Assembly (NCBI GenBank): GCA_002723085.1
Contig: PBNK01000005.1
Location: 1 to 39,398, forward strand
Direction of reading: 5' to 3'
DNA: 39,398 nt
Source of the DNA: Crocinitomicaceae bacterium
Lineage (GTDB): Bacteria > Bacteroidota > Bacteroidia > Flavobacteriales_D > Parvicellaceae
In this document: positions 1-39,398 of the stretch, one piece after another
Layout of the letters: every line of letters begins with the position of its first letter
Position numbering within the stretch: the stretch's first letter is position 1
Notes under the pieces: model-generated
Seen by the model: the letters and a program-made list of their open reading frames with translations, nothing else
Databases searched by the model: none
What the model was told of the DNA's origin: nothing
Position numbers and translations under genes: made by a program

Positions 1-1
1 A

Positions 2-3000
2 TCAATAATATTTTCTTTAAGTTCTGTGTATTCACAGGTAAACTATTATGGTAAAAATTCTACTACATTTTTCATAGATGAAAACACTGATATTCATTTT
101 CGATCAAATATTATTTCTGATAGTATAATAACCAATAAAGGGAATATTTATTTTTATGGAGATTCACTTATTGGAATTCAAACTAGCTTATTTGATGACT
201 ATTCAAATGCCTCAATTACACCAACTGCAAATTTTATATTTAGTGGAGAAAATGTTCAATCAGTAAATAGCTTTAACACTTACTCACCAATTAATACGCT
301 TTTAGGCAGCACACCAATTAGTTTTTATAATATTGAGATAAACAACATAGCTTTAGGAGATTTAGACTCCATTGTTGTAAATCAAAACTTAGATGTTTTT
401 GGAGATTTTTTATTTACAAATGGTTCTGTATCAATTGATGGAGAAAATATTTTTCTTAGGAAAAATTCAAAATGCAATGGGATTTTAATTAATGAAACAA
501 ATGATAACCGTATTTTTGGATTTCCTGGAGAAGTATATGTAGATCGTTTTTTTGGTACTAATACGGTAGAAAATAACATAGCTGGTATCGGTTTAGGTTT
601 AACCTTTGACGGTAATCTTGCAACAACTAGAATTGCTAGAATAAATGATTATGTTGTTAATGTATCTGATGGATCAATAAAGCGTTATTATTATCTAAAA
701 CCCTCAAATACTGGCGATGTTAGATCTCCTAAATTGTTTTATTTTGGTGATGACCTTATTAAATCTCCAAGTTCTTCAATTCTTGAAACAGATTTAAATA
801 TGTATTACAGCAATGATAATGGGTCAAACTGGAAAAATAAAGCAGGTATTCTTGATGCAGGTTTAAAATCTGTTGCATCTACTGACTCTGTATTCAGTCT
901 TCCAACAGCAAATAATTCTATGTTCACTCTTGCAGAAAAAAATTGTGACAGTTTAACTTTTTTAAACATTATTGAAGACACAATTCCAATTTGTAGCGGA
1001 AGTTCTGCTAAAATTATTCCAATAGGAACTACAAATATTTATTCAATTTGGAGTACTGGCGAAATTTCAGATAGCATAGAGGTTTCAAGTCCAGGTGAAT
1101 ATTTTGTTAAAATTATTGATTCAAGAGGATGTGAAAATGAAGATTCTGTTGAAGTAATTACATCTCTTACTCCAAATGCGAATTTTACGTATTCCCCAAA
1201 TCCTGGTAATTGTGAAGGCGATGTCATTAGTTTTAGTTATCCAAACCCTGATGGATTATCTGGATATGATTTGTTTTGGGATTTTGATGATCCTAATGGT
1301 TCATTAAATTCTGATACAACTTCTAATTTAAACCCTTCTTACACATATGTATATTCTGGAACTTTTTCTCCATCTATGTCAATAACAGATGCTAATGGTT
1401 GTACCAACACATCTTCCCAAAATTTAACAGTTTACCCTTATCCAAATGCTAGTTTTTCTTCAGCTGATCAATGTATGGGAGATGCAGTTTCTTTTATTAA
1501 TAACTCATCCATTTCAAACGGGGCAATTTTAATTTCGGAATGGAATTTTAATACTAATGACCCTTCTTCAATAAATGTATTTAATAACGACTTATCTACT
1601 GTTTCATTTAATTATTCAGATACCGGTACCTATGATGTTTCGTTGTTCGTTTCCAGCAATGGATGTTCAAATACAATAAATCAAACAGTTTTTATTCATC
1701 CAAATCCAGTTTCAAATTTTTCAATTTCACCAAATGATACAGTTTGTCCAAATCAAATTTTCAATCTAATTAATAATACTGATACAAATGTGATTTCAAA
1801 TTTATCTTTTGATTGGGATTTTGGAGATTTAAACACCAGTTCGATTTTTAATCCAACTTACAGTTATGAAAATTCAAACTCCTACACTATATCCCTTACT
1901 TCTACATCCCCATTTGGATGCTCTGATGTTAGCAATAAAACTATAGTTGTTTCTGATTTACCTTCACCTGATTTTTCTTTTATAAATTCATGTGAAGATT
2001 CTTTAATTTATTTTGATAATTCCCTTATCGATTCTTCATTTTCATATTTATGGAATTTTGATGATGGTTTAACAGATTCAGTAATGGACCCTTTGCATGC
2101 ATTTATAAATTATGGATCTAAAAATGTTCAATTAATAGTGGCTAATGAGTTTGGCTGTATTGATTCAATTACCAAACAAATAGAAATTTATCCAAATCCA
2201 ATTGCCTTTTTTCCAATTACAAGAGGATGTGAAGGAAATGACATTACATTTTATGGTGCAAATTCTACCATTTCAACAGGATCTATTTCAAATTATGACT
2301 GGAGATATGGCGATGGAAATGTAGGTGCATCCTCAACTTCTGTTCACACATATGCAAATTCAAACACCAATTCTACAGTTAAATATTACGCAACTTTAAC
2401 AGTAACTTCTTCTAAAAATTGTACAAATTCTTACAGTGATTCTGTAACTATATATGCTGCTCCAGATATAAATTTAGGAGGGACTTTTGACACCGTTTTG
2501 AAACCAGATTCATCATTGGTATTAAAAACATGCGGAAACTCATTGACTTTATCCTCTAATAATCCTGGATGCAGTTTTGAATGGTACAAACCTCTGCTTT
2601 TTTCAACTTCAACATCTGTTACTGTAAATGCAGATGGAATGTATTTTTTAAAAGTTACTGCACCACTTTCTTCTAGTGGATGTACGAGTTTTGATTCCGT
2701 TTATGTTAAATTAAATTCTAAAATAACACCTGATTTAGGATCTTCAACTTCATTTTGTGATTCTGTAAGTTTGTCTAGTGGGTATCCAGGTTCTTCTAAT
2801 TCTTGGTTTTTAAATGATACTTTAACAACCCCTTTGTTTTCTAGCTCAATTCTTGATGATTTATCTGTATCTAGCAGTGGATTGTACATTGTTAAAGTTA
2901 TAGATCAAAATGGGTGCATAGGATGGGATTCTTTACAAGTTTTAATTAATACTAGTCCAAACATTAGTTTAAGCGATACCACTCTTTGTTTAGGTCTTCC

Positions 3001-4534
3001 CCTTTCTTTAGATCCTCAATACGTTGGACCTGCAGGAGAAACCTATCAATGGTATTTATATGGTGAGTATGACATTATTCCTCCACCTTTTTCTGGAATT
3101 CCAACCCCAAGTTCTTTAATTAAAATCGGAACATCATCAACACTTCCTGTTGATTCTACTTGGCAATATTTTGTTGAAATAACAGATGCTAATGGATGCA
3201 TAGATACTGCTGAAAGTATTGTTACTTTTGATCCGGTTCCAGTTGTTGATTTTGGCGTTGATACTTCTTATTGTGATAGTGTTTTATTAGTAGATTCTAA
3301 TGTTGGAATTAATTATTCATATGTATGGCAAGACGGAAGTACAAACAATTCTTTCTTAGTTAATTTTCTAGGAACTAATACATATTCACTTGAGGTTTCT
3401 TTAGGTGCTTGTTCTGCTAGCGACACAATAGATTTAACAATTAACCCATCTCCTGTTTTTGACTTAGGCAATGATACAATTTTATGCAGTTATCAAAACC
3501 TATCTTTTGATTTATCATCATATGGAGATGTTTTTGATTGGAATTCTGGATCAAGCTCACCAACTAATATAATTTCATCTACCGGGAATTATGTTGCGGA
3601 GGTTGGTGTATCTTCTACTGGATGCAAAACTATTGATAGCATTAATGTTTTAGTTAATTCGGTGTTTCAGTTTGATTTAGGTCCGGATGTTTTTAAATGT
3701 GTAGGTACAGATAAATTAGTTTCTACAGGAATATCTTCACCAGGGTATACTTTCAATTGGTCACCTAATGTTTCGGATACAACATCTTTAAATAATATAA
3801 ATATTTTTAACAGCTCAAGTGTTTATGTTGATAGCAATGGTATTTATTATGTTCAAGTAATTGATCCGTTCGGTTGTGAAGCATCTGATACTATTAATGT
3901 TTTGCCAACAAATCTTTCTTTATATGCTAGATTTTTAATGCCTCAAAGTTCTTCAGAAAGCGATTCTATTTTTTATGATAGAGATGAATTGCCATTGCTT
4001 AATTTATCTTATCCATCTCCTTATGTCACACTTTGGGAAGTATCTGAACAGATGGCAAATGGATCTTATTTAGGTGTTTGGCAAGATACAAACGCCATAA
4101 CATTATATAACAATGGGCCATACTTTACTTCTCCACAACCTGATTCAATAAATCGTAAAATAAAATTAACCGTAACCAACAGTGTTTGTTCTGCTGAAAA
4201 AACAAAAATCATTACAGTGTATAAATACATTAATAAAGATTTAGATGTAGACCCAAGTACAAAACCATTTGTATTGCCACCTCCAAATCAAATTCATGCC
4301 AATCTTTATCCAAACCCAACACTTTCAATTATCAACTTAGCAATAGAATTAGATTTTGAAGCTGATATTGAAGTATTTATCTATAATACAATGGGTCAGT
4401 TATTAATTAGCGAAAGCATTTACACTCAGAAAGCTAATAGAGAGTACGACATGTATAGTTACAATGATGGAGTATATATTGCTGTAATTAAAGCGGGAGA
4501 TATATTCAAGACAATTAAATTTATTAAATTATAA
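2..4534 (+). CDS. Giant secreted PKD/Ig-like surface protein with T9SS type A sorting domain (5' partial)
   Basis: The reading frame is open from the window edge. The residues before the first possible start (GTG at 26) read as the end of a signal peptide (SIIFSLSSVYSQ), so the true start lies upstream. After an N-terminal region without a recognised domain come about five PKD-like repeats (roughly residues 385-815), each opening with a P-x-P-x-a-x-F strand and a Cys and containing W-x-F-x-D-G-like cores. These are followed by several Ig-like segments with paired Cys and repeated DxNGC motifs. The last ~80 residues (LYPNPT..., YNTMGQLL, GVYIAVIKAG, KTIKFIKL) are a typical T9SS type A sorting domain, so the protein is probably exported by T9SS and anchored on or released from the surface. 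The stop is 2 bases before the next gene, suggesting an operon. Adhesin-like function is inferred; no enzyme motif was seen. Confidence 0.88.
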   Translation, partial: SIIFSLSSVYSQVNYYGKNSTTFFIDENTDIHFRSNIISDSIITNKGNIYFYGDSLIGIQTSLFDDYSNASITPTANFIFSGENVQSVNSFNTYSPINTLLGSTPISFYNIEINNIALGDLDSIVVNQNLDVFGDFLFTNGSVSIDGENIFLRKNSKCNGILINETNDNRIFGFPGEVYVDRFFGTNTVENNIAGIGLGLTFDGNLATTRIARINDYVVNVSDGSIKRYYYLKPSNTGDVRSPKLFYFGDDLIKSPSSSILETDLNMYYSNDNGSNWKNKAGILDAGLKSVASTDSVFSLPTANNSMFTLAEKNCDSLTFLNIIEDTIPICSGSSAKIIPIGTTNIYSIWSTGEISDSIEVSSPGEYFVKIIDSRGCENEDSVEVITSLTPNANFTYSPNPGNCEGDVISFSYPNPDGLSGYDLFWDFDDPNGSLNSDTTSNLNPSYTYVYSGTFSPSMSITDANGCTNTSSQNLTVYPYPNASFSSADQCMGDAVSFINNSSISNGAILISEWNFNTNDPSSINVFNNDLSTVSFNYSDTGTYDVSLFVSSNGCSNTINQTVFIHPNPVSNFSISPNDTVCPNQIFNLINNTDTNVISNLSFDWDFGDLNTSSIFNPTYSYENSNSYTISLTSTSPFGCSDVSNKTIVVSDLPSPDFSFINSCEDSLIYFDNSLIDSSFSYLWNFDDGLTDSVMDPLHAFINYGSKNVQLIVANEFGCIDSITKQIEIYPNPIAFFPITRGCEGNDITFYGANSTISTGSISNYDWRYGDGNVGASSTSVHTYANSNTNSTVKYYATLTVTSSKNCTNSYSDSVTIYAAPDINLGGTFDTVLKPDSSLVLKTCGNSLTLSSNNPGCSFEWYKPLLFSTSTSVTVNADGMYFLKVTAPLSSSGCTSFDSVYVKLNSKITPDLGSSTSFCDSVSLSSGYPGSSNSWFLNDTLTTPLFSSSILDDLSVSSSGLYIVKVIDQNGCIGWDSLQVLINTSPNISLSDTTLCLGLPLSLDPQYVGPAGETYQWYLYGEYDIIPPPFSGIPTPSSLIKIGTSSTLPVDSTWQYFVEITDANGCIDTAESIVTFDPVPVVDFGVDTSYCDSVLLVDSNVGINYSYVWQDGSTNNSFLVNFLGTNTYSLEVSLGACSASDTIDLTINPSPVFDLGNDTILCSYQNLSFDLSSYGDVFDWNSGSSSPTNIISSTGNYVAEVGVSSTGCKTIDSINVLVNSVFQFDLGPDVFKCVGTDKLVSTGISSPGYTFNWSPNVSDTTSLNNINIFNSSSVYVDSNGIYYVQVIDPFGCEASDTINVLPTNLSLYARFLMPQSSSESDSIFYDRDELPLLNLSYPSPYVTLWEVSEQMANGSYLGVWQDTNAITLYNNGPYFTSPQPDSINRKIKLTVTNSVCSAEKTKIITVYKYINKDLDVDPSTKPFVLPPPNQIHANLYPNPTLSIINLAIELDFEADIEVFIYNTMGQLLISESIYTQKANREYDMYSYNDGVYIAVIKAGDIFKTIKFIKL

Positions 4535-4536
4535 TA

Positions 4537-7500
4537 ATGAGATTTAAACATTCTATAATTGGTTTTTTATTCTTATTTGTAGGGTTAAATTCATTTTCTC
4601 AAGTGGCACCTTGCCTTTCAGGATATGACTATAGACAAGAGATTCAAATTATGAATAATAATTTAACCCAGTTAGATGATTTTCAGGTTAAATTAGATAT
4701 CAATACTTCAGCATTAATTAATGCAAGCAAATTAAGCATTAGTGGTAGTGATATCCGTTTTGTTAACCAAAACGGTGTTGCATTGCCTTTTTGGATTGAT
4801 CCTGATTCATTCAATACAACAAATTCTGAAATATGGGTGAAAGTTGATGAAATGTTAGCTAGTAGTTCAACATCGATTTATATGTTTTATGGAAATAATT
4901 TTGTTTCATCAATTTCTAATGGAGAGGCTACTTTTGAATTATTCGATGATTTTAGCAGCAACATTATAAATTCAACATTATGGAATAGTGAAGGAGATTC
5001 ATTAATGACATTTCAGAATGGATTTTTAACATTTACAACAAATAGTTCTAAAAATTCTTCGATTTTATATTCAAAGTCATCTTGGACTTCAACAGTCACT
5101 CCTATAATTGTGGAGTCTGATGTTACTTCTTTTAATAATGGAATTGCATATTTGGGGTTAGAAGATTTTAATGGCAATGGTTGGGGAATAGGGGCATATA
5201 AAACTTCGACTTCTCCAACAAATCAATTATATAGGTTATTTAGTACTGAAAATCTTACTTCACCTTCTGATAATGATTGTAGAGATATTGATTTAATTTC
5301 AGGAACAATTCCGAATTCTACTGATTTAACCAATCATTGGAGTTTTTCTCGCTATGCTCTTGATAAGTCTTATGTGAATTTGCCCATTTCAAGTTCTACT
5401 TATTATGAAAGCAATATTACAGATGTTTCTAATTCTATTTTTTACTCAGGTTCTCATAGAGTGGTTGTTGCAGCTTTTTATAATGATTTAAATGTGGCTA
5501 ATCCATGTTCTTTTACTTTAGATTGGGTTAGAGCAAGAAAATACACCTCAAATATTCCTGTAGTTTCATTCTTAGCTGAACAAGAACTTATAGATGACGT
5601 AGAAGCAACCAATACAGGTCCATTTTGTGAAGGAGATGATATTCACCTTTTTTCTCCATCATATTCTGGGGCAACTTATAAATGGACAGGCCCAACACCA
5701 GATGATTTAACTCAAAACCCCGTAGTTTCTAATTCTCTTTCACCAGGAACATATACATATACTGTTTATGTTGATGGGCCAACCTGCTCTACTTTATCTG
5801 CAACTACATTAGTTGAAATAAGTCCTGTTAGTCTTGGAGGAAGTGTTTCTGGAGGCAATACAGTTTGTGAAACCTCAAATTCTGGAACTTTGGATTTAGT
5901 AGGTGAAGTAGGGGATATATTGTACTGGGAAATTTCAAACAGTTTAGGTGGGCCATGGTCTTCAGTGTCATCTACCAACAGCTCTCAATCTTACAATGGA
6001 TTGAATATGGATACCTACTATAGAGCTGTTGTTCAAAGCGGTGCATGTAGTTCAGTTTTAAGCTCAGAAGCTTTTGTTGAAGTTGTTTCCCCCTCAATCG
6101 GTGGTAATTTAATTGGTTCTAAAGAAATTTGTAGTGGTATTAATGGAGATTCATTGGTTTTAATTAATTTCAGAGGAAACATCAACAAATGGGAATCTTC
6201 TACAGATAATGGTTTAACATGGGATCCAATAACAAATTCAAATTCTTCATATGTTTATCCTTCACTAACACAAACCACTTGGTATAGAGTTGAAATTCAA
6301 AATTCTCCATGTAATATAGCTTATTCTGATGTGGCAATTATTTCAGTTAACCCTGAACCAGTAGCCCATTTTGAAAACGATACAGTATGTGCAGGTTTAG
6401 CAACAAGTTTCATAAATATGTCAACCGTTTTATCAGGATCTATTTCTTCTAATTTATGGGACTTTACTGCTGGTTCTGGAAGTGTAGTTTCAAATCCTTC
6501 CCATGTGTTTCCAGGCTCATCTAATTATTCAGTTTCATTAACTGTTACAAGTGATAAAGGTTGTGAAAATTCAACTACAATTACAGTACCTGTAAATTCT
6601 AATCCTTCAGCATCTTTTACTTTTAATGATGTATGTGATACTATTGCAATGTCATTTGTAAATACAACTCTTAACCCATTTAATGACATAACTTATCATT
6701 GGGATTTTAATGATCCAACGGGATTGGGTTCTTCAAGTGCTTTTGCTGATACTGTTTTTACTTTTTCATCAGATGGAAATTTTGATGTTCAATTAATAGC
6801 AGTTACAAGTAACGGTTGTAGAGATACAACAGTTAATCAAGTTGTTGTTTTTCCAAGAGCTACGGTTTCTTTTATTGGGGATAGTGTATGTTTTGGTCAG
6901 CCAATAAATTTTGTAAACACATCTCAAACTACTTCTACTCAAATCACTTATCTATGGAATTTTGGAGATTTCAGCATTGGGTCTTCTTTAAATAGCCCAA
7001 GTTATACTTATGCTGCCGCAGGAAATTATTTTGTTACTCTTTCAACCATATCTCCTGGTCCAGTTGGCACTTTAGGATGTGTGGATTCATTACAATTAGA
7101 ATTTGTTGTATATCCAACTCCAATTGCCTCTTATTCAGCAAATAATGTCTGTAAATACGATTCTGTATATTTTGAAAACACTACTGATACTGTCATTCCA
7201 AATTTAACCTTTAATTGGGATTTTGATGACGGGCAATTCTCTAATGATTATTCAATTTATCATAATTTTAATTCAGCCAATAATTACACTGTTAGTCTAG
7301 ATGTTTCATCAGATTATGGTTGCAGTTCTAGTACAAGCCAAATTATTGAAATTTATCCTGTACCAAATGCTAATTTTAGTTTTGGTAACGTTTGTTTTGG
7401 AAATACTATGGATTTTTTCAATACTTCTACTAGTATAAATTCATTATCATACGATTGGAGTTTTGATGATGGTACACCTAATGAATCAAGCCAAGATGTT

Positions 7501-8601
7501 ACTCATTTGTATGGAATTGCTGATACTTTTGATGTACAATTAATTATTAATTCAGTTTATAACTGTTCCGACTCAGTTAATAAAAATGTTATTGTTCACC
7601 CTTTACCTAATCCTAATTTTATTTTCAATTTGGCTTGTTATGGCGAATCCACTCTCTTTACTGATTCTTCTACAATAACATCAGGAAGTATTAGTTCTTT
7701 TCTTTGGAATTTTGATGACTTATCCAATTCTATTGATCAAAACCCTACACATTTGTATGCAATGGAAGGCAGTTATGATGTTAATTTAACAGTTACCAGT
7801 GCTTTGAATTGTGTAGCTGATACAACAATTGACGTGGTAGTGAATCCAATGCCTACAGCGAACTTCACTTTTACTGAAGCTTGTATTTATCAGGATGTAG
7901 TATTTAATAATATTTCTTCAATTTCTGACTTTAGCATTTTAGATTATTATTGGGATTTTTCTGATGGTGATAGTTCTATTGTTCAAAACCCTCAACATGC
8001 ATTTAATTCATTTGGGATGCAATCTGTTAAATTAATTGCTACATCTGCTTCTAATTGTATTGATTCAGTAACCAAGTATGTTGAAGTTTTTCCACTTCCA
8101 ACAGTAGATGCTGGTATAGATACTTCAGTCAGTCAAGGATTTGAAGTACAACTTTTTGGATATGGATTAGGTGCGACTAATTTTAATTGGTCTCCTGCAT
8201 TGGGGTTAAATAACAATACTGTTTACAACCCTTTGGCAAGTCCTTTAGATACAACTATATATGTGTTGGAATTGACAGATGTTAATGGGTGTAAGAACAC
8301 AGATTCAATAACAGTAAATGTAATTGAAGACTTTAAATTATTTATTAATAATGTAGTAACACCCGACAATAATGGCGAAAATGACACATGGATAATCACA
8401 AATATTGAAACATTTGAAAATTCAAACGTTTACATTTATGATCGTTTTGGAAAACAGATTTATGCTAAAAAGGCATATAAAAATGATTGGGATGCATCTA
8501 CTAATTTTGATCAAGTTCCTGATGGCACTTATTATTATATCATCAATTTTGATGATAATGAAAAAGTATATAAAGGTTCTCTAACTGTTTTAAGAAATTA
8601 A
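4537..8601 (+). CDS. Giant secreted protein: DUF2341-like N-terminus, seven PKD repeats, CHU_C (gliding-motility-associated) C-terminus
   Basis: 1354 residues. The signal peptide ends near residue 21 (FVGLNSFSQ). The next ~120 residues (YDYRQEIQIMN..., LPFWID, EIWVKVDE, IYMFYGN) resemble the DUF2341 domain. A jelly-roll-like segment and Ig-like units with paired Cys follow, then about seven PKD repeats beginning PEPVAHF, SNPSASF, PRATVSF, PTPIASY, PVPNANF, PLPNPNF and PMPTANF. The final ~85 residues (VVTPDNNGENDTWII, VYIYDRFGKQIY, PDGTYYYIINF) match the CHU_C / gliding-motility-associated C-terminal domain, a type B T9SS signal. It lies 2 bases after the previous gene and 1 base before a PorP/SprF-like gene. 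In Bacteroidota such pairs usually mean the PorP-like protein helps secrete or attach the neighbouring large adhesin; that link is inferred here. Confidence 0.92.
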   Translation: MRFKHSIIGFLFLFVGLNSFSQVAPCLSGYDYRQEIQIMNNNLTQLDDFQVKLDINTSALINASKLSISGSDIRFVNQNGVALPFWIDPDSFNTTNSEIWVKVDEMLASSSTSIYMFYGNNFVSSISNGEATFELFDDFSSNIINSTLWNSEGDSLMTFQNGFLTFTTNSSKNSSILYSKSSWTSTVTPIIVESDVTSFNNGIAYLGLEDFNGNGWGIGAYKTSTSPTNQLYRLFSTENLTSPSDNDCRDIDLISGTIPNSTDLTNHWSFSRYALDKSYVNLPISSSTYYESNITDVSNSIFYSGSHRVVVAAFYNDLNVANPCSFTLDWVRARKYTSNIPVVSFLAEQELIDDVEATNTGPFCEGDDIHLFSPSYSGATYKWTGPTPDDLTQNPVVSNSLSPGTYTYTVYVDGPTCSTLSATTLVEISPVSLGGSVSGGNTVCETSNSGTLDLVGEVGDILYWEISNSLGGPWSSVSSTNSSQSYNGLNMDTYYRAVVQSGACSSVLSSEAFVEVVSPSIGGNLIGSKEICSGINGDSLVLINFRGNINKWESSTDNGLTWDPITNSNSSYVYPSLTQTTWYRVEIQNSPCNIAYSDVAIISVNPEPVAHFENDTVCAGLATSFINMSTVLSGSISSNLWDFTAGSGSVVSNPSHVFPGSSNYSVSLTVTSDKGCENSTTITVPVNSNPSASFTFNDVCDTIAMSFVNTTLNPFNDITYHWDFNDPTGLGSSSAFADTVFTFSSDGNFDVQLIAVTSNGCRDTTVNQVVVFPRATVSFIGDSVCFGQPINFVNTSQTTSTQITYLWNFGDFSIGSSLNSPSYTYAAAGNYFVTLSTISPGPVGTLGCVDSLQLEFVVYPTPIASYSANNVCKYDSVYFENTTDTVIPNLTFNWDFDDGQFSNDYSIYHNFNSANNYTVSLDVSSDYGCSSSTSQIIEIYPVPNANFSFGNVCFGNTMDFFNTSTSINSLSYDWSFDDGTPNESSQDVTHLYGIADTFDVQLIINSVYNCSDSVNKNVIVHPLPNPNFIFNLACYGESTLFTDSSTITSGSISSFLWNFDDLSNSIDQNPTHLYAMEGSYDVNLTVTSALNCVADTTIDVVVNPMPTANFTFTEACIYQDVVFNNISSISDFSILDYYWDFSDGDSSIVQNPQHAFNSFGMQSVKLIATSASNCIDSVTKYVEVFPLPTVDAGIDTSVSQGFEVQLFGYGLGATNFNWSPALGLNNNTVYNPLASPLDTTIYVLELTDVNGCKNTDSITVNVIEDFKLFINNVVTPDNNGENDTWIITNIETFENSNVYIYDRFGKQIYAKKAYKNDWDASTNFDQVPDGTYYYIINFDDNEKVYKGSLTVLRN

Positions 8602-8602
8602 T

Positions 8603-10534
8603 ATGAAATCAATTCTCAATATTTTAACATTACTTTTAATTGTATTTTTTAGTACAGTTAATTATTCACAACAGAACGCATACGTTGGGCATTACACAGT
8701 AAATCCTTTTTTGTTAAATCCATCTTTAGCGGGAGAAAATTCTTCAAAATTATTTTTAAATTACAGAAAACAATGGGTTGGGTTTTTAGGGGCACCAGAA
8801 ACTCAAAATATTACTTATGATTCTCCTTTTAAAAAGAAAAAAATTGCTTTCGGATTTAGATTTACAAATGACATAACCAATATTGTTGGATATAGTGCAG
8901 GTTTTTTCACATTTAAATACAAAATAAATCTTACTAAAAATCAAAATTTTAATTTTGGAATATCAGCAGGGGCTGTTCAAAATAGAATTAATTTTAATGA
9001 ATTAATTGCTGATTCACCAAATGAAGCAACTTTATTTAACTCTAATCAAAATAGTGGTGGTTTTGATATGAATTTTGGATTTGCTTATAAATGGGGAATA
9101 TTTACTTTGGGGGGAGTTGGTTATAATTTATTAGAAAATAAGGTTCAATATTCAAATAATTATAATGAGCAAGATCTTGTTTTTAGCTATATAAGGCATT
9201 TTAATGCTCACGCTCAATTGGATTTCAATTTGAACAAAAAAGGGGTTAAAATGTCTCCAATTTTTTTAATGAGAAGTACTCAAGGCATGCAGCCGCAGTA
9301 TGACGGGAATTTACTTTTTGATTTTAATTCAAAATTTTTGATGAATTTAAATTATCGACATGAAATTGGTTATGGTTTAACTATGGGAACTGTAATTGAA
9401 AATAGATTTACTGTTGCATATACTTATGAAATGTCATCTAATAATTTGCAAAATGAAAGCAGTGCTTACCATGAGTTTTCTTTGATTTATAAATTGGGAA
9501 ATGCCTCAAATGGATCTGGTAATGCTGAACTACAAAAAATAAAAAATCAAAATATTAAAACTCTTGAAAAAACTGATTTTTTAGAAGCAAACGTTAAAAA
9601 GTTAGATAAAGATGCGAAAAAGCAAAAAGAATTGCTTAAATCTTACATAGATGGTCTTCAAGTCCTTAGAGATAGTATTGCAAAAGATAAAAAAGAGTTG
9701 AAAGAGTTTATTAGCTCGGAAACAAAAAAAATAAATTCTCAATTATCTAATAAAGATACCTCCTCAAATTCTGAATTTTTAAATTCTGATTTTGTGTCAA
9801 AAGATGAATTGAATAAATCAATCAAAGAAGAAATAGATGTATATATAAAATCTAATCCATCTATTTTTATAAATAATGATAACCAATCCAAAGAGCCTGT
9901 TAATATTTCTGAAAATAATATAAATAGGGAAGATGTTAATCAAATAATTAAAGAAGAAATAGATAAATACCTTAAATCAAATCCACCAATTGTCACTAAT
10001 ACACAAACCAATAATGAAGAACAAAATTCTTCTGAAAATTTAAATGTTTTAGATGATCAACAAATTAAAGACCTTGTTAAAAACGAAGTTGATAAATCTA
10101 TTAATGAAAATATTAAAGATCTTAAAAACAATAATCCTGAATCAAATAATAATTCATTAAGCAAAGAGGAGATCATTAAGTTAATTAAAGATCAAATAGA
10201 GAAATATCTAAAAAATAATCCCTCTGTTAAAAAAGAAGAAAAAGTGGTCGAAAATGAAATTGAATTATCTAATAACCTCGCTTATAAGTTCTATACAGTA
10301 ATTGGCGCATGTAGAGATTTAGATGACACTAAAAGGTTTAGACAAATTGTTAAAAGAGAATATAACCTTGATACAAAAGTGATTCAAAATGAAATTAAAT
10401 CATGGTATTTAATTTATACCAAATCCAGCAATAAATATTCAGAATCTATCGAAGAATTGGAAAGAATGAATGAGGTAAACACTAAAGATATATTTATTGA
10501 AAATGTATGGATATATAGTGTGAAAGAAAAGTAA
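8603..10534 (+). CDS. PorP/SprF-family outer-membrane protein with coiled-coil repeats and SPOR-like C-terminus
   Basis: 643 residues. The signal peptide ends near YSQ (residue ~23). Residues ~24-300 carry PorP/SprF family features (QQNAYVGHYTVNPFLLNPS, NYRKQWVGF, repeated amphipathic beta strands, YEMSS near the end of the barrel). Members of the family are usually about 300-330 residues and act with T9SS. Here a long charged extension follows: a coiled coil (~305-395), then four ~40-residue units of the form eeI-K-xIK-eeIdkYlKsNP starting near residues 401, 443, 483 and 522, and a terminal ~85-residue segment (KFYTVIGACRD, FRQIVKREY, YLIYT, IENVWIY) that resembles a SPOR domain. The extension would lie in the periplasm and may contact peptidoglycan; that role is inferred. 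It is the last gene of the three-gene operon and is convergent with the next gene. Confidence 0.88.
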   Translation: MKSILNILTLLLIVFFSTVNYSQQNAYVGHYTVNPFLLNPSLAGENSSKLFLNYRKQWVGFLGAPETQNITYDSPFKKKKIAFGFRFTNDITNIVGYSAGFFTFKYKINLTKNQNFNFGISAGAVQNRINFNELIADSPNEATLFNSNQNSGGFDMNFGFAYKWGIFTLGGVGYNLLENKVQYSNNYNEQDLVFSYIRHFNAHAQLDFNLNKKGVKMSPIFLMRSTQGMQPQYDGNLLFDFNSKFLMNLNYRHEIGYGLTMGTVIENRFTVAYTYEMSSNNLQNESSAYHEFSLIYKLGNASNGSGNAELQKIKNQNIKTLEKTDFLEANVKKLDKDAKKQKELLKSYIDGLQVLRDSIAKDKKELKEFISSETKKINSQLSNKDTSSNSEFLNSDFVSKDELNKSIKEEIDVYIKSNPSIFINNDNQSKEPVNISENNINREDVNQIIKEEIDKYLKSNPPIVTNTQTNNEEQNSSENLNVLDDQQIKDLVKNEVDKSINENIKDLKNNNPESNNNSLSKEEIIKLIKDQIEKYLKNNPSVKKEEKVVENEIELSNNLAYKFYTVIGACRDLDDTKRFRQIVKREYNLDTKVIQNEIKSWYLIYTKSSNKYSESIEELERMNEVNTKDIFIENVWIYSVKEK

Positions 10535-10535
10535 A

Positions 10536-11780
10536 TTAAATTTCATTAATTATTTCTGATAACTTTCTAGTTAAATTTTCTCGTGTATAATTATCTGAAA
10601 AAGTATTGTTTTTATACGTTCCTTTTTTGCAGTTTAAAATAAAGTTTGACATTCCTTTAAAATCTTTATAATCAAATGTTTTTCCGGCATTACATTCTTC
10701 AATGATTTTTGCAGCATCACCATCAGTAGGGCCAATGCATAATATTGGTTTATTTGATCCTATGTATTCAAATAATTTTCCAGTTAGAATGCCTTTATTA
10801 TTTTTTATTTTTGGAATAATTAATAACAACAAATGGCTTTTTGATATTAATTTAATGGATTCTTTATGCTTAACATGATTTTTAAATGTGGCTAAATTTT
10901 TCAGTTCTATTACAATGGTTTCGTCTGCTTTTCCTATAAAATCTACTTGTGTTTTTGTTTCTTGAAGTGCATTTTTTAGAGTTGTTATAGGATATTCTTT
11001 TGTGATAGTTCCTGTATATGAAATGGTGAATTTATCATTTACATTAGAAGTTGATAATTCAAAATCATCTTTATCAAAACCATTAGAAATAACATTGATT
11101 TTTGAATCAATAATTTTACTTGATTTTTCTAGAAATAACTTCTTAATTGAATTGCTAACTACAACAATTTTATCTGACTTTTCAAGAACGTCTTTTTCGT
11201 GTTTTAAGTCTTTGTTTTTTGCCCATTTGGTATGAAGCATGGATTTATAGTAATATATGTCTGTCCATGGATCTCTTAAATCAGCTATCCATTTTATATT
11301 TAATTTTTTTTTAAGTTTTAACCCAATTAATTGGGTAGAGTGGGGTGGACTTGTTGTAATTATAGTATCAATTTTTTCTTTTTTTATTATTTCTAACGCT
11401 TTTGCATAAGCAAATTTATTCCATCCTTTTCTAGCATCTGGAATAAAAAAATTACCTCTTATAAATCTTGCAATTTTTTGAATTATGCTCGGGTTTCCTT
11501 CATTTGCAAAACCAGCATAAGGAATTTCTTTATTATTTATTTTTTTATAGAATGAATATGGCTCAAATGTTTTAGTTGGGAATACTTCAATATTTTCTGG
11601 AATATCTGTAATTAAAGAGTTATCAATTAAAGGATATGATCCTTGTTTTGGATTAACAGTGATTACATAGGGCTTTATGTTAAATTTATTAAAATATTTT
11701 ATGAATTTAACCCAACGCTGAACTCCAGCACCTCCACTTGGTGGCCAATAATAAGTTATGATTAATGCTTTTTTCATCAA
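10536..11780 (-). CDS. Glycosyltransferase (GT4-like, GT-B fold)
   Basis: 414 residues. The N-terminus MMKKALIITYYWPPSGGAGVQR is the typical opening of GT4-like family enzymes that add sugars to cell-surface polysaccharides. IADLRDPWTD closes the acceptor-binding half, and the nucleotide-sugar half includes the region GILTGKLFEYIGSNKPIL, with the E of the EX7E-like motif in the GKLFEY stretch. There is no signal peptide, so it is cytosolic or membrane-peripheral. It overlaps the upstream thioesterase gene by 4 bases (ATGA), which suggests translational coupling. It is convergent with the PorP-like gene with only one base between the stop codons. The sugar donor and acceptor cannot be read from sequence. 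Confidence 0.88.
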   Translation of the reverse strand: MMKKALIITYYWPPSGGAGVQRWVKFIKYFNKFNIKPYVITVNPKQGSYPLIDNSLITDIPENIEVFPTKTFEPYSFYKKINNKEIPYAGFANEGNPSIIQKIARFIRGNFFIPDARKGWNKFAYAKALEIIKKEKIDTIITTSPPHSTQLIGLKLKKKLNIKWIADLRDPWTDIYYYKSMLHTKWAKNKDLKHEKDVLEKSDKIVVVSNSIKKLFLEKSSKIIDSKINVISNGFDKDDFELSTSNVNDKFTISYTGTITKEYPITTLKNALQETKTQVDFIGKADETIVIELKNLATFKNHVKHKESIKLISKSHLLLLIIPKIKNNKGILTGKLFEYIGSNKPILCIGPTDGDAAKIIEECNAGKTFDYKDFKGMSNFILNCKKGTYKNNTFSDNYTRENLTRKLSEIINEI

Positions 11781-12205
11781 TACCCTATTTCTTCACATAA
11801 AGGGATTTTACTTTTTGTAAAATTTCCAGTTCCAAAAGCAACTTCTTGGCCTTTTTCATTTATTAATTTAGACTCAGCTGTAAATAAATTCTGAGATGAA
11901 AACCTAACCTTTCCTACAGCAGTAAGTTTTCCTTTTGATACAGGTTTAATTAAGTTAACATTAAAAGAGGTGGTTAATACAAAATAATCTTTAACTAATG
12001 AACTTACTGAAAAAAATGCAGCGTCATCTAACATTTTGAAATAGACAGATCCATGAATTGCTCCTAATGCATGAAAATATTTATCTGAAATATCAAGACC
12101 AATAATGGCTTCTCCTTTATTAATTTTAGCTGTTGTCGAATCAAATACCTTAGTGTTTATATTAGCATTAAGGTACATTTTCTCCAATCTTAAGAAGTGA
12201 TCCAT
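11777..12205 (-). CDS. PaaI-like hotdog-fold thioesterase
   Basis: 142 residues, a usual length for single hotdog-domain thioesterases of the PaaI/YigI type. The segment FHALGAIHGSVYFKMLDDAAFFSVSS carries the HG dyad and the following acidic D typical of the active-site helix, and TSFNVNLIKPVSKGKLTAVGKV is the characteristic second strand pair. The family hydrolyses acyl-CoA thioesters in the cytosol, but the substrate is unknown here. Its stop overlaps the glycosyltransferase start, and the gene for a small membrane protein ends 12 bases upstream, so the three form a likely operon. Confidence 0.8.
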   Translation of the reverse strand: MDHFLRLEKMYLNANINTKVFDSTTAKINKGEAIIGLDISDKYFHALGAIHGSVYFKMLDDAAFFSVSSLVKDYFVLTTSFNVNLIKPVSKGKLTAVGKVRFSSQNLFTAESKLINEKGQEVAFGTGNFTKSKIPLCEEIGY

Positions 12206-12217
12206 ATTTATATAATG

Positions 12218-12613
12218 CTATTTTGAATATTCACGATAAAAGACAAAGCTAAAGAATATTAAAAATATAAAGTCATTTGGACCATATAATGCGTAAAATG
12301 CACCAGCAAGTGAATTTTGTTCATATAGATAAGCTAAATCATTGTCAAGCATCCATAGACACCAACTTAAGACATAACAAGTTTTTTCAATACAAAACAC
12401 GGCAATTATCCATTTTACTTTATTGTAATAATTAGACATAGCTAAAAATGCTAAACCCCATACCATTATCATATAAAGCCCAAATTGAGACATAACATTT
12501 GGGTCTGCTTCACTAATTGCTGTATCAGTAAAAAACTTCGTAAAAATTAAAACTCCTAAAACATTAACAATTCCAGCTAAAATGAATCCTTTTTTAATGA
12601 GTGAATCTTTCAT
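12218..12613 (-). CDS. Small four-helix integral membrane protein, function unknown
   Basis: 131 residues with four predicted transmembrane segments (about residues 9-29, 45-62, 68-90 and 103-125) and an aromatic-rich C-terminus ending FVFYREYSK. I do not recognise a named family; the loop sequence YALYGPNDFIFLIFF is its most distinctive part. It probably heads the operon with the thioesterase and glycosyltransferase. The upstream OmpA gene is closed off by a terminator at 12648-12673, so this gene probably has its own promoter, which I could not identify. Confidence 0.7.
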   Translation of the reverse strand: MKDSLIKKGFILAGIVNVLGVLIFTKFFTDTAISEADPNVMSQFGLYMIMVWGLAFLAMSNYYNKVKWIIAVFCIEKTCYVLSWCLWMLDNDLAYLYEQNSLAGAFYALYGPNDFIFLIFFSFVFYREYSK

Positions 12614-12647
12614 ACCTAAATTTATTGATTTTTTTAAAATTAAAAAA

Positions 12648-12673
12648 GGGCTTATCTAATTAAAGATAAACCC
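12648..12673 (-). terminator. Rho-independent terminator of the OmpA-family gene
   Basis: Read on the - strand, the 26 bases form GGGTTTATCT / AGATAAGCCC around a short TTAATT loop with one internal mismatch, followed at once by a run of six T. It lies 25 bases after the stop of the OmpA-family gene. Confidence 0.8.
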
Positions 12674-12697
12674 TGTTTAATTTGTTGTTATTTTTTT

Positions 12698-15298
12698 TTA
12701 CTCAAATAATACGGTCATTTCAACTCGTCTATTTTTTTGTCTTCCTTCTTCAGTATCATTAGTGTCAATAGGTTTTTCTTCACCAAAGTACTGAATGATT
12801 AATCGGTCCATTTTTACACCTCTGTGTTCTAGGAATTCAGCTACAGCTGTAGATCTTTTCTTAGAAAGAATATAGTTTTGTTTATCATCTCCTCTACTAT
12901 CAGTATGTCCTGCTATGATTAATTTCCATTCAGATTTTCTTAATAATAACATAGCTAATTCTTCTAAAGATGGATGCGATACAGCTTTAATGACATCTTT
13001 GCCAGATTCAAATTCAAGTGCTTCAAAAGCAGTGTTGATGATTTCTTGCTCTTCTTCTTGAATAAGAGGGCAACCATTATTTGATTTAGCACCAGGAGTA
13101 TTAACACAATCGTCATCTTTATCCATTACACCATCTCCATCTGTATCTTTAAGAGGACATCCTTTGTTTGATCTTGGCCCTGCATTATTTGGACAATCAT
13201 CGTCTTTATCAAGAAGCCCATCCTTGTCAGTATCTGGCCATGGACAACCTTTATTTTCTTTAGGACCCGAAATTTCAGGACACTGGTCTAAATAGTCAAA
13301 CAATCCATCTTTGTCTGTGTCTGGACATCCTTCATTTGCTTTAGGACCTGGATCATTTGGACATAAATCATCGTTATCGCTTAATCCATCACCATCCGTA
13401 TCAGGACATCCGCCAAAAGCTAAAATACCAGGAATTTTAGGACATAAATCGTTTTTATCAATTATGCTATCACCATCAGTGTCAGGACAACCTTTAAAAA
13501 CTTCTAAACCTGCTATTTCTGGGCATTCGTCTTTGCTGTCAATTATTTTATCGCCATCCGTATCAGGACAACCATTAAATTCTACTAAACCAGAATCTTT
13601 TGGGCAAGCATCTAATGCATCTTGAATTCCATCGCCATCCGTATCAGGACAACCCTCAAATTCCCAAACTCCAGGAACATCTTTACATTTATCATGGTGA
13701 TTAGATACCTTATCTTTATCATTATCTTTTGGGTGGTGATTGAAAACCCAAAGCCTAACGCCTGCATATACATTACCACCTCTTATTTCTCTGTCTTTTC
13801 CAGGAGCAAAAAGTGGTTTCATGTCAGCAAAACCTACAAATACTGGTCCAGCTCTCAATGCAATTCCAGCTCTTAAACCGTAAAGTCCACTCATTGAAAT
13901 TGGAAGAGAAACACCAAATATTCTATGATCAAACCTTGGAGTTATAGAAAAGCTACTTGGTAGTCTAACTTTTGCTTCAGATTTGTTTCTTTGAAAACCA
14001 ATAAAACCTCTAGCATTTACATAAAAGTCTTTCCAAATGTGATAGTCAACGTCCATATTAATATGGGTTGGTAAATTCATTCTATAAAAACTTTGAACTT
14101 GATTACTTGTGTAGGTTACACCAGGATCATCAGCTACTAAATTAGTAACCACAGTATCTAAAGAAGTTAATCCTTGAACTGTAGTAAATGGACCAAGGTC
14201 AAAGTTGGTTAGATTAGTTGTGAAATCTCTGCAAGCTTGAGCCTTGTCGTATTTCATAGAACCAATATCATTAATGGCAAACGATGCCCTAAGTTTATAT
14301 TTGTTTTTATCTCTTCTCCATAAATTGGTTTCGCCATCCATATCGTATTTGTATTCTTCCCAATCAGGTCTCCATTCATATACTCCTCCAATATCAATTC
14401 CTAACCCCCATTTTGATGAAAAAATAGGTACTTGTGCCACATCATCGCCATTAACTTTTCCATCATTATTGAAATCTGGAGTTTCAACAAGTTGGGCCAT
14501 GTTTTGAGAATAACCATAACTAAAATCTCCATTAAGCGTATTAGCAACCGAATCGTTTAAAAAGTTGTATTCTATATTATCAGTATATAAATAAAATGAA
14601 CCCATTCCTTTAAGTGCTTTTAATTTTCCACCAACTTTAAAAAAGTGTTCTCCATCATCTTTAACCACATGAGCGTAGTTTAAATTGTATTCCATCCATG
14701 AGTTCATGGAAATATTCATTAACTGATCATCAAAGTCTTGATTCCATAAAGTACTGTAGTCTAGTTCTTTAACGCCAAGTGTTACCAATTCTTGCGAAAT
14801 ATGATCAACATTAATGATGGATCTATGTTTAATTTGTAAACCAATGCCAGATTTTCTATTGATGGTAATCATCAAGTTTAATAAATCTATGCTTTCACTA
14901 ATTATTCCTCTATAAGAACTGTTTCCTAATTTCCCCGGTTCTGTTACAAAAAAGTTTCCTCTAAATTGAGATTGATATATTGAAGCAGAATCTGCAGCAA
15001 TAAAAGTTCCAAAGTCTGGGTCATTTCTCCAGTCAACGTTTAAACTATTTGTAGTGTCTGTAAAAGAAGCTATCCAACCATTAGGCATACTTTGTGTATT
15101 CATGTATACATAATTGTTGTTAAATGAAAACGAACCATTTACAGATAAATCCATTTCCATTCTGTTGTCAGCAACATTAGCTGGGTTAAAATCAATCCCT
15201 AGAGCTCCAGCATAGTTTCCTTGACTTAATCCTAAATAATCTTGACTCTTTATATTGATTCCTATAAATAAAAGAAGAATAATTAATATATTTTTCAT
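12698..15298 (-). CDS. DUF5723 / thrombospondin type 3 repeat / OmpA outer-membrane protein
   Basis: 866 residues. The signal peptide ends near residue 18 (GINIKSQ). Residues ~19-520 start DYLGLSQGNYAGALGIDFNPAN and alternate beta strands to the end, matching the DUF5723 beta-barrel-like domain. Residues ~530-735 hold eight Ca-binding thrombospondin type 3 units of the form GCPDTDGDGIxDxxDxCP. The C-terminal OmpA domain has FESGKDVI, IIAGHTDSRGD and NYILSKKRSTAV, the peptidoglycan-binding signature, and ends in MTVLFE. Predicted role: anchor the outer membrane to peptidoglycan through a Ca-stiffened stalk. The gene is probably monocistronic, with a 244-base gap to the divergent gene and its own terminator. 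Confidence 0.9.
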   Translation of the reverse strand: MKNILIILLLFIGINIKSQDYLGLSQGNYAGALGIDFNPANVADNRMEMDLSVNGSFSFNNNYVYMNTQSMPNGWIASFTDTTNSLNVDWRNDPDFGTFIAADSASIYQSQFRGNFFVTEPGKLGNSSYRGIISESIDLLNLMITINRKSGIGLQIKHRSIINVDHISQELVTLGVKELDYSTLWNQDFDDQLMNISMNSWMEYNLNYAHVVKDDGEHFFKVGGKLKALKGMGSFYLYTDNIEYNFLNDSVANTLNGDFSYGYSQNMAQLVETPDFNNDGKVNGDDVAQVPIFSSKWGLGIDIGGVYEWRPDWEEYKYDMDGETNLWRRDKNKYKLRASFAINDIGSMKYDKAQACRDFTTNLTNFDLGPFTTVQGLTSLDTVVTNLVADDPGVTYTSNQVQSFYRMNLPTHINMDVDYHIWKDFYVNARGFIGFQRNKSEAKVRLPSSFSITPRFDHRIFGVSLPISMSGLYGLRAGIALRAGPVFVGFADMKPLFAPGKDREIRGGNVYAGVRLWVFNHHPKDNDKDKVSNHHDKCKDVPGVWEFEGCPDTDGDGIQDALDACPKDSGLVEFNGCPDTDGDKIIDSKDECPEIAGLEVFKGCPDTDGDSIIDKNDLCPKIPGILAFGGCPDTDGDGLSDNDDLCPNDPGPKANEGCPDTDKDGLFDYLDQCPEISGPKENKGCPWPDTDKDGLLDKDDDCPNNAGPRSNKGCPLKDTDGDGVMDKDDDCVNTPGAKSNNGCPLIQEEEQEIINTAFEALEFESGKDVIKAVSHPSLEELAMLLLRKSEWKLIIAGHTDSRGDDKQNYILSKKRSTAVAEFLEHRGVKMDRLIIQYFGEEKPIDTNDTEEGRQKNRRVEMTVLFE
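13066..13725 (-). repeat. Eight tandem thrombospondin type 3 repeat units inside the OmpA-family gene
   Basis: Units of roughly 75-80 bases each encode one GCPDTDGD...DxCP block. The most conserved DNA word on the + strand is a variant of CATCCGTATCAGGACA. Units differ at many third positions, so this is an old protein-level repeat, not a recent DNA duplication. Confidence 0.85.
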
Positions 15299-15542
15299 GT
15301 ATAAATATGTTTATATGTTTAGTTAATTTTAGTTTTAAAAATTAAAAATTCGACAAAAAAGATAGCTTATTTTATGTAAAAATGCATGACATATCATAAA
15401 TATTTAAATGATAAATATTAAATATAATTTATATAAATCTATTTAAGGTTTTAAATAATTGATAAAATATTAAGATTTTAACACATAATTTGAAATTTGT
15501 ATCTTTTTTAAAAAGTAAGATTATAAGTATAAACAAAGAATT

Positions 15543-16316
15543 ATGATTAGATCTATTTTATACTTAGCAATTTTAGGAATAACATCTATTGGTTTGATTT
15601 TTAAATTCCTACATCAGCCTGGTGCTGCTGTTTTACTTGTTACTGGATACAGTGCTATTATTATGGCCATATTTGAATATTTTATTAAAAATTTTAAAAG
15701 AAGCTCAACCTTACAATTTTTCGCTCCGATTCTAGCTATTTTTTTTGTTTTAGGAGTTTTATTTAAAATAAATCATTGGCCTTATAGTAATGAAATGCTT
15801 CTTTTTTCAATATCATCTTTTTCTTTTGTTTTTATAAATTATGCATTTAAAATAAGAAAATCTTTTCATGCTATTTTGCCTTTAATTTTCTCTGTTTTCT
15901 TTTTAATGGCTCTTTTAAGAGTGTTACGTTTGCCAGAGCCTCCTTATTTACTTTATGGTTCTTATTTTGTTTTTGTCTTTTTAGTTCCCATCATAACTTT
16001 TTTAAGTGCAAAAAATATTATTATATCTAATAAAAAAATTGGTAAAAATTTTCTAATAATTTCTGTTATTTCTATTGTTCTATGCCTTATTGAGTACAAG
16101 ATAAAATTCTATCCAAATTTGTTAGGAATTCATGGGGTGTATAATTATGTTTTAAAAGTTATATTAATAACTTGTATTCTTCTTTTTATAGGTAGAACAT
16201 TACTATTTAAAAACTTAAAAGAAAATTATAAATTGGATCATATTCTTTTACAGTTTTTAGGAAGTTCTTATTTGATACTTATGGTGATTTTAGGATTGGT
16301 CCGGGCATATGGGTAA
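15543..16316 (+). CDS. Integral membrane protein with three GldL-like helical-hairpin repeats
   Basis: 257 residues with about eight hydrophobic helices. A motif resembling the GldL signature occurs three times: GLIFKFLHQPG at residues 17-27, GVLFKINHWPY at 71-81 and a weaker LLRVLRLPEPP at 124-134, spaced 54 and 53 residues. In GldL, the T9SS/gliding motor subunit, a single related G-xLFK-xxH-xPG motif lies between two membrane helices. Here it appears tandemly repeated and the cytoplasmic coiled tail of GldL is missing, so this is not GldL itself. Function is unknown. It is divergent from the OmpA-family gene and is followed after 109 bases by a gene with its own candidate promoter. Confidence 0.75.
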   Translation: MIRSILYLAILGITSIGLIFKFLHQPGAAVLLVTGYSAIIMAIFEYFIKNFKRSSTLQFFAPILAIFFVLGVLFKINHWPYSNEMLLFSISSFSFVFINYAFKIRKSFHAILPLIFSVFFLMALLRVLRLPEPPYLLYGSYFVFVFLVPIITFLSAKNIIISNKKIGKNFLIISVISIVLCLIEYKIKFYPNLLGIHGVYNYVLKVILITCILLFIGRTLLFKNLKENYKLDHILLQFLGSSYLILMVILGLVRAYG

Positions 16317-16381
16317 ATAACTGGATAGGAGATTACTAATTACATTATAGATATTAGTTTTTAAAAAATAAGTATCATTTT

Positions 16382-16411
16382 TTTGAGAAGTTTTTTATTG
16401 GAATATATTTG
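16382..16411 (+). promoter_or_regulatory. Candidate Bacteroidota-type promoter for the MutS-like gene
   Basis: TTTG at 16382-16385 and TATATTTG at 16404-16411, 18 bases apart, fit the Bacteroidota housekeeping promoter pattern (TTG near -33, TAnnTTTG near -7). Predicted transcription would start only about 8-10 bases before the ATG at 16426, giving a very short leader. Confidence 0.55.
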
Positions 16412-16425
16412 GCATTCTATTTAAA

Positions 16426-18183
16426 ATGAAGGCTAAAGAAACTTATAAAGAATTAAAAAAGGATGCACAATCGAATTTAGCTGTTACTAATAAAAAGATT
16501 AGATCAATTGTCTTTTTAAGATTAATAACATTTCTTTTCACATCTTTATTCATTTATTTATTTATTGAAGTTTCTCTTCTTGCTATTTTTATTGGATTAT
16601 TTGGTTCATTTATTTTCATTGTTTTAGTAAAAAAAAATGGAACGTTAAATCGTAAAAAAAAGTATTATAATGAACTTATTTCAATCAATAATAAAGAATT
16701 TATGGCTCTGTCATTTAATTATTCCTTTTTTGATAACGGAAATGAGTTTAAAGATTCTAATCACTTTTTTAGTAACGATATCGACTTGTTTGGAGACAAT
16801 TCATTTTTTCAATGCCTCAATAGAACTCAAACTTTTGAAGGCAAACAATTATTAGCTGAAAATCTTATTTCTAATGATATAGATCAAATTATATATAAAC
16901 AAGAAGCAATAAAAGAACTTAAAAGTAAAACCAAATGGCGACAGAATTTTTCAGCATTAGGCTCATTAGTTCCTAAAAACATTTCTACAATAAGCCTTTT
17001 AAATGAACTGCAAAATCATAAAACAATTTTGAACCCAAACATAATATATATATTGTGGTTATTTCCCATAACATCTTCGATTTTACTTTGTATGTACGGA
17101 TATATTCCAAATAGTATAATAGCTTTTTGGTTTTTTATAGGATTAGGGTTCGTTGGTTATTATGTTAAAAAAACCAATGACTTAGTAAAGAAGCTTTCAA
17201 AATTTGAAAATGGATTAAAGGAATACGCTGATTTAATACTACTTATTGAAAATACAAACTTTGAATCAAAAAAACTTAATGATGTAAAGTTGAAAATAAG
17301 TTCAGAAATTAATTCTGCAAGTGTTAATACTAAGAAACTATTTAAAATAATTAGTCAACTTAACAATAGACATAATTTGATTATTGGTTTTCTAGGAAAT
17401 GGATTTGCTTTATGGGATTTGCAGTACGTTTATCAATTTGAAAAGTGGCTTAAAAATAATTTAAATAACACAGTAAAGTGGTTTGAAGCTGTGCATGAAA
17501 TAGATTCCCTTATTGGTATGGGTACTTATGCTTTTAATCATGACTATATATTTCCAGTAATTGAAGAAAAAAGTAACCAGATTCAAAGTGAATGTCTAGC
17601 TCATCCTCTTATTCATTCAGATAAATCAATATCAAATAATTATGATATAAAGTTTGGCGATTTCCAAATTATTACTGGAGCCAATATGGCTGGTAAGAGT
17701 ACTTTTTTAAGGACAATTTCAATTGCTATTCTTTCAGCTAATTGCGGTCTGCCAGTTTGTGCTAAATCATTCAATTATTCGCCAATTAAATTAATAACAA
17801 GCATGCGTTCTTCTGATTCTCTTTCAAATGAAGAGTCTTATTTTTTTTCTGAATTAAAACGTTTGAGGTTTATTATTGATGAATTAAAAAATCAACCTTA
17901 TTTTATAGTTTTAGATGAAATTTTAAAGGGAACTAATAGTAAGGATAAAGAAGAAGGGTCTAAAAAATTTGTAGGTAAATTAATCGATTTAAAGAGTACT
18001 GGAGTTATTGCTACACATGATTTAAGTCTTTGTAAAATGGCAGAGCAAAATGAACAAGTAATTAATATGTTTTTTGATGCTGAAATTGTTGATGGAGAAT
18101 TGTTCTTTGATTATCAATTTAAAGAAGGGGTTTGCCAAAATATGAATGCCTCATATTTATTAGAAAAAATGGGTATTACTTAA
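16426..18183 (+). CDS. Membrane-anchored MutS-like ATPase
   Basis: 585 residues. The C-terminal ATPase domain has a clear MutS signature: Walker A GANMAGKST (residues ~418-426), a MutS-type SSDSLSNEESYFFSELKRL segment, Walker B FIVLDEILKGTNSKDKEEG and the switch region ATHDLSLCKMAE. The mismatch-recognition N-terminal domain of true MutS is absent. Instead there are two membrane segments at about residues 27-62 and two more around 205-245. This architecture is common in Bacteroidota and is usually annotated as MutS-related or DNA mismatch repair protein, but a repair role is not shown and the membrane anchoring argues for another function. It is convergent with the VTT protein gene, overlapping it by 8 bases. 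Confidence 0.88.
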   Translation: MKAKETYKELKKDAQSNLAVTNKKIRSIVFLRLITFLFTSLFIYLFIEVSLLAIFIGLFGSFIFIVLVKKNGTLNRKKKYYNELISINNKEFMALSFNYSFFDNGNEFKDSNHFFSNDIDLFGDNSFFQCLNRTQTFEGKQLLAENLISNDIDQIIYKQEAIKELKSKTKWRQNFSALGSLVPKNISTISLLNELQNHKTILNPNIIYILWLFPITSSILLCMYGYIPNSIIAFWFFIGLGFVGYYVKKTNDLVKKLSKFENGLKEYADLILLIENTNFESKKLNDVKLKISSEINSASVNTKKLFKIISQLNNRHNLIIGFLGNGFALWDLQYVYQFEKWLKNNLNNTVKWFEAVHEIDSLIGMGTYAFNHDYIFPVIEEKSNQIQSECLAHPLIHSDKSISNNYDIKFGDFQIITGANMAGKSTFLRTISIAILSANCGLPVCAKSFNYSPIKLITSMRSSDSLSNEESYFFSELKRLRFIIDELKNQPYFIVLDEILKGTNSKDKEEGSKKFVGKLIDLKSTGVIATHDLSLCKMAEQNEQVINMFFDAEIVDGELFFDYQFKEGVCQNMNASYLLEKMGIT

Positions 18184-18760
18184 ATATAAGTTCTAAAAGA
18201 CCCATTCCTGTCCAAATGTATATGCTTACTAATATCAGTTCTCCAATAAATAAAGCTGAAATGAATTTTAGAAAATTCATTTTGGAATAGCCAGCAATAT
18301 AACTTATTAGGTCTGTAGGAACTGCAGGAAAAAAAGACCAAAATAATACGATCCATAACCCATATTTATTCATGCTTATTTCCGTTTTTTGTATTTTATT
18401 TTGAACTTTTTTTGAAAATACTTCTTCAATTTTTAAAATTCCTGCTGAAAAATAAATCCAGCATGCTCCTAAAATTATACCTAACATTGAAATTGTTAAA
18501 ACCAATTGAGGATTATTAGGGTACAAAGCAATACCCATAATTACAAAAATAGTACTAGGCAAAAAGAAGATAGATCTAATTAAGCTAATTATTAAATAAA
18601 CTATAAAAACTAAATTTCTGTTGTTGTCTAATAAGTTAGTTAGATGAATTGCAGTGTATTTTTCAGGAAAAATAAAATAATGAATTAATGTAAATAAAAT
18701 AGATGATATCCAAATGAGCCTAAAAGCTAATCTGAATTTTATTTTTTTACTAAAAGACAT
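18176..18760 (-). CDS. VTT-domain (TVP38/TMEM64, DedA-like) membrane protein
   Basis: 194 residues, about five or six transmembrane segments. The central stretch FFLPSTIFVIMGIALYP and the later SFFPAVPTDLISYIAGYSKMNFLKFI are hallmarks of the VTT/SNARE-associated family, with the re-entrant-loop prolines and glycines in place. Family members have been linked to lipid scrambling or undecaprenyl-phosphate recycling; which applies here is not determinable. The stop codon region overlaps the 3' end of the convergent MutS-like gene. Confidence 0.83.
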   Translation of the reverse strand: MSFSKKIKFRLAFRLIWISSILFTLIHYFIFPEKYTAIHLTNLLDNNRNLVFIVYLIISLIRSIFFLPSTIFVIMGIALYPNNPQLVLTISMLGIILGACWIYFSAGILKIEEVFSKKVQNKIQKTEISMNKYGLWIVLFWSFFPAVPTDLISYIAGYSKMNFLKFISALFIGELILVSIYIWTGMGLLELIFK

Positions 18761-18780
18761 CTGCTAAATAATATATAAAA

Positions 18781-18805
18781 AAAAAGCCCCGATTCGGGGC
18801 TTTTT
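18781..18805 (-). terminator. Bidirectional-looking Rho-independent terminator
   Basis: A perfect GCCCC / GGGGC stem with a short GATTC apex is flanked by AAAAA on one side and TTTTT on the other. It lies 20 bases after the stop of the small lipoprotein gene and so ends its transcript on the - strand. Confidence 0.92.
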
Positions 18806-18824
18806 ATATTAAATAAGGTTTATT

Positions 18825-19061
18825 CTAGTGTCCACCTTCATCACCAGCAGCATCTTTAACTGCTTTTTCAGCACATGCTTGTGCTTCTTTCATTTTAGCT
18901 TCAAGAGCTTCACCTTCAAGTTTCATCATCTCTTCTTCCATTTTTTTACAAGCTTCAGAAGCTTCTTTACCTTCAGATTGTTCATTTACACAATCACATA
19001 GTGAAGGACCACATGATACGCTGAACATACCAACTGCAAGTACTAATAATAATTTTTTCAT
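18825..19061 (-). CDS. Small lipoprotein, Lys/Glu-rich with CxC motif
   Basis: 78 residues. The signal peptide ends in a lipobox (MFSVSC, Cys at ~17). The mature part starts CGPSLCDCVNE and continues as a charged amphipathic helix (KKMEEEMMKLEGEALEAKMKEAQACAEKAVKDA) ending in GDEGGH. Small lipoproteins of this shape with an early CDC motif are common in Bacteroidota, function unknown. It is flanked by its own terminator and a 67-base upstream gap plus upstream gene end, so it is probably a single-gene unit. Confidence 0.8.
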   Translation of the reverse strand: MKKLLLVLAVGMFSVSCGPSLCDCVNEQSEGKEASEACKKMEEEMMKLEGEALEAKMKEAQACAEKAVKDAAGDEGGH

Positions 19062-19147
19062 AATTTTTTGTTATTGGTTAATTTAATAGATTATATGGTA
19101 AATATAAAAAAGCAAATTAATTTATAAATTATAATTTCCTTTTTTTT

Positions 19148-20290
19148 TTAGTATTTGATGATTTTCATTGAATTTTCTTCTGATTTTAAGATATATAAAT
19201 CAGGTTTTAGTGATGAAAGATTAATTTTATTAGATCCAGCGTTTAAATTACCCTTTTTTAACAATTTACCAAGCCTATTATAAATTTCATAATGAGTTGG
19301 AAAAGTTGTTTCAAGTTTTAAATTATTTGAAAATGGATTTGGATATATATTAAGTTTATTTGATGAGTTTGTATTTTGATTATTTGATGTAGTAGAACAA
19401 CCTATTAATCCATTTAAATTGTATTTAGAAACAAAATTCCATATTTCATTATTTGCAACGATATCCATGTTTCCAAAAGTTCCTGGCCAATCATGTCCAC
19501 CCCCATTAATTTTTAGCTCTTCCACAGAAACACAGTTATCACCATTAGACCAGGTTTTTCTTTCAACTGAACTTCCATCATTTGGATTAATATCTGGTAT
19601 TTGTGTAATGTTCGGATTAGCATTTGTATTGTTATAGTTTGTCCAATAAGAATGCATATCATCTGCAGATACATAGTAAGTAATTCCTGCAAAAACTACA
19701 CCTCCATATAAAGATATCTGATCTGCTGTTCCAAGAATAGTCATTACAGGTGTAGGGTGAATAGGTGAGCATGTATTTAATTGTGAATCTCCCATAGTTC
19801 TTGCCACAGCTGCCACAGCTGCAATTTTACTGTTTAGTCTACAAGCAAGTTCATATGTAAATTCACCTCCCAAAGAATATCCACAAGCATAAATTCTATT
19901 GTTATCAATCAAATATTCATTATTTAGAGAATCAATTATTGACTCAACAAAATAAATGTCATCTACATTGGTTGGAGACTTATGTAGCCAATTTGTAGAA
20001 TTGCCATCATTAGGGTCTTCAAGAGCTTGTGGATATATCAATATAAAACCTGCAGTATCTGCAATGTTTCTCATATCTGATGTTGTAGCCATGAATTGAT
20101 TGGCATAACCATTGCCTCCATGAAAATTAAAAAGTAAGGGAGCTGCTATACTTGGGTCGTAATTAGAAGGTATATGCAATACAAATTGACGATTGTTTCC
20201 ATCGTAGAATAAATTTCTCTGATAGGTTTGACAAAAAATATTTTGAATAAATAGTAATTGAAGTATTAAAATTATTTTGGACTTTATCAT
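19148..20290 (-). CDS. Secreted PHB-depolymerase/feruloyl-esterase-like hydrolase with T9SS sorting domain
   Basis: 380 residues. The signal peptide ends near IFCQ (residue ~20). The alpha/beta hydrolase core has the oxyanion segment LLFNFHGGNGYANQF, the nucleophile elbow ACGYSLGGEFTYELAC (G-x-S-x-G), and a C-terminal catalytic His in GGGHDWPGTFGN, as in the LpqC / PHB depolymerase esterase family (CE1-like). The final ~75 residues (LNIYPNPFSNNL, YNRLGKLLKKGNL, LKPDLYILKSE) are a T9SS type A sorting domain, so the enzyme is exported. The substrate could be a polyester or an ester-linked plant/algal compound. Its ATG overlaps the stop of the upstream membrane protein gene (ATGA). Confidence 0.9.
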   Translation of the reverse strand: MIKSKIILILQLLFIQNIFCQTYQRNLFYDGNNRQFVLHIPSNYDPSIAAPLLFNFHGGNGYANQFMATTSDMRNIADTAGFILIYPQALEDPNDGNSTNWLHKSPTNVDDIYFVESIIDSLNNEYLIDNNRIYACGYSLGGEFTYELACRLNSKIAAVAAVARTMGDSQLNTCSPIHPTPVMTILGTADQISLYGGVVFAGITYYVSADDMHSYWTNYNNTNANPNITQIPDINPNDGSSVERKTWSNGDNCVSVEELKINGGGHDWPGTFGNMDIVANNEIWNFVSKYNLNGLIGCSTTSNNQNTNSSNKLNIYPNPFSNNLKLETTFPTHYEIYNRLGKLLKKGNLNAGSNKINLSSLKPDLYILKSEENSMKIIKY

Positions 20291-21075
20291 TTTAGATTAG
20301 TTATTTCTTCAGTAAATACATAAAGCAACATATGAGTTTTCTTTTTAGAGTTAAGTTCAGAAGGTCCCGTGTATATGTAATTTATTTTCAGATTTGGATT
20401 ATCTTTTTTGAAAGTATTTATTGTTTTTTCCCAAACTAATTTGTCTGCCAAAAACGGGAAATCAAATTTAAAAACTCCTTCAATTACTTCAATTCCTCTT
20501 ACTGGTGAATCAACATTTGAAAACGTTTTTTTAGAAAAATCTAATATTGAAAAAGAAATTAAAACCGTTAATAAAATTCCAATAATTGTAGCTGTTTTTG
20601 CTCCTTTTGAATTTTTAAATGAAAGAATTTTTTGATCAGATTCGGAGATATATTTGAATAAAACCCAAGAAGCAATTAGAATTAGCCAAAATAAGCCATG
20701 CTCAAGCAATTGAAATCGATCTCCAAAAACTTGATCAGCTATTGAGAATAAGGCAAATAAAGTAATTGATGAAAAAATAGCCCTAAATAACCATCTTTCT
20801 GCAATGGATTCATTTTTTTTCAAGAAATTAAAAAACGAAAGCAAGTAGAAAACAAAATTTAGTACTTCTAATGCTGAAACCCCTGCTAATGCAATGGTAG
20901 CAAAAATGGGATTCTTTAGACCTAGTGAGCCAAAAAACTTAACAAATAATGCAAAAAAATCTTTTCCAACCCATAAGTTATGTACATCAGGAATGATTTT
21001 ATCAAGTACACTTAAGCCCCAAAAAAAAGTCCAAAATATCAAGATGGAAAAACGTATTATTCTTTTTTCTTTCAT
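20287..21075 (-). CDS. DoxX-like membrane protein, paralogue B
   Basis: 262 residues, six or so membrane helices and a soluble C-terminal domain of ~90 residues. It is clearly homologous along its whole length to the gene immediately upstream: shared LWVGxDxFAxFxKFF, LExxxFVF, and GDRFxLLEHxLFW motifs, and a common C-terminal pattern ending in YTGPSELNSKKKTHMLLYVFT versus YTVPNPLRLKKADGLIFYIIT. The N-terminal part resembles DoxX-like four-helix membrane proteins; function is not known. It overlaps its paralogue by 4 bases upstream and the esterase by 4 bases downstream, implying co-translation. Confidence 0.72.
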   Translation of the reverse strand: MKEKRIIRFSILIFWTFFWGLSVLDKIIPDVHNLWVGKDFFALFVKFFGSLGLKNPIFATIALAGVSALEVLNFVFYLLSFFNFLKKNESIAERWLFRAIFSSITLFALFSIADQVFGDRFQLLEHGLFWLILIASWVLFKYISESDQKILSFKNSKGAKTATIIGILLTVLISFSILDFSKKTFSNVDSPVRGIEVIEGVFKFDFPFLADKLVWEKTINTFKKDNPNLKINYIYTGPSELNSKKKTHMLLYVFTEEITNLK

Positions 21076-21869
21076 TCTTTATTATCCGTAATTATATAAA
21101 AAATAAGACCATCTGCTTTTTTTAGTCTAAGTGGATTTGGAACTGTATAAATGTGATTTATTTTTTTTGTAGGATTTTCGTTTTTGAATTTTTCTATTGA
21201 TTTTTCAAAAACTGTACTTCCCCCAAGAAATGGAAAAGAGACTTTGTAAATATTTTCTCCTACTGGAATGGCTGGTAGAGCATCAGTTCTTCTATGAAAG
21301 TAATTTTCATTGTAGCTGAAAATAGAAATGCTTGTACATAATACAAGTAAAACAGAGACTAAAGAAGCCATTAGTAGCTGCTTTTTTGTGATTAAAATAT
21401 CGCCATCATTTGTAGTGTTTTTTTCTAATCTTATAAAAATCACCCATGAAAAAAGGGTTAAAAACCAAAATAAGGTGTGTTCCAATAGTTCAAACCTGTC
21501 TCCAAAAACATGGTCACCTATGGAAAAAATAGTAAAAGTTATAAGAGTAAAACATATTCCTATAAAAAACCAAGATCTTGAAGTGTCTTGTCTTTTTTTT
21601 AAAAAATGAATTAATGCTCCAGTAAAAAAAACAAATGCAAAAACCTCTAATCCAGCAGCTACAACAAGTGCCGCATCTGCAATAATTGGAGATTCTAAAC
21701 CAGCTGAAGCAAAAAACTTTTGAAATTGTGCAAATCTATCTCTACCCACCCACAAGAATACACTGCCACCAATAAGTTTATCTAAAATGTTAAAAAACCA
21801 AAAAATTGACCAATAAACTAAAATTGAGTATTTAATTAATTGATTGGTGTTGATTTTGTTTTTTAACAT
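21072..21869 (-). CDS. DoxX-like membrane protein, paralogue A
   Basis: 265 residues, first gene of the three-gene unit with its paralogue and the secreted esterase. It has hydrophobic helices at about residues 12-30, 55-85, 97-117, 122-145 and 160-180, and the LWVGRDRFAQFQKFF and GDHVFGDRFELLEHTLFWF motifs shared with the next gene. The C-terminal domain (PVGENIYKVSFPFLGG, FEKSIEKFKNENPTKK) probably lies outside the membrane. The duplication looks old, as only the motif regions are near-identical. Function unknown. Confidence 0.72.
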   Translation of the reverse strand: MLKNKINTNQLIKYSILVYWSIFWFFNILDKLIGGSVFLWVGRDRFAQFQKFFASAGLESPIIADAALVVAAGLEVFAFVFFTGALIHFLKKRQDTSRSWFFIGICFTLITFTIFSIGDHVFGDRFELLEHTLFWFLTLFSWVIFIRLEKNTTNDGDILITKKQLLMASLVSVLLVLCTSISIFSYNENYFHRRTDALPAIPVGENIYKVSFPFLGGSTVFEKSIEKFKNENPTKKINHIYTVPNPLRLKKADGLIFYIITDNKE

Positions 21870-21917
21870 GTAAAATGATGTAAATTATAATTTCAACGAA
21901 AAATAAAATGGGAATTC

Positions 21918-22181
21918 TTACATACAATTTTTTGCTTCAGACATCATCCACTCAACATCCATTTTAAGAGCGTCTTCCGGTGTAGGGTATTTTTTAATTA
22001 CTTTTTTTAACATGCATGAGCAATAGTCTTCAGCATTAGGAATATTAGATCCAGCTGTAGTTGCACAATTTTTTATAAAAGCTTCTTTTTCATTTTCTGG
22101 CCATGAATCACTTGAATCACTTGAATTGCATGAACATATTAAAAAAATGAAAAGAGTATAGAGTAAATTTTTGTATTTCAT
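21918..22181 (-). CDS. Small Cys-rich lipoprotein
   Basis: 87 residues. The lipobox FLICSC places the lipid Cys near residue 17-19. The mature part has four further Cys (KNCATTAG, YCSCMLKKV, AKNCM) and a short acidic helix WPENEKEAFIKNC. It belongs to the general class of small Bacteroidota lipoproteins with a CSCM segment; function unknown. It stands alone, with a 48-base gap to the downstream paralogue gene and a 39-base gap from the upstream membrane protein gene. Confidence 0.75.
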   Translation of the reverse strand: MKYKNLLYTLFIFLICSCNSSDSSDSWPENEKEAFIKNCATTAGSNIPNAEDYCSCMLKKVIKKYPTPEDALKMDVEWMMSEAKNCM

Positions 22182-22220
22182 ATAATTATATTTTTTTCTA
22201 ATGTAAGATAAATTATTAAA

Positions 22221-22679
22221 TTATTGATTCATTACTTTGTCTTTATTAGTTGTTACTAATATTATAAAAACAACTGACAGTAAAGCAAATAATAGAATTA
22301 ATTGGTTTTGTTCAGAACCATTAAAATAACTATACAATATAAAACCTGTATGGATTATATTAAAAACAATATATAAAATAAACCCTAAAGATTTTTGTTT
22401 AAACATTTGGCTAATACCAATAATTTTAATCACATTAAAAATAATAAGTAATGAAACTACAAAGGTTATTAATCTTATAAATGAATCATTAGCATATTTA
22501 AAGAAATCACTTATATATGAAAATCCCATAATCCATAATATAATCCAAAGTGATGAACCAATTATGCTTAAAACACCTATTGTTTTAAAAGAATTTGAAA
22601 CTTCATTTGATTTTTTTAATGAAATATTTTCTTTTTTTTTATCTATATAATCATCTAAATTGCTTTTATCTTTTTCCAA
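22221..22679 (-). CDS. Four-helix membrane protein at the distal end of the cassette array, function unknown
   Basis: 152 residues. A charged N-terminal tail of ~30 residues (MEKDKSNLDDYIDKKKENISLKK) is followed by four membrane helices and a short NKDKVMNQ tail. No family was recognised. Its start lies ~70 bases beyond the last attC-like site, so it is either the last cassette with its own attC lost or the chromosomal gene flanking the array. After its stop I see neither a hairpin nor the inverse of the attC-7 R' sequence, which favours the second reading. Confidence 0.65.
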   Translation of the reverse strand: MEKDKSNLDDYIDKKKENISLKKSNEVSNSFKTIGVLSIIGSSLWIILWIMGFSYISDFFKYANDSFIRLITFVVSLLIIFNVIKIIGISQMFKQKSLGFILYIVFNIIHTGFILYSYFNGSEQNQLILLFALLSVVFIILVTTNKDKVMNQ

Positions 22680-22747
22680 TGTTTAAAATTTTATTTCTTG
22701 TTAATTATTATAATTTACATCTTTCCTTCCAAATTATTAATTTGTAA

Positions 22748-22799
22748 GCCAATGTTGCGTCTAAACTGCTCTTTAATGTTCTTTAGGTTTTATTGTCAA
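22748..22799 (-). other. attC-7 (ends cassette 7)
   Basis: On the - strand: R'' GACAAT, L'' ACCTAAA, apical ATTAAAGAGC, L' GTTTAGACGC, R' CATTGGC. The L arms pair (CTAAA / TTTAG). R'' and R' pair more weakly, as ATTG / CAAT. The formyltransferase gene stops inside the left arm. Most diverged of the seven, and last in the array. Confidence 0.72.
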
Positions 22800-23604
22800 T
22801 CGTTATTTCAACTATTTTGATGTTTTTTCGCTTCTTTGTTAATCCCTCTTTTGAAAATTGACGTCTATGTTTTTTTAAATTTATAATCAAATTAATTTTA
22901 TTCTTTAATTTCCATTCCTTTGAATAGTAAGTTTTACCCTCTCCTAATTTTGACTGTTCTACATTTGAATTATTTTCTTGTGAAATATACTTTACAGCTT
23001 TTAAATATAAAGCATGTGCATGCTCCATTACAGAAATATGGATGTTTAATAATGTGTCACTCCAATTTATATCAGAGAACTCAGTTGTTACAATATTTCC
23101 CGAATCAATACCTTCGTCTATCCACATAATCGTATTTCCAATAATATGGAATTGATTAGTTGCAATACACCAATTCGTACAATTCGGACCTCCTTTTACA
23201 TATGGAGACAGTCCAGTATGTAAATTCAAAATTCCTTTATTAGTTTTAATTGAAAGCATCTTGCTTTTTACAAGCCGAGTTCCTGAAACAATAATTAAAT
23301 CAGGGTTTAATTTTTTAGAAAATTCAAATGCATCTTCGCTATTTATATTCTCAACATCAATTCGTTTTGATTTTGGAAAATCAGGATATTGTTTATTATA
23401 ATAATCTTTCATTCCCAACCATGCATTATTAATTGAAGGCAGAAATAATTTTTCAAAAGCTGAATCAAAAACTTTTCGTAATGTAATTTTTCTTTTTGAA
23501 AGTCTTTTTTCTGTTACAATACCAATAACATTAAATTCCTCGGCTAATTTATTTGCAAGAGCCTTTTGATTAGATTCGTTCCCTATCCAAAGTAGAAGTT
23601 TCAT
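22783..23604 (-). CDS. Formyltransferase-family protein (cassette 7, second gene)
   Basis: 273 residues, resembling the N-terminal domain of methionyl-tRNA formyltransferase and the sugar N-formyltransferases of polysaccharide pathways. Catalytic-site features: GILNLHTGLSPYVKGGPN supplies the Asn and His, and WIDEGIDSGNIVT the Asp, in the usual order. The C-terminal tRNA-binding domain of Fmt is missing, which favours a sugar or small-molecule substrate; that is inference. It overlaps the deacetylase gene by 4 bases (ATGA), and its last codons and stop lie in the left arm of attC-7. Such formyltransferases occur next to glycan-modifying enzymes, consistent with its partner. Confidence 0.82.
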   Translation of the reverse strand: MKLLLWIGNESNQKALANKLAEEFNVIGIVTEKRLSKRKITLRKVFDSAFEKLFLPSINNAWLGMKDYYNKQYPDFPKSKRIDVENINSEDAFEFSKKLNPDLIIVSGTRLVKSKMLSIKTNKGILNLHTGLSPYVKGGPNCTNWCIATNQFHIIGNTIMWIDEGIDSGNIVTTEFSDINWSDTLLNIHISVMEHAHALYLKAVKYISQENNSNVEQSKLGEGKTYYSKEWKLKNKINLIINLKKHRRQFSKEGLTKKRKNIKIVEITIDNKT

Positions 23605-24524
23605 TTATATCTAATTAACTTTTTTATCTTTTCAAGAGTGTTTGAAATTCTCATTCTTGTTTTAATCCAAGGTTCATTGTATAGCTCGATTCTTGAGACC
23701 TCGAATAAATCTTCAGTTGCTGGATTGAAGGTGTCTTGTTTTACAGCTAATCCAATTTTATATCCTAATTCTTGACTTATTTTTTTAGTTCTAATATCGT
23801 AACTTCCAACAGGATATGAAATTGTCAAAGGGTAATAACCAAGTTCTTCTTTAATTCTGTTACGAGACTTTTCAAGTTCAGTTCTTATTTCGTTTTCGTC
23901 TTCAATTGTCCCTAACATAGAATGAGAAACAGTATGGCTTCCTATGTAATGTCCATTATTTTTTAATTTTCTAATATCTTCCCAATCCATCATTAGTTCA
24001 GGAATTTTAATATCCGAAAATGTTTTATCCACTAAATCAAGAACTTGTTTTCTTTTTCCATGCGTTAAAGTTTTCAAGAATGGCTTTAATCCAGAAATAA
24101 ATTTAAGTCTATCTTCATTATTTAAAAAAATTCCCTTTTGATATTTTTTAGGCAAGAAATCAAAAGGTAATTTAATATTGTCAGATTCTGTGTGTTGGAA
24201 TGAATGCTCCAAGATATGCGTCCAAGTTGGTTTGTTTTTATCAATACAATCAGTTACAACATAAAAAGAAGCTTTAACTTTAAATTTATCAAGAATTGGT
24301 AAAGCATATTCAATATTATCTTTGTAACCATCATCAAACATTATTGTTGCATATCTATTTTTTTTAGACAGCTTAACTTTATCAAAAGCTAAATCTTCAA
24401 ATAATAGAACTTCATATTTGTTTGAAATTGTTTTAATGCATTTCTCAAATAACATGACATCCATAGGGTCCCATAGTAGGTCTCTTTTAGGGTTAACTCT
24501 ATGAAATAAAAAATTTCTTATCAT
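23601..24524 (-). CDS. Polysaccharide deacetylase, NodB/CE4 family (cassette 7, first gene)
   Basis: 307 residues, no signal peptide. The NodB core shows motif 1 TIMFDDGYKDN (catalytic base and metal Asp), motif 2 GSHTVSHSMLG (metal His pair) and motif 3 TISYPVGSYD. This family removes acetyl groups from GlcNAc-type sugars; the cytosolic form is often found in surface-polysaccharide gene clusters. It is coupled to the formyltransferase gene (deacetylation would free an amine that could then be formylated, an inferred two-step logic). The ATG is about 28 bases after the R' of attC-6, and both genes lie in one cassette. Confidence 0.88.
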   Translation of the reverse strand: MIRNFLFHRVNPKRDLLWDPMDVMLFEKCIKTISNKYEVLLFEDLAFDKVKLSKKNRYATIMFDDGYKDNIEYALPILDKFKVKASFYVVTDCIDKNKPTWTHILEHSFQHTESDNIKLPFDFLPKKYQKGIFLNNEDRLKFISGLKPFLKTLTHGKRKQVLDLVDKTFSDIKIPELMMDWEDIRKLKNNGHYIGSHTVSHSMLGTIEDENEIRTELEKSRNRIKEELGYYPLTISYPVGSYDIRTKKISQELGYKIGLAVKQDTFNPATEDLFEVSRIELYNEPWIKTRMRISNTLEKIKKLIRYK

Positions 24525-24545
24525 TTTGTGTAATCTTTTTTAATG

Positions 24546-24599
24546 CTTGGCAACGTTGCATCTAAACTGCGTTTTAATGTGTTTTAGATTTTGTTGTAA
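24546..24599 (-). other. attC-6 (ends cassette 6)
   Basis: On the - strand: R'' TTACAAC, L'' ATCTAAAAC, apical region with ATTAAAACGC, L' GTTTAGAT, spacer GCAAC, R' GTTGCC. The L arms form an 8-base stem, and R''/R' pair over CAAC / GTTG. No T tract follows. Confidence 0.82.
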
Positions 24600-24608
24600 A
24601 ATATTATA

Positions 24609-26159
24609 TTAATTTTTTATTTCTAAAATTTTATTAATGTAAATATGTTCTTTTTTGATAGTATCTTTTGTAACCATATTAACGAAAACTAAGTCTTCTA
24701 TGTTATGTTTTTTAATTTTAATATCTATGTATTTATATTTTAAGTTTAGTTTTTTGTCGAATTCAATACCGTTAATAATTTGCTCTTCAAATAAATTATT
24801 TTTAGATGTTATTTTAACAGTGCAAAATGCATCTGATATCAAATTTAATGTACTGTCTGATAAATTGAAACTACCATATATATGTCCATAGTCAATATAG
24901 TTTTTGGCAACATTTATTGTTTGTTTAATAATGGAAATTTGCTCTTTTTTAATTGATTTATATTTTTCATTAAAGAGATCAGAGTGAATCATAATAGATT
25001 CGTTTTTGTGATAATCAATTTCTAGTTTAGAAAGAAAATCATCAAAATTAATTATAACATTATACAATAATTTATCTCTTATATTTCTTAATTCATTATC
25101 ACTTAAGAGCAATTTGAAGAATTCGAGGTTAGGAGATGTTGAATATTGTTTGTTTTCATTATCTAATGAATTAAATAAAAAAGAATTGAATTCGCTGAAT
25201 GAGGCTATTTTATTTTCGGGAATTCTAGCTGCTTTATTTTCGGCTCTATAAATTGGATAAAATAACTTACTGTTAAAATCAAAAACAAATTTTAAATTAT
25301 CTCCTGTCATAAAATGTACATCATTAAAAATGGACGCTATTGCTAAATATTTTCCCATATACTCTAAATCAATCATTTCTTTTAATGCCTTAATGTTACC
25401 AGATTTAATGTGTTCGCAAAATAACTTGTAATAACCAAGGGCCAACGGATGTGATTTAGAATTTTTTGCTGAAATATGACCATGATAAAGATCAAAATCA
25501 CTTCTGTGTCGAACACCCGTTGATTTAAATTCTTTTCTTGACCAGTCTGCGGTGTTACTAAGAATGGAACAGTTGTTTATCTTATAATCCTTATGTAATA
25601 GATCTTTACAAATGTCTTCAACAAAACCATAGACGCCAAAATTTCTGTCATTTATAATCAATGATTTCATTATGCCTTTTGGAGCTATTAGCCCAAAAGA
25701 GTTTGCAATATTATTTATCGTAATTATAGATGGGTCACACTCTTCATCGATAATTAATTTGAATTTTTCTTTACCATCAATAGAAAATGATTTAGAATTC
25801 AATTTTAATGTGTATGAGTTTCTATTTCTTGAATTCCAGTAGTGAGGGGCTGAACTTCCATGGAGTTTCAATTTAGCATTATGATAAATTCCATCATTCT
25901 TTATTTGAATATTAACCCACTTTTTTATAGGCTTCTTTTTCTTTATAGTATAGTTTTCTGAATATTCTTTAAGTTTTTTTTCATTTTTGGGCTCAATTCT
26001 TAATGTTATTTTATCAGACTCTTTAAGTGGATTTAATATACGAATACCTATTTTTTTTAAATCGAAAAAAAAGTAATACAATATACTAGCTGAAAACACC
26101 AAAATTATAGCGACCCTGAAGTATTTGTTTGTTAATAAATATTTCTTTTCTTTTTTCAT
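24609..26159 (-). CDS. CotH-like protein with N-terminal membrane anchor (cassette 6)
   Basis: 516 residues. One hydrophobic segment at about residues 13-29 follows a KKEKK start, so the rest is probably periplasmic or external. The segment KLKLHGSSAPHYWNSRNRNSYTLKL, then FKLIIDEECDPSIITINNIANSFGL and IINDRNFGVYGFVEDICKDLL, follows the order of the CotH kinase family. The later catalytic-like part FVFDFNSKLFYPIYRAENKA departs from the usual WD-containing form, so activity is uncertain. CotH proteins of spore formers phosphorylate coat proteins; Bacteroidota homologues are mostly surface proteins of unknown substrate. At ~1.6 kb it is large for an integron cassette. It starts 15 bases after R' of attC-5. 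Confidence 0.75.
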   Translation of the reverse strand: MKKEKKYLLTNKYFRVAIILVFSASILYYFFFDLKKIGIRILNPLKESDKITLRIEPKNEKKLKEYSENYTIKKKKPIKKWVNIQIKNDGIYHNAKLKLHGSSAPHYWNSRNRNSYTLKLNSKSFSIDGKEKFKLIIDEECDPSIITINNIANSFGLIAPKGIMKSLIINDRNFGVYGFVEDICKDLLHKDYKINNCSILSNTADWSRKEFKSTGVRHRSDFDLYHGHISAKNSKSHPLALGYYKLFCEHIKSGNIKALKEMIDLEYMGKYLAIASIFNDVHFMTGDNLKFVFDFNSKLFYPIYRAENKAARIPENKIASFSEFNSFLFNSLDNENKQYSTSPNLEFFKLLLSDNELRNIRDKLLYNVIINFDDFLSKLEIDYHKNESIMIHSDLFNEKYKSIKKEQISIIKQTINVAKNYIDYGHIYGSFNLSDSTLNLISDAFCTVKITSKNNLFEEQIINGIEFDKKLNLKYKYIDIKIKKHNIEDLVFVNMVTKDTIKKEHIYINKILEIKN

Positions 26160-26168
26160 TCTTTAATT

Positions 26169-26225
26169 ACCTACGTTGCGTCTAAACTAAGTTATTCAAT
26201 TTAGTTTAGATTGTGTTATGGATTG
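26169..26225 (-). other. attC-5 (ends cassette 5)
   Basis: On the - strand: R'' ATCCATAAC, spacer ACAA, L'' TCTAAACTAA, 10-base apex ATTGAATAAC, L' TTAGTTTAGA, spacer CGCAAC, R' GTAGGTA. The L arms are a perfect 10-base inverted repeat. R' has lost one T relative to the GTTRRRY pattern. The R'' matches the start of cassette 5 inside attC-4 over 9 bases. Confidence 0.85.
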
Positions 26226-26254
26226 TGTAATCAATCATTTTCTTTTGATTTTAA

Positions 26255-26848
26255 CTATATTCTAAAAGTATCCGGAGGTTTTGGAGGAGGAGTAGGAGTA
26301 TGTTTACTGGATTGTTCAGTTAATTCGTTTTTAATCTTTTTCACATCTATAATAATTCCCTCTTTAATATTGAATAAAAGTTCTTTAGAATATAAAGATT
26401 CATAACCAGTGTGAACATAATGAATTAATTTACCATATGGACATCTTATTGTTCCTGAATACCAATCAGCAAAAACTTTAGTTTCTGAATTAAATAAATT
26501 TTTGATGGATAATTCTATCTCCTCAAAGCATTCGTTTTCTAGTGTTTTGATCATAGAAGCCTTTATGGATGGAGGTGGTTTAGTCTCTTCAATTAAAATT
26601 TTTAAATCTAAGTATTTATGGTTGAATTTATTCTGATTTTTAATTTCACCTTTTCCAGAAATATTCTTTAAAAAAAGTTTATTCTTCTTGATTTCCCACT
26701 TGCCAATATATCCCCTCCTTAAAGCTGAATGAGGAGCATGTAAACGAAGTTCTATATTATTTTTTTTTATGTATTGAGAAAATGGCTCACTAACCATACT
26801 AAATCTCTTCCATTTATAAATTAATATTTCTCGTACTTGTGCAGTCAT
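26255..26848 (-). CDS. Conserved hypothetical protein (cassette 5)
   Basis: 197 residues, soluble, no signal peptide. It opens MTAQVREILIYKWKRFSMVSEPF and includes RGYIGKWEIKKNKLFLKNI and VFADWYSGTIRCPYGKLIHYVHTGYESLYSKELLF; the C-terminus is a Pro-rich tail (TPTPPPKPP). From memory, proteins with the same MTAQVRE...SEPL...GxWxI...FAxWxxGxIRxPxGKxLxYVHxGYxS pattern are widespread, uncharacterised and often seen as single genes in accessory DNA; I cannot check this here. The ATG follows R' of attC-4 by about 15 bases. Confidence 0.78.
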   Translation of the reverse strand: MTAQVREILIYKWKRFSMVSEPFSQYIKKNNIELRLHAPHSALRRGYIGKWEIKKNKLFLKNISGKGEIKNQNKFNHKYLDLKILIEETKPPPSIKASMIKTLENECFEEIELSIKNLFNSETKVFADWYSGTIRCPYGKLIHYVHTGYESLYSKELLFNIKEGIIIDVKKIKNELTEQSSKHTPTPPPKPPDTFRI

Positions 26849-26861
26849 TTAATCTCTTTTT

Positions 26862-26940
26862 ATCCATAACGTTGCGTCTAAAATGTCGTGCGAAGGCATG
26901 GATAGGTTAGGGCATGCATTTTAGACTGTGTTGTAGTTAG
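26862..26940 (-). other. attC-4 (ends cassette 4)
   Basis: The longest site. On the - strand: R'' CTACAAC, L'' GTCTAAAATG, a long variable apex containing GCATGCCC and CCATGCC, L' CATTTTAGAC, spacer GCAAC, R' GTTATGGAT. The L arms are a 10-base perfect stem. Confidence 0.85.
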
Positions 26941-26949
26941 TACATAAAA

Positions 26950-27234
26950 TTAAGTTATAATTTTAAAATGATCTTCTAATACATAATAGAAGCATAAGAA
27001 AATCATAATAATTGAAGTTGAAATCTCTAAAATTTCTTTTGATTTAGAATTGAATTTTTTAATGAAAAAATAGATGATTATGCTAGTTGCAAATCCTAAA
27101 ATTATTCCAAACATCATAAATGGAGTTTGAACATCAATCCCATAATCAATAAAATTTAAATTAATACCAACTATAATAATTATTGATTCAATTGTGAATA
27201 TCCAAAAAGTGGTTTTGTAAATCTTTTCAATCAT
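26950..27234 (-). CDS. Small membrane protein (cassette 4), function unknown
   Basis: 94 residues with three hydrophobic helices (about residues 9-27, 38-57 and 68-86) and a Lys-rich loop KKFNSKSKEI. No family recognised. The cassette is small (~0.3 kb) and holds only this gene. The ATG starts just 4 bases from the end of the attC-3 R' sequence, leaving almost no leader, so translation must rely on AT-rich sequence supplied by the preceding attC or on read-through from upstream. Confidence 0.68.
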   Translation of the reverse strand: MIEKIYKTTFWIFTIESIIIIVGINLNFIDYGIDVQTPFMMFGIILGFATSIIIYFFIKKFNSKSKEILEISTSIIMIFLCFYYVLEDHFKIIT

Positions 27235-27237
27235 TTG

Positions 27238-27293
27238 TATTAACTTTTTGGCTAAACTGCGTTTTAATGCAGTTTAGGTTTTGTTAGCATTGG
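27238..27293 (-). other. attC-3 (ends cassette 3)
   Basis: On the - strand: R'' AATGCTAAC, spacer AAAAC, L'' CTAAACTGC, apex ATTAAAAC, L' GCAGTTTAG, spacer CCAAAAA, R' GTTAATA. The L arms are a perfect 9-base stem. The R'' is the exact inverse of the start of cassette 3 in attC-2. The apex is identical to that of attC-1. Confidence 0.88.
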
Positions 27294-27310
27294 TTAGTGA
27301 TATTCTTCAA

Positions 27311-28891
27311 TTATTTTATCAGAACAACTATGTCTTCAACTGTATAATATGGCTCAGAAGTAATCAAATTGTATACATTCAACGTAGAATAATGTTGTTT
27401 TGATATCTTCTCTATATGAACTTCAATATAGGCACTCAAAGTCCAGTCGTATAGCAACAAGATATCTTTTGAACTTAAATTTTCGGCTTTTTTAATCCCC
27501 TTTGTCGTCAACAAGGGATGATTGCCTGTCATTTGTAAACATTTTGAATAATCATAAATTAAATTTGATTTTGAAGCGATTAATTGGTTAGGCACTGAAT
27601 AATAAATTTCAATGATATTATTGTTGTTTAACTTGTGTTTTTCTATTTCAAGAACTATAGTTGTCACTAGCTGACCATTCATGTAGGAAATTAATTCTTC
27701 GCCAATGTTTATTTGTTCTATGGGTTTCGATATACCACTTTTGAGGCGTGTCTTCGATCCCTGAGGAAAACACATTTCTTCCATGTCACAATTTCCATCC
27801 CAAATCAGCTTTCCTTCCCAATTAAGTATGTCCCAGCCACCGCCTTTATTTACAACTTTTATGAAGGAGTCGTTCCAATCAATTTCAATATCATCCCAAA
27901 AGGATTTGTAATCTTTTGGGAAGGTAAATTCTATTTTAGTTCCTTTTTTATCTATGAAAGCACCATCCGCAAATGCTTTGCCGTGATGAAATGATTTAGC
28001 TGATGAATATTTAGCTTCAATGACAATCTCACCATTCTCATTTATATACCCCCATTTCCCATTTAATTTTACAGCACTTAATCCATCTCTAAAAGGTAGA
28101 GCAGCTTCATAAATAAATGGTAAGTCCTCTTGTCCATCCTTTCCCAGGTAGCCCCATTTATTATTTTTTTCAACAGGAAATAAAGGTATTGATTGATCTA
28201 TACCAGAAGAATTCATTGAAGAAAACTCCACTAAATATTCACCTTTGTTATATGTAACGTCCGATAACCATTTTTTTTCTTCAAAAGAGTACAATCCATA
28301 TTTACCATCTTTACTCTTTTTGTTAGTAGCTAAAGCAATCTCTCCTTTAAAACTATAGTAAAAAAGTTTTTCCGACCAATCTCCAACAATAACACCTTGC
28401 TTGTTTATATACTGCCACGTACCTGCGTTATCAGGATCCCAAGAGGCGTTATCTACCATTGATATATCACCAGTAAAGTTAAAAGCGTTGCCATATTCAG
28501 GTTGAAGTACATAATTTCCTGCAGTATCAATATACCCAAATTTACCATCTACTGAAACTACAGCTATACCGTCCACAAACTGAGAGTAAAGTTTATAATC
28601 ATATTGGGGTTTAATTGCCCATACACCTTGCTCATTGATACAACCCATTTTTTCTGTCTTTGTGTCATACATAAATTTCAATCCATTATAAAAGAACGGG
28701 TCAGATCCTAATGACGTCATGTTTTCTAGTCGTTTTCGATTTCCTTCTGTATTAACTAAATAATAAGTTTCCTCCTTATTGACATCATTATCTTGGCAAT
28801 GACGCAAAACAACTGAATTTTGGGCAAAAGATTTGGAAATCGCTAAAAGTGTAACAAAGCTAATGGTGCCAATAAGGATTATATTTTTCAT
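27311..28891 (-). CDS. Secreted WG-repeat protein with C-terminal Hint (intein/hedgehog-like) domain (cassette 3)
   Basis: I chose the ATG at 28891 because it begins a good signal peptide (MKNIILIGTISFVTLLAISKSFAQ). The frame is open 19 codons further, but those codons lie inside attC-2. The mature N-terminal ~350 residues hold WG/KWG beta-hairpin repeats (KFGYIDTAGNYVLQPEY, KWGYINENGEIVIEAKY and similar). A Hint domain then begins at CFPQGSKTRLKSGISKPIEQINIGEELIS with its nucleophilic Cys, has TGNHPLLTTKG (the NHP block) and ends LNVYNLITSEPYYTVEDIVV. There is no terminal HN and no toxin domain after it, so hedgehog-like N-terminal cleavage or esterification is more plausible than intein splicing. 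The cargo role is unknown. Confidence 0.82.
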   Translation of the reverse strand: MKNIILIGTISFVTLLAISKSFAQNSVVLRHCQDNDVNKEETYYLVNTEGNRKRLENMTSLGSDPFFYNGLKFMYDTKTEKMGCINEQGVWAIKPQYDYKLYSQFVDGIAVVSVDGKFGYIDTAGNYVLQPEYGNAFNFTGDISMVDNASWDPDNAGTWQYINKQGVIVGDWSEKLFYYSFKGEIALATNKKSKDGKYGLYSFEEKKWLSDVTYNKGEYLVEFSSMNSSGIDQSIPLFPVEKNNKWGYLGKDGQEDLPFIYEAALPFRDGLSAVKLNGKWGYINENGEIVIEAKYSSAKSFHHGKAFADGAFIDKKGTKIEFTFPKDYKSFWDDIEIDWNDSFIKVVNKGGGWDILNWEGKLIWDGNCDMEEMCFPQGSKTRLKSGISKPIEQINIGEELISYMNGQLVTTIVLEIEKHKLNNNNIIEIYYSVPNQLIASKSNLIYDYSKCLQMTGNHPLLTTKGIKKAENLSSKDILLLYDWTLSAYIEVHIEKISKQHYSTLNVYNLITSEPYYTVEDIVVLIK

Positions 28892-28907
28892 AATTATTTT
28901 TTTTATT

Positions 28908-28973
28908 AATGCTAACGGTTTAGTGTATGGGGCGTGCCAATAAGGCATGCACTATACACCTTGTTGTGTGCCG
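28908..28973 (-). other. attC-2 (ends cassette 2)
   Basis: On the - strand: R'' GGCACACAAC, L'' GTGTAT, a long apex with GCATGCC / GGCACGC pairing, L' ATACAC, spacer TAAACC, R' GTTAGCATT. The R'' exactly inverts the start of cassette 2 in attC-1 over 10 bases. Cassette 2's stop codon TAG lies in the left arm. Confidence 0.87.
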
Positions 28974-29446
28974 TTTATAATTTTATTTAGATTCTTAATA
29001 AGATCAATTTTGAGAAAAATTCCACCTATAATTCCATTTATGATCCCAAGTCCCAGAAATAGCCAAAGTTGGTAAATCGAATAGCCAATTATTGAATCAA
29101 AAAGTTCAAGTTGTCCTATTTCGATTGTTCTTACAATTCCTAATATGATAGCTTTTGAATAAAGAATTAAAACCCAAGTCATTCCCAATGTTAATACTGA
29201 ATAGTAATAAAGGTTTTTTTCAGTTTTTTTCATCCTACGATAGAGAAGTTTGGAAAATAAAATCCCAACTATTGGAATAGAAACAATCGTTGCTATAGTC
29301 TCTGTCTTGTTTAACTTCAAATATTCTACACTTGGAATTTCATTGATTAACCAAAACACTATCATCGTTATCATGATTGCAATTAAATAATGTCGAAGTA
29401 GTATTTTAAATGTTTCTCTCAAATTTGTTTTTTTAATGGCACACAA
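28952..29446 (-). CDS. Four-helix membrane protein (cassette 2), function unknown
   Basis: Up to 164 residues with four predicted membrane helices (about 18-35, 47-66, 78-105 and 120-145), a basic N-terminus and a basic SKLLYRRMKKTEK loop. The start is uncertain: no ATG precedes the first helix. The longest frame begins at a TTG that is part of the R' core of attC-1, a second TTG lies near residue 9, and the first ATG is inside helix 1. The last residues and the TAG stop lie in the attC-2 left arm. No family recognised. Confidence 0.65.
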   Translation of the reverse strand: MCAIKKTNLRETFKILLRHYLIAIMITMIVFWLINEIPSVEYLKLNKTETIATIVSIPIVGILFSKLLYRRMKKTEKNLYYYSVLTLGMTWVLILYSKAIILGIVRTIEIGQLELFDSIIGYSIYQLWLFLGLGIINGIIGGIFLKIDLIKNLNKIINGTQQGV

Positions 29447-29496
29447 CGGTTTGTATAAAAAGCGTTTTAATGCTTTTTATACTTTGTTGTGTACAG
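29438..29496 (-). other. attC-1 (ends cassette 1)
   Basis: The cleanest site. On the - strand: R'' ACACAAC, spacer AAA, L'' GTATAAAAAGC, apex ATTAAAAC, L' GCTTTTTATAC, spacer AAACC, R' GTTGTGT. L''/L' is a perfect 11-base stem and R''/R' a perfect 7-base stem, with unequal spacers (3 versus 5) giving the extrahelical asymmetry expected of attC. Confidence 0.9.
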
Positions 29497-30243
29497 TATT
29501 TTGTTGAAATATTCTTCAGTCAATGAAGCATCAAGTTTGTTATAAAAGTCTATAATTAGCATTCTCTTATTTTTGATATTGTCATAGGTCTCAACCAAAT
29601 TATAAAATCCATTTTTAGGTGAAAATAAGTTTTTAGCAAACGCATTAAAATCATTCTCAATAGTAGATGTCGCGTATTCATAGATAAATCCCAAATTGTT
29701 TAGTTCTTTGTCAAATTTTTGTGAATCCTTATTTTGCTTAAGAGCATCTACACCACTATTACCATAATTAAAGTTAATTGGGTTAATTTTTTTCCATTCA
29801 GATTCATTAAAACTATGTTTATGATTTCTCAACAAAATACTTGAGAATTCAGCGTGAAAAAGCTGTTCTATGTATAGGGCAGTATATCCATTAACTATCC
29901 CTCTATTTGTTAAATAAATGTTGGAATTTGAGTTTGTCCCTCCAAATGACTGGCCAAAGAAGTTAATATGTGACAGGACGTAAATATTTTTCAAATTACT
30001 CTTAACTAATTTGACAGGATAATGTTGAAGAACATCTTTAATGATTTTTTCACTACGCGCATATTCGTTTGATTCAATAGAGATTCCTTTGGCATTAATT
30101 CTCTTTGAGTACCAACTTTCAGGAAATATCCTCCCATCAGCTGTGAAAATTATTTTTACTCCAGTTCTTTTGTCTATTACAATATCCTGTCCAAATGATG
30201 CAAATGAGCAAAATAAGACAGCTATTAAAGCTACAGTTTTCAT
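29467..30243 (-). CDS. Secreted protein, possibly metallopeptidase-like (cassette 1)
   Basis: 258 residues with a signal peptide ending SFASFGQ (residue ~19). The segment YIEQLFHAEFSSILLRNH resembles the degenerate H-E-F-S-S helix seen in some putative zinc-metallopeptidase-like lipoproteins of Bacteroidota, but a clear HExxH is missing and there is no lipobox Cys; assignment is tentative. It is the cassette nearest the recombinase, in the position where a newly captured cassette would sit. Its last eight residues and stop codon are encoded by the left arm of attC-1. Confidence 0.72.
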   Translation of the reverse strand: MKTVALIAVLFCSFASFGQDIVIDKRTGVKIIFTADGRIFPESWYSKRINAKGISIESNEYARSEKIIKDVLQHYPVKLVKSNLKNIYVLSHINFFGQSFGGTNSNSNIYLTNRGIVNGYTALYIEQLFHAEFSSILLRNHKHSFNESEWKKINPINFNYGNSGVDALKQNKDSQKFDKELNNLGFIYEYATSTIENDFNAFAKNLFSPKNGFYNLVETYDNIKNKRMLIIDFYNKLDASLTEEYFNKILYTTKYKKH

Positions 30244-30253
30244 TTCTTTTAAT

Positions 30254-30305
30254 TGTACACAACGAGGGAATATACGTATTACGTTTATTTCCTATATGTT
30301 CTAAG
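30254..30305 (-). other. attI or first attC-like hairpin directly after the recombinase gene
   Basis: It begins one base after the recombinase stop codon. On the - strand: TTAGAAC, ATAT, then a near-perfect stem AGGAAATAAACG / ACGTATATTCCCT with the apex TAAT, then C and R' GTTGTGTACA. R' is the start of cassette 1. The arms do not share the L sequences of the seven attC sites and the spacer asymmetry is reversed, so this could be the attI site or a diverged attC. Confidence 0.65.
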
Positions 30306-31140
30306 TTATAAAAAATTTAAGCTATCAGATGGATTCCTGATGTTTTTTAAATGAGTACTGCTAACATGTGTATATATCTGTGTTGTTTTAATATCGTTAT
30401 GACCTAAAATGGTTTGAATAAACCTAATATCAGTCCCATTTTCTAGTAGGTGAGTGGCAAAACTATGTCTAAGAGTGTGTGGAGTTACCCTTTTATAAAT
30501 ACCAGCCCTTTTAGATGAAGATTTTATAATTTTCTGAATACTTGTTGCAGAATATTTATCGCCATTTTGTCCGTTAATTAAAAAACCAATTGGTTTATAA
30601 CTTTTGTAATAAACTCTTAACAAGTGTAATATACTCTCAGTAAGTTGTACTTGTCTGTCTTTGTTTCCTTTGGCATTTTTTATATTAATGACCATTCTTT
30701 TGTTATCAATGTCTGTTATTTTTAAATTAATCAATTCAGAAACTCTAAGCCCACAAGAATAAATTACTGCTAAAATGGTACGGTGTTTTAAATTATATGT
30801 TGAACTTATTAGATTTTGAACTTCTGATTTGCTTAAAACTATAGGCAGTTTTTTTATCCTTAATAGGTCTTTCTACAAAATAGAATTCTCTTTTTCTATT
30901 AAGAAATTTTTCATAATAATATTTAATTGCATTTATGTGTTGATTTTGGGTACTCTTTGAATACCCTTTCTTAACAATTATTTCCATATAATTTAATATA
31001 TCTTGCTTAGATAGTGATTCGATTTCAAAATTAACATGGTGGTTAAAAAATGTATTTAAGCAGGCTTTGTATGTTTTAATTGTATTTAGGCTATATCCCT
31101 TTAAAACAAGACGTTGTTCAATGCGTTGTAAAGTATTCAT
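30306..31140 (-). pseudogene. XerC/IntI-like tyrosine recombinase, frameshifted
   Basis: Conceptual product ~277 residues. The first part (from ATG 31140) carries an N-terminal SAM-like core-binding domain (RLVLKGYSLNTIKTYKACLNTFF). At an A7 run (30855-30849 on the - strand) the frame is lost; dropping one A restores KKLPIVLSKSEVQNLI...SCGLRVSELINL with no further stop. The catalytic domain then has Arg in GLRVSEL, Lys in AKGNKDRQ, HTLRHSFATHLL (HxxR), GHNDIKTTQIYTHV (His, Tyr) and an IRNPSDSL tail comparable to the IntI end. The ~16-20 residue IntI-specific insertion before the HxxR box is absent. It is either a dead gene, one expressed by slippage at A7, or a sequencing error. Confidence 0.82.
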
Positions 31141-31263
31141 GATTTAAATTTTAGTATTTGGGTTTACTTGTTCTGTTTTAAAACATTTGTATTCGTTTTT
31201 TGTCGTTTATACTTATTTTTAATTGCTTTGCATGTAAAGATTATTTGATATTTATTTGTGAGT

Positions 31264-31626
31264 ATGAGTAAAAAAAACTGTTTAGAATGTGAAGAACTGC
31301 TTATAGGAAGAGTAGATAAAAAGTTTTGTAACGATCAGTGCCGCAATTCTTTTAACAATAGAGTCAATAAAGATGCCAACGATTACGTAAGAAAGGTGAA
31401 TGTTATTTTACGTAAAAACAGAAGAATATTAACTAGTTTAATGAATGGCGATAAAGGAAAAGCCACAAAGGAGCAATTGCTTTTGAACGGTTTTAATTTT
31501 TATTATTACACCAACATTTACACTACAAAACAGGGTAAAACCTATTACTTTATTTACGAATTGGGATATCTTGAACTTGAAGATGAACAATATGCTTTGG
31601 TTAAAAAACAAGAATACGTTAAGTAA
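31264..31626 (+). CDS. Small zinc-ribbon-containing protein
   Basis: About 120 residues. I prefer the ATG at 31264 over an in-frame GTG two codons earlier. The N-terminus has CLECEELLIGRVDKKFCNDQCRN, a CxxC...CxxxC zinc-binding pattern. The rest is a basic helix and a beta-rich tail (FYYYTNIYTTKQGKTYYFIYELGYLELEDEQYALV). Proteins of this pattern are common in Flavobacteriales and uncharacterised. It is divergent from the recombinase across 123 bases, and aroQ starts 31 bases after its stop, possibly co-transcribed. Confidence 0.8.
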   Translation: MSKKNCLECEELLIGRVDKKFCNDQCRNSFNNRVNKDANDYVRKVNVILRKNRRILTSLMNGDKGKATKEQLLLNGFNFYYYTNIYTTKQGKTYYFIYELGYLELEDEQYALVKKQEYVK

Positions 31627-31657
31627 TTTCATTTCTTTGTAATTTAGAACAACCATC

Positions 31658-32071
31658 ATGAAAAAAATCTTAATTATCAACGGTCCAAACTTAAACTTGT
31701 TAGGTAAAAGAGAGCCCGATACTTACGGGAATACCACTTTTGATAATTATTTTAAAGAATTGATCATAGATTTTCCAGACTTAGATTTACACACTTTTCA
31801 AAGCAATGTGGAAGGAGAAATCATTAATGAGTTACACGACAAAGGTTTTTCTTATGATGGTATTGTGCTAAACGCTGGGGGATATACCCATACTTCAGTT
31901 GCAATTGCTGATGCTGTAGCTGCTATTGAGACACCTGTAATTGAAGTTCACATAAGCAATGTTCATGCTCGAGAAGAATTTCGTCATCAATCGTTAATGG
32001 CAAAAAACTGTAAAGGAATAATTGCTGGTTTTGGTTTAGACTCTTACCGATTAGCCTTGGCTTCTTTTTGA
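31658..32071 (+). CDS. aroQ: Type II 3-dehydroquinate dehydratase
   Basis: 137 residues, close to the usual ~140-150. This shikimate-pathway enzyme turns 3-dehydroquinate into 3-dehydroshikimate in the cytosol. Signature stretches are all present: INGPNLNLLGKREPDTYG (with the catalytic Arg/Tyr loop), FQSNVEGEIINELH, LNAGGYTHTSVAIADA, EVHISNVHAREEFRHQS (catalytic His and Arg) and GFGLDSYRLAL. It is convergent with maf, with 6 bases between the stops. Confidence 0.96.
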   Translation: MKKILIINGPNLNLLGKREPDTYGNTTFDNYFKELIIDFPDLDLHTFQSNVEGEIINELHDKGFSYDGIVLNAGGYTHTSVAIADAVAAIETPVIEVHISNVHAREEFRHQSLMAKNCKGIIAGFGLDSYRLALASF

Positions 32072-32077
32072 GACTGT

Positions 32078-32668
32078 TCAGTCAATTAATTTATTAACTT
32101 CCCTATACAACTTATGAAGTGGGAGTCCCATTACATTGAAAAAGTCGCCTTCCATTTTTTGAATGCCTACATAACCCATCCATTCTTGGATACCGTAAGA
32201 CCCTGCCTTGTCAAAAGGTTGGTGTTTGTTTATATAGTAGTTAATCTCTTCATCTGAAAGGTCGTAAAAACTAACATGAGTAGCATCGTAAAAAGAAGTA
32301 ATTCTACCTTTAAAAAGTAAACTAACGCCAGTATATACAACATGAGTTTTGCCAGATAATGATCGCAACATGTCGTAAGCTTCTTGATGACTTTTTGGTT
32401 TCCCCAAAACTATATCTCCAAGACAAACAATGGTATCTGCTGTAATGATTAAGTCATCCCTTTTATCTAATATAAAAGCTTTTGCTTTTTGCTCGGAAAT
32501 GTATTGAGCAATGTTTCCACCTTTTAGTGAATTAGGAAAAGTTTCGTCAATTTCTCTAACCTCAATCTTGAAATTAGAAAATATATTTTTTAGTAGCTCT
32601 TGTCTTCTTGGTGATTTTGAGGCAAGAAGGATGTTTATGTGATTAATTTTTTCGTCTAAAATATTCAT
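32078..32668 (-). CDS. maf: Maf-like nucleoside triphosphate pyrophosphatase
   Basis: 196 residues from the chosen start; the ATG at 32668 overlaps the stop of the prenyltransferase gene (ATGA), which favours it over an in-frame ATG eight codons earlier. Maf proteins hydrolyse dTTP/UTP and modified nucleotides. Motifs: LLASKSPRRQELL (S-x-RR), the EQKAKAF helix, ITADTIVCLGD (catalytic Asp), GKPKSHQEAYDMLRSLSGKTHVVYTGV and YGIQEWMGYVGIQKMEGDFFNVMGLPL. Last gene of the - strand operon. Confidence 0.94.
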   Translation of the reverse strand: MNILDEKINHINILLASKSPRRQELLKNIFSNFKIEVREIDETFPNSLKGGNIAQYISEQKAKAFILDKRDDLIITADTIVCLGDIVLGKPKSHQEAYDMLRSLSGKTHVVYTGVSLLFKGRITSFYDATHVSFYDLSDEEINYYINKHQPFDKAGSYGIQEWMGYVGIQKMEGDFFNVMGLPLHKLYREVNKLID

Positions 32669-33546
32669 AGTAACAGTTTTAGATATATCCATATTCCAGC
32701 TCCTAAAAACACCAATTTTAAATATAAGCTTAACTTACTAAAATCTGTGCTTTTTTTACTTTTATTAAGTTGAATTAAAAAATAGAAGAGTGGTGGGAAA
32801 ATTAATATTGGAAATAGTAGAATGATAAATGAAATGTGATTTGATAGTTCTAAAAAAGAGATACTTGCCACTGTTATAATTGTTAATAAGGCAATTAACA
32901 AGCATACCAATTTTGTTGGCCCTATGCCAGCTACTACTGCTAGTGTTTTGCTTTCTACTGCTTGATCCCCTACAATGTCTTCACCATCTTTTATGACTTC
33001 CCTTAATAAAGTGAGAAGAAATGCAAATAGAGTATAGGTCCAAGAAATTCCATTAACATTACTTAAATTAAATTCTACTTCCCATATGCCGTTAATTTTA
33101 TGGTCATATATTAATGGAACAATCATTACCAATCCACATAGAAATGAAACAACAAAGTTTCCAATTAAGGGTAAGTGTTGTAAAACCCAAGAATAGAAGA
33201 ATAAAAGAACATTAGTTAGTGCAATTAAAATGAGCCAATTTGTGTTTAAATTGGATATGAAAATGGCTAAAACAGCAATTAAAGCATTAAATATTGAAAG
33301 AAAAAGGAGTTGATTAGCAGAAAGTAGACTTTTAGCTTTATAGGTGTTTAATTTATCGCTTTCAATGTCAAAAAAATCATTAATTAGGTACCCGCTTGCT
33401 GCACTGAGCAAAATAGAAATAAAAAGTAAAGTAAAGTCAAATTCTATAATGTTTTCTGGAGAAATTAATCCTCTAAATCCCCAGAATAATATGCCTAAGA
33501 GAAATAAATTACCAATTCTAATGGCTCTGAAATAGTCTTTTACCAT
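32665..33546 (-). CDS. UbiA-family prenyltransferase (geranylgeranylglycerol-phosphate geranylgeranyltransferase-like)
   Basis: 293 residues from ATG 33546, which overlaps the stop of the HAD gene (ATGGTAA); the frame is open 23 codons further upstream but that part is inside the HAD gene. Eight or so membrane helices. The two Asp-rich motifs of the UbiA family are clear: LINDFFDIESDK and LREVIKDGEDIVGDQAVESKT, which bind Mg-prenyl diphosphate. The product is often annotated as GGGP synthase-like in Flavobacteriales; the acceptor is not determinable from this sequence. Confidence 0.88.
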   Translation of the reverse strand: MVKDYFRAIRIGNLFLLGILFWGFRGLISPENIIEFDFTLLFISILLSAASGYLINDFFDIESDKLNTYKAKSLLSANQLLFLSIFNALIAVLAIFISNLNTNWLILIALTNVLLFFYSWVLQHLPLIGNFVVSFLCGLVMIVPLIYDHKINGIWEVEFNLSNVNGISWTYTLFAFLLTLLREVIKDGEDIVGDQAVESKTLAVVAGIGPTKLVCLLIALLTIITVASISFLELSNHISFIILLFPILIFPPLFYFLIQLNKSKKSTDFSKLSLYLKLVFLGAGIWIYLKLLL

Positions 33547-34064
33547 TTTAAAGCATCCTTGTCCATCCATTTCCCTTGAACTCTCATGGTTTGTTCTAAG
33601 ATATCTCTTACGCAACCTTTTCCTCCGTTTAGGTGTGAAATGTAGTCTGAAATTTCTCTAATTTCAACTGCAGCATCATTAGGGCAAGAACCTATGCCTG
33701 CCATTTCTATACAAGGGTAATCTGGAATATCATCACCCATGTACACCATTTGACTGGCATCTATGTTGTTTTCACTCAAATAATTTTCTAAAACACTTAA
33801 TTTTTCATGAACAGCTAAAAACACATCTTTAATTCCTAATCCCTCAAGCCTTTTCTTCACCATAGGTGAGTTTCCTCCAGTAATTATACAAATATTATAT
33901 CCTTTTTTGATGGCATGTTGAAGTGCATACCCATCCTTTGTATGCATGGTTCTTACCATATCTCCTGAAGAGTCTAAAATGACCAATCCATCTGTTAATA
34001 CTCCGTCAACGTCAAATACAAAAGTGGTTATGTCTTTTAATCGTTGTTTATAGCTCATGGTCAT
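33540..34064 (-). CDS. HAD-superfamily phosphatase, KdsC-like
   Basis: 174 residues, the length of KdsC (KDO 8-phosphate phosphatase). Motif I FVFDVDGVLTDG with both Asp, motif II TGGN, motif III Lys in the KKRLEGLGI / KLSVLENYL region, and motif IV MGDDIPDYPCIEMAGI are in the canonical cap-less C0 arrangement. The substrate could be KDO 8-phosphate (LPS synthesis) or a related phosphosugar. It overlaps both neighbours in the operon. Confidence 0.88.
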   Translation of the reverse strand: MTMSYKQRLKDITTFVFDVDGVLTDGLVILDSSGDMVRTMHTKDGYALQHAIKKGYNICIITGGNSPMVKKRLEGLGIKDVFLAVHEKLSVLENYLSENNIDASQMVYMGDDIPDYPCIEMAGIGSCPNDAAVEIREISDYISHLNGGKGCVRDILEQTMRVQGKWMDKDALKW

Positions 34065-34836
34065 GGTGTTTTTTAAGAATTTGTTTGCTAAAAAGTTCGT
34101 AAATTTCTTTAAGATTAGAATCGTTTTCTAATAAATTAAGGTGATTTTCAATCAATTTTAAATCTTTTCTTGAAGCTGGACCAGTTTGCATAGAAAATGC
34201 TTCTTTTTCAAATGAGTTATCAATAGATTTTTGAAGTAAGAATTTTAAATCTTCATAATTCAAATCATTTTCTTCACAAAAAGATTTAATAGTACTTAAT
34301 AAATGATAAGTGAAATTATTGGTTGATACGGCAGAAATATGAAGCTTTTTTCTTTGATCAGAATTGACTTTGCTAAAATTAAATTCAAGTTTTTTACAAA
34401 CTGAACCTATTAATTTTTCATCTTCATTATTTGATGCTTCAATATAAAAAGCCACTTCTTTCCAATTTATATTATCATTTTTAATTAAGGTTTGCATAGG
34501 GTATAGGCATCCCCATCTTTTTGAAAAAGGATTTATTTTTTTGCTTTCTAAGCTACCTGAAGTATGTATAATTAGCTTTTCTGTTAAATCCATTCCTTTT
34601 AGTATTTCTAGATAGTAATCATCTTTCAATGCAACAAGATAGAATGTGGAATTATTAGGTATTCTATTTTTTTCAGAAATATATATCGAATTAACAGCTT
34701 TAGCTAATGAAATTCCGGAGGCTTTATGTTTATTGTAAATAGCGTCAATAGATATTCCTTTTTTAAAGAACAATTTAGCCAATTGAGAGCCAACATTTCC
34801 AGATCCTATTATAGTTGCGCTGATTTTTTTTTCCAA
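34048..34836 (-). CDS. Rossmann-like and DUF2520 domain protein
   Basis: 262 residues. The N-terminal Rossmann NAD(P)-binding motif is TIIGSGNVGSQLAKLFFKKG, with IIHTSGSLES in the middle of that domain, followed by the helical DUF2520 domain (LHISAVSTNNFTYHLLSTIKSFCEENDLNYEDLKFLL, TGPASRKDLKLIENHLNLL). It resembles the 6-phosphogluconate/hydroxyisobutyrate dehydrogenase fold, but the reaction is unknown. It overlaps the HAD gene start by 17 bases and abuts the HEAT-like gene. Confidence 0.88.
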   Translation of the reverse strand: MEKKISATIIGSGNVGSQLAKLFFKKGISIDAIYNKHKASGISLAKAVNSIYISEKNRIPNNSTFYLVALKDDYYLEILKGMDLTEKLIIHTSGSLESKKINPFSKRWGCLYPMQTLIKNDNINWKEVAFYIEASNNEDEKLIGSVCKKLEFNFSKVNSDQRKKLHISAVSTNNFTYHLLSTIKSFCEENDLNYEDLKFLLQKSIDNSFEKEAFSMQTGPASRKDLKLIENHLNLLENDSNLKEIYELFSKQILKKHHDHEL

Positions 34837-35376
34837 CTAAATTTCAATTTGTGATTCGAATTGCTGAATTACAGAAAGTAAAGATTGAAGCAAATTTAAA
34901 ATGGATTCGTCTTTACAATCGTTGATTTTCTCATTTATAATAGATGTTGCTAAAAACAAATCATCTTCAATAAATGGTCCTTCTAAATTTTCAATTAATG
35001 TTAACGCTTCAAGCAAGACCATAAAATCTCCATTACATGCAGTTTCTACAATAAGTGGAATGTGATCAGTTAAGTCAAATCCTGAACTCCATAAAGAATG
35101 CAATATTAGTTCTTTAGTGCTGTTATTTTCTTTTTCAAGAAAGGGCATTAATTCCCCAATTGATTTGGTGTTTTTTAGTTGGGAAAGAATTGACTTTATT
35201 TCATTTCTAATGTTTTCATTAGAAGTGTTTTCGTATAAATGAACCAATGGAACAATATGTTTTTCATTTCCTTTGTCTTTGATTTTAGTCAATGCTTTTT
35301 TCACCAATTTTAGATCTTCGCTTTTAAGATCTTTTATCAGTTGAATGTTAAAAGTAGTTTTTGTGCTTTCGCCCAT
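34837..35376 (-). CDS. HEAT-repeat-like helical protein, function unknown
   Basis: 179 residues from the preferred ATG at 35376 (MGESTKTTFNIQLI); an in-frame ATG at 35400 is possible. All-helical, with HEAT-like pairs (DLKLVKKALTKIKDKGNEKHIVPLVHLYENT; NEIKSILSQLKNTKSIGELMPFLEKE; DFMVLLEALTLIENLEG). Probably a protein-interaction scaffold. Its stop directly abuts the DUF2520 gene start, so it belongs to the same operon. Confidence 0.8.
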   Translation of the reverse strand: MGESTKTTFNIQLIKDLKSEDLKLVKKALTKIKDKGNEKHIVPLVHLYENTSNENIRNEIKSILSQLKNTKSIGELMPFLEKENNSTKELILHSLWSSGFDLTDHIPLIVETACNGDFMVLLEALTLIENLEGPFIEDDLFLATSIINEKINDCKDESILNLLQSLLSVIQQFESQIEI

Positions 35377-35445
35377 TTTTTTGAATTTATTAAGGGCCAC
35401 AAAAGTAAGATAATAAGATAATATAAATTGAATTTAAGGCAATAA

Positions 35446-36105
35446 TTAATGCCTAGCTCCAAATAGACTGCTTCCAACCCTAATCATATTGCTTCCGTTT
35501 TTAATGGCAATATCATAATCGTTACTCATTCCCATTGAAATTGTATTGAATTCATTAGGCTTATGAATAAGTTTTTTCATTTCATCAAAATAAGATTTAA
35601 GTTGCTTAAATTCTTGTTCGACCTGTGTTTTGTTATCAGTGAATGTAGCCATGCCCATAACTCCTTTGAAGACTATATTTTCCCATTTTAAGTGTTTGTT
35701 CTCATAAATAATGGATTTTAATTCTTCAATAGAAAAACCAAATTTTGTGCTTTCTTTAGCAATATGAAACTGAATTAAACAAGGTATTTTACGGTTGTTT
35801 TTTTTTCCTTGTTTGTTGATTTCGTTCATAAGTCTTTCACTGTCTACTCCATGAATTAAATGAACAAAAGAAGCAATGTGTTTTACTTTATTACGTTGAA
35901 GATGACCAATCATGTGCCAACGAATGTCTTTTGACATTTTTTCATGTTTTTCTATCAATTCTTGGACTTTGTTTTCTCCAAAATCTAAATGACCACTATT
36001 TAAAGCATCTTCAATTAGGGCAATTGGTTTTGTTTTAGAAACAGCAATCAATTGCACATCTAAGGGCAATGACTTTTTAAAGTCAATTATTTTTTCAGCA
36101 ATCAA
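35446..36105 (-). CDS. YggS/PLPBP-family pyridoxal-phosphate homeostasis protein
   Basis: 219 residues, normal for the family. The PLP lysine is in LIAVSKTKPI, followed by FGENKVQELIEKHEKM, IRWHMIGHLQRNKVKHI, HGVDSERL, FKGVMGMATFTDN and ISMGMSNDYDIAIKNGSNMIRVGSSLFG, all canonical. These proteins carry PLP on a TIM barrel and influence B6 and amino-acid homeostasis without a known enzymatic reaction. It overlaps the hydrolase gene by 4 bases. Confidence 0.95.
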   Translation of the reverse strand: MIAEKIIDFKKSLPLDVQLIAVSKTKPIALIEDALNSGHLDFGENKVQELIEKHEKMSKDIRWHMIGHLQRNKVKHIASFVHLIHGVDSERLMNEINKQGKKNNRKIPCLIQFHIAKESTKFGFSIEELKSIIYENKHLKWENIVFKGVMGMATFTDNKTQVEQEFKQLKSYFDEMKKLIHKPNEFNTISMGMSNDYDIAIKNGSNMIRVGSSLFGARH

Positions 36106-37028
36106 TTTGATGTGTTTTTGTTAATCCAGTTGTATAAAAAATCATAAACCTCTTCTTTGTTAGTTTCGTTTATCATTTCATGTCTTCCGCCTTCAAACAA
36201 TTTACAAGTAATGTTTGAAAAATTTAGTTTTTTACATTTATCTACTACTTCAATTACTCCCTTTCCATATTTGCCAACTGGATCCATATATCCAGAAAAA
36301 AATAAATAAGGAGTTTCTTTTTTCATTTTTTGTATTTGTGCAGTGTCGTTAATCTTTAATAAAGCTCCAGTTAAATCCACAAAAAACTGAGCAGTAAAAA
36401 TTTGCATGCAATATGGGTCATTAATGTATTTTTCTACAATTTTTTCATCCCTTGATAACCAATCTTTTTTTGTGGAATTATTTTTTATTTTTTTATTAAA
36501 ATCTCCAAAAGCTAAAAAATCTAACAGTTTAGATCTGTTTTTTTTGCCAAAAATTTTACCATTTAATTTAGCTAATTTATTTCCCACTAAACCTAGCAAT
36601 CCTGGGTGTCCAGCTGTTGCTGAGAAAATATATCCATTTGCAGTATTTGGATAATCTATGGCTATGCTTCTTGCAATAAACGAACCCATTGAATGTCCTA
36701 AAATTATAATTGGAACTTGAGAATGTATTTTTTTATAGTGTTCACTTATATTAACAATGTCTTTGGTTACTATATCCCATCCATTTTTGACTTGAAAAAA
36801 ACCTACATTTTCTATTTTTCCAGCTGTTCTACCGTGGCCTCTAAGATCTGATGAAATAACATATATGTCTTTACTATTCAACCATGATGCAAAATGATTG
36901 TATCTTCTTGAATGTTCACTCATGCCGTGAATAATATGAACAATTGCTTTAGGAGAAATGCATTCCCATTCAAAACAAATTAATTCAGTATCATCATGAG
37001 ATTTAAATGTTGTTTCAATTGCTTCCAT
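36102..37028 (-). CDS. Alpha/beta hydrolase, monoacylglycerol-lipase-like
   Basis: 308 residues, no signal peptide. Serine-aminopeptidase S33 / lysophospholipase family: oxyanion segment VHIIHGMSEHSRRYNHFA, SSDLRGHGRTAGK, nucleophile elbow ILGHSMGSFIARS, acidic residue in FFSGYMDPVGKYG, and catalytic His in LFEGGRHEMINE. It probably acts on lipid esters in the cytosol. First gene of the - strand operon; divergent from the cytochrome c assembly gene across ~120 bases. Confidence 0.9.
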   Translation of the reverse strand: MEAIETTFKSHDDTELICFEWECISPKAIVHIIHGMSEHSRRYNHFASWLNSKDIYVISSDLRGHGRTAGKIENVGFFQVKNGWDIVTKDIVNISEHYKKIHSQVPIIILGHSMGSFIARSIAIDYPNTANGYIFSATAGHPGLLGLVGNKLAKLNGKIFGKKNRSKLLDFLAFGDFNKKIKNNSTKKDWLSRDEKIVEKYINDPYCMQIFTAQFFVDLTGALLKINDTAQIQKMKKETPYLFFSGYMDPVGKYGKGVIEVVDKCKKLNFSNITCKLFEGGRHEMINETNKEEVYDFLYNWINKNTSN

Positions 37029-37118
37029 AAATATTAATCATAAATATATAATTGTTTAATATAATATTCATTAATGATTTAATAATGTTTTTACACTCAA
37101 CAGTACTTTTTTAGCATA

Positions 37119-37126
37119 TATTTTTG
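37119..37126 (+). promoter_or_regulatory. Candidate -7 box for the cytochrome c assembly gene
   Basis: TATTTTTG is an exact match to the Bacteroidota TAnnTTTG element and lies ~20 bases before the preferred TTG start. I see no good -33 TTG at the proper distance, so confidence is limited. Confidence 0.4.
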
Positions 37127-37147
37127 GTTAATTTCGCAAAGTACAAA

Positions 37148-39398
37148 TTGAAATGGCTTAAAAACATATTATCTCCAAAAGCAATGGCAGTATTGCTTTT
37201 TTTAATGGCTGCTGCGATTGGAACAGCCACTTTTATTGAAAACTCCTACGATACCACTACTGCCAAAGTGTTAATTTACAACGCTAAATGGTTTGAAATT
37301 ATTTTGTTTTTATTGATGTTGAATTTTTTAAACAACATCAAAAGATATAATCTTCTATCCTTAAAAAAATGGTCAGTACTTTTGCTACATATTGGATTTA
37401 TAGTTGTTTTAATTGGATCTTTTGTAACCCGTTATTTTGGTTTTGAAGGGGTTATGATGATTGAAGAAAATTCAAAAGAAAACAGCATTTATTCTTCTGA
37501 ACCTTATCTTCAAGTTAATGCTTTTGATTCTTTAGGATCAATTTCGGCTTATAAACAATATTATTTTACTGATTTAAACTCTATTGATTTATCGATGGAT
37601 TTTGAATTTCCTAATTATGGAAATGTTTCTCTTAATGTGCTAAAAAGAACTAAAAATGCTTTAAAAGAGTTTAAAACTGATGTTGTAGATGGTGGATTGT
37701 ATCTACATTTAGTTTTGCCGGGAATGGAAGATTTATACATTAAGAGTGGGACATACGTCATTAAAGGAGGTCAGGTTTATTCTTTTAATAACCGAGAAAT
37801 TTCTGAATCTGTTCAATTTTCATATGTAGATGAAAAATTAAATGTTTATGCTCCTTATGATATTTACAGAACTGAAATGTCTAAGTTGTCTAAACGCGAT
37901 CGTATAAATCCTTCTAATATTTCAAGAGATACATTATACTCTTTTTTCAAACATGAGATTGGTGAAAGAAACTTAATTTCTTTCTTAAATAATCAAATTA
38001 CGGTAATGGGAGTTGAAGAAAATGCTAAAGTAAGTTGGTCTTCAACTGAAAATGATGAATTACCTGATGCTTTTGACATAAATGTATGTGTAAATAAAAA
38101 TACTCAGAAACAAATTTGTATTAATGAAACAATTTTAGGAAAGGAAAGTTCTAGACCAACAAATAATTTGATTAACTGTGGGGGGTTAGCTTTTAATATC
38201 GCCTATGGTTCAAAAAAAATTATGTTGCCTTTTGAAGTTGGGCTTAAAGATTTTAGACTTGAAAAATATCCTGGATCAAAAAATGCAAGCAGTTACGAAA
38301 GCGACATTTTTATATTTGATTCAGTAAAAAATCATAATCAAGATTATAACCTTTTTATGAACCATGTAGTTGATTACAGAGGTTACAGGTTTTTTCAGTC
38401 AAGTTATACATGGTCCAACGAAAATGATGAAGACGAAGGAAAAGATCCAGATACCACTATATTATCTGTTAACTACGACTTTTTGGGCACATGGATTACC
38501 TATTTAGGATATTTGATGTTAGCCGTAGGTCTTCTTGGTACTCTTTTTAATCCAAACTCTAGATTTGTCTCCATCAGAAAAAAAATTATTAAAATGAGAA
38601 ATGCTAGAAAAAGCTTAGGAACACTTTTATTGTTTTTGAGTTTGCCATTTGTCAATTTTTCTCAACAAAATCAAACAACAAAATATACACCCATATCAGA
38701 ATCTGTAGCTGATTCAATTGGAACTTTGATGGTGCAAACTCTTGAGGGAAGGATTCAACCCCTGCATACATCTGCTTATGATGTGTTTCATAAAGTTTCT
38801 AAAGAAAGCCAGTTTGTTTTAGATGATTCAACTGTTTTAACACCAATGCAAGTATTTGTTGATTTAATTTTAGAACCTAAATATTGGAAAGATCAAAAAA
38901 TCATTTACATTAAAAGAGGGTCTGGTGTTCGAAAAACTTTAAAAATAGAAGGAAAGTTTGCAAGTTTTAATGATTTTTATAAAAACGATATTAATCTAGA
39001 AATTGATTCAATTTACAGTGTAAGTCTGCAAAAGCCAGACACTAGAAAAAATGTTTTTGATAAAGAATTATTAAAGGTAATTGAACGATTTAATGTTTTA
39101 TCACAAGTTCTTTCAGGAATGAATTATATTAAAGTAATTCCTATCGAAAATGATTCAAATAACAGTTGGGAAACTTCCCAGTTTTTTAATAAAAACTTAT
39201 TTGGATACAATCCTGTAAAATTAAATATAGCAGATTCAATTGGTACTCTTTTAGTTAAATCTGACTCTGGCAATATTGTTCATTTACATTCTTATGCAGT
39301 TGAACTTTTAAGTAAAATTTCTAATCAAAATGTTTTTAAACTTAATGATGGAACTTACTTGAGTTCTATGCAGGTATTTGTTGATTTAATGCTTCAAA
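37148..39398 (+). CDS. Cytochrome c assembly protein, ResB/CcsA type (3' partial)
   Basis: An open frame of 750 codons runs off the window without a stop. I prefer the TTG at 37148, because it gives MKWLKNILSPKAMAVLLFLM, aligned with family starts; ATG 37184 is the alternative, and the frame opens at 37115. The N-terminal ResB-like part has AIGTATFIENSYDT, WFEIILFLLMLNFLNNI, HIGFIVVLIGSFVTRYFGFEGVMMI, a long extracytoplasmic domain, and a helix LGTWITYLGYLMLAVGLLGTLF. Later TLEGRIQPLHTSAYDVFHKVS is the segment that precedes the CcsA half in fused Bacteroidota proteins. The heme-handling WWD motif of CcsA would lie beyond the window. Role: delivery and attachment of heme to c-type cytochromes at the cytoplasmic membrane. 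Confidence 0.88.
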   Translation, partial: MKWLKNILSPKAMAVLLFLMAAAIGTATFIENSYDTTTAKVLIYNAKWFEIILFLLMLNFLNNIKRYNLLSLKKWSVLLLHIGFIVVLIGSFVTRYFGFEGVMMIEENSKENSIYSSEPYLQVNAFDSLGSISAYKQYYFTDLNSIDLSMDFEFPNYGNVSLNVLKRTKNALKEFKTDVVDGGLYLHLVLPGMEDLYIKSGTYVIKGGQVYSFNNREISESVQFSYVDEKLNVYAPYDIYRTEMSKLSKRDRINPSNISRDTLYSFFKHEIGERNLISFLNNQITVMGVEENAKVSWSSTENDELPDAFDINVCVNKNTQKQICINETILGKESSRPTNNLINCGGLAFNIAYGSKKIMLPFEVGLKDFRLEKYPGSKNASSYESDIFIFDSVKNHNQDYNLFMNHVVDYRGYRFFQSSYTWSNENDEDEGKDPDTTILSVNYDFLGTWITYLGYLMLAVGLLGTLFNPNSRFVSIRKKIIKMRNARKSLGTLLLFLSLPFVNFSQQNQTTKYTPISESVADSIGTLMVQTLEGRIQPLHTSAYDVFHKVSKESQFVLDDSTVLTPMQVFVDLILEPKYWKDQKIIYIKRGSGVRKTLKIEGKFASFNDFYKNDINLEIDSIYSVSLQKPDTRKNVFDKELLKVIERFNVLSQVLSGMNYIKVIPIENDSNNSWETSQFFNKNLFGYNPVKLNIADSIGTLLVKSDSGNIVHLHSYAVELLSKISNQNVFKLNDGTYLSSMQVFVDLMLQ

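Follow-up and report, generated by a model that had tools for sequence, protein, structure and literature searches.

The 39,398-nucleotide stretch analysed here (the window) raises the question of whether a tyrosine recombinase without the IntI-specific insertion, the I2 helix, can run an array of attC-like hairpin cassettes. We consider it probable, at roughly 85%, that the locus is an integron-like gene-capture platform run by an I2-less, XerA-related integrase. Support for this reading at the level of sequence comes from several lines of evidence: a putative integrase without I2 is co-located with an attI-like site and an attC array, the boxes of the cassettes pair, the junction falls at GTT, and the cassettes turn over.

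Recombinase and cassette array in the window

The initial annotation placed a recombinase at 30306-31140, and these coordinates fit the whole gene, but a frameshift that splits it was overlooked. Under table 11 the gene appears as two minus-strand open reading frames (30306-30734 and 30793-31140), and all-frame translation recovers one recombinase with a one-base break at a run of seven A, where the reading passes between frames 0 and 1. Because the copy in a species of the same genus (G012) is unbroken, with 277 residues and 95% identity to the window's gene, the break is best read as an assembly error or a recent mutation. Programmed frameshifting at the run was considered and rejected, as the shift required differs from the -1 slip of such a run and the congener is unbroken. 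Since the gene is frameshifted in this assembly, the present activity of the window's integrase is uncertain. The catalytic residues R132, K160, H221, R224, H247 and Y256 are invariant in the family alignment, and the host genome encodes separate XerC/D-like genes (contigs C41 and C13).

On the minus strand the recombinase stop codon is followed directly by a palindrome and CTCGTTGTGT, and then by seven cassettes in the same direction, each with a terminal hairpin site (Table 1). Eight sites lie within 22.7-30.3 kb of the window, and in cassettes 1-5 the GTT start box is complementary to the cassette's own end box over 9/9, 9/9, 9/9, 8/9 and 9/9 nucleotides; the boxes of cassettes 6 and 7 are decayed. 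The initial description of these sites as attC-like is thereby upheld, as is the co-orientation of recombinase and cassettes, which is general across the family. The likeness then drawn to the Treponema integron also holds by its published definition, in which integrase and cassettes point in one direction and the integrase is treated as intI (PMC3607928); the family considered here forms a clade separate from sampled IntI. Rfam and tRNA scans gave no matches, and a promoter scan for a cassette promoter (Pc) performed no better than on shuffled sequence. The WG repeats of cassette 3 (27311-28948) with their C-terminal Hint-like stretch are uncommon cassette cargo. Elsewhere in the window, a gene for a large OmpA-like protein with tandem 81-nt calcium-binding-type repeats (12698-15298) is ordinary for Bacteroidota.

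Table 1. Coordinates of the recombinase, its flank, the attI-like and attC-like sites and the cassettes in the window.
Feature	Position	Strand	Remarks
Conserved chromosomal 5′ neighbourhood	31258-36105	.	122-aa ORF, 137-aa AroQ-like ORF, further genes; syntenic in six species
Tyrosine recombinase (integron-integrase-like, without I2 insertion)	30306-31140	-	Pfam PF00589 + PF13495; 277 aa when read across frameshift
Run of seven A on coding strand (seven T on plus strand), frame break	30849-30855	-	frames 0/1 join; intact in congener G012
attI-like site	30257-30311	-	palindrome GGAAATAAACGTAATACGTATATTCC, then CTC, then GTT of cassette 1; overlaps recombinase 3′ end; unique in window
Cassette 1 ORF	29467-30243	-	258 aa; zinc metallopeptidase match weak, under Pfam cut-off
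attC-like S7	29441-29492	-	perfect 11-bp stem
Cassette 2 ORF	28952-29446	-	164 aa; no family above cut-off
attC-like S6	28910-28969	-	
Cassette 3 ORF	27311-28948	-	545 aa; WG repeats, weak Hint match
attC-like S5	27238-27289	-	stem 9 bp
Cassette 4 ORF	26950-27234	-	94 aa
attC-like S4	26864-26942	-	
Cassette 5 ORF	26255-26848	-	197 aa
attC-like S3	26168-26221	-	GTT to GTA
Cassette 6 ORF	24609-26159	-	516 aa
attC-like S2	24548-24599	-	end box match lost
Cassette 7, two ORFs	22783-24524	-	formyltransferase-like (22783-23604), polysaccharide deacetylase (23601-24524)
attC-like S1	22747-22797	-	decayed; recognisable array stops here

Comparison with related genomes shows that the flank stays fixed and that the cassettes are completely replaced. 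Several species and genera share homologous genes in the same order on the integrase's 5′ side; cassette ORFs have no match between the compared arrays even at 97% integrase identity, some of these arrays ending at contig ends. DNA identity with the congener extends past the end of the integrase gene, across the palindrome and as far as CGTTGT; in four species sets (the window's congener and three others) it ends at GTT, which places the crossover there and shows turnover at a fixed platform.

An I2-less enzyme and its relation to XerA, IntI and XerC/D

The G.G..DR and H.LRHS boxes are separated by 58 residues in the window's recombinase and by 58-59 in 69 of 71 measurable family sequences, compared with 62-66 in XerC/D and 100 in canonical IntI of the same phylum (18/18). 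An AlphaFold model of the full-length member L055 (mean pLDDT 82) has no extra helix, and so no I2, between helices 271-284 and 301-314, and the early claim that the IntI-specific insertion is missing was therefore correct. Because the insertion is absent between the boxes, the IntI profile TIGR02249 aligns to the family only as two pieces (2-178 and 239-315) and scores intact relatives at 216 bits (the congener copy) and 234 bits, below its cut-off of 265; the intact congener copy scores 240 bits against the XerA-type profile NF040815, above that cut-off of 220. NCBI already names this wider family 'site-specific tyrosine recombinase/integron integrase'. Structural comparison of the L055 model by Foldseek returns archaeal XerA first (4A8E and 5HXY) and then the Vibrio integron integrase 2A3V. 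The C-terminal IRNPSDSL, previously likened to the IntI tail, does carry a real motif, [SN]P.[DE].[LMIF], which is found in 51/74 family members, 13/20 IntI and 0/20 XerC/D; it is not IntI-specific, since 21/45 more distant XerA-like relatives have it as well.

In a 155-row tree the family is one clade with support 97, which takes in five rows, Bacteroidota or other, that had initially been labelled distant, and leaves Spirochaetota L078 outside. Sampled IntI form their own clade (support 100) with the family outside it, and a branch with support 100 sets XerC/D apart from the family. A 70-row tree gives the family a support of only 69 and does not reject family and IntI as one group (p-AU 0.278), so that the enzyme may be a pre-I2 relic or may have originated independently. 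By sequence, tree and fold it is nearer archaeal XerA and IntI than XerC/D. XerA resolves chromosome dimers, and the archaeal relatives that were scanned (L099 and L113) have no arrays on the 3′ side. Conservation of the insertion within the integron-like subgroup has been noted to be incomplete (PMC8138268).

Most family members carry an extra N-terminal domain of 70-100 residues that the window's lineage lacks. Its model (pLDDT 88) resembles the XPB damage-recognition domain, UvsW and, less so, SMARCAL1 HARP, all weakly: the HARP Pfam match is 0.012 (one hit), Foldseek E values to XPB/HARP are 0.07-0.6, and VIA-align Z is at most 6.8. As a lead only, it may be a domain of the XPB/HARP kind and assist in holding folded DNA. 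The domain (e.g., L055:9668-9895) is apparently doubled in L063, L042 and L060.

Arrays across Bacteroidia and the structure of their attC sites

Homologues were taken from the host's family of genomes and from across Bacteroidota. The recombinase family is present in roughly 195 of 395 Bacteroidia genomes (E below about 1e-75), a figure counted by hand as 259 matches at 1e-55 minus 64 with only Xer-like values. On the integrase strand and 3′ side, two sets of family loci hold 2.78 and 2.03 sites per 10 kb, compared with 0.0-0.61 in the other quadrants and 0.28 for XerC/D controls. Where the 3′ flank is 5 kb or longer, at least two sites that obey the rule occur in 25/38 family loci, in 0/18 XerC/D loci (Fisher 1e-6) and in 2/31 distant relatives, one of these two being a member of the Bacteroidota clade; the scanner detected no array at the other 13 of the 38 family loci. 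A palindrome with arms of at least 9 followed by GTTR is found in 18/69 family members and 0/20 XerC/D. Relatives on viral contigs mostly have no array within 3 kb, and the Mesorhizobium locus L122 has rule-obeying sites that resemble GC-rich chance matches and were set aside. Contigs often stop less than 300 bases from where the integrase gene ends on its 3′ side (L034, L035, L036, L042, L043, L049, L059 and L081), as though the arrays had interrupted assembly.

Tree and gene neighbourhood rule out an ordinary XerC/D or phage integrase. The idea of a distinct lineage of XerC-like enzymes with hairpin arrays survives in part: an insertion-less lineage does head arrays, but sequence, tree and fold do not make it XerC-like. 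The outcome that had been named as refuting this idea, a grouping with ordinary phage or XerD enzymes and no relatives beside arrays, was checked for, and the recombinase instead falls in a separate clade with array-heading relatives.

Box pairing between neighbouring sites is found in 55/76 cases (shuffled mean 13, maximum 26 in 2000). Since the scanner demands YAAC, GTTR and a stem, and stem statistics are partly selected by it, sites were also identified from 8-nt complementarity to the preceding box alone; a strong stem (score at least 8) comes next at 67% of AAC ends found in this way and at 2.7% of other YAAC. These results, together with site density, cassette turnover and the GTT junction, make it exceedingly improbable that the array is a chance cluster of inverted repeats such as terminators in AT-rich DNA beside an ordinary phage-type recombinase. 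Some of the hairpin sites do score as terminator-like, but shuffled windows yield about one site above score 9.

A different possibility is that a canonical IntI encoded elsewhere acts on the array, which would then be an ordinary integron remnant (CALIN) with the neighbouring recombinase as a bystander. The sites follow the standard RYYYAAC/GTTRRRY layout and class 1 integrons use a blaVEB cassette, as this would lead one to expect. However, canonical IntI exceeds the cut-off in 0/39 genomes of the host family and 1/395 of the class (105/395 in a phylum-wide sample), so that no standard integrase is available in trans, and it is members of the recombinase clade that stand at the head of the arrays, on a constant side and strand, whereas IntI arrays from this phylum are found 5′ of the integrase, on the opposite strand, and have bulged stems. 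A remnant of this kind is accordingly quite unlikely. The sole canonical IntI among the 395 Bacteroidia genomes (L228, genome G075) is basal in the sampled IntI clade.

The first-pass ungapped scanner under-detects IntI attC, and family and IntI sites were therefore compared with a gapped scanner. Arms of equal length and free of gaps are found in 90/121 rule-obeying family sites and recurrent A.C mismatches mark the stems, in contrast to the 64/67 IntI attC of the same phylum with 1-3 bulged bases and the 3/67 with none. In IntI, I2 accommodates the extrahelical bases of attC (PMC4792948), which ties lack of the helix to lack of the bulges; that the two absences go together, as these alignments suggest, is central to our reading.

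The same features bear on whether the hairpins might be recombined as double-stranded DNA by Xer-type chemistry, in the manner of pdif modules and dif-using elements, with folding incidental. The lack of I2, stems that mimic duplex with few bulges and an attI that is a clean palindrome would all suit such a reaction, and Xer-type use of a duplex-mimicking hairpin site is known for CTXphi (PMC4792948). Neighbouring stems nevertheless differ widely in sequence yet stay paired, and the 131-nt sites have long variable tips, so that recognition of structure rather than sequence is expected. Furthermore, pairing is a property of the cassette (55/76) and not of the single site (24/125); integrons show the same arrangement, one attC being restored when the cassette is excised as a circle. 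We therefore judge recombination as duplex DNA unlikely, though deserving of consideration, and retain recombination of folded sites as the working reading.

In the proposed mechanism the tyrosine recombinase would insert cassettes at the palindromic attI directly behind its own stop codon and would excise or shuffle them at the attC hairpins, with strand cutting at G|TT. We infer that the enzyme itself performs recombination and that, as in integrons, attC is used in folded single-stranded form; conserved A.C mismatches in the otherwise unbulged stem, together with the loop and unequal spacers, would replace extrahelical bases in strand choice. Canonical integrons (IntI of class 1, Vibrio and Chlorobi/Ignavibacteria/Salinibacter) have in common with this system attI and array, RYYYAAC/GTTRRRY boxes, cassette pairing, GTT crossover and a blaVEB cassette. 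They differ in that the family integrase has no I2, its attC stems are mostly without extrahelical bases, and its attI and array lie on the 3′ side of the co-oriented integrase gene.

Plasmid relatives and implications

In a translated search of plasmids (tblastn), Acinetobacter, Klebsiella and Aeromonas yielded truncated members of the family. Behind the truncated xerD/tpnF gene of Acinetobacter (NZ_CP041297.1, L334:5007-7160) come an attI-like palindrome, GTTATGTG, tet(X3) and an attC of which the left part is present; this 'xerD' is a family member with 66% identity to a Bacteroidales homologue. The Klebsiella plasmid (NZ_CP061701.1, L337:5109-6730) has a truncated family member, a palindrome, GTTAGCGG and blaVEB-3. 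With this junction as query, some 40 other plasmids match from base 193-204, mostly 195-196, GTT being at base 196, and the blaVEB matches include class 1 integrons, arrays with IntI1; one cassette therefore appears at the same bond in both systems. In the blaVEB attC the end box, CCGCTAAC, matches the start box GTTAGCGG; the arms of this attC show the A.C pattern together with one bulged C. For tet(X2) on a Sphingobacterium plasmid the match likewise starts at GTT, base 195. Together these junctions suggest that tet(X) and blaVEB originated in the I2-less system.

Family integrases with arrays are also found on other plasmids. A Bacteroides ovatus plasmid (NZ_CP081918.1, L339:5698-12777) carries a family integrase (81% to L072) and then co-oriented immunity genes with hairpins between them, the boxes reading ATTA instead of GTTA; this array has the look of an rAID cluster. 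Ross et al. (Nature, 2019) are said to have described rAID of gut Bacteroidales as a defence-gene array with an XerD-like recombinase. The rAID arrays of the gut seem to fall within the present recombinase family, and the class-wide family, attI and the I2/bulge comparison go beyond that description. On a Chryseobacterium plasmid (NZ_CP041688.1, L338:8937-13560) a family-integrase array has three attC-like sites, each of 148 nt and nearly identical to one another, and also holds an IS110 transposase and a group II intron.

Previous work treated the enzyme of the tet(X) region on Acinetobacter plasmids as XerD and credited ISCR2 (PMC8635130, PMC7473080), and the role of XerD beside tet(X) was posed as an open question (PMC7473080). 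The same attI-like palindrome and GTT before tet(X3) would offer an explanation, in which this 'xerD' is a family integrase with an attI-like junction. A broader reading, held tentatively and at a little less than even odds, is that a cassette-capturing I2-less lineage reading unbulged hairpins, either a pre-I2 stage or of independent origin, was the original home of tet(X)/blaVEB cassettes that passed to class 1 integrons and Acinetobacter.

Within the Bacteroidetes/Chlorobi group, reports of complete integrons are limited to Chlorobi, Ignavibacteriae and Salinibacter (PMC9024848). The IntI-specific domain is a requirement of IntegronFinder (PMC9668308), which is thus expected to see at most CALINs at family arrays. 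Our literature search, with preprints and most subscription papers outside its scope, found no paper linking an I2-less enzyme to attC arrays across Bacteroidia. Relatives of the I2-less recombinase head similar hairpin-flanked arrays across this class and also adjoin tet(X3) and blaVEB-3 on plasmids. The conversion of a Xer-like enzyme to an integron integrase is attributed to the I2 helix, and missing natural intermediates have been stated as a limit (PMC7790495, PMC4792948). With about two hundred sampled genomes carrying I2-less enzymes of an array-heading family, the step from Xer to IntI becomes testable.
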